Part shown: piece after piece, positions 1 through 64,000 of the stretch
How the letters are laid out: each line of letters opens with the position of its first letter
Numbering within the stretch: the first letter of the stretch is position 1
Assembly (NCBI GenBank): GCA_037127255.1
Contig: JBANSL010000018.1
Location: 24,525,175-24,589,174, forward strand
Length of the DNA stretch: 64,000 nt
Direction: 5' to 3'
Origin: Persicaria tinctoria
Lineage: Eukaryota > Streptophyta > Magnoliopsida > Caryophyllales > Polygonaceae
Translations under genes and position numbers: made by a program
Notes under the pieces: generated by a model
The model's database searches: none
What the model was told of the DNA's origin: nothing
The model's input: the letters and a program-made list of their open reading frames with translations, nothing else

Positions 1-300
1 GGGGGAGGAGTAGGAGGTAGTGGCAGCTATGGGCCTGGAACTGGGTCAGGCTCTAGCTACAGAAGTGGACCGGGTGGTGGAGTTGGTGTTGGTGTTGGTG
101 TTGATGTTGGTGTTGGTGGTGGTGGTGGCATCAGTGCAGGAGGTGCTTTCGGCAGCGTCATAGGTGGAGGTGGTGGCGGCTTTGGTGGCCGCATTGGTGG
201 AGGCTTGGGTCCTGGAGCTCTAAAGGGAGGTGCCAAGATGGTTCTTACTAGAAAAGCGGCGTTCGGAGAGGCGAAGATAGACCATAAGCTCCGGAGCTAA
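1..300 (+). CDS. Glycine-rich protein, C-terminal fragment (gene enters from the left)
   Basis: Frame 1 is open from the first base to a TAA at 298-300 and encodes 99 residues. The first ~70 are very rich in Gly with Ser, Val and Tyr ([23 protein letters not shown] blocks). The last ~25 are different and basic (KMVLTRKAAF...KIDHKLRS). This is the make-up of plant glycine-rich cell-wall or structural proteins. The start, any signal peptide and the domain class lie outside the window, so no finer class can be given. Codon use and the clean stop support a real gene end. An internal GGTGTT run (about 84-117) is a likely slippage-prone repeat. Confidence 0.7.
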   Translation, partial: GGGVGGSGSYGPGTGSGSSYRSGPGGGVGVGVGVDVGVGGGGGISAGGAFGSVIGGGGGGFGGRIGGGLGPGALKGGAKMVLTRKAAFGEAKIDHKLRS

Positions 301-694
301 AAGATGTTGGGAGCTCTAGCTAAAGCGATCTTCATATGATATCATCCTCTATTAATATTGTCTTAAACTCTTTATATCTTCTCAAACCAAATAAATAAAT
401 AACAACTACTTCCTTTTTAGTAACAACTTTCTTAATTTGTCTATGGATTTGATGATATGATATGGTTGTTTAATTAAGAATTTCTTGTGATCGAGTACCA
501 ATATATAGAAGATGCACTAATGACAGCATAACCCTTTTGACATCATAACCGAATTAAGAGTCATAAGTCTCTTCCAAAGGCAAACGTCCAAAACAAACAA
601 GTGAAGACTTGGAAAACAACAGCTCATGAAATGCATATCTGACAGGTCGTTAACCGGGTCCGGAGCAACTGAGAATCGGATTACATATATCGAC

Positions 695-732
<38 letters not shown>

Positions 733-1130
733 GTGATTATAAGGTTACCGACTTAACATAAAAGCTGAATTTGTTGGGTAGATTTGCACCCTTCTTTATA
801 ACTCGTCGTTTTTAGTCTTTTATAATCAATGTGGTAAGCAACATTCTCATACAAAACCTCCCAATATGACCCCTCAAATTCAACTTATACTTAATAACTA
901 ACTCATAATATCGAATCTAGTCAAACTTGGCTCTGAAACCATGTGAAATACTTACTATTACCAACAGGATTTGTCTTTTATTCAAACGAAAGACAACACA
1001 AAGCAAAATTGTTGAAACTAACAAAACATGCAACTGAGAAGTCTGAGATGCCTATAGTTCTGATATGCAGACTATATAAAAAGTGTTGAAATGTCCCAAT
1101 ATTGAGATTGCTTCAACAATATATATAAAA
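301..1130. other. Intergenic, no gene seen
   Basis: AT-rich sequence downstream of the glycine-rich gene. No exon-like ORF is seen. It holds a trinucleotide microsatellite at 695-732. Confidence 0.6.
695..732. repeat. (TTA)n microsatellite
   Basis: About 12 uninterrupted TTA units. Confidence 0.95.
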
Positions 1131-1208
1131 TGGAGAATGTTAGGCATACCAGAGCGGTGGACTACCCGTCTACCATCCTTGCCACATCATTAAAAAAAAA
1201 AAAAAAAA
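1131..1208 (+). repeat. Short A-tailed repeat, copy A (unclassified)
   Basis: Starts GGAGAATGTTAGGCATACC and ends in a run of 16 A. The same sequence, on the other strand, recurs at about 20935-21500, where a hAT MITE interrupts it. An A-tail and a shared 5' start fit a SINE or retroposon end. No clear Pol III A/B boxes are visible, so the class is left open. Confidence 0.5.
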
Positions 1209-3040
1209 TTTTCTTTTTTGAAAACAAAACTATCAGATTAGCATATTAAGTCATTCAACAAAGTTTGCTCAAACTTCTAAAAAGCAGCCAATTTGAAAAT
1301 CAGTTACAAAACCCATCTGTGGCCTTCGCCCTGCCATTATATGTGCTGCTAAGTTGGCCTCTCTCTTCACCCACTGCCATTGACAATCTGCAAAGTCCCT
1401 TGCTGCACCTCGAATACCATGCAGAAGACAGCCTAACTCTCCCCTGACTTCGAATTTTTGTTGGAGCTTGGCATACAGCGATAAACAGTCCCCTTCAAAG
1501 ACTACATGCGAGATTCCAGCCTCTGCAGTCTTCCGCATTGCCCATAGGAGAGCCTCAGCTTCCACCGTCTCGACGTCCTCACTTGCCCTAGCCCTCCTCG
1601 ACCCTAGCAGACACACCTCTCCCTCTTCATCCCTCGCCACAAACCCCACTCCGCACCCCAACTGGGCATGAACCGCAACATCGTAGTTGACCTTAATTCT
1701 CCCTTGCTCAGGCTTCTTCCACTTCTTATAGCTATCACCTCCCTCCTTGCCACGTTCCTCCTTGTGAGGATCTCTCTCCTTTTCAAAATCAGCCCAATTT
1801 ATCCTCGCCTTATCAACCACACTCTGCACCTCCAGCATCTCTCCTTCGAAAATCCTATGGTTCCTCGCTTTCCAAATCTCCCACATGAGCACACATCCAG
1901 CCTCCACTTCTTCCTTCTTCCCTCTGTCCAATAGACTCTCAATGCAATCCATAACCTTGTCCTTCCCTCCCAGTTTTATGCTCACAAATTTTTGTTGCCT
2001 CCAAACTCTCTTCGCTGCCCAGCAGTTGAACAGCACATGTGCTCCCGTTTCCTTCTTGCTGCACAACTCACAGTTGGCGTCAGGTGTGATCTTTCTTTTG
2101 AACAATCCCTCCTTGCAAGGAAGGATCTCTCTGCATGCTCTCCATATAAAGGCCTTTACCCTTGGCAGTGTATTTATCTTCCATACCTTCTTCCAGAAAT
2201 TCTCCCCTGTAAAACTGCTTACGCTCGGCCTCATCTGATCAACCTCCCGTCTTGCCATAAAAACATGATATGCCGATCGAACATTGAACACCCCATTACG
2301 ATTGTAATGCCAGATCCTTTCATCTTTCATTGTCGAGTCTACCAGTCGTGTTCTAAGAACCATGTCCGCATCGCCCGGCAGCATAATACTCCTAATCATC
2401 TCCTCATTCCAGTCATTTCTCTCCCAGTCTATTAGATCCGACACTCTCAACTCTTCGTCGGAGTTTGCTATATTTAAGATGGGCCTGAAGCTAGGCGGGT
2501 TTGGCAGCCACTTGTCCTTCCATACCATGATTTCTGAACCGTTACCAACCGCCCATCTTGTGCCCTCCTCAAGCACTTCCCTCCCTTTGACAAGGCTTCG
2601 CCAGGCATAACTTGGGTTGTAGCCCGCAGCCGCATCCATAAAGGTCCCATGAGGAAAATACCTAGCTTTGAGCATTCGAAACAGGAGTGTGTCAGGCTCC
2701 GATACTAACCTCCATCCCTGCTTTGCAAGCATAGCTAGGTTGAATGCACTCATGTCCCTAAAACCCATCCCCCCTCTACACTTAGGCCGGCTCATCCTCT
2801 TCCAGCTCATCCAATGCACCCGTCTTCTGTCCTCTCCTTCTCCCCACCAGAACTTGCTCATCATACTCTCGAGCTCTCCACACACTCCTTCCGGTATCAA
2901 GAAACAAGACATAACATAGGTTGGAATGGCTTGAGCAACCGACTTAATTAAAATCTCCTTTCCCGTTTGAGATAGGGCTTTTTCCTTCCACCCTTTTAAT
3001 TTCTTGTGCACTCTCTCCCTAATCTGATAGGCCGTCCTAA
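1209..3040 (-). mobile_element. 5'-truncated LINE (non-LTR retrotransposon), 3' half
   Basis: A minus-strand ORF at 1269-3011 carries the C-terminal half of a plant LINE ORF2. After its stop the minus strand ends in a short A-rich tail (AAAAAAGAAAA, complement of 1209-1219), lying against the poly-A of copy A. The far end (about 3030) is also A-rich, so any target duplication is hidden in A runs. The upstream endonuclease and RT core are absent, as is usual for 5'-truncated LINE copies. Confidence 0.75.
1269..3011 (-). pseudogene. LINE ORF2 C-terminal part: RT thumb region, zf-RVT and RNase H
   Basis: 580 codons are open without a stop. In order: end of the RT region (SVAQAIPTYVMSCFLIP, KFWWG), the 'W..aRY' linker (LKARYFP, WRSLVKGREVLEEGTRW), a zf-RVT zinc-binding domain (LPRVKAFIWR near residue 285; CELCSKK..., HVLFNC near 315-330), and a C-terminal RNase H-like domain (NYDVAVHA, EAEALLWAMR, FEGDC, ANLAAHIMA). 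The RNase H acidic residues D, E and D are present. The first ATG is probably internal to a longer ancestral ORF2, because endonuclease and RT palm (YADD-type box) are missing. Intactness of the remaining frame suggests a fairly recent insertion. Confidence 0.85.
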
Positions 3041-3184
3041 TAAAAAAAAATTATTTTAAATGAGTCATAATTAGAAAAAATAAAATAAGTACTTAAGTCA
3101 AGTTGAATTATTACTTTTCACTTTTACCTTGAATAGGCCATCCTAATTAATTATATCCGAGTCCCATGTCATGGTTAACAATAA

Positions 3185-3903
3185 GTACTTAGATACGTTT
3201 ACACTCAAACTTTCACTTTATACACTCCTAATAGAAATCTTACACGTGGCATTAAAAAAAATACAAGTTGAAATTTTATCTGAACCTGTGCACTTAACGA
3301 ATAGGATAGGACCTCTTATTTCCCCCAATTTCACCCCTCCAAACGAATTGAAATCCGTTTCAATTCAAGCCGGAGAGATTCAATCCAATCCGGCCATTCA
3401 GTGTGCAGCCGTCACCAACCCTTCCAGGCTACCACCAGCCCCGTCGTCCACCTCCGTCGCCGCAAAACCCTACTCATGCTCCTCAGCCGCACTACTAGCA
3501 CCGTCGTTTATCCCGCTGCCCCGATCCTCCGCCCGCAGATCCTCCCACCGAGCCCAGCCGCGACGAGGAGCATCACCGACACCAGATCTGCGTCCCCCTG
3601 TTCGTCTCCTCGCCGCTACGCTCGCCGACGGCGTCAACAGTGTGGTCATGACGGATGTGTTTTTATTCGATCAATTTCAATTTGCAGGGCGTTGGGGGTA
3701 TGGATGGGGGAAGACCGGAAGATGGGGGTAGAAATTAAAGACTCCATTGGCAATGAAAGAAATTAAAATCTGGGTAGAAGGTGAAAGGTTTCTTTTTCCC
3801 TTTACATTTATTAATTTTCTTTTTTACCTATCTTTACACGTGTAAGTTTTTAATTGGAGGTGTAAAGTTAATGTTTACATTAAGTATAAACCTAGACATT
3901 TCC
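3185..3903. mobile_element. Small MULE-type element with GC-rich payload
   Basis: It is flanked by the 9-bp direct repeat TAACAATAA (3176-3184 and 3904-3912), the MULE target-duplication size. Ends are imperfect inverted repeats over about 80 bp: left ...TTTATACACTCC...CTTACACGTG, right complement ...TTTACACCTCC...CTTACACGTG. The middle (about 3330-3660) is strikingly GC-rich against AT-rich flanks, with Pro/Ser/Ala/Arg-rich open frames on the plus strand. That pattern fits a Pack-MULE carrying a captured exon. The captured gene is not recognised. Confidence 0.6.
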
Positions 3904-4137
3904 TAACAATAAAAATACGGAGTACACCCCTTCACGTCGTTTGGTCAACAGTAAAAAACAAGCAATGATAATTTAGGTTAATTTTTTTTTTGGTAGAAAA
4001 TTTTGGGTTCATTTTAGATGTAGTTTTACTTATTTGAATATGGTTTATAAAACACGTTTGGGAGCCCACAAATAAAACATTACGGAGTATTTTATGTTTA
4101 ATACTCCGCTAATTTTTACTATTTACACCGCAAATCC

Positions 4138-4460
4138 ACCGCATCCCTATGCGGTGAGTTAATCAAATTTTAGCAGGACATACCGCATGCACATGCGGTA
4201 TGTCCGTTGACCGTATAAAAACACCGCATGTATATGCGGTGGGTTAGGCTAAAACGGAGTCCGTAATACGAGAAACCGCTTGGGTCGAAGTTATCCGAAA
4301 CCACCGCATGGGTATGCGGTGGTTTTATAAAATATTTAAAATTTAGGTAAGATTTTATCGCATCTCCATGCGGTGTTTTTTTACCGTTGCCACAACGGTA
4401 ACAAAATACCGCATGGAGATGCGGTATGTTTTTTACCGTTGGGGGCCCATTATAAATAGG
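4138..4460 (+). promoter_or_regulatory. Promoter of PMD gene: six 18-bp palindromes plus TATA box
   Basis: Six copies of the palindrome start at 4138, 4182, 4223, 4303, 4357 and 4408; examples are ACCGCATGCACATGCGGT and ACCGCATGGAGATGCGGT. The last ends 25 bp before TATAAATAGG (4451-4460). The start codon is 4584. Each copy is two ACCGCAT half-sites facing each other across about 4 variable bases, the form expected of a dimer binding site. This is the largest cluster in the element. Confidence 0.75.
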
Positions 4461-4583
4461 CGTGGGAGGCCCAGTTCTCCGACACACCGAATCTTCTCCG
4501 ATTCCTTTCTTTCCGAGCCCGACTTTTGGTTCCGTCGATTCCCCGTCCCCATATCTACCACCAATTTGTACCCGAGTTTTGAG

Positions 4584-7500
4584 ATGGTGAAAGACAACCG
4601 TGGAAAAGTCGCGGCTACTGATGATGTCGGTCCTTTTCGGAGACATCCGTTACAGGTAACATTTAATGTTTATAAAAATCAATGTGCTTTATTTTTTAAC
4701 CTGAAGGAAATAGTGTTAACATTTAATTGTTATATATAATGTAGCCGGAACCCAATATACAGAGGAGGAGGACGACAGATATACCGCCACAGCTTGAGAC
4801 ACAGACTGAGCAACAACCACAGACTCAGACACAGCCTCAGCCTAAGGTATGTTAAAATCGTTACTAGGTGAAGGGAAATTGAAATCGAATAAGTATATAT
4901 TTATGTTTTCTTAGGAGTTGATATTATTAGGTTCAAATCATTAATAAACCTTTGGAAAATCTTGCAACATTTAGTCAGTGACACGATATAGTATCGTATA
5001 CGAGCCATAGGATTCTGTCAAATACTAGGTGTAAGGAAATTGAAATCGAATAAGTATATATTTATGTTTTCTTAAGATGATATCATTAATAAACCTTACG
5101 AAAATCTTGCCACATTTAGACAGTCATACGATATAGTATTGTAATTGAGCGATAGGATTCTGACAAATATATTATAATTTACACAGTCTGCGTTATCGAG
5201 AAATTTAGGAGAGAGGGTGGTTTTGCAATCTGCTAGGAGAGCTGCCCTTAGGGAGAGACAGACGTTGGTGGATGTATCAGTTCCTATGGAGACGGATAGT
5301 GACGCGGTAGATGATGATACCGAGGCTGCCGTTAGGGAGACCCAGACGTTGGAGGATGTAGTAGATCCTCCGGAGAGGGATACTGAGACGGTAGGAGCTG
5401 ATACTGGGCCATTTTCTCAGTCACGTGTTGACCAGAGTGACGGTTTGGGGCACACGTCCCAGTCATCTATAGAGACATATCAGAGTCTGGTGCAGATTGA
5501 GCTGACCTTGATGTCTGACCACACGGATGATCCAGTGGTGCAGTCGAACGGAGAGTCTAGTCAAGGCAACCAGGGTATTGAGATGGTGGAGGAGTACCTA
5601 CGAGGGGACCGAGCACGGCAGACGGATGAGCAGTTGCAGACTGGAGCTGAGAGAGTGGATGAGCAGTTGCAAACTCATCATGACAGTTATCAGGAGTACT
5701 TTGGGACTGCGTTTGCGAGCGAACAATTGAACTCGTATGACGACACGGCACCTCTGCTCGGAGATGTGGGTGTTGGGACGAGTCATGCTCGAGGTGGCGA
5801 CCAGGAGCCATGGGTCGTTGGGCAGATAGATTTTTCGTCGTTCACCCCGGTAGGATCTACGGGTGTAGGGAGGACGCCTGGGAGTCAGCATGCGGCGCCA
5901 TCGTCGACGCCGAGGACCACCGAGCCTGAGCCGATCATCAGGAGTCAGCAGGCGGTGTCATCAGCGACACCTAGGAACTTGGAGGGTGTGCCGATTGCCG
6001 AGGGGCATGAGAGGCATGTACGTGGACAGAGGAGTTCTTCGGCCCCACCTATTGAGTCAGCTGCACTTTCGAGGCATGTGTCGCTGGACCCCCTCGACCA
6101 GAGACATGATCCGATGTGGGGGGCATCTGACGATGTTCATCAGGATATGGGAGGAGACCAGGCGGCACAGCCCCTTGTCCGTGTAGTGCAGAGGAGGCGG
6201 AGACAGCGTGGCGAGAGCAGTAGGGCAGGTGGTGCTGGGCAGCATGGTGAGGGGAGTAGTGCAGGAGGTGATAGGCAGCATGGCGAGTGTATCAGGACAG
6301 GGGTCATTCGGGCTGTTCTGCCCGAATGGACAGGGGGGCACATACCGTTTCCCTTCTGAGAGACTACGAGACCCACATTGCACAGGCTGTTTGGAGACGG
6401 GAGGACGCAGCCTTGCGTAGGGGTGTGCGTGTGCAAAGACGGGGGCAGTCGCTGGGCCGGGTAGAGGCGTTTTTGGAGGTTGATGGACGGGAGTCCTGGT
6501 TTCCCGCAGTGCGTGAGACTGGGTTCTGGGACCTGAGAGATTTCGAGTGGGATCATGTGGATCACACTCTGATCGGTGCGTTTGTTGAGCACTGGCACCC
6601 CGAGACGAACAGTTTTCACTTCACATGGGGAGAGATCACCATCACACTGCACGATGTGTTCTTCATACTTGGCCTTGGTATGGACGGAGAGGAGTGTATT
6701 CACTTGGATGACGTGGGCGCCTCGAGGGACACAGTTGTGGAGTATTACGGCTTGACTCAGAACGAGCGGACGAGCGCATGGGCCCATGGAGACCCTACTG
6801 TTCAGCTCCTCCTTGAGAAGATAGCACCGATGCGACAACGGGTTCGAGATGGCGCCCCACTAGAGCATGATATGGAGTGCATCTTGGGTGTTGTGATGGG
6901 GATGATTGCGACTGGGACCTTGTTCATCGACAAGTCGGGCGGAAGATTGCGTCCGGAGGTGATTCGTAGGTTTATGGATGCAGCGCAGGTGTCGCATCTT
7001 TCTATAGCTGCAGGGGTGTTGGCGTGCTTGTACCGGGGATTGGGCGAGGCGACCCGGGAGTTGGCCAAAGACATGGACGGTTGTACAAAACTATTGGAGG
7101 TAAGTCATTCGTTCTGTGATTATTTATTTTAGAAGTTTTGTAACTAGGTTATAATGATTATGTTGCTGATAGTATTGTTCCTTTGTAGGTGTGGATATGG
7201 TTGCATTTTCCGGTGTTCAAGCCCGGCATGACGCTCGATCGGAGGCTAGCCCGGGATCCGCGACGCGGGGTGAGGTACGTCCTGGGGGCGGCGCCATTTT
7301 CCACTACGGTGACCCGGGATGATAGGCCTCGCATCGAGCGACTGGATGTTCTGCGGCGGAGGCTTGATGAGATGACTGTCGACGAGGTACGAACACAATT
7401 TATATCCGCACTTACATTTGTCATACTATAAACTAGATTTTAGTCGTAATAACAATTTCTATTACATTGCAGATCGAGTTCATGCCATTTGGTAGACACT

Positions 7501-8030
7501 TGGATTTTGATGGAGATCTGCGTCTTTCGAGATATAGGGGCACCATTCGGTGGTTGTTCGAGGAGGAGTCGTATATGCCGAACCGTGTGCTGCGACAGTT
7601 TGGTCGGGTTCAGCACATTCCCGCTGATCCAATCAGACCTACCGTAGTGCTCAGACCGAAGTCCGCCAAGTGCAAGAAGGAGGCGTCGTTCCACCCAGCC
7701 GACAACCAATGGGCGCACAGGTTCGATCATCTTTTCCCCATGGAGGAGTTGCCACGGACCTCTGAAGAGTACCCATATGGCGTGGCCGATGACTATCTAG
7801 AGTGGTTTCACCGCCATAGTCATCCATACCTACTTCCTGACACTCCTCGACACCAACCCATCATCCCGCCGCCGCCATCCCCGCCGTCGCCACCCCCGCC
7901 GACCATTATTGAGCAGCGCCATCATGCGGCTGGGTTGGAGATTCAGCGACTCAGGGATCTTAGAGTTGAGTTGACAGCTGCACACCTAGCTCGCATCTAT
8001 GAGCAATTTTGGGGTCCTCCCCCACCGTGA
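4584..8030 (+). CDS. Plant mobile domain (PMD) protein of MULE, five exons, one frameshift
   Basis: Exons by splice sites and frame: 4584-4655, 4745-4846, 5187-7099, 7189-7386, 7473-8030, all GT-AG. Residues from the first three exons form a long low-complexity, Gln/Ser/Asp-rich region. The PMD begins near 6480 and shows its hallmarks (RETGFWDLRDFEWDHVDHTL, FVEHWHPETNSFHFTWGE, TLHDVFFILGL). Exon 4 is W.W.HFP; exon 5 has PNRVLRQFGRVQHIP, then a proline-rich tail. The frame shifts by one base near a run of six G (6333-6338): upstream frame reads LPEWTGGHIPF then stops at 6357; downstream frame opens at VSLLRDYETHIAQ. One lost base would explain it, or an assembly error. PMDs occur in MAIN/MAIL nuclear proteins and in transposons; the role here is unknown. 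Confidence 0.8.
4860..5168 (+). repeat. Tandem duplication of ~160 bp inside PMD intron 2
   Basis: Two diverged direct copies lie back to back. Both begin ACTAGGTG(A/T)A-GGAAATTG, share AATCGAATAAGTATATATTT, and end near GATAGGATTCTG. They explain most of the 340-bp intron 4847-5186. Confidence 0.85.
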
Positions 8031-8322
8031 CGGTGCGATCTGGGATGATGTATGTGGTTGTTCTGTTTGCGGGTAGATGGCTTTTTTGTGTAGTAGTTGG
8101 TAGTTTGGATTCTTTTTTGTGCAGTAGTTTGGATTGTTTTTTGTGCAGTAGTTGATGATTCGATTTTGGATTACGTATTTTGTGTGTTGGTGTGGATTTG
8201 ATGGTTTGTTACCGTTGCAGATCGTTTTCAAATTTGAATAGTATGTCCGTACACAACTTTCAATATCATGATTCGAAACGAACTTTATAAATTACAAGCA
8301 ACCAAATACAAACGACCCTAAG
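8031..8322. other. 3' regions of two convergent MULE genes
   Basis: Non-coding, T/G-rich on the plus strand, with short repeats of TTTTTTGTG(T/C)AGTAGTTTGGAT (about 8080-8150). It separates the PMD stop from the end of the coiled-coil gene on the other strand. Confidence 0.6.
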
Positions 8323-8595
8323 TCAAGTGTTACGCACAGTAGCTTCACCTAGCTTCATTACGAGAGCCTTTTTTTCCTCTTCCAGAACTGTAACTTGACT
8401 TTCCAGGATATCAATCCGCCAACGGGCTTGTTGGTTTTCGACCAGCAGCGACCGATTTTCATCACGTAGTCTCTTTATCATCGCCTCCACCGTCTTTGAC
8501 CGTGGACTACTAGTGTAGAGAACCGCCTCAAACTCTTCCATCGTGCCTTGACGTATTATGTCGTTGCTTGAGCTTTCCCCGCTGGTGTCCGACAT
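8323..8595 (-). CDS. Short coiled-coil protein encoded by the MULE
   Basis: 90 residues starting MSDTSGESSS. I chose the ATG at 8595 because the longer frame back to 8661 would run through the TATA box and palindrome. Residues ~40-88 form a heptad-rich helix (VEAMIKRLRDENRSLLVENQ, then IDILESQVTVLEEEKKALVM) typical of a parallel coiled coil. There is no basic region ahead of it, so it is not a bZIP. It is divergent from the BED-finger gene and shares its promoter interval. Function unknown; a dimerisation partner for an element protein is a guess. Confidence 0.55.
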   Translation of the reverse strand: MSDTSGESSSNDIIRQGTMEEFEAVLYTSSPRSKTVEAMIKRLRDENRSLLVENQQARWRIDILESQVTVLEEEKKALVMKLGEATVRNT

Positions 8596-8630
8596 GTTGA
8601 TGTGTGGTGCCTTGGTCAGAGACTCCGGGC

Positions 8631-8734
8631 CATATATAGGTTTTAGACACCGCTTGTCCATACGGTAGTAAATATCGTATGGACAAGCGGTGTTAACTAC
8701 CGCATGGACATGCGGTGGTTACTAGTCTATATAA
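8631..8734. promoter_or_regulatory. Divergent promoter: palindromes between two TATA boxes
   Basis: Minus-strand TATA (complement of CATATATAGG, 8631-8640) serves the coiled-coil gene; TATATAAGG (8728-8736) serves the BED gene. Between them sit three palindrome copies: variants at 8649-8666 and 8674-8691, and a canonical ACCGCATGGACATGCGGT at 8699-8716. The first two are exact complements, forming a perfect 17-bp stem (8648-8664 with 8676-8692) around an 11-base loop. Confidence 0.75.
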
Positions 8735-8793
8735 GGGGACCTAAACCGCCTCCGGAAACACACCACCGACGGAAACACATTTCACCGCCGACA

Positions 8794-8982
8794 ATGTCGT
8801 CCGAACCAAGACCAATTCCACGTGAAGACATGTTCACCAAACACTACAAAAGAGAGGCGCTTGGAGGCATCGCTTTTACTGCAACGTGCAGTCACTGCGG
8901 CCATCGCTACACCGTGACCAACAACCTGCAGCACGGTCATCTTAAGCGGCACATCAACAACAACCATGCCGACGAGATCTAG
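8794..8982 (+). CDS. Stand-alone BED-type zinc finger protein (62 aa)
   Basis: The ATG at 8794 (MSSEPRPIPRED) lies 60 bp past the TATA box; the longer frame from 8704 overlaps the palindrome and is rejected. The core is CSHCGHRYTVTNNLQHGHL followed by KRHINNNH: C-x2-C, then an N-x2-L-x2-H-type helix ending H-x4-H. That matches the BED finger of hAT transposases and plant ZBED proteins. No transposase domain follows; the protein is only the finger. It could bind DNA such as the element's own palindromes, but that is inference. Confidence 0.65.
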   Translation: MSSEPRPIPREDMFTKHYKREALGGIAFTATCSHCGHRYTVTNNLQHGHLKRHINNNHADEI

Positions 8983-9005
8983 GATTTATGTGTTTATCCG
9001 ACTTA

Positions 9006-9110
9006 TGTGTAGTCGTTCGTATGTGTCAGTGTGATGAAGTTGTTCTTATTGTTGGTTGTGTAGTCGTTCGTTTGTGGCAGTGTGATTAAGTTGTTGTTAT
9101 TGTTGGTTGT
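9006..9110 (+). repeat. ~52-bp tandem duplication in 3' region of the BED gene
   Basis: GTGTAGTCGTTCGT(A/T)TGTG-CAGTGTGAT then AAGTTGTTNTTATTGTTGGTT occurs twice in direct order, with a partial third start at about 9109. Confidence 0.85.
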
Positions 9111-9351
9111 GTAGTAGTTTGTTTGTCGTCTAGTTGTAACAATGTTGTTTGAATAATAAGTCGGTTCGTACGCTATTTGTGTCATGTGTTTCCTATTTCA
9201 ACATATTTTCTATTTTCCTTGCCACATTTGAAATAATATGTCATAGAAATCACCGATCGGGATTCGATACAGAATTTCATTAAACGGTTGAACTGCTTAG
9301 GAATGAAAATACAACAGATGCACATCACACTACATACTTGGTAATGCATGT

Positions 9352-9795
9352 CTAATCACTACCTTCGTCCGATGACCTCTCATTAATGGAAATGACAATA
9401 TTCATTTGGTTGAACGCGTAATACCTTTCATCTGCGTTGAATGCTCGCAGCTTTCGGATAACATGATCACATAGGCCCTCAGCCCCGAACATGTAAACAT
9501 CGTAACGACAATATCGCCTAATGTGATTCGCAATACGCGCCTCTGCATCTAAGTTATACGATTCGGGAAATCCTCTGTCGTCATAACAATGCGCACAAGA
9601 AAACTCGATCGGATATGCTATGTCAGTGTCTGGCTCGAATTCACACTGTAGGATTACACACGAATCTCCCGGAAGAAATGCTGGATGCCTGCAGTTGCAT
9701 TCCTCCGGCCATCGTGGCTCCGTGCAACGAATTAATGTAACATTGTACTCAAGATAACCTGTCGTTCACCGGTATGTGTCTAGAGTGTTTACCAT
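9352..9795 (-). pseudogene. Third CxCxH-family paralogue, one in-frame stop
   Basis: Reading from ATG at 9795 gives 147 codons ending TAG at 9352-9354, with a TGA as codon 10. Counting that codon, the motif C33-x-C35-x-H37 falls at exactly the residues it has in the paralogues at 10037 and 11295. Further matches are a later Cys (CVILQC), YPIEFSC, PESYNLDAEARIANHI and a C-terminal AFNQMNIVIS like AFNRIEIYIS. The TGA is most simply a nonsense mutation. The gene is divergent from the paralogue at 10037 and shares a palindrome promoter with it. No known domain recognised. Confidence 0.65.
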
Positions 9796-9850
9796 TTTGT
9801 GATTAGCTGGACAGCCGTGGTGGTTCATGTCGCACTTGGGTGGTCGTCAT

Positions 9851-9998
9851 GATTTATAGGCCTTACACCGTATGGTCTTGGGGTGTACTTCTACCGCATG
9901 GGCATGCGGTAGAAGTATTTTGGCACAGGGCGTAGGGTCACCGCATGGATATGCGGTATAGAGACAACCCATATGGTTGTCCCACATTGGCTATAAAA
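9851..9998. promoter_or_regulatory. Divergent promoter of two CxCxH paralogues
   Basis: Minus TATA is the complement of GATTTATAGG (9851-9860); plus TATA is CTATAAAATG (9991-10000). Palindromes ACCGCATGGGCATGCGGT (9893-9910) and ACCGCATGGATATGCGGT (9940-9957) lie between, with a degenerate half-copy near 9866. Confidence 0.75.
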
Positions 9999-10036
9999 TG
10001 CAAAAACCACCTCTTACGAATCACAACAATCAAATC

Positions 10037-10567
10037 ATGGTTAGAGTAGCTGAGTTTGAAGGTGAGACAGATATGGGTGTGTCATACAAAATTATACACG
10101 AAAAGTTCTCGAGGCCATACGAGGATTATTTGTGCAATTGTCAGCACAAGCGGTGGTGCCAATCATTTCCGTGCTGTCTTTTTCACGTTGTATGCTACAA
10201 AGGCGTTGAAGGCGATAGGTACGCATTCTCGGAGCCGGTTGAATTGGCGTGTCTGAAAGGTCACCAATTCCACATTGACGACCCTGAGTCATACTACCGC
10301 GAGGCGGTTGAGGCAATCAAATGCCCAATCAACGACCTATTCAGCGATGTCAGGCTACATTGCGCGCTTCAAATTGCAAGGTTCACTATCGACAACGCAG
10401 TCCGTCCAGCGAACGACAAAGTGAAGAAGTACGCATTCAACCGCATTGAGATCTATATTAGCCCGCGTCTTCTCGAGGAGTCAGTAGGTAGTTGTTCCGT
10501 AGATCCTCTACTGTGGTGGGACCCTTTGCAAGGTATACCATATTCATCAGTAGAGTGGAGTCAGTAG
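10037..10567 (+). CDS. CxCxH-family cysteine-rich protein of the MULE (unrecognised domain), altered C-terminus
   Basis: 176 residues from ATG 10037 (MVRVAEFEGE), about 45 bp past the TATA box; the frame upstream to 9977 has no ATG before the TATA. Cys33-x-Cys35-x-His37, Cys41, Cys46-Cys47 and Cys53 suggest a metal-binding module. It is followed by PVELACLKGH, a helical middle (YYREAVEAIKCPINDLFSDV) and VRPANDKVKKYAFNRIEIYI, ending EESVGSC. The same blocks appear in the gene at 10762-11295 on the other strand. An 80-bp tandem duplication at the 3' end changes the last residues. I do not recognise the family; a virulence or host-defence role is not indicated. Confidence 0.65.
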   Translation: MVRVAEFEGETDMGVSYKIIHEKFSRPYEDYLCNCQHKRWCQSFPCCLFHVVCYKGVEGDRYAFSEPVELACLKGHQFHIDDPESYYREAVEAIKCPINDLFSDVRLHCALQIARFTIDNAVRPANDKVKKYAFNRIEIYISPRLLEESVGSCSVDPLLWWDPLQGIPYSSVEWSQ

Positions 10568-10637
10568 GTAGTTGTTCTGTAGATCCTCTACTGTGGTGGG
10601 ACCCTTTGCAAGGTATACCATATCCATCGGTAGAGTA
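10478..10637 (+). repeat. 80-bp exact-period tandem duplication at the 3' end of a CDS
   Basis: GAGTCAGTAGGTAGTTGTTC starts at 10478 and again at 10558; the copies differ at only a few bases. Because 80 is not a multiple of 3, the duplication moves the frame and the stop: the first copy ends in ...VEWSQ, while the undisrupted end would have been ...PSVE. Confidence 0.95.
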
Positions 10638-10761
10638 GGAACCAAGTTTGTGTAAAATCATTATGTAGAATCCGTTTATTAGCCAATGTATCACCGCATG
10701 TGTAATACAAATCATTTATAAGCGAAATATAATTAATGATTTAACTCGGGACCAGATAAAT

Positions 10762-11295
10762 TCACCATAAATAATACACAACAATTACCAATCGACAACA
10801 TTTTACCTGTGGTACATAACAACTACCAACTGACTCCTCTACATTGTTCGACAAAATGTGAATCTGTATTCGGTGAAATGCGTACTTTGTAAGCTTGGTG
10901 TTTGCACGCCGCACGACTTTCCCCACTGTGTATCTTGCCACCCGCGCTGCACTGGCCAGTCCCAAATTGGAGAAGAAGTCGCTAACAAGCTCCGTAATTG
11001 CCTCCGTCACGTGAATATAATATGCTGCAGGGTTATCCCTATACGAGTACGGCCTTGTCATGCGGACATCCTCGTAAGTCACTCCTTGAACGCACTCTAG
11101 GTCAACCGAATCGGAAACTCTGGCTGTATTGCGTTCTTCGCATACAACTTGGCAAAGGCAGCACGACCATCCTATCGAGCTTCTGTGCTGACAGTTGCAC
11201 AATATATCGTCAGGTGGCGTACGAAAAGTTTTGACTGTAAGTCTAAACCTGCTGCTCGATCTTGTCTCCGCTTCATACACTTTGGTAGTGGCCAT
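10762..11295 (-). CDS. CxCxH-family cysteine-rich protein of the MULE, second paralogue
   Basis: 177 residues from ATG 11295 (MATTKVYEAE). It shares with the gene at 10037 the motif LCNCQH at residues 32-37, CC at 45-46, VVC near 50-52, DSVDLEC, a SYRDNPAAYYIHVTEAI block, ARYTVGKVVRRANTKL, KYAFHRIQIHI and EESVGSC. The two genes converge. A possible 5' splice site (CAG|GTAAAA) follows VPQ, so the last 14 residues could be intron read-through. Its promoter has TATA at 11331-11340 and three palindromes behind it. Function unknown. Confidence 0.65.
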   Translation of the reverse strand: MATTKVYEAETRSSSRFRLTVKTFRTPPDDILCNCQHRSSIGWSCCLCQVVCEERNTARVSDSVDLECVQGVTYEDVRMTRPYSYRDNPAAYYIHVTEAITELVSDFFSNLGLASAARVARYTVGKVVRRANTKLTKYAFHRIQIHILSNNVEESVGSCYVPQVKCCRLVIVVYYLW

Positions 11296-11330
11296 AGTTG
11301 TTATGGTTTACTGAAAGTCTCAACCAACCC

Positions 11331-11422
11331 CTTTTATAGTTTCCTTTTAACACCACCGTATGGCCATGCGGTGATATATACCGCATATCCATGCGGTATA
11401 TACCACCGCATGACCATCCGGT
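11331..11422 (-). promoter_or_regulatory. Promoter of second paralogue: three palindromes plus TATA box
   Basis: The minus TATA (ACTATAAAAG, 11340-11331) sits 14 bp from the first of three palindrome copies at 11355-11372, 11380-11397 and 11405-11422. Confidence 0.75.
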
Positions 11423-11679
11423 GATACAGCCATATCACGGTTACACCGTTACATGACAACAGCGTCCCAGCACGTGGATTAGGGACTCTAAACGAAGACA
11501 TGGAGCAACGTACCAGCACGGCGACACCATTTCATGGTATGAATTTTGGTTATTTCAGGGAATAACACGTTACATGAAAACGAATAGAGTGTCTCATTTT
11601 TCATATTAATTAATGATATAAGATTACAGCAAAAATAGCTCAGTTACAAAGTTTTGCCGCGTCTTCGTCATGTCACACA
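11423..11679. other. Non-coding spacer within the MULE
   Basis: It lies between the promoter of the second paralogue and the 3' end of the B3 gene. No ORF or palindrome seen. Confidence 0.5.
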
Positions 11680-12140
11680 TCAAAGGAAATCATTGTTGTT
11701 CTCTTCCTCTGATGGTGAAACATTCTCCGGCGGCACTACGACTACCCTAAACCGAGAGTTTCCTAAGTAGCTAAACATCAACCCCGCGCCTACGCGCACG
11801 CCACGGGATCTCGCGAAATTATTCCATCCTTGTGCGAGCCAGAGCGCCCCGGATCTGTTGCGCTCAACCCGGATGTTGGTGCCTCTTCTCCCTACCCCAT
11901 TAGTCAGCGTTATTCTTTCGACACCGGCCAGCCCGTATTCTTCTTCGAAGTTGGAAGGCAGAGGCTACAATTTTCAAGATGTACTTAGTGAGTTCGGACC
12001 ATTGTGAATTATATGTCAGACGACAGAATGGGGCTTACCAATATTTGTGTCAGCGAGACGTCTTCTACCCACCAGAAAAAATCCCTCGGGCCACTCCATG
12101 AGACTGAGAAGAAAGGTCTTGGTGTGTTACCAGCCGCCAT
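11680..12140 (-). CDS. B3-domain DNA-binding protein encoded by the MULE (two exons)
   Basis: Exon 1 is 12140-12039 (34 codons, MAAGNTPRPFFSVSW...), then a 74-bp GT-AG intron (12038-11965), then exon 2 11964-11680 (94 codons plus TGA). The 128-residue product is almost wholly one B3 fold: N-terminal 'P.F', then LPSNFEEEYGLAGVERITL, RGTNIRV, LWLAQGWNNFARSRGVRVGA, and LMFSYLGNSRFRVVVV. These are the usual 'lP..F', 'W....W..F', 'G..l.F.y.g.s.F.V' B3 positions; REM-type B3 proteins are the nearest general match. The acidic tail (PSEEEN) is outside the fold. It is an obvious candidate to bind the element's palindromes, though that is inference. Short exons explain why simple ORF scans would miss it. 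Confidence 0.75.
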
Positions 12141-12168
12141 GTTGTAATCACGACATCGCACGTCGGTA

Positions 12169-12387
12169 ATTTATAGCGGGAAATCATGTCGCGTTATATG
12201 CGGTATGCGATACCGCATGTGTATGCGGTGGTTCACCGCATATCTATACGGTATGCGTTGCCGCATAGATATGCGGTAGTAAAAAAAACCGGAAACGTAC
12301 CGGCACGGGGACATCGTGATCTTCTTCCGCCATCGGAGTTGGTCGTCCAAATTCCATCGAACGGAGGAGAGCGAGTCTCTTATAAAA
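12169..12387. promoter_or_regulatory. Divergent promoter between the B3 gene and a hairpin-bearing transcript
   Basis: Minus TATA is CGCTATAAAT (complement of 12169-12178) for B3; plus TATA is TATAAAAG (12381-12388). Palindromes lie at 12212-12229, 12235-12252 and 12260-12277, with a degenerate copy near 12189. A separate 14-bp inverted pair, CGGAAACGTACCGG (about 12290-12303) and its complement (about 12527-12541), brackets the plus-strand start region. Confidence 0.65.
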
Positions 12388-12409
12388 GTGCGAAGATGAG
12401 AAATTCCGT

Positions 12410-12920
12410 CGTGAGTTCCGACGAAAGTTCCCAGCTTCGTCCTCTTGTAAGAGGTTCATTCTCCCTCGACAGATGTAATTTAGACGCCCACTACGATGAC
12501 GGACGAAGATGACCATGTACCAGTACCGGTACGTTTCCGAAGCATTGGTTGGATGAGCAACAGTCATCCGTAGGATAATGTTAAAGACGTTATGGGCGTA
12601 CATAAGTACTATCACAACGTCTTTCACATTATCCTGCGGATACCTATTACATTTTTTTAGATCGAATCTACATAACACTATATCGAAGCAATATAACCCG
12701 AGCAACATGCCAGCGGCCTGCGATTTCAATCAAAAGACACAAATCGCCGGCCGTGGCATGTTGCCTAAGCTATCATCGCTATTGAGCGATGAAAAAAGCA
12801 TACAAACAGATTTTATTTAATTTATGAGACGAAGCGACATAACCCGTGCAAAATAGTCAAGGGTCAAATTTTTTTATCTGAAGACGCAAATCTTTGGCCA
12901 TGACTATTTCGCACAGATTA
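12410..12920 (+). ncRNA. Candidate hairpin transcript with three stem-loops
   Basis: Downstream of the TATA box at 12381 only very short frames follow: the first ATG likely past the transcription start, 12496, gives 25 codons. Three imperfect stem-loops follow: 12568-12591 with 12616-12639 (22 of 24 paired), 12701-12726 with 12741-12766, and 12846-12868 with 12893-12914. Hairpins 2 and 3 share flanks (ATAACCCG-GCAA before, AAGAC(A/G)CAAATC in the loop side, ATTATCATCGCT-like after) yet have different arms that still pair. The sizes resemble plant miRNA foldbacks. Expression is unproven; decayed MITEs are the alternative. Confidence 0.4.
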
Positions 12921-12982
12921 TCATCGCTTTTCCGCCACGACAAATGTCACAAACCGGCCATGAGGGGTATATATAGATACAT

Positions 12983-13157
12983 ACCGTATGCCCATGCGGT
13001 ATACGGTGGTGCACCGTATACCTATGTGGTGGTGCATCGTAGACCTATACGGTGTCCACAGTACCGTATATCTATGCGGTGGGCCCACAAATTCAAATAA
13101 TTCGACACCAACGGTCATCTGGAACCACCGCATACCTATGCGGTGTTACTTTATAAG
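12983..13157 (+). promoter_or_regulatory. Promoter of the transposase gene: five palindromes plus TATA box
   Basis: Copies at 12983, 13013, 13036, 13063 and 13127, the last (ACCGCATACCTATGCGGT) ending 7 bp before TTATAAG (13151-13157). Several copies have C-to-T or G-to-A changes at CG (ACCGTAT, ATGTGGT, ATCGTAG), as expected of methylated CG sites decaying. The start codon is 13224. Confidence 0.75.
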
Positions 13158-13223
13158 AAGTCTTCCGCTCTCCGTTGGAATGCATCCAATCCCCGCACAC
13201 CTCATCTACGGTCATTTTCTAAT

Positions 13224-16200
13224 ATGGTTAACGACGACACCAATCGACGGCCTTCAAGCCCAGGGGAGGAAGCACCTACAACTACGCCAATGACCGATAA
13301 CTCACCACCCCCTCGTCTTCCGGTATGTGAATAATGTTTATCATTTGGAATGTCGTTGTAGGTAGAATATAGGTAGTGGAATAACCAAAATATAGGTAGT
13401 GGAATCATATCAAATGGAAACCACTATAGGCACCGGTTTTTAAATGTAGGGGAATAAATTAGGTTCTGAAATAGAGCAGACGGAAACCATGAATGGGTCA
13501 CGTAATATATATGTACTGTTTGCATGCTGGCAGCTACCACTGGAGGAGCAGGCTGATCCGATGCCGGAAGACGGTCAGGACGATCAGGCCCGTAACCAGG
13601 AGTATCACGATTACACTCCCGAATTTGCTACATCCCAGACGTGGACCAATCGTGACGATCTCCTACAACACTATCGTGGCACAGCATTAAAGCTTAATAT
13701 GGTTTTGACAATCAAGCGTTCTTGGGGGAGCACTCCTACAAGGCGTGGGAGTTTTTTGCTCGCATGTGAGAAGTACGGCCAGTACACTCCCCGTAAGAGA
13801 CCGCGAGTAGCCGGAGATGATGCAAGCGGGAACACGCGCAGAGCTATTTCGAAGATAGAGGGGTGTCCGTTTGCATTTTCTAGCGTGGAGTTCAAACGGG
13901 GCGAATGGGGCCTGGACGTTATTCATGGCAAGCACAACCATCTACTCCCTGGTGCATTGGACGGTCACCCGTACGTCGGACGAATGGATACAGATGAAAG
14001 AGACACTACGTTGGCCCTTACCGTCGCTGGTACCCCACCAAAACCGATTTTAGCTACATTGAAGATGACAGCTGACGCACGAAAGAAGTTGAACTTCACA
14101 TCACGGCGCCAAGTGTACAATGCGAGAGCAAAGTTTAAAGCTGAAGCGAGAGGAGATCGAACAGTCTCCCAGGAAGCACTCCGCATTTTGTGGGATAAGG
14201 GTTACTACTACTGTACGAGGAGATCCCCTGACGATCCCAACAGGCTTCAAGATCTATTCATCGCCCATACAGACGCTCGCCATCTTCTAGCCATGTTTCC
14301 ATACGTCGTCCTCGTCGATAGTACATACCGGACGAATGCGTACGTTTCTATATACAGTTATTCTTTTACCCCTTCCCACCAGGGTATGCGAACTCAAATA
14401 TTTCATTGTGCAGGTACGGGATCCCTTTGTGTGAGTTCGTTGGATTTACTTGCACAAAGAAGAACTTCGTCATCGGGTTCTGCTTCATGTCGCACGAGAA
14501 CACAGATACGTATATTTGGGCGTTGGGGCAGCTCGTTTACCTCATGCGAGATAATCTTCCTAACGTTGTTGTCACTGATCGAGAGTTGGGGTTGATTGCG
14601 GCGCTACGAGAAGTTCTTCCCAATGTCAGGCATATGTTGTGCACAGTGCACGTCCTCCGACGATGCGAAGAAGCTGCTTTCCAGAAGTCAAAGAATCTTG
14701 ATGTTGCTAGGCGTTTCAAGAACGCATGTGTTGGCCTGTTCCAATCCAGATCGGTTGAAACTTTCGCCTCTAGAAGGAGGGGTATGCATGCAGAGTGGAG
14801 GCATATCGAAGGGCTTATGCCGTATTTGGAGGCGACGTGGTTACGAGATTACTCAGAGCAGATAGTTCGTGCATTGACAGACGCAATCCAGCATTTTGGT
14901 ACGACCACGACGAATAGGTGCACCTACGTTTTCATTATAAAATTCATTATACACGTAATTTGTTTACATATAACGATCTTCACCTGCGAGTCTCACTTAT
15001 CTTTTAGGGTTGAGGTTGCTCATTCTGTGTTGAAAAAGACCTTAAACTCTGTAGTCGGTGATTTCACTCATGTGATAAACACAATCGATCTAATGATGGC
15101 GGATCAAATATGGGAGGTGAAGAATACATTGGGGAGAGCGAACAACACCTGGCCTACAGACTCCCACGGCCTATGGATTTTCGATCGAATTCGGAATATT
15201 GTGTCGAAGGAATGTTTCAACCTGTTGTTCGAAATCTACACAAAGATGGAAGTCGAGCCACCTTCGCAACCATGCAGAGATGCATACTGGAGGGACGTCT
15301 AAGGTCTTCCATGCACACATGACATGCAAGCTTGTCGAGACACGCAGATACCCATCAGACCATCCCAGATACACATTTTTTTAGAAGCAATTAGATTTCA
15401 AGAGGCCTCATGTTGACAACGTCCAGGATAACACTCCCCTCAGCAGAGCTGATGTGGACATGTCGCGCATGATCAGTTTGTTCCAGAGCGGAGCTATGGA
15501 TGAGGATACTCGTTGGAGAATCGCGTTGGCTTTCAACGACGGGGATCGTCCCTCCCATACACCGTTGACCACCCCTGACCCGGAGGACCGTAGACCGCCC
15601 GGGAGACCGAGGACTCGCCACCCCTGTCAGACGAACCCTCTACCTTGGGAACGTGAGCGTGCTCGGGCTCAACGTCGGGCAGATAGACCGGCGACCATTG
15701 GATCCGCACGAGGGCGAGGCCGAGGTCGGGGTCAACCGGCATCAAACGAAACAGATGACGTGGAAGGTACTAAGGAGGCCACTGGGTCCAACGACATTGC
15801 CATCGACGACCCTCCTAGGGGCCGAGGAGTAGGCAGAGGGCGAGGACGGGGTCGTGGAAGAGGACGTGGACGAGGTCGATCAGTGTCGGAGCCAGCTCCG
15901 GAGATTGTAGGTGACATTCTAACACCAGCACCTACGGCGCTTCCACCACAGAATCTACCTTGAGTAGAATTCAATTGGGGCACTGGCAACATCGACGAAT
16001 TCATGATTACTTTCATACGAGCCGTCACAAATGTTGCAGGTGATGGTCACTGTGGGTATAGGTCTTTTGCTTGTCTTCTGAACTTGGGACAAGACGCATG
16101 GCCTCGAGTTCGACGAGAGCTGACCGTTGAGCTACAGGTGCATTCAGATCGGTACCATTACTATTCGGCCTTACATGAGCTCATCATGAGGGTCAACTAT

Positions 16201-16651
16201 TTCGGCACGTGTCATGATGCTACGTATTGGATGGAGATTCCGATCATGGGCGAGGTGTTTGCCACGCTTCACCAGCGTCCTTTGGTGATTTTGTCACAGA
16301 TGATGCCTATGTTGTGCCTACCTCTGTACGCCACCGGTGGCCCGTCAGTACCGGCCTATGAGGAGCTAGATGGAATAGCTTTAGTCGGCAACAACAACCA
16401 TTTCGTTCCGGTACGTTTCATATTTCATATTCATTAATTTGTTAATATTTTGTTTATCTTTTCTGATGTCAATATTCACCTTGTATTCACAGATTTGGTT
16501 GTTGCCTGGTTCACCTCTTCCTCCAGTCTACGTCAAATGGACACGGCATCACGATCGCACGGTCGACGGTTGGGAAGAGCAGTTTGCAGCGAGGATTGCA
16601 CGATATAGAGCTTACCGTCGTCGTGATGGTGGTCGTCCCCTATCGTATTAG
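13224..16651 (+). pseudogene. FAR1/MULE transposase fused in frame to an OTU protease-like domain, disrupted
   Basis: Exons: 13224-13322, 13534-14339, 14414-14917, 15008-16410, 16493-16651 (GT-AG). The N-terminus has a WRKY/GCM1-like finger (ACEKYG, EGCPFAF, GKHNHLL). The MULE core follows: VLVDSTYRTN and VTDRELGLIAAL give two catalytic Asp, then CTVHVLRRCEE. A remnant SWIM motif (GLPCTHDM) and IPIRPSQIH follow, then an RG-rich linker, then OTU (DGHCGYRSFACL near 16030; NNNHFVPV near 16400). Lesions: TAA at 15300-15302 just before GLPC; a frameshift at the T7 run 15376-15382 with a TAG at 15382; TGA at 15961-15963 before the OTU part. A weak intron 15297-15384 would skip the first two lesions but remove the SWIM motif. 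Transposase-OTU fusions are, to my knowledge, known in plant MULEs. Confidence 0.8.
15964..16651 (+). CDS. OTU cysteine-protease-like segment of the transposase fusion
   Basis: This is the C-terminal part after the TGA at 15961; an internal ATG at 16003 (MITFIRAVTN) could start it alone. Exons 15964-16410 and 16493-16651. The catalytic motif D-G-H-C (GDGHCGYRSFA) and the C-terminal catalytic-His region (GNNNHFVPV) are present, with the intervening YWMEIPIMGEVFATL and PLVILSQ blocks of OTU-like proteins. OTU domains remove ubiquitin from proteins; in a transposon this could protect element proteins, which is speculation. The tail (YVKWTRHHDRTVDGWEEQFA) is basic. Confidence 0.6.
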
Positions 16652-16914
16652 CACTTTCCACTTTATGGTGTCATTTTTCGAACTTCGTATGTTCAATTAG
16701 GTTGTATCTTTGTCTATTCCATTTCACAAATTATTTTTCGAACTCCATATTTTCGTCATCGAGGATATTTATCTCACTTTCGTTTTAATCAATGTTGATG
16801 CAATATCATCTTTCTTTTGAATTCAACAAATGAGTTTTTGTTTTTGGTTTTAGGGTTTTATGTCTTTTAGAATGTTTTATGTGGATAATCTTGTTTTGTG
16901 TGCAATCTAACACA
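16652..16914. other. Spacer between the MULE genes and the retrotransposon
   Basis: AT-rich, no coding signal. No inverted repeat matching the left flank of the MULE was found here. Confidence 0.5.
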
Positions 16915-18446
16915 TTTAGGTCGACAAGCATATAAGGATCGCGAAAAGTGGAATAAGAAGTCCCTGAAAAACAGTCAAAATCGACGAAGGCCAAGTCGAC
17001 GGCGACAAGGAGGAGCATCCTAGACACTACTCGATCTCGAGTAGGCCAACTCGACATCGACAAGCCCAGACACTCCTCGACTTCAGAAAACCACTGGACG
17101 CAAAGCGAAGCTCCTCGAGATCGAGTACACTCTACTCGAGATCGACAAGGACAATTACTCGACCTAGACTGAGTTGCCTCCTCGATGTGTTGTCTTGTGA
17201 GTTCCTTCCTTTACTCTTGTTTTTATTTGATTTTATACAGTGGGGACACTGTAAATTTTAAGTATGAGGTGGGGGAAGGGCTTACTTTGTGCATATTTGC
17301 CATATTTGACATTATGTCTTGAATTGCTTATACATGGCTATTTTGGAATGCATTATTGATTTATGTGCTTATATGCATGATTTCCAAAAGTTTGAAAAAT
17401 GACCCCCATTGAAAATTTTGGTTAATGTCATGGAAGCTTATATTGAACTCGACGATGCAAAATTGGATTCATTAGAGATATAGCATGAAATTGCCTAGTA
17501 AAGGGGAGTCATAATGAAGTGCATATTTTTATGAAAACCATGAAAGGAGGTAAAATTTGAAGTTGCTTTTGACATGTTGCATGATAAAATGATGGAGGAC
17601 TTTATATTTCCATATAATGCTCATTGTTATATTCCAAGCCTTACCTATGCTTATGCATCACGAAAGCCATAATATGTCTTATTTCAAATATTGCTCCACA
17701 TGATCTAAATATTTGCCATTCTTTACCTTATCCGGGGATTATGTTGAGAATGATGTTACATTATGGAGATGTTATATGGTGTTTGTGTTGTGATTATTAT
17801 CATTATTGGAGTTTGGAAGGAAATTGTTTGAAATATATGGAAAATTTAATGAGTGAAAGAAAATCCAATCACCTCAGGAGATAAAGGTAGATTGGCCCTG
17901 CTCTCTAAGATAATAGTTTGGAGAGATGGGACACATTGTGAGGAGTCCAAAGCACTAAGTATCCGGGGCCATTCATAACACCCATGTTTGTGACTCGCGA
18001 GAAGGAAGTGCTGAGGTCAGAGAGGTAAAAGCATTATTGTTGATAAAAGCATTATGAAAGGTGATGAAATTTATGAAAAGGAATGTGGAAATTTAAGTTT
18101 GGAAATACTCCATTTCCCCGAATCATTAGCACCACACTGCCAGAAATTGCCCACCTTTTAGCCTTTTACCAAATCTACTCCTTATTTGAGCTTAGGTTGA
18201 AGTCCTTTTGATTATCAAAGCTTTGTCACTTATGAATGTTTTTGCATAACCCTCCTTTTGTGAGTAGATGTTGCTTTGATATAATTGCACATGCATGGAT
18301 TTGTGACACTAGTACCTTTTCGAGGATGGTAATTAACTGCTGGGTTATATAAGAATGAATCTGATATGTTGAGAGTTTTGATTTCTTCCCCTGAATGACA
18401 GATAAAAGTATTGCTTGAGGACAAGCAAGCTTAAGTATGGGGTGTT
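16915..18446 (+). mobile_element. LTR retrotransposon internal 3' non-coding part, 5'-truncated
   Basis: No retroviral-type domains are visible. The segment ends with TTGAGGACAAGCAAGC and the purine-rich tract AAGTATGGGGTG directly before the LTR, a pattern seen ahead of 3' LTRs of plant Gypsy elements. It shares TCGANNTCGA motifs with the LTR (four copies at 17030-17150). Left boundary is a guess from the first such TCGA-rich sequence. Confidence 0.45.
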
Positions 18447-20454
18447 TGTTGTGAGCTAAATCTGCCATATTTTACAGTAACTTTAATATCGTTTTCTGCA
18501 TACTTTGCATACATTTGGGTTAGATAGTACAGAATCTATGTAGTTTATGTTTATTTGCCAAATTATGGAATCTACACCAGTTTCTGTTTAAATTCGCAGA
18601 ATTCGAGACGTTTTACAGCAATTCTAAGAAAGGTCAGAAAAGCTCGGAAAACAACTACAGAAGTCCAGAATTCGAGAGTACAAAACCAGGACAAACCGAG
18701 CTAAAGCCAGAGCTGCTCTATGTCGAGTACACCTTACTCGATCTCGAGTAGAGAGCCCGAGCAGACTTAGTCGACAAGGCCTGATCGAGGAAACCAAGTC
18801 CGAGGCAACCTGACTCCGGGAGACAACTCGATCTCGACAAAGACCTAGTCGAGATCGACTACACCTCAGCGCCACACCCGGAGTCGACGAGAAGAGGAGC
18901 TGATCGACAAGCCGAGGACAAAGACGCCGAGCACATCTCTACTCGATCTCGACAAGACCTAGTCGAGATCGACGAGCCACCTAGCGCCTGTCCGAGCCCA
19001 TGCCGAGGAGGAGTCCTCGACATCACCAGAGAGCCATCCTCGACCACAACCCTAGTCGATGTCGACGAGCCCTAGTCGAGATCGACGACGTCCAGGAGCC
19101 CAGATTCGAGCCATGTCGAGCAAAGTCACCCGAGAAGTCCAGTCGACGACGAATCCTAGTCGACATCGACGAGCCCTTGTCGAAGTCGAGTAGACCAGCT
19201 TCTGGAAACGCGTCGCCATGAGCAGTCCGAGTAGAGTTGGGATTCCTTGGGCACGAAGGAAGTCGAGAAGGCCGAGAATCTATCCAAAATCATCAAGACA
19301 CATCATGGAAGAGGAGATCTATCCACTTTAAGACATTTAGATATATTTAGATTTAATTTCCTTATTGCTTTTATTTATCCTTAAGCATTTTAGATATAGT
19401 TTTAGATATAGATATAGATATTCTATCCTTGAGTAGCAAGGATTAGAAGGCTATAAATAAAGCCCATGGGGCTCAGTTTTATTAATTCAATTTCAGTTAG
19501 AGAAGTGGTTCCACATAGACGGTTTAGGGAGTTCGAAGGTTTTAGGGTTTTGGCGTTCAACGAGAGTTGATTGCCGGGATTGTAAAGGCTTTGAATTTAG
19601 CTTAATGCAAGTTATTTCCTTTCAATCAATGTCTGAGTTTGCGATGAGGCGTGAGTAGTCCACCCACTTCTAGGGTTGGGGCGAGCCCAACGATAGCCAT
19701 GCGTGCTTGAGGTAAAGATCCGACCTTTATCATGTTTTGAGCATTTTGCTACTTGTTTATGTGTTTATTACCCGTCTAATGGAGATCCATGTTAACAACT
19801 TGGATTGTAAACATAAAGGCGGTGGAGACAATTAGGGTTTCTTGAAAGAGTTGTCTAATTGTTGGAAAAGACGAAAGCTTGTCCTTGATGCTATTCACAT
19901 GATTATCTGTTTGGTTCTGCCTTATGCATGCTTGGTTATCGTTGTTGCAAACCCCAATCTTGGAAGCCTTTTAAATTAAGTTTAGTTCGAAATCCCAAAA
20001 GCCTTTGCATTTATTTTCTTTCGTTTTAATCTCTGTCTTACTCGAGATCGAATAGCACTCGTCGATCTCGACTACTGATCTTCGACCCAAAGTCGTTGTA
20101 GCTTACTTGTGCAGGTACTCGACGAGAAGAAGCGAAGTCGTCTAAGACTCTACTCAACATCGAGTAGGCCTTGTCGATATCGACGAGCCCCTGTAACTGC
20201 TGCTGTGCTGTGTTCGACTGTGCCTGACCCCTGTCGACTAACCCTTAGTCGAGGTCGAGTACCACTGTTGTTGACTTCTGATCGTGAGATTTCTTCGCTG
20301 CCTAGGATCCGCTGACACGCTTCCTCGTGGATCGATCCTGACTTCCCACTGCTGCATCAAGAGGAGGTCTTGTAATTATTTGCAAGGGACGGAATCTGGT
20401 TTGCTGTGATTTATTTATATTTAATTTTGCATACTCGATTTCCTCCTAACAACA
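18447..20454 (+). repeat. Long terminal repeat (~2.0 kb), Gypsy-like, TCGA-rich
   Basis: It begins TGTTGTGAGC after a polypurine tract and ends CTAACAACA, giving TGTTGT/ACAACA inverted ends. TATA-like TATAAATAAAGCC (about 19452) suggests a promoter. Inside are about 13 copies of the spaced palindrome TCGA-N2-TCGA (at ~18740, 18829-18860, 18943-18975, 19053-19090, 19160-19190, 20040-20070, 20170, 20250). No matching second LTR is in the window. GGGCGCCG about 18 bp downstream could be a PBS remnant, which would instead make this a 5' LTR. Lineage not assigned. Confidence 0.5.
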
Positions 20455-20934
20455 CACGAATAAGCTCTCAAAGGGCGCCGATGATCGTTGTTAGCCCGTC
20501 ACCGAATTCAGATACGGAAACGGAACCATCAGAGCAAAAGGTTGATATGCAACGCACCCCAACCATTTGATGTTACAAAAACATCTAAAGTAAAAGCAGC
20601 AGAATCAAAATAACATACATTTATAATAGAATTATAAATATAAATCAAAATAAAATACAGCAGTATATTGCTTCTCCCTTCTAATCTAAAGTTTTGAAAT
20701 CATTGAACTTTCTGGATAACTTATTTGATGAGTCCTAGTTTTGTTTTGTTTTTTTTCGGTGAGAATGGGTCCTAATTTAATGTGATATAGATTACTCTGT
20801 ATTTGTTTAAAATCTTCATTTTCATATTGCATTCCAAACATGACCTAACCACATATATTAAAAAAAATAGTATATTAATAAAATAATTTTGAAATTGGTG
20901 TTATTGGAACTCACACATGAGTAATAATTAAAAT
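20455..20934. other. Intergenic, no gene seen
   Basis: AT-rich DNA after the LTR with no exon-like frame. Confidence 0.5.
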
Positions 20935-21500
20935 AATTATAATTTTTTTTCTTTCTGAAAATGAGTTATTATTTTGTGGCCCACCTAATTGCCAACTAGG
21001 ATGCCACCTCAGGATGGTAGACCACCAGGGTAGGGCTGTTACTTGAGCCGAGTAGTTCGAGCTCGGCTCGGAAAAAGCTTGACTCGGGCTCGCTCGAATT
21101 AAATATGAGCCAAACTTGAGCAGAATTCTGAGCTCGAGCTCGGCTCGAGTAGCTCGTATAGCTCATTTTATGGTGAAATTACAGTTCTCTCCCTATGTTT
21201 TATTTAACCCCATGCAAATAGGTTTTATTTAACCCCTTGTAAATAGGGCGTATATCTCGTTTCGTACGTGAAATTACAGTTCTGTCCCTAGGTTTTATTT
21301 AACCTCTTCTTCTAAAGAGTCTGTCACCCGCTTTGCCTTTTGGACTTCATTCACTTTGAATCATCGATCTATATTTTGTGAGTAGCTCGAGCTCGGCTCG
21401 TTTGTAAACGAGACAAGCTTGAACACCCACTACTCGAGCTCGTTAGCTCGTATATCAGCCTTACACCAGGGTGGTATGCTAAACATTCTCCAACTATTGA
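20935..21500 (-). repeat. Short A-tailed repeat, copy B, interrupted by a hAT MITE
   Basis: On the minus strand it reads GGAGAATGTTTAGCATACCAC, then (after the insertion) GGTCTACCATCCTGAGGTGGC, and trails into an A-rich end. This matches copy A at 1131-1208. Copy A lacks the insert and so shows the empty-site form. Confidence 0.55.
21031..21463. mobile_element. hAT-type MITE, 433 bp
   Basis: The 8-bp target duplication CACCAGGG stands at 21023-21030 and 21464-21471. Ends are TAGGGCTGTTA and (complement) TAAGGCTGATA. The subterminal parts are rich in GAGCTCG and CTCGAGC palindromes facing each other. No transposase. Confidence 0.85.
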
Positions 21501-22320
21501 CAAGTTAAAATGTCCATGAATGGTCATGCTTTGCCATCTCCCCAACCATATCTATTCATTATAGTAGGGGCTCTACGTGTTTTTTTTAAAAAATATTATT
21601 AAAGTATTAAGTAATGATACTTGTTTATCATGAGATAATAATTTTAAAAAAAATATCATGAACATTATTTTTTTTTAGTTTAGACAAGAGGGTAGGGGAT
21701 TAGAGGTAATAGTTATCCTTCTTAAAATTAGGAAATAGAAATCTTTTTTTTTTTCTGAAGCAAGATAAGAATTCGGTTTACTATACAAGCCTAACGAAAT
21801 CGAACAAACCAGTAGAAGACTAACTATTATATACAATTGAAAGTAAATGACAGAAAATAAATTACAGAAACAAATGACACAAATAAAATGTACAAGCAAT
21901 TCTACACATAGAACTCTAGGAAACACTAAATCGAGTTTTTAATTGAACTTAAAAATATAATTATAATAGGTCGTTCAAAGTCGACTGCGTGTGAGGGAGG
22001 GACCTACCAATTCGCGTCGGAGAGTATTTATGCAACACTCGATGTGGGAACAGCTCAACCTTTGGTGGATACTCGCTTTTCTTGTGAGTGTGCATTCCAG
22101 CTCCCTTAGTTTATCAAATCACACGTTCATATGAAAATATGAATTGAATTCGGTCAACTCAGATTAAACCACAATATTTTTTTATAACATTATCTATTTA
22201 TATTTCTATGATATATAAATTGAATAACATGTATACCTTGCCAAAATTAGTAAATATATTAAATTAAATATTTTAAAACTTAAAAACAAGCGGTGATGGT
22301 TTTTTGGGGAAAAAAAAGAC
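21501..22320. other. Intergenic upstream of the At2g23090-like gene
   Basis: AT-rich, no coding signal. A TATA box (TATAAATTGG, 22326-22335) for the next gene lies just beyond its end. Confidence 0.5.
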
Positions 22321-22441
22321 GGGGCTATAAATTGGCCTTGGGTTCGGTCTGTGAGGCCCCTTAACCCATTTTCCTTGGTTCCTCTAAACTGCGCTCTCTC
22401 TCTTTTTCTCCGGCGGAAGGGAAGATACGTCTGTAGTCGCG

Positions 22442-24578
22442 ATGGGCGGCGGCAATGCTCAGAAGTCGAAGACGGCCCGCGAAAGGAACTTGGAGAAGAA
22501 CAAAGCTTCCAAAGGTATCTTCCTAGTTCCTCCCGATCCTCCCAAACCCTCTCCTTTTTCTCCCCCTCTCATGTTTTGACGATTTGAATTTGGGGCTTTC
22601 TCGATTTCTCAGGTAGTCAGCTTGAAGCGAACAAGAAGGCCATGAATATACAGGTTTGCTCCTGCTATATTTGTTCAATTCGTGGTTTTGTTCATTACTT
22701 TGTGGTTTTTTTTTTTTATAAATTGATTTGTCGCTTGCGATGATCGCTTGAAAGGAGTTGTTGTCGTCGCAATTTTGGATCTTGACTTTGTTCAAAGGGT
22801 TGTTTTTGCTTTGGTTCGGTCTGATCCCTGAAATTGGACTTCCGATTTGGTGGATAACGAAGCTTTATTTGTTCCCTTCAGCACCACTATGCCATGAACT
22901 TTAACCCTAATTTTAGAATGTGTAATTGGATGTGTTTAAGGCCTGCTTCTGGTTGATTTGGTGAAATTAGACTTGAATATGATGTAGAATGGACCATCTC
23001 TTGATTATTGCTGTATTCAAAGCATTGTTGGTTGTTATTATATGAGCTATCACTTGCATCTTCTCAGCCATAGGTATACACATATCTCATTTTCTCAAAT
23101 CTAATCTACGGGGATAACTAAGCCTTGACTCCAAAAGAAGAATAAATATGATCAAATGGAAATTATTTTCCAGTGAATAAAAAGAGTTATTATGTTTCAG
23201 AAACATTACCTAATATTATGCTTTTCCCACCCGTGATTGAACATAGAATCACTGCTCAGTTTAGGCTGTCATTCAATTTTTCTTCACCCTGCATTCTCCT
23301 TTTTTTTCCCGTTAGGTCCATGTTATAGTACTTCAAATATTCTCCTTGAACTCATGTTTTGTTTGATTACTGTTTTTAATCTGTTGGGGATAGTGAAATC
23401 ACTAGATTACCAAAATGCATATAGATTGAAACCAGAAGACAATCATTTGTTGAAGGCTATAATGGACAGAGATGGGGTCATTGTTCTTCGTATGTGTCTA
23501 TGGGTTTTGAGCTGCTGGTTATTACGCTTCATGGCTTCATGCTATTGGTCTCAGTTCTTACTAATGTTTTTTAAATCCACTAAAGGGCAGCCCATAGAAT
23601 TATCACATGGGAGAACTCTTCTTGCTTTTTATGCATCATGATTTGACTTTGATTAATTTGCGAATTAAACAAGCTTCACCCATTGTGTCACTCAGTCACA
23701 ACCAATGTGCGAAAATCAGCTAAAATGTTGGTATCTGACTCTTTTATTATATAAGACAACACTTGAGGGAAGGGGGAACATGGTAGGGGCAAAGTTGTTT
23801 TGAAATGACATATATCCCTGTTTTCATGCATGGTTTGGGAGATTGCAGAGGGCAAGGGAACATTGTTCTGGTTGCTTATGTGTTCGGTTTACTTTATGAT
23901 TTTAATCCTGCTTGCTAATGGACATGTTGATTGAAACAATAAGATAATAATTTTTATTGAAAGTTATGATTGAGAAAGAGCTCAAGTGCCATTACCGGAA
24001 TGAGAAAGGGGTCATTGTTCTTCATTAGTTTCTATGGTTTTTAAGCTGGTGGTTACTCTTCATGTTATTCTTTCTTTTCTTGGTTCATCTGCACAAATGT
24101 TTTCTAAATGCACAGCAAACCAGCCTGTACAATGATCATATAAGAAGATACTGTTGCCTGTTGAGTTTTTATCACTCAAGTTGCTTTATTTTATTTTTAT
24201 TTCCCAATTTCCTACTTATCAAACTATGTTTCATGGTTTAAGTTGGTTCTATTTGCAAAGTGAACAAGCTTAAATCCAAACCATTGTGTCTCAAGTCTTC
24301 GACATTACAACGAGTTTGCAAAACACAGCTGAAATGTTGGTATCAGCCTCTTATTCTATCAGATGGCACATGAAGGGAAGGGGGGCATGTTAGAGGCGGA
24401 GTTTGTTTGGGAGTGATACATACCTGTTTCTAATGCCATATGATTTGCTTGAATGCAGTGCAAGGTGTGCATGCAGACATTTATTTGCACGACATCGGAG
24501 GTCAAGTGCAGGGAGCATGCTGAGGCAAAGCACCCAAAATCTGAAGTTACTGTTTGTTTCCCTCACCTGAAGAAGTGA
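22442..24578 (+). CDS. Small At2g23090-like zinc-binding protein (4F5/SERF-like N-terminus), 77 aa
   Basis: Three exons joined in frame: 22442-22514, 22613-22653, 24459-24578. The product begins MGGGNAQKSKTARERNLEKN, the basic SERF/4F5-like head, and continues with SQLEANKKAMNIQ. The zinc-binding half is CKVCMQTFICTTSEVKCREH then AEAKHP: C-x2-C...H-x4-H, ending CFPHLKK. Length and sequence match the plant 'uncharacterised protein At2g23090' family closely. A TATA box lies at 22326, about 115 bp upstream of the ATG. Intron 2 is long (1.8 kb). Molecular role is not established; these small proteins are thought to be nuclear or cytosolic. Confidence 0.93.
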
Positions 24579-26061
24579 TCGATCATCAGCCAAATGTTGA
24601 GCAAGCTAGTCATTACTAGTCTTATAAAACCCTATATGGTTTGCTTGAAAACTATCTAATTCATGTAATGCTATAACCATGTGTTGTGGATGTTTGTGTG
24701 ATGTTACATTGCCCTTATGGACTGATAATGTTTAAATAATACTATGTCATGTTCATCATCATATCTTGGCCGTGTTTCAATCTGTTTTTACTGTCTGCAT
24801 TTTGGCTTTACGGATGCTGAAGGCAATGCCAGATTACAAGCAAGGCATCATCCCATTGAACCTGCTGGATACCAGCGGCGGCGCTCTGTTGGTTGTTCAG
24901 AGCACTCTTGGCCAGGGAACTACGACCGGAGCAACCTTAGGTCTTAGCAACGCTGCTGGTATTATAATCACTCACAGCAACCCAACAGGGAGACAGGGAG
25001 GCCTTAGCAATGCTTTATAACTGTCCAAATCAGATTTAGGGATGCTCTTAAATCTTGATGCCGTACCAGGCACATGAACATGAACACTCATAATCGTGCC
25101 TGCAAATATCCGAATTGATGTCATTTCCTCGTGAATTTGAATGCCATGAATTTTGGTTTTACGGGACAACGCGCCTCTTAAACTCCCTATGGGACAGCTG
25201 ATGAGCTTGTTGTATGATATGCACGAATTCAACAAAGGAAGTATTTTGGTTGATCAGATTAACTTGTGGCAAAGATAATTAGACAAGTCTTTTTGTTACC
25301 GATTGCCATAGTTCAAACCAAAAACGTGATAATAAGGTAACAGGGTAAATACAATAATGGAATTTTTAACCTAGGTCTTACAAGATTCATATCCCTTCCA
25401 TTCATGAAAATACGTCGTTTTAGCTCTGAGCACAACTCTTTAAGGAATATTTAATAATTTGCCCCTACATCGAAAATAAATATTGAGTTGCTTAAATAAT
25501 ATTTTCACAAAATGGCATTTATCATTTTTTTTAATTATAGATTCAACAAAATTATACATCGAAAATAAATATTGAGTTGCTTAAAGTACTAATGAGGAAA
25601 AAACAAGTACAAAATGAGACTATCGACTATTGAACCATAATCGCATATAATATTCTACTAGATCCGCATTACTCTCTTAATAAACATTCCTTGTGCCGAA
25701 GCCAAAAATTTGATCATCTTCATGCACATTTTTCACTGCTCGTTCTAAAGTTACTATAGTCATAGTTTTCACTACTAAAATTTTCATGATGAGATGCAAC
25801 TTCTGATTGATTTTGGAATTGGTTAAAGTTACCAAAATCAAATGACGATATTTAGGATGGAGTCATTGTTGATTCAAATAGAAATGACATAAAAAGTGGC
25901 ATAAAAAGTGATATTACTGGTCAACAGTGAAAAAATGGTATCACAAAAAGTGGCATCAGTGGTCAGCGTGGTAGGAAAGAAGGGGGAAGTGGAAGGAAGG
26001 AAGGGAATGAAATGGGTACACGCCATTTTTTTCCGGGGGTACAATTAGCTAATTAGGTTTT
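24579..26061. other. 3' region of the small zinc gene and intergenic DNA
   Basis: An 84-codon frame at 24766-25020 is open but lacks splice context and homology. A 30-bp direct repeat (TACATCGAAAATAAATATTG...) occurs at about 25467 and 25555. Confidence 0.5.
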
Positions 26062-27359
26062 GGAAAAAATTGCAAAAAAATAGCCCAACCTTTAGGGGTT
26101 ATTACGCTTATTAACCTGAACTATAAAAAAAATGCAGAAAATAGCCTCAAACTACATTCAAATTCAAATAATTAATTTCAAATTCAAATTAATTATAAAA
26201 ACGATATTTAGAATCATATTTCAAAATTTAATTCCTTCAGCTTTTCTTTTAATTAGATTCCTATGGTCGAAATTTTTTTATTAAGGAATCTTTCCCAATT
26301 TAGGTTCTTATCAAATGCCCTAAGGGCATGGGATAGAAAGACCGTTATAAAAAAAATAGCATTAAGTTGCCTTTAATTACAAAATCTCTCCAAAATAATT
26401 TATATTTAAAAATACCATCACTTCTTATATAAAAACACGTTACACTTAATTGTTGTTACCTAAACTCATAACTGAATTACTTATAAAAACTATCTCAAAC
26501 CATAAAAATATAACTTAAATTTATTATTTAAAAAAATTAACTAGACTATTTACATGTCATTAAAAGTCAATAAATACTTAAGCTTCTATTCACAATTGAT
26601 CTAATAAGCGATTTAGGGCGAACTTTTGAGCAAAACTAGCACATCAAAGCAATATATATAGCTCTAAACCTAACAATCAGGGTATTTTGTTATCTATTGA
26701 AGAAAAAAGTGTGCATACGTCATTTATTCACCCGCAATGGTTTTTATTAAAGCATTAAATATATTGTGGGATGAAGATAAAATAATTTTTTATTAAGAAA
26801 AATAAAGATCTTATGATATTTTTAGTAGATTTAAAAAAAAATTATTTATTTATAAAATTTATATGGTATAAGGTAGCTTTTATAAATAATTCAATAATGA
26901 ATTTAGCTAATAATGACTTAATGAGAAAAAAAATTATGAGAAGTGGTGGATTTTGAGAATAATAATTATTTAGACTATTTTTTGTAATTATTTGAATTTA
27001 AATGTAGCTTAAAGTTATTTTCTGTAACCAAGTAAATAATTAATACTATTTAATGTATTTTGTATAGTTCAGATTATAAAGCGCAACAACCCTTATAAGT
27101 TTTACTACTCCCTCCGTTCTAAAATATAAGACTTTTACTATTCACGCACGTTTTCTTAGGAGGATAAAAACTATATAAAATATCAATTTTTTTTATAATT
27201 TTTTTTTATAATCTCATATTTCTTACTAATAAGTATGAGATTATTAAAAAAAATAAAAATAAATTGATATTTTATATAGTTTTTATTCCTAAAATACGTG
27301 CTTAAATAGTAAAAGTCTTATATTTTAGAACGGATGGAGTATTTTTTTGCAATTTTCCC
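26062..27359. mobile_element. Non-autonomous MULE with ~110-bp TIRs, hosting a Stowaway MITE
   Basis: Ends read GGAAAAAATTGCAAAAAAATA and (complement) GGGAAAATTGCAAAAAAATA. Further in, both arms share TTATAAGGGTTGTTGCGCTT-like and ACTACATTCAAATTCAAAT-like stretches. Flanks TTAGGTTTT (26053-26061) and TTATGTTTT (27360-27368) agree at 8 of 9 bases, a MULE-size duplication. The right arm is split by the MITE at 27108-27339. No coding content. Confidence 0.65.
27108..27339. mobile_element. Stowaway-type MITE, 232 bp
   Basis: TA target duplication, ends CTCCCTCCGTTCTAAAATAT and (complement) CTCCATCCGTTCTAAAATAT. The arms pair over most of the element. Confidence 0.9.
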
Positions 27360-27457
27360 TTATGTTTTCCCAAAGGTTAAATAAAAAATTAAAAACCCCC
27401 ATAACCTCTCGTAACAATTACACGGGACGACGTCGTTTAAGACAACTAAAAAAGCCT

Positions 27458-27495
27458 TATATAAACTCTTACATTTTGCAATCCCGCTAGGGTTT
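27458..27495 (+). promoter_or_regulatory. RPS29 core promoter: TATA box and telo-box
   Basis: TATATAAACTCTT at 27458 and AGGGTTT (complement AAACCCT, a telo-box common in plant ribosomal protein promoters) at 27489-27495, ahead of the ATG at 27571. Confidence 0.65.
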
Positions 27496-27537
27496 CTGAG
27501 CGAGAGCGGCGCAGAGCATTCGAAGGTGAAATCGTGA

Positions 27538-28615
<1,078 letters not shown>

Positions 28616-31600
28616 AGAATCAAGGAAGTGAGCTGCTGTGCATTGGGAGATGCAGTTGAAGTTTATAGTGAATGCCAGCTCTTGAATTATGTTATAGTGC
28701 TGAATCTTGATAAGATAGATTCATTAGGTTATGGAATCTCTTGTTATTTGCTTTCAGTTTAATGACTCAGTTATTGGTACATTTGCGTTTTGTTTGATGA
28801 ATGAATCGCCATGACTCTTTTGCTGCTTTAGAAGAACTGTCCAACTTGTCTGTTCTATCCAGTTACTTGGTTGCAATTCAAAACTTGGATGTTTGTTGCA
28901 TTGCAACACAGCAAGTTAGAAATGCTAATGTATCCAAGTTAGAGCTGGTGTTGACATACTTGCACTTGAAAGAGGTTCCTGTTAATGCCTCCAGTGGTTC
29001 AATTGCATTCCTTGTTTGCATGATGGTTGGTTCCTGGTAGATGTGTATGCCTAGACCCTTGGACTCTGCATCAGCGGATTTTTCATTCGGATGAGCCATC
29101 AGCCATATATGTATATGTTACAAATTCTTCATTTGCTCCGTATTGCCAGAAACAAGTAGTTTATCGGTATGACCTTGGAAGGTTATATGCATCTGCTGGA
29201 AGATTGAGGTGGTGATGTTCCTTCTTACCAAATGATTTGTCCCAACTTTAGTCCCATTTGTTGTCCCATGGATGTAATAATGTAATTGATACTTTTCTTT
29301 ATTGAAACAACACAAATGAGAAAGAGGACGCGGAGGATAATTGATAATGGATATCAACTATGAGAGAGAACTCGATAAATCCTTCTTGAAGACAATGGCA
29401 GAACCAGAGGGGAAGTGAACAAGACCACTATTACATCCGCAAGGGTTGTTCGTTGGTAGTTCCCTGAACACGAAGAAAGCTTACAGTATCCGAACATGAA
29501 TACCTTCCCAAAAGACGGAGGTGGGAGATGAAGCACTTTAAAAAACCTTACGACGCTTATAGATTGGCCAGCTTTGGTTTCGGAAAGAAAGTATGAACCT
29601 TTCTAAAGCGTGCAAATGTAGATTGTGCAAACTGGATGGAAAACTCTCACTAAAATCTGATTTAATACCAAAAATTCAATGCTACAACTCTAGCTGTAGT
29701 GGGAGGGAACAATACTGTACATAGTAACATACTCACATACCATGAGACACACATGATTTCTTTTAAAGTGGCCAACAGTAACACAACCCTTTGTTTACTG
29801 CTACAGCATTAAAAACATATACATGAACGCTTGATGGCACTGAATAACTGAAAGATACAGAACCATGCCATAACACACCAAATAGTTAGTGGTAGCTGCA
29901 CCTTTACTTTGCTTGCTTAATGAGATTCAACAAGAAAGGTGAGTGGGTTGGGCCTGCCCTAATTAAACAGTGACACTTTCATGCTTAATTACATTAATTC
30001 TAGCTAAAAGGGTATGCCTTGGTTTTGTTTATCATCCACCTACTGAGCATCTAGATATGATGATGGCAAATCATATTAATTTGAGTCTGTGGAACATCAC
30101 TATCCATCATTTACCTACCCTAAACCCTTAATCAAATCCTTAAAAAATCCTCCATTCTGAAAGCTCAAATTTCTTCAAAACCTCTAACCTGAAGGTAAAA
30201 GGAAACAACCCAACTTCCCTACATCGCTACAGGGCTTATTTCGAATCTGTACGAAAAAGGAAGACAAAGTGGCATGTAGTTAAGACATCATGTTTGCTAT
30301 TGCAAGGAAGGAATGATCTCCATAAAAACAGTGGTCCTTTGCTTAAGTGACCATTAAATCCCTTGTTCATGTGCTGATGTTGACATTGCTTTCCTTGAAA
30401 TGATGAGTTCCCTCACAAGTAACTTTTGTAATGAGGAATTTTATTTTGCTCCAAACTACAGTCTCTTTAAGCAATCAAGAAAGCATTAAAATGCTTTTCA
30501 TATACACTACTGTATTTATTTTCTTGTGTTTGTTTGGATGAGTCATATTATATATGATCATACAAAAGCAACTGATATTTGCTTCTGAACTAATCAAATA
30601 AGAGATGTTGGATTGAATCAAAGGATATTATTATTCCTTGAAATTAACTTAATTAAGTCTACCTAATGGCTTGGATTGCAAATTGCTGATTATGATTTAC
30701 CCCTTGCTTTCTCCTCTCCTAAGTCCTACCTACCAATTATTTGCAATTGAAGCATAAGTTTCTTGATCTCGTTCTGTATTACTTTCGCTTCCCTGCCTCT
30801 TTTTCTAGTATACTTTAAAGAAACAACACCATGTGAATATGGAGATTCATATAAAGTTAAAGGAAGCAATATGAATGCTTCAACCTACACCAACTCCTAA
30901 ATTGGGACAAAGATCAGTCTTGAGGATATATAACAGGATTTCAAAGAAAGACAGAAATGGCTTTGATTAATTGAAGGGATAAAATGAAGCTAGCTAAGAT
31001 AAGAAACCAAGCTTTTGTGTATGTAAACATCATGACGATTGACGACAACCGTCTTCACCATCAATCATCATATATCAAAGTTGTGACCTCCACAATTATA
31101 TATGTTGTTCCTTTGATGAATCTCACCTAATGTTTGTTTTCATAACTACCTACACTCCGGCCCCTTTTTAGTTCAATTCAGTGAAGTTCTTATTATCAAT
31201 CTTAGGACATATATTAAATTGCCTTGAATTTACTAATCATGATGGTTGTGAAAGATCATGAACTGTGAGATTTCCAGTTCTTTCACCATCCAAGGAACTA
31301 ATTTAAGACAATCAAAAGTGAAATAATTTGTTGAAAATAACAAGAACAACCCTATCTTCAAAATAGAAACTATATATTCATCGCTAAATATAAGTACTGG
31401 GTATTGTATAAGAGTGTATCCAACCGCCTCTCTAAAATGGGTGTTTTGAGATTTTTGAAGAATTTTAAGCATTTTTTCCCAATAGATTTTCCATTTTATT
31501 CTTCAAAATAAAAAACGGTGAAAAAATATAGTGGATTCTCTAAATTCGTAGCATTTTTTAAATCTTTAAAATGGGTAAACTGTTAGAGTTTAAATAAAAA

Positions 31601-32717
31601 TAATTTAAACAATATAATTTTTTCTATTTTGAATAAAATTTAGAGAAGTAACCAACCCAAGATAAGGCCTTGTTTGGCTGGCGATTCAAAAACTCAGGAA
31701 GTATAAAATCCTGTTAAATCCCAAGAAGAAAGAAAAAAAGTACTGAGTACTATACATTTGGTTGATATTTTTAAAGTATAAAAACCCAGTGAAGTTGAAT
31801 TCTTTTAATTTGAAGGAAATTCACTTACATGTCAACTTTCCCCTTTTTGATTTAGAAATTCTCAATTCGTCCATTTAATCATCTAGAATAAAATAATCAA
31901 CTAAACATATTTTCACAATTCTCATAAATTCTCATTAATTTCAATTCATGAGAATGATCTTGGTTTATTATAAGAAATGATCTGTTATACACTTTAGATT
32001 GGTATATTTCAATCATGTGTTTCGTGAAGATAATTTGATTACTGATAAGGTTGGACAGTTTAGCCACAGTTTTCTCGACCCCATCCGCAAAAATGCCTTC
32101 ATATAACAGTGGAGTAGGTTCTAACTATCATCCAAAATATTTCCTTACAAAAAAAATGAATCAAGATAACACTAATCCGTCCAAATATGTTGAAGAAAAC
32201 AAAACAAAATCTAAAAAGAAGGTAAATACGTCGTTTTGCGAATTGTCTCACCCTAAAGAAATACAACTTGCTACAGAACCAAAAAAAAAAGAAAATAAAA
32301 ACACGCTGCCACGTGTAAGCGCGTGTCTTCCACATTTCAATTCCCGCGCGTAACTAAATTACCCCACCTAAGACGGTTAGAGAATTGGTGCTTTTTTAAT
32401 CCCACCATTTTTTCTTCGCTCTCCCCTCGCCGTTAATTCCTCCCTCTGACTCGATCTCCCTCGCTCTTCCGGCGCCCCCTCTGTAACGGCCTTCACTCCT
32501 AATCATCTGCTTTTGAGAGCTTTTTTCCTTCTCTTGATCTCCTCATCTCTAATTAGCTAGAGTTTCGCATTTTTCTGGATGGATTTCTAGTTCCAAAGCT
32601 GTTGAAAGAAACGAAGAAGTTTGTATTTGGATTCCGAGATTGTTTTTTTCGTTACTTTTATTTTATCTGTGTTTAGATGTTTCAGTTTGTGTGGATTTGT
32701 AATCCGAGCAGTTGATA
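28616..32717. other. RPS29 3' region, intergenic DNA and QWRF 5' UTR
   Basis: About 4 kb with no exon-like frame that I can support. 31400-31990 has inverted, MITE-like stretches (TAAGAGTGTATCCAACC, then TAAGGCCTTGTTTGG) without clean ends. The last ~300 bases before 32718 are CT-rich, like a plant 5' UTR. Confidence 0.5.
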
Positions 32718-35700
32718 ATGGCGGCAGCGGTGTCCACAACGCCGAATCTGAAGACCACTTCGTCGCGCGGTAGGTCGTGGCGAAACCCTACCAGGCCGGC
32801 GTTGCTACCTTCGTCGGATTCCGGTAACAATGCGGTGGCTCAACGGCGACCGAAAGCGATTCCACGAGAAGTTAATTCTCGTTACATGTCGACCTCGTCT
32901 TCTTCATCCTCCACCTCCTCTTCAACAGCCTCGAATTCTTCGTTTCCGTCTACGCGGAGGAGTGCGTCGCCACTTGCGTCGAGAACCGTGTTATCGGGGC
33001 CATCGACGCCGGTGGTGAATCATTTGCCGAAGTCTTGCTTGAACAAGCGGTCACAGTCAGCGGAACGGCGGCGTCCTGCGATACCGAGCCCCATCGAAGG
33101 TGCGACTCGAGCGGGAATTTCCGCGGCGGCGAAGGCGCTGATGTCTTCCAAACGGAGTTTGTCTGTGTCCTTCCAAGGAGAGTCGTTCTTGACGCCGATT
33201 AGCAAGACGAAGCCTGCTCCGCCGCGGAATTCCGCAAAAGCTACGGCGGAAAGGAAGATAACATCGCCGGCATTGACTCCGAAAAGTGGAGGAGATCACG
33301 GGGGAAATGACAGACCGATTGATCGCAATCCATGGCCGGCGAGGTCAAGGCAGTTGAGTTCCGCGAAGCCGCTTAGTACGAGTGTCGATTTAGGCACTGA
33401 TGTGAAGAAATTGATTGGTAGATCTGGAAGTGCGGTTAGGGGTTTACGACAATCTCTCACTGGTCGAATCGACCAGCGTCCGTGTCATGACAAATTGCAA
33501 GATAAAATGAGGAGTACCACTTTGGCAAATGATGTTACGAAAGCTGTGAGTGCTAATTTGCCGATTTTCTCCATCTCGGCATCGGAATCAGCAGCCTCAG
33601 ATACTGAAAGTGTGTGCTCGGACAGCAATTCTAGCTCAAAAGGTAACGGAAATGTGGTCCAAGGCCGAGCTGGTCCTCGAGGTATAATAGTTCCTGCAAG
33701 GGTTTGGCAGGAGACAAATAACCGATTAAGCAGAAGCAATTCACTAAAAGCAGCTACTAATTCACCATCTGCTCGGGAAAATCTTATAAGTAGGGGATTG
33801 TCACCAATCCGAGGTGGTGGTCTGAGGCCTGCATCACCTAGTAGGCGGTATACTTCAACACTGCCAATGGAGAAAACTCTTCCGTCAAGATCAATGGCTA
33901 GTCCCAGTAGAGTAAGAAATGCAATAGCAGGTACGTCAAGCAGCGTGCCTTCAGTTTTGTGTTTTGCTGCTGATGTTCGGCGGGGAAAAGATGGGGAGAA
34001 CAGGATAATCGATGCTCACTTTTTTAGGCTTATGTACAATCGACATTTGCAGTGGCGCTTTGCCAATTCCAGAGCGGAAGCTGCTCTGTCTTTGCAAAGG
34101 CATGTTGCTGAGGTATGACTTCAAGTTTATCGGAAAGCTGACTTTCGTTGTTCTTCATAATTCTCTTGAGCATTTAATTGAGGGTATTTTCTGAACAATT
34201 GTTTGCATCTTATACCGATTTAACATGCCTGCTATATGTAACGTTTACTGACAATGCAATTGTCTTTGATCCATTGAAACTTTTACCTGCACGATATACT
34301 TTAATCATCAGTGAAGCTAAGTCTGTTAGTGGACTGTGGCTCAGTTTCACCAACAAAATGCAGCTCACCTGCAGAAGCATTAGAAAACATTGAACTTTTG
34401 ATTATGAATGCACTGACACTAAGCTGGAAATTCACCAAGCATTTCCTCAAGTCTTAAAATCATCTAGAACAGAAAAGATGGTTGACTAATTTGTGTCAAT
34501 ATTCATTTCATATGTTTTTGGATATCAATTGTCTTTACCTAATTTCTTTTATTATATTTGTGCCACAGAAAAGTCTATATAACGCGTGGAAAGTTACATC
34601 AGATCTGCGCTTATCTGTTTCTAATATGAGATTGGAGTTAACACGGATGAGATTGAAGTTGAAGCTTCTCTCCATTATTAAGGAACAAGTAAGGCTGATG
34701 CTGCATTGTGTTTTTGGTGCATATATGTTCATGGTTTTTGAAGTGTTAGCTGATCAGTATTTGTTATTGAGCTGTAAATTCTGTGTATTTTATTATGCTT
34801 TGTAATGGTCCTGGTTTTTCCTTTTGGTTAGAAGAATTAAATTAGATTTAAACCATTCACAATGATATATTATTGCAGATGATGTATTTGGAGGAATGGG
34901 CTCTCATTGAGAAAGATCATTCTAATTCTCTGCTAGGTGCTTCCGAGTCCCTGAAAGCCAGCACTCTTCGGCTTCCAATAGTTTGTGGGGCCACGGTAGG
35001 TATAAGGTTATGCAAGGTTTCTATTCATTAACGTGCACAACTTGAATTTGTGTTGGATTTGTTGTTTATCAGGTGGATATTCAAAATTTGAAGGACGTTA
35101 TGTGCACAGCATTTGATGTATTGCAAGCAATGGCGTCCTCAATATGCTCTTTGCTGCCAAAGGTAGTATTGTATTCTGTTTTAATTATCCATCTCGTGGA
35201 ACTAATATACTCATAATCTTATACTCCCTCCGTCTCGAAAAACAAGTCGTTTTAGACTAGTTTAGTTGTATTAAAATACATGTCGTTTTAAGTTTTCTAG
35301 GTAGGGGATAGTAATGATTTGTATTAGTTTTTGTGTTGTTGGGTTTTTAAAAGATTTTGATTGGTTAAAAAATATAGTGGGTATTTAAAAACAATAAAAT
35401 TAATGAAAAAAGTTAGTGGAATGATGATGTTGATTGATGGGCGAGTGTTTTATTAAAACTAGTACACAATGATAAAACGACTTGTTTTTCGAGACGGAGA
35501 GAGTACATTTTAGTACAATTTGATCCACTTCAAATAGACTTACATGACATAGGATGAGGAATCAAAGTCCATATAAATCATATGAATAATGTATAATAAA
35601 GAGAATCAAATGACAGTGTAAGTTGTCATGTTGATTACCGGAAGTAACTGTGTGGCTTTTCATGATTATTATTACTCTAATTATTTGTGTGTTGTGTAGC

Positions 35701-36604
35701 ATGCCATATATTTACTATCAGTCCATATGCTTGTATATGGTTCTGATGGTTACATCTCAAAGGCTTCAAAGCCTCAACCATATTTGCTTTACTGTCTTGC
35801 TGATAGTATTGCACTAAAGATTTTACACTTCAGTGGTGACTGCACTCCCTTTGGAAACTGGGATTCATATGCTTGGACTTTGGACTTCCACTTTAGATCA
35901 TTGGTTTAGATGCACGAATCATCTCATGCAAGTTAGTTTTTTTTGATCAGTTCTCATGCAAGTTAGTTGATCTAACATTTAAGGCTGTCAACTTTTAACC
36001 TAAAAAAAAGGGGGCTTTGAAATCAATTTCCCAAGGGGTGTCTTTTCTGCTTTCTAATTCCGTTCTAGATGTTCAATATGATTACATATACCGCAATATA
36101 CTGTACTTAACAGTGATTGATAATTACATATACCGCAATATACTGTACAATATGACTACATTTCATTGAGAATTTAGTCTTGATTTTGTTTGCTACCTGC
36201 TTCTATGCACATCTATATATATTTTTAATTTCCGAAAAATGCTGTCATGAACAGGTGGAGGAAATGAATGGTTTGTTCGATGAGGTAGTCAGCACATCTA
36301 CTAGTGAACTCGCGATGCTTCATGAATGCAGAGGCGTGCTTTCAGCTCTGGCTGCCCATCAGGTAATGACAGATTCTAACTCTCACTCAGTTCATCCGTC
36401 TGGAAATACTGCAAAAGGTTGGAATAGTACAGCTGACCCCAACGCGACAAATAGATATGTTGCATTTTGTGTTCAAATCTCTTGCCTTTGCCATATGAGC
36501 CTTAAAGTTTCTTTGAACCAAAACAGGTGAAAGATTGTAGCCTTAGAGCACACAACTTGCAGCTGAAACAAGTAGCACCAAGCTTGCCCAATATTGAAAC
36601 ATGA
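32718..36604 (+). CDS. QWRF motif protein (AUGMIN subunit 8 family), 635 aa
   Basis: Six exons, all phase 0 with GT-AG: 32718-34112, 34569-34688, 34879-34995, 35073-35162, 36255-36362, 36527-36604. The first ~430 residues are basic, Ser/Pro/Arg-rich and disordered, typical of the microtubule-binding half. HFFRLMYNRHLQWRFANSRA contains the signature QWRF at residues 445-448. The rest is helical: SLYNAWKVTSDLRLSVSNMR, EEWALIEKDHSNSL, LKDVMCTAFDVLQAMAS, VEEMNGLFDEVVST, and a C-terminal CSLRAHNLQLKQ. Members decorate or nucleate microtubules (AUG8, SCO3, EDE1, QWRF1/2). I chose ATG 32718 because the codons just upstream hold no ATG. Complete gene; a MITE sits in intron 4. Confidence 0.93.
35224..35503. 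mobile_element. Stowaway-type MITE in QWRF intron 4, 280 bp
   Basis: TA duplication, ends CTCCCTCCGTCTCGAAAAAC and (complement) CTCTCTCCGTCTCGAAAAAC. It lies in the 1.1-kb intron 35163-36254. Confidence 0.9.
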
Positions 36605-39153
36605 AAGACCTCCAATGTCAGGACGACACCATTAACTTCACATACCTCCCGAATGTCATTTCCTTGCCAAAAAATGCCGATAATTGCAGGTCTACTCTCT
36701 TTATTAGTCTAGTGGAAAGTTTGCGATTTGTAAATATGTGAGGTAAATCGGTAAATCCAGCTGATCAAAGTTCCATATGATTAAGATTAACTAACAATTG
36801 GACTCTGTTTATCTCATGAAAGATCAGGAGCCGTACAGTATATACTTATTGGGCCTCTCTTTTTGTAAACTGGCTTACAACTACGGAGTAAACAACTTTG
36901 GTCCACTCCACTATCAGTAGTCAGTACAAAGAGATATATAAATATATTTGTAATATTAAAATATCTTGTGGTTGTGCACATAGAAAAGGAACATTCAGAA
37001 CATGACAGGTCTGATATTGGATGGACAAAAAACGAGAGTTACCTGTTGAATGCCAAACCATGAGTTATAATATACTATATAGATAGATGCCATAAAAGAA
37101 TAACATATATATTAGATGAGAGGGATAATATTAAAGGGAGAAAAAACAAAGGGATATAATCCACTTAAGGGAAAAGGGTGAAAGACAGGCCAAAAAAATT
37201 GGCATCCATTTTATTTCATATGTAATAAATAAAAATTAGTTCACCACAAGTAAAGTTCATAGGGAGTGGAGTGGAGTGGAGTGGAGTGGAGAGGGGAAGG
37301 GGAAGGGGAAATTGGTCATGTGGTGGGTATTGAAGGGCGGTGTTACGTGTATAGGTGGGTGTGGGTTGCTACCCCAATTTAGTGGGGTGTTTTGTGCCCA
37401 CCCAAATACACATATGTTGTGGGATGCCGCCTCATAGTTGCAACTTCATTTCTCTGGAATCACCCCCTTCCTTCCTTGTTAAGTCTATCTATATTAATTT
37501 ACTTGTTTTGAGTTCTTATATGATGCTGTATTTACATAAACTTTTGTGAAGAAATATGTGCATTTTACTTGTTATGATTTGTTTGGAAGTTAAGTCATTT
37601 GAAGTTAAGTTGTATATCAAATCTCCCTCAGACCCCAACTACTCCAATAATTCCATACCATAAAAATAAAAAAAAATACTTAATTAATTAATCCTAACTA
37701 TATAGTTTTTTTTTTTGGTCACAATTAATCCTAACTATGTGGGAGTATAAATATAACACATGGCCGGCTAGAGATGGGACCGGACTTAAAGAGCAACAAG
37801 TTGGCAAGTAACTAAGGAACTGAGAATCTGATTCTGATATATGCCTAATATTTAATTTCAGTTAATCATTAATTAATAAGTTCTGAAATCAAAAAAAGGA
37901 AAAAACAAATGTTGAATACTTGAATATATATATATATATGAAACTTATGATAGGGAAGAAACAGTCCTGAATGCCGACTTTGCAAGTTGATACTCATCCC
38001 ACTTGCTTGGTATTATTAATGTGAGTTTCAGTCACCGGAAACGACTTGTTCTTGATTTTTTTTTGTTTAATTAATTGGTAATTAGAAGTGTCAAATGGAA
38101 GCTTCATACGTCTGAACAACTACTTTTCTAAATTTCTAGAGCTTGTCCTATTAGATTCAATAGAATCATATATTATACCACATATATATGACCCGTAAAA
38201 GCTCAAGTCAATAGTTGTATTAAATTAACAAAGCAATATTTTATTTTTCACCATAAAAGCAAATTGATGGGTTTTTTGGCGTCAATTTAGATTGGGTTGC
38301 ATTTGGTACTTAAACAGGGGAAGTTGACATTTTAATTATGGGGGGTTCAGCAACTATTTGGGTTAGGTCATTGATTAAGGATTAATGACTTGGATTTGAA
38401 GGTGTTGAGCGGACCCATTTCATCTAAAACTCCAACTACTCAAATAATACAATGTACTACCATAGACAGATGCTACTATTTCCATCAGTTTAGAGAGGAA
38501 CTAAAGCAGATAAATTAATGGCCTAGCAAATCGTTAGAAGTTTGTTGAAACATTAGTGTAGTTGAAAGTAGAGGTGAAACCCCACGTGGAGATGAAGTCG
38601 GCAGAGTACATTAACCACTTGGTGATGTCTTCTCGCACCTCTAGTGTCACGCGTTACGCTTATCGATGTCGATTGAACTAGTCGAATTCGATCAGATTGA
38701 ACCGACTCGATCTTATTCAATGTATATAGCTGTCTCTCCGTGTTTACATAACAAGGGGTCTCAATTGCTCGTTATTGGCCACCACCGAAGCTTGTCCTGG
38801 GGCCTATCTTCTGCTGTGCTTGGTCGTCCCGTGTTTTGGATGTAAAATACTTTGAATCCACTTTTTAATAACAACTGTACGTGTAAAATATATATTTGGC
38901 CAACTAATTTTAATTGCCGACAAGCTATATACCTTAATGGACTAATTTAAATTAGAAAGAATCAATTAAATTGAATCAAGTAATGATCAAACACCGATTA
39001 CACAAAACCCACTCTGAATAGTGAATAGAAGTTCTAATAACAACTATTTACATATAAAACCACCATTTAATTTAATTATATATAATTGCTACATTCAAAT
39101 TAACCAAAATTAATGGAAGCTCTAACAAACAACTGATTGATTGATTTGGAAGA
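36605..39153. other. Intergenic between QWRF and ZAT-type genes
   Basis: AT-rich. A GAGTG microsatellite is at about 37266-37292 and an (AT)n run near 37926-37937. No gene seen. Confidence 0.6.
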
Positions 39154-39930
39154 CTACCAGTAACTTCCCAACACCAAGCGGGGCTTCTTCAATGGATGCG
39201 GGCTCTCCACCTCTTCCTCCGCGTAGAATTGAGTCTTCCTGGCGAAGTCAACTCCTACAACGGGGCTGGTGGAATCCCCCATCGCCGGCAGGTTGAGGTC
39301 GAATCCCCGGTGAGTGACGGTCGACCCCGCGCCCTCCCCGGAGGTAGTGGTCACCGCGCTCCCGGTGCCAGCACTCTTGGTGGCGCTGCCGATGACGCCT
39401 TCGTAGTGGCAGCGCTTGTGGCCGCCCAGCGCCTGGCCGGTGGGGAAGCACTTGTGACAGATCGAGCAGCGGTGAGTCTTCCCGCCGCCGGTGGTGGTAG
39501 TAGCCGTGGCGGCGGAAGAGGCCGACTTCCGATCATCGTCGACGGCGGAGTGAAGACTCTGGCGGTGGCTGGCCTTGTGGCCGCCGAGGGCCTGGTAGGA
39601 GCCGAAGGCCTTGCCGCAGACGCTGCACTTGAAGCTGAGCTTGGGGGTGTAATCAGACGGCGGGGAGAGCGAAGAGGCGGCGACGGGAGGAGCGGGGGAG
39701 GGCTTGGGGGTGGGAGGGGCGCCGCCTCTAGCGAGCATGATGAGGCAGAGGGCGAGGTACTCCTCCTCGGACTGGGAGTGGGAGTGGGAGGTGGAGGTGG
39801 AGGAGGAGGAGGCGGAGTCGTGGCGGGGACGCTTGGAGCGCTTCTTGGTGACCCAGCGGTCTAAGGAGATGGGGGCGGGCTCCTCGAATCGGCCGGCGAC
39901 GATGTTGAGAGTTTCAATTTGAAGTGCCAT
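39154..39930 (-). CDS. C2H2 zinc finger repressor, C1-2i/ZAT10-AZF type, 258 aa
   Basis: Single exon, as is normal for this family. In order: a basic nuclear signal (KKRSKRPR, residues 29-36), the L-box-like [15 protein letters not shown] (56-70), finger 1 at 100-122 and finger 2 at 153-175, both with the plant-specific QALGGH core, and an EAR repression motif DLNLP at 211-215. This is the architecture of ZAT10/STZ and AZF repressors, which act in abiotic-stress, ABA and jasmonate responses. GC-rich coding against AT-rich flanks. TATA box on the minus strand at about 40067-40080. Orthology to one Arabidopsis member cannot be set by eye. Confidence 0.93.
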
Positions 39931-40080
39931 GTTGAAATACTTGTTGATTTCTTAGGGAGGAGTATAGTAAGAGGAGTGAATTAAAGGTTGGATGAGCTCT
40001 GAATGAATAGAAGCAGATTGAGGGATGATGATGAGAAATGAAGGAGAGGGTAAGGAAGTGGGAATGGTTTTATATAGAGG
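39931..40080 (-). promoter_or_regulatory. 5' UTR and TATA box of the ZAT-type gene
   Basis: CTCTATATAAAACC (complement of 40067-40080) lies about 140 bp upstream of the ATG. The interval is CT-rich on the minus strand. Confidence 0.65.
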
Positions 40081-40996
40081 TGGGGAGTGGCGGTTGGCAA
40101 CGCAACTACACAACACACAACACACAACACACAGAGAGTTGGGGAAGTTGCGTGGCAAGTGGTAGGAAAGTAGCTTGCTTACCCTCCCCCTCTTTTCTTT
40201 TTTTTTGAATTAAATAAAAAAAAAAAGGGAAATAAGAGGAGTGACCGAGTGAAGAGTGGAACTAGTTGCAGTAGACTGGAGTAGTCGTCTATACTCTAGA
40301 AGACAACACGTTCCCTCGTTTCGGTTTCACTATCTATAACTTTAGAAATTATAATATTTTTGTATAGAAGTGAAATAAAAATATATTTATACGGGCTCTA
40401 ATTATTATATAAAAATTTCCGTTTGTTAAAAATTACAACTAATCTATATCTAATAATTACGGAAAAAATTTAAAATAACATTTTTTAAAAATAAAAATTT
40501 TCTCAATAAAATGATACGTTTTTCAGCATTAATAATTAAAATCGAATTAAGGGGCTGTTTGTTTGGACGAAGGGAAAGGAAATGTAAGGTAGCATTTTAA
40601 GAGAAAGGAAAGGAAAGGAAAAGGGTTAAACTCCAATTTTGTTTGGTTGATTTAAGAGAGGAATCATTGCTTTCTTCATTACCTTTTTATGTGTTTGGTT
40701 GATTTAGAGAAAGGAAAGAAAACAAACAATAAGACCTTTGCATTTTTTTTTATTGTTTCCTAATATTATTGCAAAATCATATAACAAGGATAGAACAGAT
40801 ATAATAAACTCATATGAAATCACTTGAAATCCACACGGTCATAATTCCATATAGCCAGAAATCCACATAGTCAGAAACACCACTTCATACTTACAAAAAA
40901 AAGCTAAACCACGTTCAAAAAGACATAAAGGTAGACTACAAAACCAAACACACCAAAGTCTTAACATCTCAGCATTCCAACCAAACCCTGAAGTAC

Positions 40997-41246
40997 TTAA
41001 CACCTCAGGTCCTCAGCCATTGCAGAATACTTCTCTGACCAATGTTTTAACCTTGAGTCAACAATGTGCGACTCAGCCTTTAAACCACACTCGGGAGGCT
41101 TCGCTAAAATCATTTCTTCCAAACGATTCATGTACCCAAGCTTGAAACCGTTCTCACTCTTCCACTTGTTATTACGAGATAACTCCAATAAGGATTGTAG
41201 TATATCATCGACCAAAACCTTTTATTTTTACCTCTTCCCCGAATAG
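40997..41246 (-). pseudogene. Harbinger ORF1-type Myb/SANT-like domain remnant
   Basis: The minus frame 41215-40997 encodes LLELSRNNKWKSENGFKLGY then LEEMILAKPPECGLKAESHI and LKHWSEKYSAMAEDL, the pattern of the Myb/SANT-like domain (Myb_DNA-bind_3) of plant Harbinger ORF1 and L10-interacting MYB proteins. Another frame just upstream (from 41246, MEGAIRGRGKNKRFW) continues the N-terminus, so a frameshift lies near 41205. It ends at a stop right after the domain. In intact Harbinger elements this protein helps the transposase bind DNA. Confidence 0.6.
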
Positions 41247-43808
41247 CGCCTTCCATTATTCACCTAAAAGTGAAGAGGAAATTTGAGAGTTAAAAAAATC
41301 GTATAAAAAATATCAAACATCAACCTAATTAAGACATCATCATCCCAAAAGGACATAATACATGTATATCATGTATCAACTATTCAACTTATAGTATTTC
41401 TATTTCTCCTTATACTTTGTGTGTTCATCACAAAACAATTCTTGTATAAGATATGGTACCAAGATTTGCTGCATCTCAAGCATTTATTAATTGAGTTTTC
41501 ATCCTAAAATGCAGCATGACTGAATGTGATTGTGAAGCCAAGTGTTTCTTACAAGGTTTGACCTGTTTTATAGTTTGACTTTCTAGCTTTAGGATTTTTT
41601 AAAAACATGCTTTCTAAATGATGGGTACGATGTTCAGCTTAATTGATAGAGTGAATGTGACCATGTGATGTGAGTACAGAGGTACGTGCTCAGGTGCCAG
41701 CTTGAAAAAGGAAATTGACTTCAAATGGCCACTGTGTTCACCCCAGAATGAAGTATTTGATTGATTAGTTGCAATCTAATAATGAAATAAGGTCTTTGCC
41801 TGATCTATGTCTAAGTGCCCTGCTTATAAAACAGTTGTCTCAAACAGTGAAAAAGAACTAGCAACAAACAACGCATCAAAACAATCAAGCCATGATAAGC
41901 AGATCAATAATGAAAGACTATCTGTGATGTGTGGTAATAATCTCTTGTTTTTTAGGACTAGACTTCGTATACTTGTTGTAGAAGATGTAAATGCGGATAT
42001 ATTGACGGATGTACCTATTAGTGATTTTCTCAAGATTTCTATGGGCTGAACATGGATATACTATCTCACTAACTATACCAATATAATGTGAACATCTCAC
42101 TTACTTCAAAAAAGAGGAATGTGGATGCACCAATGTATGAATTTGATTCCGCGGGATGAATAATCTTCAAGAATCGAAGTTTGCAGACAGCGGAGATGAC
42201 ACGAACTGCACTATAATCAATCCAAGGCGTTTAGCAAGGTCTTTACGTGCCTCTGCTGAGTGTTGATACCTGCATGATGTTAAATTGGCAAAAGCACATT
42301 AATAACAAGCAATGACTTCAAAACAACTTTGTACACGCATATTGACTCACACTGCCAGAACTTTAGGTTGTTGTAAAAGTCCAACTTTGTACACTCGTAT
42401 TGACTCATTGAGACTAAAAAAGTTTTTGATACAATGGGATCAGTAATAACTTGTTGAAACAGTGGTAAGGTAACTCATCCAATCCTAAATTATCAATGAA
42501 AAAAGATGAAACCATATATATTTATACGAATATGAAACAGTGGTAAGGTAACTCATCCAATCCTATATTTATACAATGGGATCAGTAATAAATTGTTGAA
42601 AGTTGAAACAGTGGTAAGGTAACTCAACACAGCTTGAATAAAGTACGGTTATGTCTAAAACAACTAAACAAGCAAAAAAACAAGTTCAGTCTCAGTTCCA
42701 GCAAGCAAAAAATACAACTAAAAATTTGATCCATTTGCATACGTGAGGGAAAAGCAAGCAAAACTCCAGCAATAATTTTTGTCAATGTGGAAATTTCTGT
42801 CTCGGTTCCATTTCACACAAAACAAGTTCTGAAGCAGGAACTTTTCTGAAAGCAGAACTTTCCTGAAAGCTATGTCTAAAACAACTAAACAAGGCAAACA
42901 GTCTAGAAGGGTTTATCATCCCATTTTACACAAGTCAAGCAAGCAAGTTCATGTGATGATATATAAAAAAAAATTCAAATCAACAGGCAAGACATAACAA
43001 AAAAAAACAAACAAAAAGAAAACAAACTCTACCAGAGATCGGAATACAGCTATGTTGGCAAAGGAGAGGGAGAGTTGAATATACCTAAGCCATTGCCCGA
43101 AAGGGCTTCCTTCGACTCCTCTTTAAACTTTCTGAACCTTCTTTCTCCTCCCTCCTGGCTGGTGTTTGCCCCAGTTCAAAAAAAGCTCTGGAACTGCAAA
43201 TTGAAGCAGCAAAAAATCAGCCAAAATTAAGGCGAAATAGAAGTTCCCTAAAGTTAGACTAAAATTCATATACCTAGCCGGAGGAATCTTTGAACGAGAA
43301 CCTGCCAACTCCTTGTGAATTTCTTAGGCCTTGATTGCTGATTTGTCCCCTTTCAAATACCCAAACCAAGAGACCCCAAAATTAGCGAAATCACAACCCT
43401 GGAACCTGCAACGAAATCGGTCAAACCCAAAAATTGCTCAAACGATCAAAGGGAAGGGCAAAAGAAGTTTCTAATCCAAGTTTTAATCATTCGAATCAAG
43501 ATTCAAGGGCTGAAATTTGGAGTTGAAAAAAGCCCTAAAATCACAAATTCTAAAAATCAATCGAACCTAGAAATCGAATGTCCAATTGAACACGGATATG
43601 ACTAGAGATTGGAGATTTGAGGCACGAATCGCCTAAACGTTAAGCTAAATGAACAAATTTGAGGTCAGAAATTTTGGGGCTAAAGCAAAGCATACATGTT
43701 TGACGTCGCCGTCTCGCGCCCTCGTAGCAACGAGCTCGAAGGGGGATGACGTCTCATCCGCCTGCTCTTCCGACTAGCCAGGCCGAAGCGCACAGATGGG
43801 AGAGAGAG

Positions 43809-43832
43809 TCGGAGAGAGAGAGAGAGAGAGTC
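43809..43832. repeat. (GA)n microsatellite
   Basis: GAGAGAGA runs inside the Harbinger element, with further GA tracts at 43797-43808 and 43836-43846. Confidence 0.85.
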
Positions 43833-44069
43833 GGTGAGAGAGAGAGTCGTGCCCTCGCTGCTCCAGGTGTTGTTGTTTCGAGGGGGAGAGTCGGGGAGAG
43901 AGAAAGAATCAGTAAACTCTTGATTTCTTGCGGGTAACAGATGGGGTGAATTGATTAGGGTCCAAACAGAAATCATTCTTTGGATTGTATTAAACAAACA
44001 GGCTCAATAATTCACCGGGTAATCATTCCTTTGTTGGACTCTTTTTTTATCAAAACAAACCGGCCCTAA

Positions 44070-44729
44070 GTGTGTTAAAACTTGATACTAATGCGGAGAC
44101 GGAGTTAATTAAGGGGAGGGTAGGAGAAGGGGGACCATTTCATAAAAGTAAATGGATAGTGAAGAAGAAGAAGATAGGAAGGGGGACGGGATCAGGAGCA
44201 CATCAAAGGAGAATGGCACATACAGGAGCGACTAGCGACTAGCGAGTGAGATACATAATCATATATAGAGTAGTAGACTCTTTCAAAGTCAAAATCTCTG
44301 AACCGCGTTACCCACTTACCCTTTAATATATTATATTATATATGGGCAACCCCCCAACTATCATTTCAATATTTCAATCCCAAAATCCAATTCGCATGCA
44401 GTTTCGTAATTCATAAATGTGAACTTAATTAATTTGAGGGCCGCCGATTCTGATTGCACCTACATTAATCCTCACCAGTCATCACTGGTACCCAAACCAT
44501 GAATTCAAGGCCACCCTACTCGTTCCATCTCCTACATCAGAGGAAGAGTTTTACACTCCACGCCGGGAGCAGAGAACCAAGCGCACACTTTTTTGTTTTA
44601 CTGCTTTCGGTTTTTTTTATTGAAAATATTTACGGTTACAAAAAAAGTCTGTATAAACAACCTATTTTCAGATAAAAATTTAGGGACACTGGAATATTGG
44701 TAAATGACTGCACATATCCTTCTTTTATC
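44070..44729. other. Intergenic, no gene seen
   Basis: AT-rich DNA between the Harbinger element and the LINE fragment. Confidence 0.5.
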
Positions 44730-44745
44730 TCTTACGTACCAACTT

Positions 44746-45286
44746 TTTTTTTTTTTTTTATTAGGTAAAAATTCAGATGGGGGATCCTAACCGAAAGCAT
44801 CCTGTCGGATGAGGTCAAGAAGACCTGTATCTAAGTATAGCTCAGGCCTCCTGGTAGAGTAGCAAAGGTGTGCAACCTTATCCGCTACCCGGTTACCAAT
44901 ACGGGGAATATGTGATATACAAACACTCCTTATTCCTTTGAGAAGGTTTTGGATATCTAATATAGCCATTTCTATTTCCCAAGGACATCCAACTTGTGAC
45001 GTTAGGTAATCCATGATAATTTTAGAGTCTCCTTCTATTATTAGATCTGATATGTTTAGTTCTCTCGCTTTTTCTATCCCTAGGCGTAGAGCTAAGGCTT
45101 CCGCTATAAGGGGTGATTGTCCACCGTTAGCTTTTCCTCCAATGTTGATTGGGTCTCCATGCCAGCCTTTGATGATGTATCCTATGGAACTGTTTGTGGT
45201 TGATTTAAATGATCCGTCAAAGTTTAACTTATATTTGCCCTCTGGAGGTTTTTTCCATCGGTAGGTTTTCCTATTGTTCCCAGAGA
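44746..45286 (-). mobile_element. 5'-truncated LINE fragment with poly-A and 16-bp target duplication
   Basis: TCTTACGTACCAACTT occurs at 44730-44745 and again at 45287-45302. Directly inside the left copy is a T run, the poly-A tail of a minus-strand insert. The ~540-bp body codes for RNase H. Confidence 0.92.
44787..45286 (-). pseudogene. LINE RNase H domain (RVT_3) fragment
   Basis: The frame reads KYKLNFDGSFKSTTNSSIGY, then LIAEALALRLGIEKA, LIIEGDSKIIMDYL and HIPRIGNRVADKVAHL: the D, E, D and final D of plant LINE RNase H are all present. The frame continues past 45286 into the target site but that part is not element sequence. Only the last ~165 residues of ORF2 remain. Confidence 0.85.
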
Positions 45287-45427
45287 TCTTACGTACCAAC
45301 TTAATTCCACTTCTTCTTAGGCTTTTTTCCGCAAGTACTAGTACTTAATGCTTCACTGTATAAATCGGTGTGGGATGGGATGGGATGCCCAATCAAAATA
45401 GGAAAATTGAAGGGACAAACGGTAAAA

Positions 45428-46336
45428 TGATTATTCTAAGGATGGTAAACCTGTGATTAAATGCTTGAGAAATGTTGGATTATATGAACTTGTTGCTACT
45501 CCTATTATCAATACCTATGCTACTTCTTTTACTACTATTGATAAGGCTATGTCTATGCATGATACCATGTTATGACATGTTAGGTTAGGTCATATTGGTA
45601 ATAAAGGTCTTGAGAACTTGTACAAATCTGGTGTCATATATTCCTACTAAACCATGCCCCATTGACTTGTGTGAAAACTGTGTTTTAGGCAAGCATACAA
45701 GAAAAAGTTTCAAATCATCTGTGCATGTTTCTGCTGCTCCTCTTGATTATGTTCACTCTGATGGGCCCTGCCCATGTTTCTACTGTTGGTCTTAAGAGAT
45801 ATTTTATATCTTTGATTGATCATTTTAGTAGAAAAGTTTGGGTTTATTTGTTGAAAACTAAAGATGAAGCTTTTGAAACCTTTAAAACATGGAAGTCTGT
45901 GGTTGAAAAGGAGCATGGCCTATCTGTTAAGTGCTTAAAAACTGACAGTGGTCTTGAATTTTGCAATTCTCTGTTTAATGCATATTGTAAACAACATGGC
46001 ATTAAAAGGCACTTGACAATTCCTGGAACTCCCCAGCAGAATGGTACTACTGAGAGGATGAACATGACTCTTCTTGAAAAGGCTAGGTGCATGCTTATTT
46101 CCTCTGGTTTGAAGCATTGTTTGTGGGGTGAAGTTGTTATGACTGCTGCATATTTGATAAATAGAACCCCCTCTTCTGTGATTGATTTTAAAACACCTTA
46201 TGAATTATGGTATAAAAGAAAGCCTAACCTTGATCACCTTAAACCTTTTGGTTGCACTGTATACTCCTACATTAACCAAGGTAAGTTGAATCCCATGTCA
46301 CAAAAGTGTGACCTTTTGGGATACCATCAGGGTGTT
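45428..46336 (+). pseudogene. Copia 1 pre-integrase and integrase
   Basis: HVRLGHIGNKGL and CENCVLGKHTRKSF give the HHCC zinc site. YVHSD, KTDSGLEFCN and NGTTERMN give the D, D and E of the catalytic core. Damage includes TGA for the usual Trp before HVRLGH (about 45575) and a frame change around 45640. Then LINRTPSSVIDFKTPYELWY and LKPFGCTVYSYI, ending at a frameshift near 46330. Confidence 0.85.
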
Positions 46337-47467
46337 AATTAAAGGCTATAAACTCTTGCTTGTTCAACCTAGTGTTTATAAAACTATTGTTAGTAGAAAT
46401 GTCATCTTTAATGAAAATGAATTTCACTTTAAAATGGCTTTTGTTCCTACTGTGCATGACACTAACCTGCAGGTACACAATGGTGATCAATTTTATGTTC
46501 CTAAGAGCAATGAAACTGAATCAGATGATGAGTTTTATACTGGTTATCCCCCTCACCTCCTCTTACTCTCTCTTCTGTTTCTCCTACCCCTTCTGATTTT
46601 GTGACTGTGCAACCTCACCAATTGGGTGGGGGAGCTCATGAACCTGTTGTTGAACCTACTGTACCTTCCTCTTCTGCTTCTCCTATTTCTGTGAATGAGG
46701 ATGCTCTTGTTGAGTCTGTACTTGCTTCTCGTTCTGGTTCCTCTAGTTCTTCAGTTGCTGAAAGGCATGATCTCACTGATTGGCAGTTAACTAGGGATAG
46801 GAGTCCTAGGACCGTCATTCCTAATAAAAGGTTCATAAACAACAATGTTGAGTTTGCTTGTCTTGTTTCTGATATGGTTATAAGTTTTACACTTGATACT
46901 TATGAACAAGCTTTAAAGTGTGCTCACTATAAGAATTGGAAAAAGGCTATGGATAAAGAGATTGAGTCTATGAAAATTAACAAAACCTGGTCTTTAGTTG
47001 CTAAACCTGAAAGTGCAAGACTTATTGATTGCAAATGGATTTTTAAGCTAAAAGATGGTGTGTCTAAATCTGATCCACCTAGATATAAAGCCAGGCTTGT
47101 TGCTAAAGGATTCACCCATAGAGAGGGTGAAGAATATAATGAAATCTTTGCTCCATTTGTTAAGTATAAGACTCTTAGACTCTTACTTGCTATGACTGTT
47201 GTGCACGATTTTGAACTTGAGCAAATGGATGTTAAAACTGCTTTCTTACATGGTGACTTGGATGAAACTATATACATGAGACAACCTAAGGGCTTTGTTG
47301 ATTCTGTGCATCATAAATATGCTTGCCTGTTGAATAAGTCTATCTATGGTCTTAAATAGTCTCCACGAGAGTGGAACATTAAGTTTGATAGTTGTATGAG
47401 GTTCAGTTTAGGTTTTAAAAGAAGTAAGTTTGATACATGCTTGTATTTCAAAGGTATTAAAAGAAAG
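46308..47467 (+). pseudogene. Copia 1 reverse transcriptase, N-terminal part
   Basis: 46308-46604 is the linker (VSRNVIFNENEFHFK). 46601-47359 holds the RT: AMDKEIESMKINKTW, CKWIFKLKDG, YKARLVAKGFTHREGEEYNE, LEQMDVKTAFLHGDLDETIY, MRQPKGF, SIYGLK. A TAG (47357-47359) replaces the usual Gln of GLKQSPR. Coding continues in the same frame to the MULE insertion. Confidence 0.88.
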
Positions 47468-48870
47468 GGTAAACTACAGAAAATCACCCCTTAAATATGC
47501 TACATTGCTTAAAACCACCCCTTATATGTATAATTACCAAAAACCACCCTTTAGAATGATTCCGTTAGCAATCAACCACCCTTGGTAGGTTTTCGTTAAA
47601 AGTTCAGTTAAGTGTGAGAAATTACAAAACTACCCTTACTTCTTTTAATATAAAATAAGCTAAACTAAAAGATGAAAGGATTTAAAAACAAACAAAAAAA
47701 TAAAAACAAAATAATACAAACCTGACTTCTTCCTCATTCTTCGATCGTTGAAAGGATTGTTTCAATTTTCAAAGAGTGAATAAGGATATTGAGATCGATC
47801 ATGAGACTAATCTACAACGATTTTATGGTGTAATCGAAGGGGAAATCAAAATCTCCCCCATCTCTTCTGCTGCAGATTCAGTACCCTCTCACATGGCTAC
47901 CAGTGAGAGCTCGATCCCTCACATCGTCTCTCTCCCCCATGGCTATCGGATCTTATTCCTCGCATCTCATTTCCCTTGTTGAGAAGCTGCTCCACTCGCT
48001 CTCTCCCACCATGTCCGGAAGCATGCCTTTTAATCTCATGCTCTCCCCGTCGTCTCCCACTGCGCATTTATCCAACATCGTCGACTTCGCTGAAAATTGA
48101 ATTGTGCATCCGACTGCTGCCTGGAAGTGGAAGCTCACCGACGAGAGGGGCTTTGGATTGTGTGTGACGGGTGAGTGGGGCTTTGATCTCCTCTTTCCAT
48201 ATTCTTGTATGGAAGAGATTCAATGCACTTATTCTACAACAATAATTAGTTCGAGCCGTCAAACCCTAGATGTGCAACCAACAAAATTGTAAAGATTCAA
48301 CCAGTTCAGGATAGGGTTTTCTCTCTTAATGGAACAAGCTCTCAATTCTAATGGTTTTTTCATGCCCAATTTGTAATTAATTAACATGGGCCTTGGATCT
48401 ATGGTCTCAATCTGATAAAGAACAAACGAACATCTCCTTCCTCCAAAACCACCAAAACAAAGAAGTCTTTTGCGGAGATTTTCCTGTCGTTCTCGAAGAT
48501 TGCTTTCCTGGCGGCGCCGCTTGTTGCCGGCAAGCCACCGTCTTCCATTGCCGTTAAAGCTTTGACATGATTCAACGAGGAAGAAGCAGAAAGCAGACTC
48601 GTTTTGATTTTTTGTTTTTGTTATTTATATTTATTTGATTATTTCTCTTATCTTTTTATAATTTTTATTTATTTTTTAAATATAAAAACTGGATAAAATG
48701 ATTAAAAAATGAGAGAGGCTACTTAATAACGGTGGGGTGACGGAAAAGGATGAACAAGTGGTACTTTGCAAACAAATCTATTTTAGAGGGTGTTTTTTAG
48801 TAATTATGCATATAAAGGGTGGTTTTAAACAATGTAGCATATTTAAGGGGTGGTTTTCTGCAGTTTATCC
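47468..48870. mobile_element. Non-autonomous MULE (possible Pack-MULE) in Copia 1
   Basis: Terminal inverted repeats of ~90 bp: left GGGTAAACTACAGAAAATCA, right complement GGATAAACTGCAGAAAACCA, then CCCCTTAAATATGCTACATT in both. The right flank TAAAAGAAA (48871-48879) is repeated on the left with one extra A (47458-47467): a 9-bp MULE duplication. The host protein resumes at exactly that point. The inside has moderately GC-rich, exon-like patches (47850-48190, 48430-48570) that I cannot identify. Confidence 0.85.
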
Positions 48871-49735
48871 TAAAAGAAATGGTCCTCCTACTTATGTGCT
48901 TTTATATATATGTTGATGATATTCTGTTGATTTCTAAATCTAAAGAGTGCATCTTAGACATTAAAAAGAACTTACAGAAGCATTTTGGCATGAAAGATTT
49001 GGGTATTGCTAAGAAAATTAGGGGTGTGCATGATTCGGTCCAAACCGAATTTTTGGGCCGAACCAATACAAACCGAACCTAACCGAATTTCGGTTCAAGA
49101 ATTTTCATTTTTCGGTTCGGTTTGTGTTCGGTTTCGGTTCAGTTTGTGTTAAACCGAATTTTTTTTATACACTACATAAATACATTGTATATATATATTT
49201 GCATGTGTATGTATATTTGTAATTGTATATGTATATATACACTGTATTTTGTTAAAACTTTAAAACTATGTATACTTTAAAGTATTTTGGAATATGTACA
49301 CATATTTTGGAATATATTTGCATGTGTATGTATATTTGTAATTGTATATTTGCATGTGTATGTATATAACACTGTATTTGTTAAAACTTTAAAATTTGTA
49401 TACTTTAAAGTATTTTGGAATATATACACATATTTTATATATATTTGTTTACTTTAATTTTTTTAATGGAAATTCGGTTCAATTATGTTAAAACTGAACC
49501 GAACACAAACCAAAACGGTAAATAACCGAACCGAACCTAATGCTTTCGGTTTGAAATTTTGAGATTTTCGGTTTCGGTTCGGTTCGGTTCGGCCCGGTTT
49601 GGTTAGGTTTTGAACCGATGCACACCCTTAAAGAAAATCTTGGGGATGTCCATTCTTAGAGATAGACATCATAAAAAATTATGGTTGCATCAATGTGATT
49701 ACATTCATAAGGTGCTTGATAGGTTTCAATCAAGG
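48871..49735 (+). pseudogene. Copia 1 reverse transcriptase, YVDD part, split by a hAT MITE
   Basis: 48871-49018 reads NGPPTYVLL, YIYVDDILLISK (catalytic YVDD), KNLQKHFGMKDLGIAKKI. After the MITE, 49639-49735 resumes LGMSILRDRHHKKLWLHQCD and IHKVLDRF. It then breaks at the junction with Copia 2; about 200 residues of RT end and early RNase H are missing. Confidence 0.9.
49019..49630. mobile_element. hAT-type MITE, 612 bp, in the Copia 1 RT
   Basis: 8-bp duplication AAGAAAAT (49011-49018 and 49631-49638). Ends TAGGGGTGTGCAT and (complement) TAAGGGTGTGCAT. The arms carry facing CGGTTCGGTTCGG runs; the AT-rich middle has an internal ~110-bp direct duplication (GCATGTGTATGTATATTTG repeats). Confidence 0.93.
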
Positions 49736-51698
49736 CATACGGCCAATAAAGGAGGGGAATGGATGCGTGGAAAAGAAGGGTGCGCATCATATTGGTAATG
49801 GTTCGGATGATTCGTTCGGCTTTGCCATTTTGTTGAGAGGTGTAGGGGCAGGACAAGCGATAGGAGATTCCATTGGTATTAAAGAAAGTGTGAAAATCCT
49901 TGTTGTCAAATTCGCGGCCATTGTCGCATTGGAAACACTTGACAGAGGCGTGAAAATGTGTTTTGATGTAAGCGTGGAATTTGGCAAAGATAGGAAACAC
50001 TTGAGATTTAAAGTGCAAAGGGAAAACCCATAAGAAGTGTGTAAAATCATCCAGAAACAAAAGGTAATACTTATGACCCTCCTTGCTAGGCACAGGAGAT
50101 GTCCAAATATCACTATGAATAATATCAAAAGGTGCGAAAGTAGTGTTTAAAGATCGCTGAAACGGAAGTCTGGCATGCTTGCCTAACTGACAAGACGAAC
50201 ATAAACTAGAGCGGTGCTCTTTATTACAAATGACAAGACTCTTAGAACGAAGTAAATCTAAAACTACAGGACTGGGATGACCAAGACGAGCATGCCAAAG
50301 ACTGGATGATGATGCCGAGAGGGCGACTGGACTTGACGGGCTGGATGGTGAAGGCGACGACACAGGATAGAGCTCCCCAGTGCTATTACATCTCAGGCGA
50401 GTAACCCCCGTAGTAAGATCCTTCACAGAGAAACCAAACGGATCAAACTCAAGAGAAACATCATTGTCAGTGGTAAACCGACGGACAGAGATAAGGTTTT
50501 TGACAAGTTTGGGGGCAATAAGGACATTGTTTAGGTGCAAAGGATTGGTAGGGGTTGGTAGTGTGGTGTGGCCAATGCCCGAAGTAGCAAGGCGACCACC
50601 GTTGCCAACGATAATAGAATGAGCAGGACCCTTAAAAGAAAGAGATGAGAGAGTACCTGAGGAGTTCGTCATATGAGAGGTAGCGCCAGTGTCCATGTAC
50701 CAAGATCCGTCAGGAGGTGTCAGCTGCATGGAAGAGAAGGCGTTGTGCACATCAGTCGGGTATGCCTGATCGGACGATGGACGGGGAGCAGGACCCAACA
50801 AGCCCTGCTGGCGGTTGGGATATGGGGCAGGTCCACGAAACGACGCACCGGGGTAGCCATAGGGCATCCAAGGAGGGTAGCCAGGGTTGGGGTACCAAGA
50901 GGGGTGGCGGTTATCGTTTTGCTGCGGGCGCCAGTTGCTGCGGCCGCCGCGGCCTCTGCCGCGGCCGCGGCTGCGCCCGCCGCTGCGGCCAGGCTGGAGG
51001 GCGAGTTGCTCGATGATGTCACTGGATGAGACCAACGCCGTCTTGTCTTTGGCGGCGTTGGTTGTCTGACGGTGAAGGCGAGTCTCCTCCAGGATCAGTT
51101 GAGACCGGGTCTTCTCGAATGTAGGGAGAGGCTCTGTCTGCTGAATATGAGTAGCAGCAGCGTTGTATTCAGAAGGGAGACCAGAGAGAACCTGAAGAAC
51201 AAGACGGGTGGCACTGGGTTTGGAGTCGACAGCTTCGAGCTGATCAGCCAGGGTCTTGATGTGCTGACAGTAGGCAGATATCGACGGAAAGGAGGAAAGC
51301 TTGCAACTTGAGAATTCGTGCTCGAGATAGACAGCACGGGTGGACTTGTTGTCTTGAAAGAGATCCTGAAGTTTCTTCCAAGCTTTCAAGGCGTTGTCTT
51401 TGGGGTCAAGGATGGTGGTCAATAGATCTTTTGAGATGGTGTTAAAGATCCATTGAAGAACAATGGTGTCAAGTTGAGCGAAGAGATCGTCGTCTTCGCT
51501 TGTAGGGCGGTTAGCGGAGGAGTCAATGTGGTGGAGGACTTTATGAGCCTTAACATGGGTCGTGAAGAGGTGCGACCACATGGTGTAGGTACTGGACTCA
51601 TGATCAAGAATGATAGGGATGCAATTTTTGATATTGGAGATGGTTAGGGCGGAATGGTAGGGCGGCTTAATAGGGTCGGTAGGTTGTGGGTTAGCCAT
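49735..51698 (-). CDS. Copia 2 Gag-protease-integrase polyprotein, C-terminally truncated
   Basis: An uninterrupted frame from ATG 51698 (MANPQPTDPIKPPYHSALTI). Gag (UBN2/retrotran_gag-like: YTMWSHLFTTHVKAH, LKAWKKLQDLF) is followed by an RG-rich tract (SRGRGRGRGGRSNW) in place of the usual CCHC knuckle, which I do not see. Protease WYMDTGATSHMT is near residue 330. Integrase: HARLGH...CSSCQLGKH zinc site, IHSDIW, QCDNGREFDN and NGKAERI give H2C2 and D, D, E. It ends at LLYWPYAL; residues beyond (49656-49734) come from Copia 1 read backwards. No stops suggests it is young. Confidence 0.88.
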
Positions 51699-52006
51699 GG
51701 GGACGAGAAGAGAGGGCTAAGGGCGGCGTGGAGAGGGAGAAGGGCTGGTGACGCGGGCGCGCTGAGGACAACGTGGGCGCTCTGAGGGCGACGCGGGCGC
51801 GCTGAGGACGACGCGGGCGCGCCTGGGGACGACGGGGGAAAAAAAAGGGTGGCGGCACAAGAGGGAGGTGGCGGACTGATCTCGGCTAGGGGTGGCCGAG
51901 AGGGGTGAGGGGCGGCCGAAGTAGAGGGGGGGGGGGGGGGGCTAGGGTTTTTAGAAGAAGGGGAGAGAGAAAAATTTGGGTCTTTGGATCTTAGGCTGTG
52001 ATACCA

Positions 52007-52153
52007 TGTCAGATCATGAGATTGATTGTAATGTCCTCCTTGAGGGTTCCCATTCATTGATATAACATATATATATATATATAGGTTACACAGGTATTGG
52101 GCCTTAACGGGCTTTTAGCCCACTATACAATATGAAACCTATGTAATCTATCA
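52007..52153 (-). repeat. 5' LTR of Copia 2 (147 bp)
   Basis: On the minus strand it runs TGATAGATTACATAGG...GATCTGACA, with TG/CA ends, directly against the PBS. Unusually short for Copia. CCAAC next to it (52154-52158) would be the 5-bp target copy. Confidence 0.75.
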
Positions 52154-52158
52154 CCAAC

Positions 52159-52516
52159 GTAAAGAATTGAAGCATTATCTTCCACTGAAGCAGAATACAT
52201 TGCTGCTACAAAAGCTTGTAAAGAAGCTATCTGGCTGCAAGGTATTTTGAAAGAGGTGGAAATGAAGCATTACACATCTGTACTGCATATAGATAGCCAG
52301 AGTGCTCTGTATTTGTGTAGAGATCCTATGTACCATGAGCGTACTAAACATATTGATGTTAGGTATCATTTCATTCGTGAAAAGGTTGAAGATAACATCA
52401 TTCATGTTAAGAAAATTGATGGTAGAGTTAATCTTGCAGACTTTGGCACTAAAATTGTTCCTTATGAGAAATTTGTGTTTTGCAGGAACTTCCTCTATTT
52501 GGAGGAACTTGAGTGA
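52159..52516 (+). pseudogene. Copia 1 RNase H
   Basis: ALSSTEAEYIAATKACKEAI, then HIDSQSALYLCRDPMYHERT and HIDVRYHFIREKV, ending CRNFLYLEELE with TGA at 52514-52516. This is the C-terminal RNase H of Copia. It abuts the LTR of Copia 2 with no upstream RT end. Confidence 0.9.
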
Positions 52517-52624
52517 TCTCTGTGTGTGATGTGTGCTTGGGCTGAGGACGGACCTGGCCATGAAGAATCCACTTATCAGTAGAGTCTGAGTCTGCCCAGT
52601 GCAAGACTTAGAAAAGTAGAGGGG

Positions 52625-53609
52625 TGTTTGTAATGTTATGTGTTTACTTTCCTAATCTTTTTCTTTGGCATGTAATATCGTTTTATGTGTGTATGGACAT
52701 GTATGTGTGTATATGATGACTATACATGTGACGTATAATATATAGTATGCATATATGATGCACTATAGTTTAATCTCGACTTAGTCGTATTGAGCTTGAT
52801 AAAGCTTGATCCTCTAACGGGATTATAACTATAGCGGGGTTTAACATATATGTGTAACATATATTATACATGTCATATGTATAAGGTATATTAATATAGG
52901 GAGAAGGTTCTAACCGGATTGGGCTTTAGCCCATAACCCGACCCAACTGGTCTCGACACATGGATGAGCTCGATAGCCCAGTGGATCTAACGAGCTTACC
53001 TTGGGTTACCCTTCGTGTGTGGAGCGCTGCATTTTGGAGCTCGGGCTTGACCTAACTATATAAGCTCCTTTTTAGGGTTGGAGCTCTTCACTTCAATCTT
53101 CGTCTTTCTCTCTCCTCACAAACGCTCTGCTAGGGTACGATTTTCTAGGGTTTGGAGATTTCCTGCTTTTGCCGTCGGCTTGCGAGCGCTCGGAGAAGAA
53201 AGGTTGATGTAGGTGTCTCTAGGAAGGTGGAACGAGCTCCGGCGTCCTCCTGGGTGGCCGCTCTCCGTGCCTTCTAAGATCTAGGGTTCTTGGAGATTGA
53301 ATCATTCTTCGATCTTCTGGTTTATCCCATACAGGGGGATTTTCTCTTCTTCCTTGTACCTCTGATTCACATGCATGTTAGATTAGGGTTGTTTGCTATT
53401 GTTGCTTGTACCATCCCTTGTACGAACTCTCTATAGTGGATTCGGCCAACTCTTGAGGCCCCGTGGATGTAGGTATTTTATACCGAACCACGTAAAATTG
53501 CTTTGTTCGTTCTCTTGCATGTGATTCTCCTTGATCTGTCGATTATTGTTCTAGATCTTATTCATTTCCACTATCAAAACCGATTTCTAGTTTGGATCTA
53601 GGTTTTACA
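52625..53609 (+). repeat. 3' LTR of Copia 1 (~985 bp)
   Basis: The purine tract AGAAAAGTAGAGGGG precedes TGTTTGTAATG; the end is GGATCTAGGTTTTACA. It holds TATATAAGC (about 53062) and CCGAACCACGTAAAATTG near the end, a motif shared with the LTR at 59981. No partner LTR, so the far boundary rests on the TG/CA ends only. Confidence 0.6.
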
Positions 53610-54998
53610 GATCATGAGGTTAAAACTGTGTTAAGCCATTGCTTGATTAGTATATAAACGAGTACGAACCGAGCTTTTATCAAGCCAAACCGAAAACCCC
53701 TACCCTTAATTGGTTCATGATTCATTTTTGGTACGGTTACTATTGGCACAACGTGATCTCGTCATCCGCACGGTGCCGACCTCGTCATATGGTGTTGGAG
53801 AGCTAGCTACCGACCTAGACTTCCGATGTAGGTGAAGCTGCCGACCATTTGTTGTTGATTTCATGTGTGGGCTCCCACTCATGACAAGCTGCATGTAATA
53901 GTTGGCAACTTAGACTTCTGAGGTCGGTGAACAGCTCACCAACTCCAGGTGTCGGCGACATCACCGTGTAGATGATGAGAAATTCACCGTGTATATAAGA
54001 ATACATCCCCCTTCATTTTTTTTTTGGAAATGAAGTATTTTTATTAGGATTGTTGGATTTTTTTTTTCTTCTATTTGGTTCGTTATATGTGTGTGCGACC
54101 CATTCGCTTAATTTAAACCATAGATAAATTTGGCATTCATTAAAATTACATTTCTTAGTCGATAATTAATTCACATAAATTGAACCCACTAATGCTAAAC
54201 CATAACTCATGGAGTGATCTGAGTTGATAACTACCGACGACGTACGACTTTTGACTTTTCCTTTGCATTTCTTTTTACTCCTTAATATATTTAATTTAAT
54301 ATAAGTAAACTACTGTAGTATTAAATGGTTCAAATGAACACTATCTTCTTATAATGTTAGGGAGCCATTTATTCAAAAAAAAAATAATGTTAGGGAGCCA
54401 GAACATGAAATTTACCTCATCACAATTAATTAATTAAATTGACTCTGAAAAGTCGAAACGGTGTACATAGTGTGGACATATGAGAGGCGAAAAACCCGCC
54501 TAAATATTCATTTATTTATATTATAGTGTACGTATTAAACACATTCATCTTGTGTGTATGTTAGAAATATCCACCTTTCTACAACACGTGGAGACACGTG
54601 TACTTTCATTCCAAGAAAAGCTCAAATTAGTAGCTATTTATATTTATATATATATATATTTTACCTTATCTCTTTCACGCATATATGATATATCCCTCTT
54701 CATTCTCTAGCAAAATCCATATTCAATTGGCTTATAATAATAATAATAATAAAAAGTGTGTATATAATTATATATAAGTAGTTATCGACTTGTGGATGAG
54801 GTGGAACATAGCATAGAACCCACCGGAAAACACCCAAAAACTCACAATTGGGTGGAGGGTGCCACGTGGCACACCCTCTCAAAGTATGAATCCAGCCGGC
54901 CAACTATTGGGTATATCTGGTATCTTTGTTGAAGAAACTTACACCACCAGATTTTCATTTACATTTTCATGTATATAAAAGGAGATAGCCAAAATTAA
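53610..54998. other. Intergenic, no gene seen
   Basis: 53750-53960 has repeated (G)ACCGAC/GTCGGT-like stretches (CTAGACTTCCGATGTAGGTG, TTAGACTTCTGAGGTCGGTG). The rest is AT-rich with AT and TAA microsatellites (54640-54752). Confidence 0.5.
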
Positions 54999-55673
54999 GA
55001 GCATGCCCAAGAAATTCTCTATTTTATAGAATTATGGGCTTTTGAGGAATATTGGGCTCATTTTTAACCCAACAGTTTCCCTAATCTATTCTCTAAAATA
55101 GAGATTGTGAAGAAAAAATAGGATTCCTTCTCCATATTTGCAGCAACGCCATATTTTTTTGCCGTTCTCCATTCCCACGTTCGTCCATCCTCCAAGTCTC
55201 AAAAACTAACTTTGAATGATGATTGTTCAACAATTTCTCAAGTAAGATGGGTTTTGCTTGAATTCTTTAGTTGTTGAGATCTAGCACGTATTTGATTTCT
55301 CTATTCATCATGAAATTTTAGATTTGGTTTTTCAGGTAAGTGGGTTCTTCATGAAATTTTGCTAGTTTCCCTAGTCTCCTGCTTGACTCTACAATTTCTC
55401 CGAGTAGTAATTTAAATGTTTTCTTTCTTAAATTTTTTTTTTTTGCAATCTGAAAATTTTCAAATCGTTTTTTTTTGGCAATCTGAATACTCGGTTCTAC
55501 CAGTACAATTTGAATTGAAGCTGGCATGTTGGAATTAAAAAATTTCAATTAAAAATTAATTTACAATTCTCTAAAATGGAGAAGCTGTTGGAAATTTCAC
55601 AAAAAAAAATTAGGGAAGATGAATTTTAATTCTCCATTTTGAAGAAAATATGGGGATGCTGTTGGGGATGCTC
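54999..55673. mobile_element. Tourist-like (PIF/Harbinger) MITE, 675 bp
   Basis: TAA duplication (54996-54998, 55674-55676). Ends GAGCATGCCCAA and (complement) GAGCATCCCCAA. TCTCTATTTTA and TTCTCTAAAAT stretches face each other inside. Confidence 0.75.
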
Positions 55674-55992
55674 TAAGAAGGGCATCAACGCAACACTTGA
55701 CCGTGTTTGGAGGATGAAATCACAACGACCTACTCAGTGTGCTATGTGGACCAATATTCATCCACCAAGTGTCATTTATTATTCGTTTATCAATCAGGTG
55801 GTTGTAAATACTCCCCAATTTTTTTTAAAAGAAATTCAACGATCATGTGTATGGGATCGGTACGGTTGATCCTTATGTTTATTGTTAAATATTTTAACGA
55901 TTGTCAATTTTTTTTTGGAAATATGTATTATTGGAAAGTTGAACAATTTTTACAATTCTACTATTGTGAGTAAATTAATGTGGGTTGATAAG

Positions 55993-56322
55993 TGTGAAAT
56001 GTATGATTCAATCAAATAAACTTAGCATAACAACTCAATAGGTAAGAGATCATTCATTGTTTCATAGAAGGAATAAAGGAACCATGACCAAAGAAGGAAA
56101 ACTGCCTGCCAATGCCTTCTTTCATACAATACAAAAATCCCAAAAACCCAACTGAATGACAGTATGAGAAAAGCTTAAATAGTATGGAATCCTCGAACAT
56201 GATTGGTGCAACACAACAAGACAAAAAAGTGCAACCTAGCTTATTGCAAATAAGAACAAAATGAAACTGAAATGTAATGCAAATGAGCTGAGAAATGCAG
56301 CTGAAGTGCATATCTCTCCCTA
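55993..56322 (-). repeat. 3' LTR of Copia 4
   Basis: Direct copy of 57803-58146, with small indels. Plus strand begins TGTGAAATGTATG. Confidence 0.93.
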
Positions 56323-56631
56323 TCGATCCCCGCCTCAAGTTGGGACTTATGTGAAGCCAATAAGACCCAACTTGGAAGCAAGAAGAAGATGTTGTTTTTC
56401 TCCCAATGGTTTTGTCAAGACATCAGCCAATTGAGATCCACTCTTGATGTGCTGAGGATACACAAATCCTGCTTGAAGCCTTTCTCTAACAAAGTGACAA
56501 TCAATCTACAAGTGTTTAGTCCTCTCGTGAAATACAGGGTTCTCGGCAATGTTTAAAGCAACCTGGTTGTCACAATAAAGGGAAATTGGCAAGGGCACCT
56601 TGATATACAGAGTGCTAAGGACTCCTTCAAC

Positions 56632-57756
56632 CTAAACTAGCTCACTAGTTGACATGTTTTGCTTCTTTGTTTTCCAAGAAACCAGACAATTCCCTAAGAA
56701 AACATAATAGCATGTTAAAGATCTTGCACTGAACCTGCAGGCTCCCCAGTCTACATCACAAAAGGCAACTACATTTGTATGGGAAGTGGAAGGATAATGA
56801 AGACCAACTATGATTGATCCCTTAAGATATCTAATAACATGGAGGCCTGCATCAAAATGAGGTTGACGTGGCTCACGGATAAACTGACTCAAATGCTGAA
56901 CAACATATGAGATATCAAGCCTAGTAAGATTGAAGAATAACAGTATCCTAATCAATCTTCTATAAACCTCTAGATCTAACATAATCTTCCCTTCACCAGT
57001 TGACAATTTAAGGCCTTTTGGAAGAGGAAAAATAGCAGGTTTGCAATCAAGCATGTTGCATTCCTCCAAGATATCTACTATATATTTCCTTTGGTGTAAC
57101 AAAGTGCCTGAATTATCCCTCATAATCTCCAGGCCTAAGAAATACCTTGCCAAACCAAGGTCTTTAATGGTAAAGGCCTTGTTCATTGCATCATTAGTAG
57201 CTTTAATGATTGATTCATCATCTCCAGTCAGCAAAAGATCATCAACATACACCACAACTATGACCATTCTTTTATCAACCTTTTTTGTAAATAAAGAATA
57301 GTCTTCAATGGATTGAATATATCCAAGTTTGATAAAGAATTTACAAAGCTCATCATTCCACTGCATAGAAGCTTGCTTCAATCCATAAATGGATTTCTTT
57401 AGTTTACAGACCTGAACAGGTTTGCCAAGACTGTAATCTTTTAGAGGACACATATAGACTTCCTCATCTAAGTTCCCATGCAGAAAATCATTATTGACAT
57501 CTAGCTGATGAAGAGGCCAACTTTTAAGAGTTGCTAGCTACTGGAAGCAAGATTCCGAGTTTATGATTGTAGCAAACTTAGCCACAAGAGAAAAGGTATG
57601 TTTGTAGTCTTTCCCTTTGATCTGGTTGTAGCCCTTGGTCACAAGTCTAGCTTTATATCTTTCTACAGATCCATCAGGCTTATTCTTGATTTTGTACACC
57701 CACGTGCTTCCTATGTCCTTCTTGCCATCGGGTAAGTATTCATAGCATTCACCCAA
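56632..57756 (-). pseudogene. Copia 4 reverse transcriptase and partial RNase H
   Basis: 57756-57538 reads [24 protein letters not shown]. 57453-56632 reads SIYGLKQASMQWNDELCKFF, VVYVDDLLLTGDD (catalytic YVDD), IKDLGLARYFLGLEI, PLPKGLKLS, YRRLIRILLFF, VIRYLKGS and AFCDVDWGACRFSARSLTCY, stopping at KKQNMSTSELV. A frame break lies between 57454 and 57537. The usual acidic EAEY of RNase H is past the stop. Confidence 0.88.
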
Positions 57757-57802
57757 TCTGGATTCTTAACAACCTGTGAGAATCTACATCGCTTTGATAC
57801 CA

Positions 57803-58146
57803 TGTGAAATGTATGCTTCAATCAAATAAATTGAGCACAACAACTCAATATGTAAGAGATCATTCATTGTTTCATAGAAGGAATAAAAGAACCATGGCCA
57901 AAGAAGGAAAACTGGTCGCCAAGGCCTTCATTCACACAATACAATAATCCAAAAAACCCTATTGAATGACAGTTTGAGAAAGCTTAAATAGCATGGAATC
58001 CTCGAACATGATTGGTACAACACAACAAGACAAAAAAGTGCAAGCTGACTTATTACAAATAAGAACGAAATGCATGAAGTTGAAATGTAATGCAAATGAG
58101 CTACAAATGAGCTGAGAAATGCAACTAAAGGGCATATCTCTCCATA
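57803..58146 (-). repeat. 5' LTR of Copia 4
   Basis: Adjacent to the PBS. It differs from its partner by point changes and a few short indels, so the insertion is not very recent. Confidence 0.93.
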
Positions 58147-59980
58147 ATAAGTATACGGAATTAATTGTTACTACACAGTAAATATATCGTCAAGTACACG
58201 GTGAAGGAAGTCGAACCCGTAGCATGAATCTGCGGTTACATGGGGCCCCTTGTTATTTTGAGTTGGGACAAACGAGAGTGTGTAGTACATTGTTTAAATG
58301 TACTCTATATCATTCTTTCTCCTAATCTAAAGGAGTGCGCAGTATATATGTATGCCGGCCCTATCACGTACACACATTCGCAGTGCGCGTACGTGCTTTT
58401 TTTTATATAAAAAAGACCTATCATGTATATGGATGTGCGAAAATCCGCACATCTACAATACACAAATGAAACCGTGTATTGAGCCATAAAATGACCGCTC
58501 AAATAAAAGTCCCTAAGTTTATTACTAGGTAATAAAAAAAATGACTTGAATATATATTTTAGGTAACTAGTTAAATTAAAATTTTGTATTTATTTCATTT
58601 TAAGCTATATGATGTCAAAATTTTTTTTTTTAAAAAAAAAAGCCAAAAGAGCCTTAGTAATATTGACTTAATTTTGTGGGCGGCCCTTGTTTTGAAACGT
58701 CAAACATTAAAAGATGAAAGGCACCTAAAAAGTGTTGATGGGATTTGGTGAAGGGGCTGCGCTTTTTTGGCTTATAAATATTTACATATTTGGGGTGTAA
58801 AATGAAAAGAGCAAGTGGCGTACGTAGTTGAAGAACAAGAAGGGTCCATCACCGTTCAATATCCATCTTCTGTTTGGTGGTTCACCGAATCCGGCCGCCC
58901 TACTCCCTTTCACCTATCTGATAAGGTGCACTTAACCCACCCTTTTATGTTTCTTAGCTTTCTTAATTCTCCCACTTGCACTATTCGTCTAATTGACAAT
59001 AAGAGAAATAGCTCACCAGTTCTGTTTTGGGGTTGTTTACATGATCTCCAATCATCAATACGAGTAGGATTTTGATACGATATTAGAGCAGTTAGTCTAA
59101 CGACTTATTTTTTAATCTTGTTCTGTTGGATTATTAGTTGTCCAAAATGTCAACTAGAGTAGTCATTCCTAGTTATAATTTAAAATGTGAAAGATCAAAG
59201 TGTACTAGTTGCACTTGTGGATACAGGTTAAGAAGCCGATGTTCTAGGCGATCTTTGTTTAGTGTCAAAACTTCAACAAATATTATAAACTTTTAAATCT
59301 GATTTTGTTTTATATTACGATACTATTCAACAATAAGTTTTGGGAGGGGAGTGGAGTGATGTGAATCAAAATGTTGTACTACCATGAGTTAAGCCCTGCA
59401 GTTAAATGGGACTGGCCCAAATTTAAGGGGATACGGCCCACTTCATATTGGGTCAGAATTTCCACCGGATTCCTGTGATTGGTAAACAAACTTGATAGGG
59501 AGGAATCGGAGGATTTCACTTACCAACCTTTGTTTAATTGGAACAAAAACCTGTAAGATTAGGGAATTGACACTGATACGATATTAAAGTTGGCTTCGCC
59601 TACATATATACGAGAGACAAACCAATGTATAGTGAAAGATGTTGAGTTATAAGGTGAATCATAACTTTACAATATATTAGACTTCACATTATTACGTTAG
59701 TTTCGATTTAGTCTTATCAATTAGTTATTCTCTACATATTCTCTTGAAAGTTGTAGCCCTATAAATATGGTTTGATATCAATAATACAATGTGTGGTTCA
59801 TCATTTCATTTCACTATTTTCTACCTGGTTTCTGAGCTTTTTAGCCTAACAGCTTCATTCCTTCCCAATAGCTTAAAAAATGTTTTGGGGCCAGCACAAA
59901 ATAGCCTCCAATAAAACTAAACATGGCTTCAACTTTCACAAAATCATATCCGAGTAACCCAAAAATGGTGATATAGCAGA
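58147..59980. other. Intergenic, no gene seen
   Basis: AT-rich DNA. An 86-codon frame at 58815 has no homology that I recognise. No RNA gene seen. Confidence 0.5.
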
Positions 59981-60700
59981 TGTTCAACATATACGAGTTC
60001 GACAACGATTTTACGAGGTTCGGTCCAAATGACCTATGTCCTCGGGGCCTCTAGATCTGCAGATCAGACCCTAAATCCACTAACTCAAATGTTCAAAGGC
60101 TTACAGAGTAACACAAAACACAGAAAGCAAGAATAACATGCAACAACAAGAAACCACGAAACACTGAAGAAGAAACAAGAGTAAGACGAAGAAGATCTTC
60201 GTTGAAGGTAGATCTGAAAAGGAACAGCAGATCGGCCACCAAGACAAGTGCCGGAGACGACCACCAGAGCCAGGAAGAAGCGACGCTCCCGAAAAGGGAT
60301 ACTGCGGTGCTAGGGTTTCCTAGCGCTCGCTTCTCTCTCTATCTATCTCTCTCTCTCTGGACTTACCAGATGGAGAGCTTCAATAGTGACAAGCAGGCAG
60401 GAGGTAAGGCGTATTTATAGACGAGCTCGTATGGGAACCCTAGCATCAAACGCATCATTCCACACAAGCTAAAACCGAGCTCAGCTTCCACAAAAGAGAG
60501 GTGGGTCGGTTGGGCTCAACAGGTTTGGGGGCCCAACTCTAATTTTGGCAGCTAAATAGCTAACACACAAAACCGAGCTTAGCCTGACCCAATTCCACCT
60601 TTCAATCATAGCCCATATAATATAAAACCATTACACATATTACATGTTACATAAAATGTACAAAACCTAAGTGCTTAATGAAATAAACTCTAGAATATGC
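59981..60700 (-). repeat. 3' LTR of Copia 3 (outer end clear, inner end uncertain)
   Basis: The minus strand ends CGTATATGTTGAACA. It holds CTATAAATACGCC (TATA, about 60410-60422) and CGAACCTCGTAAAATCG, as in the Copia 1 LTR. The inner boundary is not resolved. Confidence 0.55.
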
Positions 60701-60786
60701 TCATGTATTTCTTTAAGCCGCATATCCTGGATCTACAGCGAGTTAGAGCTTCATAGCCAACTGGATTTAGGGGTAACCGATCCTTC

Positions 60787-61383
60787 TCAGGCCCAGTGGT
60801 ATCCTCCAGATGGATTTAGGGGTAACCTTGTGACACCAAGATAAGTGGTATCCTCCAGATGGAGGAAATTCCTACAGAACACAAACTTATCAGATGTAAC
60901 AATCTTAGTCCCAAAATCTGTAGGATTTTTATCACCGCTTATTTTAACAACTTTAATAATATTCTTATCAACCTTTTCTCTTATGAAATGATATCTCACA
61001 TCTATATGGTTTGTTCTTTCATGATAAACAGGGTCACGACAAAGATATAAAGCAGATTGAGAATCAATATTAATAATTGAAGTCCAAGGTTTTCTAGAAA
61101 TCTCCCTGTAAAGCCCCTGTAGCCATATTGCTTCCTTTGCAGCTTCAGTAGCTGCTATATATTCTGCCTCAGTTGATGAGAGAGCAACTATAGGCTGTAA
61201 CTGTGACTTCCAAAAAACACAGTTTCCTGCCCATGTAAACATATAAGAAGTAGTAGACTTCCTATTGTCTTTGTTGGTCGCATAATCTGCATCCACATAG
61301 CCTTGAAGGCTTATAGCTGAGTGCCTGCCATAGACCAAACCAACATGTTTTGTACCACACAAATATCTTAACAAGAATTTCAT
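60787..61383 (-). pseudogene. Copia 3 RT end and RNase H
   Basis: LLRYLCGTKHVGLVYG, YVDADYATNKDNRKST (RNase H start), PIVALSSTEAEYIAATEAAK, DSQSALYLCRDPVYHERT and HFIREKVDKNI. The D and E of the active site remain. Confidence 0.9.
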
Positions 61384-62678
61384 GGCAACCCAATGCTTCT
61401 CACTGGGTTAGACATAAACCTGCTAAACACACTAATTGCAAAAGCTAAATCAGGCATAGAACAGATCATAGCATACATAACTGAACCCACAACAACATCA
61501 TAATGAACCTTTTTCATAAAAGCACATTCATTTTTAGAAAGAGGATCAACAATCCTAGTTAGATCAAGATGAGCACCAAGTGTGAAACTTAATGTTCCAC
61601 TGTCTGGGAGATTGCTTCAAGCCATATATATATTTTCTAAGCAAACACACATAATCAGGACTTTTATCATCCACAAAGCTCTTGGGTTGTTTCATATAGA
61701 TCACCATGCAAGAAAGTTGTTTTAACATCCATTTGCTCAGTTTCAAAATCATAAACAGCAGCAATGGCAAGCAAGAAACGTAGAGTTTTATACTTAACAA
61801 CAGGGGCAAATATCTCATTATAATCTTCACCCTTCTTCTAGGTAAAGCCTTTGGCTACAAGCATGGCCTTATACCCGAGAGGATCATCAACAGTAGAACC
61901 AGATTTGATCCTATAAACCCATCTACAATCAATAATCCTCTTATCTTTAGATCTTTTAACTAATGTCCATGTTTTATTAGCATGCATAGAATCAATTTCA
62001 TCTATGAGAACATTTAACAGCTTGTTCATAAATATCAGGAGTGTGCGAATTTATGACTTCAGAAACCATAAGAGCGAATTCAACCACATAAGACTCTGTA
62101 TACTTAGGATTTGGTTTCTTGGTCCTAGGCTCCCTATCTGAATCTCTAGTCAACTAGTAATCAGCCAAGGGCTGACCATCCAAATTGACCGAGATAGCAT
62201 CCTTAGTGTCATCAGGAAGCAAATCCCTAGCATCAGAACCAAAGACAGAAGAGGAGCTAGAAGAAGAGGAGGAAGAAGATAGAGCTTCAGTCTCACCACC
62301 ATCATTAGCTCCTTCATATACCTGACCCCCGTAGGGTTGAACTTGATCATTATCAGAACCTTCCTCCAAGGGGGGGAGTCTAAGCTTCAGGCACATAGAA
62401 GGAGGCGCCATTTGCAGCTTAAGATGCCTTCACACTTTCATCAGGTTACCTGTAGGGGTTATCTTAGACTTGAAATAAAATTCAGTCTCATTAAACACCA
62501 CATTTCTGCTTACAATGACTTTATATGCACCAGGTTGAATCAATAAGATTTTATACCCATTAACTCCCTCAGGATACCCCAAGAAAACACCTTTTTTTTT
62601 TTTTCCAGATCTAGCATTTAGTTTTCCATCAGATTTATGAGAAAACACAGTGCACCCAAAAGGTCTCAAGTAACTCAA
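61384..62678 (-). pseudogene. Copia 3 RT N-terminal part and linker, multiply broken
   Basis: Fragments in three frames: LRPFGCTVFSHKSDGK (62678-62430), an acidic/Ser linker (62411-62154), LIDEIDSMHANKTWTLV and CRWVYRIKSG (62029-61838), KSFVDDKSPDYVCLLRKYIY with GLKQSPRQW (61830-61564). The YVDD block is deleted; sequence passes straight to VDPLSKNECAFMKK near 61540. Confidence 0.8.
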
Positions 62679-63660
62679 GTTAGGTTTTTTTTATACAGCA
62701 ACTCATAAGGGGTTTTATAATCAACAGCAGAGAAGGGAGATTTATTAGTCAAATATGCAGCAGTCATGATAGCATCACCCCAAACAGAATGTTTAATGCC
62801 AGAAGAAATAAGCATGCATCTGGTTTTTTCAAGCAGAGTGCTATTCATCCTCTCAGCAATGCCATTTTGATGGGGAGTTCAGGAATAGTCAAGTGTCTCT
62901 TAATACCATGTTCTTTACAATATGCATCAAAGGCTGAGTTGCAAAATTCAAGACCATTATCAGTTCTTAAGCACTTAACCTCATAGCCAAATTCTTTCTC
63001 AACGTTGTTTTTCCAGTTCTTAAAGCTAATGAAAGCATCACTCTTAACCTTTAACAAATAAAACCACACATATCTACTAAAGTGATCAATGAGAGACATA
63101 AAATACTTCATGCTAGAAAAAGAATCAACCTGGGCAGGGCCTCATAGATCAAAGTGAATATACTGCAAAGGATGCTTAGCAGTGAAACTAGATTTATCAA
63201 ACTTAGACCTAGTATGCTTACCAAGCAGACAATCATCACACATATATATCCAATTCAGCAGGTTTAAGCTTAAGAACATCAGTTTTATAAAGCTGTAACA
63301 AGCCATTGTTTCCAATATGTCCTAATCTCTTATGCCACAAAGCAGTTTCACCATTAGACATAGAAACAGAAGCAACATAAGCATAATGTTTCAATGCAGA
63401 ATTAACAATAACATGATAAAGACCTTTCTTTTTCACAGTTTGAATCATGACTTTCCCATCTTTAGAAACTCTTTTATTTCCCAAATAAGTGTTAATATGA
63501 CATCTCATATCATCAAACACACTTTCAGATAACAAATTTTTTCTTAAATCAGGCACATATCTAACATTCTGAATAATCCTAATCTAGTTATCAAACATGA
63601 GCAAAGGCACAGTACCCACCCCTTTAATAGAAACATCATGATGATGACCCAACAAAACAT
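62679..63660 (-). pseudogene. Copia 3 pre-integrase and integrase
   Basis: 63556-63236 has LWHKRLGHIGNNGL with the CDDCLLGKH continuation out of frame near 63230. 63111-62845 has YFMSLIDHFSRYVW, CLRTDNGLEFCN and HGIKRHLTIP. The NG..ER catalytic Glu lies after a frameshift near 62870. Confidence 0.85.
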
Positions 63661-64000
63661 CCCCTTCATCAATCAAGGTAAGATGATCAAACCATTTCTT
63701 ATCAGGTGTAGCATGCATAGTGCAACCAGAATCAAGGATCTACACATCATCACATGCAGAATCATTACAAATAGGCAATAACTCATGCTTAGAACAAGAA
63801 CAAGCTTCAAATAATGCAAAGACACCAGACTTCTCCTTTTAGCCTCATCCTTCTTTTTCTTATAACAATCTTTCTCATAATGCCCAGTTTTATCACAATA
63901 ATAACACTTCACATTTTTCTTAGGATTGTTATCCTGCACATTCTCAGACACTTTTTCTTTACCTTTGTTGTTATTATAAGGAGGCTTGTCAGTTTTAGCA
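63661..64000 (-). pseudogene. Copia 3 Gag C-terminus with CCHC zinc knuckle
   Basis: CYYCDKTGHYEKDC is a C-x2-C-x4-H-x4-C knuckle, in a Lys-rich context (KKKKDEAKRR). The protease region with CDDV-like residues follows in another frame. The rest of gag is outside the window. Confidence 0.85.

Follow-up and report, generated by a model that had tools for sequence, protein, structure and literature searches.

A palindromic dyad at the promoters and both ends of a plant MULE: a candidate shared operator

Introduction

How transposons evade silencing in a sequence-specific manner has been worked out in few cases, namely VANC, TnpA (TNPA) and MURA, and is still an open question. VANDALs are MULEs which, in the excerpt available, are defined as lacking terminal inverted repeats (TIRs) or having short degenerate ones (PMC6446971). 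As far as the source passages go, they carry extra ORFs besides the transposase and short, family-specific motifs (YAGTATTAY or AGTTGTCC/AC) in their own noncoding DNA, with recent turnover by tandem repetition, and VANC binds the motif and lowers methylation (PMC5735166; PMC10398659; Fu et al., 2013, as cited there). The VANC21 motif regions are described as including introns of VANB21 and VANC21 (PMC5735166). In the partial accounts at hand, En/Spm, a CACTA element, repeats one motif many times in the subterminal regions of both ends and keeps it in non-autonomous copies; the element encodes a protein that binds these repeats, participates in transposition, influences expression and is associated with demethylation. 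Muta1 and Muta5 of Aedes are described as MULEs with nine short repeats at their ends, variable in number in non-autonomous copies; these are 12 or 15 bp tandem units within the TIR, and the available descriptions mention no copies at internal promoters. Maize MuDR (mudrA/mudrB) is a TIR-type MULE with an extra gene, and its MURA protein is described, in the portion at hand, as lowering methylation at the TIRs of non-autonomous copies. We know of no palindromic array shared by each MuDR promoter.

Here, we analyse a MULE in a 64 kb stretch of the Persicaria tinctoria genome (the window). It shares with the VANDALs the short, family-specific motifs in its own noncoding DNA, their recent turnover and the extra ORFs; it differs in that its motif is an 18–20 bp dyad, its sites lie at promoters and ends and not in introns, and its TIRs are ~60 bp and its target-site duplications 9 bp long. 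Unlike the motifs of En/Spm, which belongs to another superfamily, those found here are palindromes and are present also at every internal promoter, and about nine units stand against the two genes of MuDR. The earlier note on this locus had proposed a regulon with a shared operator and likened it to VANC. The likeness is functional only, because TIRs are present, the palindromes avoid introns and the tail-to-tail gaps between genes, and none of 15 element ORFs matched DUF1985 (Pfam, E ≤ 1, separate frames rather than spliced genes). The system is best read as working like VANC or TnpA without being a VANDAL. New here are palindromes at the TIRs and right-end palindrome arrays that adjoin no gene start.

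The element and its units

The element is a MULE of the TIR type, with a DDE domain (PF10551, E 1.5e-16; PF00872, E 2e-05), TIRs and target-site duplications; its features are collected in Table 1. The FAR1-like N-terminus of the transposase matches PF03101 weakly (E 0.01, below the cut-off), and no CACTA-type or TNPA-type Pfam family matched among the ORFs scanned. The B3 domain exceeds its Pfam cut-off (33.7 against 30.1 bits), and the nearest solved chain is At1g16640 (E 0.0074); we take the protein to be REM-like. Both B3 exons match in 29 of 30 copies, that of the window included, and pN/pS is 0.23 in 25 of the 30, a value lowered by finding the copies through protein similarity; pN/pS for Cx3 was computed from 15 of the 30. 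Cx3 ends at codon 163 in 13 of 15 copies, and its relatives P0001 (90%) and P0002 (86%) have 162 residues. Relatives elsewhere, two for Cx3 and one for a transposase piece, lie on contigs of 713–3803 bases; the same kind of search returned none for the B3 protein, and the viral contigs searched held none. For the CxCxH fold, the model reached a pLDDT of 61.7 and matched no solved structure at E ≤ 0.001.

Table 1. Coordinates of the element's features in the window (P, number of palindromes)
Feature	Position	Strand	Basis or remark
Left TIR, diverged tip, ends in first palindrome	4090..4155	+	Compared with left ends of L005, L012, L014 and short copies
Left-end/PMD-promoter cluster	4138..4425	.	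P 6 (4138, 4182, 4223, 4303, 4357, 4408); TATA at 4451
Cluster between divergent TATA boxes	8649..8716	.	P 3, 25 bp spacing; TATA 8638(-)/8728(+)
Cluster between TATA boxes	9867..9957	.	P 3; TATA 9858(-) and 9992(+)
Cluster upstream of Cx3	11355..11422	.	P 3; TATA 11338(-)
Cluster upstream of B3	12212..12277	.	P 3; TATA 12175(-)
Cluster between hairpins and transposase	12983..13144	.	P 5; TATA 12975(-, hairpins), TATAAG 13152(+, transposase)
PMD gene, multi-exon	4584..8030	+	Model by eye; PF10536 E 1.9e-28, second match 9.1e-08 below cut-off
Coiled-coil-like ORF, 90 aa	8326..8595	-	Coiled coil by eye; Pfam matches all sub-threshold
C2H2/BED-like zinc-finger ORF, 62 aa	8794..8979	+	Sequence; zinc-finger Pfam matches weak
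Cx1, CxCxH protein	9355..9795	-	
Cx2, CxCxH protein	10037..10567	+	40% identical to Cx3
Cx3, CxCxH protein, 177 aa in window	10762..11295	-	
B3-domain gene, two exons modelled (12140-12039, 11964-11683)	11680..12140	-	PF02362 E 3.6e-08, joined exons
Hairpin RNA unit: three miRNA-like hairpins (12820-12945, 12680-12800, 12555-12655), long hairpin (12290-12539)	12290..12945	-	Folding
MULE transposase gene: FAR1-like N-terminus, DDE domain, R/G-rich tail	13224..15963	+	Introns by eye
Region I, downstream of transposase	15964..16651	+	Matched in fuller copies

The coiled-coil-like ORF is 92–98% identical in L005, L046, L047 and L048 and occurs in pieces in L014/L015; it was unmatched in L012/L013 and L049. 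In the window copy, Cx1 has an in-frame stop near its start, where the frame is open in four of four copies checked, and the PMD reading frame is interrupted near 6345. Region I, without a Pfam match, is presumably OTU-protease-like, judging from the appearance of its motifs. The hairpin unit folds with a z of -13.3 on the minus strand, and a plus-strand reading was rejected (-147.8 kcal/mol, versus -179.3 on the minus strand, for 12545–12960); its three miRNA-like hairpins are present in 26, 26 and 22 of 30 copies.

Palindromes at the promoters

About 22 palindromes in six clusters had been claimed, and the observation is confirmed. The original 18-mer gives 21 matches at ≤3 mismatches, all within 4138–13144 (shuffled sequence: mean 0.11, maximum 1), and the refined dyad YACCGYAT-NNNN-ATRCGGTR, counted as ACCGYAT-N4-ATRCGGT with ≤2 mismatches, gives 23 in the same six clusters, of which the third starts at 9867 and not at 9893. 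The rest of the window, said to be free of the motif, holds a single dyad site, at 20501 with two mismatches. A palindrome lies 53–159 bp upstream of all eight predicted ATGs in the window (53–80 bp for seven), and when the clusters were placed at random 200,000 times, no placement served more than six; the coordinates used here for the ATGs of PMD and the transposase were off by one base, leaving the outcome unaffected. As the earlier note had stated, the clusters lie close upstream of TATA boxes (nearest palindrome ~7–36 bp away), with divergent boxes flanking those at 8649, 9867 and 12983. That the clusters precede all units is borne out for the eight ATGs. For the hairpin unit, transcription from the minus strand makes the minus TATA at 12975, in the cluster 12983–13144, the most likely promoter, in place of one in the cluster 12212–12277.

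Gene bodies lack the palindrome, again as claimed: window introns hold no site, and 340 of 341 palindromes in 30 B3-bearing copies (that of the window, L016, included) fall outside coding matches. This set contains L043 and L044, which look recombined and have two and no palindromes, respectively, around B3. In L046–L048, 64 sites lie at promoters (within 300 bp upstream of starts, that of the transposase approximated) and 13 at ends, the end of L048, which has five palindromes, being only partly counted; ~5.9 kb of other noncoding and ~16 kb of coding sequence hold none. This count covers those three copies, leaving aside L049, whose left part is rearranged, and three other fuller copies. A general noncoding motif is ruled out by the empty 5.9 kb.

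A genome scan for the motif found 8,469 exact palindromes in the 1.68 Gb host genome, against two for a reversed-pattern control, which together with the shuffles rules out chance or simple repeats. Among 50 exact sites listed of the 8,469, 49 lie inside elements of the same family by our reading and the other in a copied fragment. Neither random placement relative to genes nor abundance outside the family, the two outcomes set beforehand as counting against the idea, was seen in the copies and the 50 listed sites. The transposase promoter also keeps GGGCCCA and CAACGG (promoter alignment, 24 of 30 copies), which we take to be the host-like motifs site II and MSA. They would suit a host transcription factor as the binder, the element mimicking a host promoter element to ride a host programme; with the dyad nearly confined to the family among the sites listed, and with strict geometry accompanied by turnover within the family, this explanation appears improbable.

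Palindromes at the element ends

The palindromes mark both ends of the element as well as its promoters. A TIR 20-mer of the family has 1692 exact matches genome-wide (859 forward, 833 reverse), from which the window end differs; TIRs are ~60 bp in full and short copies and hold direct repeats of a related half-site, ACCGCTAAT. Target-site duplications of 9 bp (9–10 by script) are exact in eight of ten elements examined, three of them full length; that of L067 has one mismatch and L052 gave none resolvable. Three or more palindromes adjoin each of 20 terminal repeats selected irrespective of the motif, the right ends of all seven fuller copies carry 5–6 with no adjoining gene start, and short copies keep 7–8 within ~0.5 kb. 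The window copy lacks the right end and its palindromes. A layout of promoters only is thus incomplete, since the right-end clusters serve no visible gene.

Because the same sites crowd both ends, a further role in transposition or end recognition is probable, like that of the subterminal repeats of En/Spm. These end arrays and the TIR half-sites, with subterminal repeats described for other MULEs in the text at hand (PMC5225508), could even mean that the palindromes are primarily sites for the transposase or a transposition accessory, the promoter copies having spread from the ends and being at most autoregulatory. We consider this unlikely: from copy to copy the same units have internal arrays near their TATA boxes, other noncoding sequence has none, and transposition alone would not require arrays at internal promoters.

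Geometry and conservation of the dyad

Arrays consist of 1–6 palindromes spaced by 22–27 bp, the number varying between copies by units of ~25 bp. The Cx3 start is 59–60 bp from its nearest palindrome in 21 of 22 copies, and a TATA box is present in all 22; the gap is not fixed for B3, being 65–79 bp in 16 of 27 copies and 86–105 bp in 11. These samples comprise 22 (Cx3) and 27 (B3) of the 30 copies, and the pattern for the hairpin TATA allowed the variants seen in the alignment. In 312 kb of retrieved sequence (L017, L030, L037 and L042 dropped as overlapping longer pieces), half-sites are separated by 4 bp in 366 cases and by any other spacer from 0 to 14 in at most six. Between copies, the outer ACCG/CGGT differs by 1–7% and the centre by 8–53%, and three of four linkers between palindromes differ by 26–50%. 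The dyads are not alone in being conserved, as the inner arm (YAT/ATR) differs by 3–33%, and in one site varies more than the centre does, while the linker closest to the start of the transposase differs by only 5.9%, like the sequence downstream.

Conserved outer arms, a variable centre and strict spacing are more in keeping with a dimeric DNA-binding protein than with an RNA hairpin. A role as RNA or single-strand DNA hairpins draws on flanks complementary beyond the core (permutation p 5e-5, 23 window sites; 0.30–0.56 observed versus 0.26–0.46 permuted per position, 398 distinct sites) and on a mild plus-strand excess of G.T over A.C (98 versus 71 over seven arm pairs). We regard it as very improbable, because the most variable arm pair, 5-14, is without compensation (Fisher p 0.29; G.T 39 versus A.C 35) and the position of most sites, upstream of TATA boxes, places them outside sense transcripts. 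A strand-biased RNA element, hinted at by the 23 window sites, is disfavoured by 218 distinct 18-mers, although the mild G.T excess remains.

A candidate operator and its binder

Position, geometry and outer arms conserved over dozens of copies support a putative shared operator at every promoter; the proposed regulon is qualified in that the sites also crowd both ends. A dimeric (or paired) DNA-binding protein encoded by the element would bind the dyads, occupying the tandem arrays just upstream of the TATA box of every unit (PMD, coiled coil, zinc finger, the three CxCxH proteins, B3, hairpin RNAs and transposase) and those at both ends. Its most likely effect would be to turn on all units of the element together, through activation of their promoters or their release from silencing, and it would mark the ends for mobilization, including those of short non-autonomous copies that keep little beyond them. 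That such a protein controls the whole element through the palindromes, ends included, has in our estimate just under an even chance. By judgement, the B3 protein is a possible but doubtful binder, the transposase an unlikely one and the CxCxH or zinc-finger proteins more unlikely still, with a host factor taking the remainder.

We infer a positive sign of control. Alternatively, a self-encoded repressor could use the sites as operators and, by making the TATA box inaccessible, restrain the element's own transcription and its copy number. At six of nine units only ~7–16 bp separate the TATA box from the nearest palindrome, a distance that would suit a repressor too, and the Suppressor function of TNPA is described as a steric block in the passage available (PMC2613891). 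Arrays of up to six, growing away from the TATA box, would exceed simple occlusion, and we hold repression to be rather unlikely. Returning to the activator, it is conceivable, though we lean against it, that the transposon is a true regulon in which one self-encoded dimeric regulator and one dyad operator serve all units and both ends. This regulon reading takes in independently promoted units, among them the miRNA-like hairpin cluster. If true, sequence-specific self-activation would have arisen independently a second time among plant MULEs, here outside the VANC family, and one dyad would combine the operator with the site of end recognition. With many compact divergent promoters, hairpin RNAs and a single operator, the element would resemble a virus in layout more than the textbook MULE with two genes.

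With this family's defined dyad, its large natural collection of array variants (the 8,469 exact sites, with at least 150 B3 matches) and a short list of candidate binders, the question of sequence-specific escape becomes directly testable by DAP-seq; the dyad could also serve as an orthogonal plant promoter switch. A possible sister subfamily is represented by one deletion derivative, L010, the right end of which carries three sites, each with two mismatches.

Palindrome sequence and distribution

The earlier note proposed, from the window alone, that an 18-bp palindrome is clustered within one large MULE, and this is borne out. All 21 matches to the 18-mer in the 64-kb window (three mismatches or fewer) fall within 4138-13144, and dinucleotide shuffles of the window yield a mean of 0.11 and a maximum of 1 at the same threshold. 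Comparison of copies refines the dyad to ACCGYAT-N4-ATRCGGT, with four variable bases at the centre and C or T at position 5; with up to two mismatches allowed, this form has 23 sites within six clusters and one outside them (20501). A pyrimidine precedes the dyad in 120/124 sites and a purine follows it in 119/124. The spacing of the half-sites is strict: in 312 kb of retrieved sequence, exact half-sites are separated by a spacer of 4 in 366 cases versus six or fewer at any other spacer from 0 to 14. The 1.68-Gb assembly contains 8,469 exact dyads versus 2 for the reversed control, 1,692 exact terminal 20-mers (control 0) and at least 150 matches to B3. Among the matches listed, 49 of 50 dyads sit in eight family elements and one in a copied fragment, a placement made by our own reading of 50 of the 8,469 dyads, in the first 4 Mb of contig 1.

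Element structure and copies

Pfam matches in the element comprise a plant mobile domain (PMD), a B3 domain and a MULE transposase, and smaller ORFs encode a coiled-coil-like protein, a C2H2/BED-like zinc finger and three mutually related CxCxH proteins (Cx1-Cx3). Plant MUDR elements often carry PMD as a passenger, according to the accessible text of PMC6446971. The copies bear terminal inverted repeats of ~60 bp, which lie ~9.7-14.3 kb apart in three full-length copies, and an exact 9-bp target duplication (9-10 by script) flanks 8/10 elements examined. The window copy is damaged: it lacks the right end, its PMD frame is interrupted and its Cx1 has an early stop, which is absent from some other copies. 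No solved-structure match was found for Cx3, for which pN/pS is 0.50 (15 copies); its stop lies at codon 163 in 13/15 copies, and the window copy and another copy, L030, continue to 177. The left part of L049, one of the fuller copies, holds a Cx1-like piece in the place expected for the coiled-coil gene, which suggests that units may be exchanged between promoters.

Palindrome arrays at promoters and element ends

The palindromes had been described as lying upstream of the genes and outside their bodies, a layout that the copies uphold. All eight predicted ATGs have a palindrome 53-159 bp upstream (7/8 at 53-80 bp), and none of 200,000 random placements of the six clusters within the element served 7 or 8 ATGs. 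In a set of 30 copies that was assembled by similarity to B3 and includes the window copy, 340/341 palindromes lie outside coding matches, which make up 34.2 of the 98.5 kb examined. In three fuller copies (L046-L048), 64 palindromes lie within 300 bp upstream of starts and 13 at the right end (the script clipped the end of L048, where a separate listing shows 5 sites), with none in ~5.9 kb of other non-coding DNA or ~16 kb of coding DNA.

The distance from the Cx3 ATG to its proximal palindrome is 59-60 bp in 21/22 copies, with a TATA box in 22/22; that for B3 is looser (65-79 bp in 16/27 copies, 86-93 in 6 and 101-105 in 5), with the TATA box kept in 25/27. Array size varies among copies, from 2-4 sites for B3 and from 1-6 for Cx3, and spacings between palindromes peak at 22-27 bp. 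The arrays thus gain and lose ~25-bp units beside a promoter that keeps its position. In the transposase promoter (window 13081-13126) and aligned copies, GGGCCCACA and CACCAACGGTCAT are nearly invariant; we take these to be site II-like and MSA-like, hinting at expression linked to the cell cycle.

The ends carry the dyad as well. The right end of each of the seven fuller copies has an additional cluster of 5-6 sites without an adjacent gene start. All of 20 terminal repeats, picked blind to the motif from 100 among the matches listed, adjoin at least three palindromes (two mismatches or fewer) within ~500 bp, and in 18/20 the series starts at +33 or +34. Short copies (~0.4-0.55 kb) are made up of both ends, with 7-8 sites. 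Inside the terminal repeat, ACCGCTAAT forms direct repeats of a related half-site.

Protein dyad or hairpin

Among 24 aligned transposase promoters, between-copy differences amount to 1-7% in the outer ACCG/CGGT, 3-33% in the inner YAT/ATR and 8-53% in the centre. Three of the four linkers between palindromes differ by 26-50%; the fourth, closest to the transposase gene, differs by 5.9%, similar to the downstream sequence. The inner arm is more variable than the centre at 3/5 sites (17 vs 15%, 33 vs 20%, 11 vs 8%) and far less so at 2/5 (16 vs 53%, 3 vs 40%). In a larger set of sites, variation at position 5 is independent of that at its partner, 14 (Fisher p 0.29), and G.T mismatches there number 39 versus 35 A.C; summed over seven arm pairs, 98 G.T versus 71 A.C make a mild plus-strand excess among related sequences. 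Symmetry is seen at inner positions 8 and 11 (p 6e-10). On balance, the pattern suggests a protein dyad of two half-sites, of which the outer ACCG/CGGT would matter most. Signs of a strand-biased hairpin had looked stronger in the window sites alone but did not persist in the larger site set.

The palindrome flanks are slightly above expected self-complementarity, which may reflect how palindromes originate. At some palindromes the symmetry extends by as many as 10 bases on each side, with differing flank sequences (e.g. at L007:5191, L015:321 and L005:8900, positions in retrieved genomic sequences). In the transposase promoter, the last palindrome (window 13127) reads ACCT at its centre in some copies; other copies have the reverse complement, AGGT, which resembles an in-place flip of the core.

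Hairpin RNA unit

The region folds much more stably than its shuffles, with z -14.9 for plus strand 12280-12960 and z -13.3 for minus strand 12545-12960, and comparison of the strands shows a clear preference for minus. The unit's minus-strand TATA box at 12975 is kept in 22/24 copies (variants allowed), and its three miRNA-like hairpins are present in 26, 26 and 22 of 30 copies. An Rfam search of the unit returned matches below the gathering score only. These results suggest that the transposase shares its operator with a non-coding RNA unit, the hairpin cluster, which is apparently transcribed from it. The hairpins are possibly transposon-encoded small RNAs.

Candidate binders and related systems

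The B3 protein belongs to a DNA-binding domain family, and its gene is located under its own palindrome array; its pN/pS is 0.23 (25 copies), a value biased low by similarity-based copy finding. The transposase must contact the terminal repeat, which bears the related half-site. A palindrome lies within ~7-16 bp of the TATA box at 6/9 boxes, a placement that suits recruitment and blocking alike. We favour a positive role of the arrays, activating or anti-silencing, for two reasons: their growth is directed away from the TATA box, and the proteins that VANDAL, Spm and MuDR elements themselves encode act in these ways, as stated in the available part of PMC10398659.

As far as the accessible text of PMC5735166 goes, VANC21 binds YAGTATTAY, VANC6 targets bear AGTTGTCC/AC, and the VANC motifs lie in tandem repeats of non-coding regions, introns among them. 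The excerpts available describe TNPA as binding subterminal repeats active in excision and as bearing the Suppressor function (PMC2613891), and Muta1 as having 12-bp subterminal repeats (n=9; PMC5225508). In the literature searched, mostly non-subscription and partly in excerpt, no element was found to be described in which a single dyad marks both ends as well as every internal promoter.

Features located in the window
Feature	Window position	Strand	Remarks
Retroelement reverse-transcriptase/RNase H-like ORF	1269-3050	minus	RVT_3, zf-RVT; 593 open codons
Three related CxCxH proteins	9355-11295		Without Pfam family
Hairpin cluster	12290-12945	minus	Three miRNA-like hairpins and a ~250-nt hairpin; between-copy conservation
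TCGA-rich direct repeats	16968-20260		~48 nt; within another repeat after the truncated element
Long inverted repeats	45902-63003		196, 198 and 124 nt; 78-80% complementary; ~14-17 kb apart
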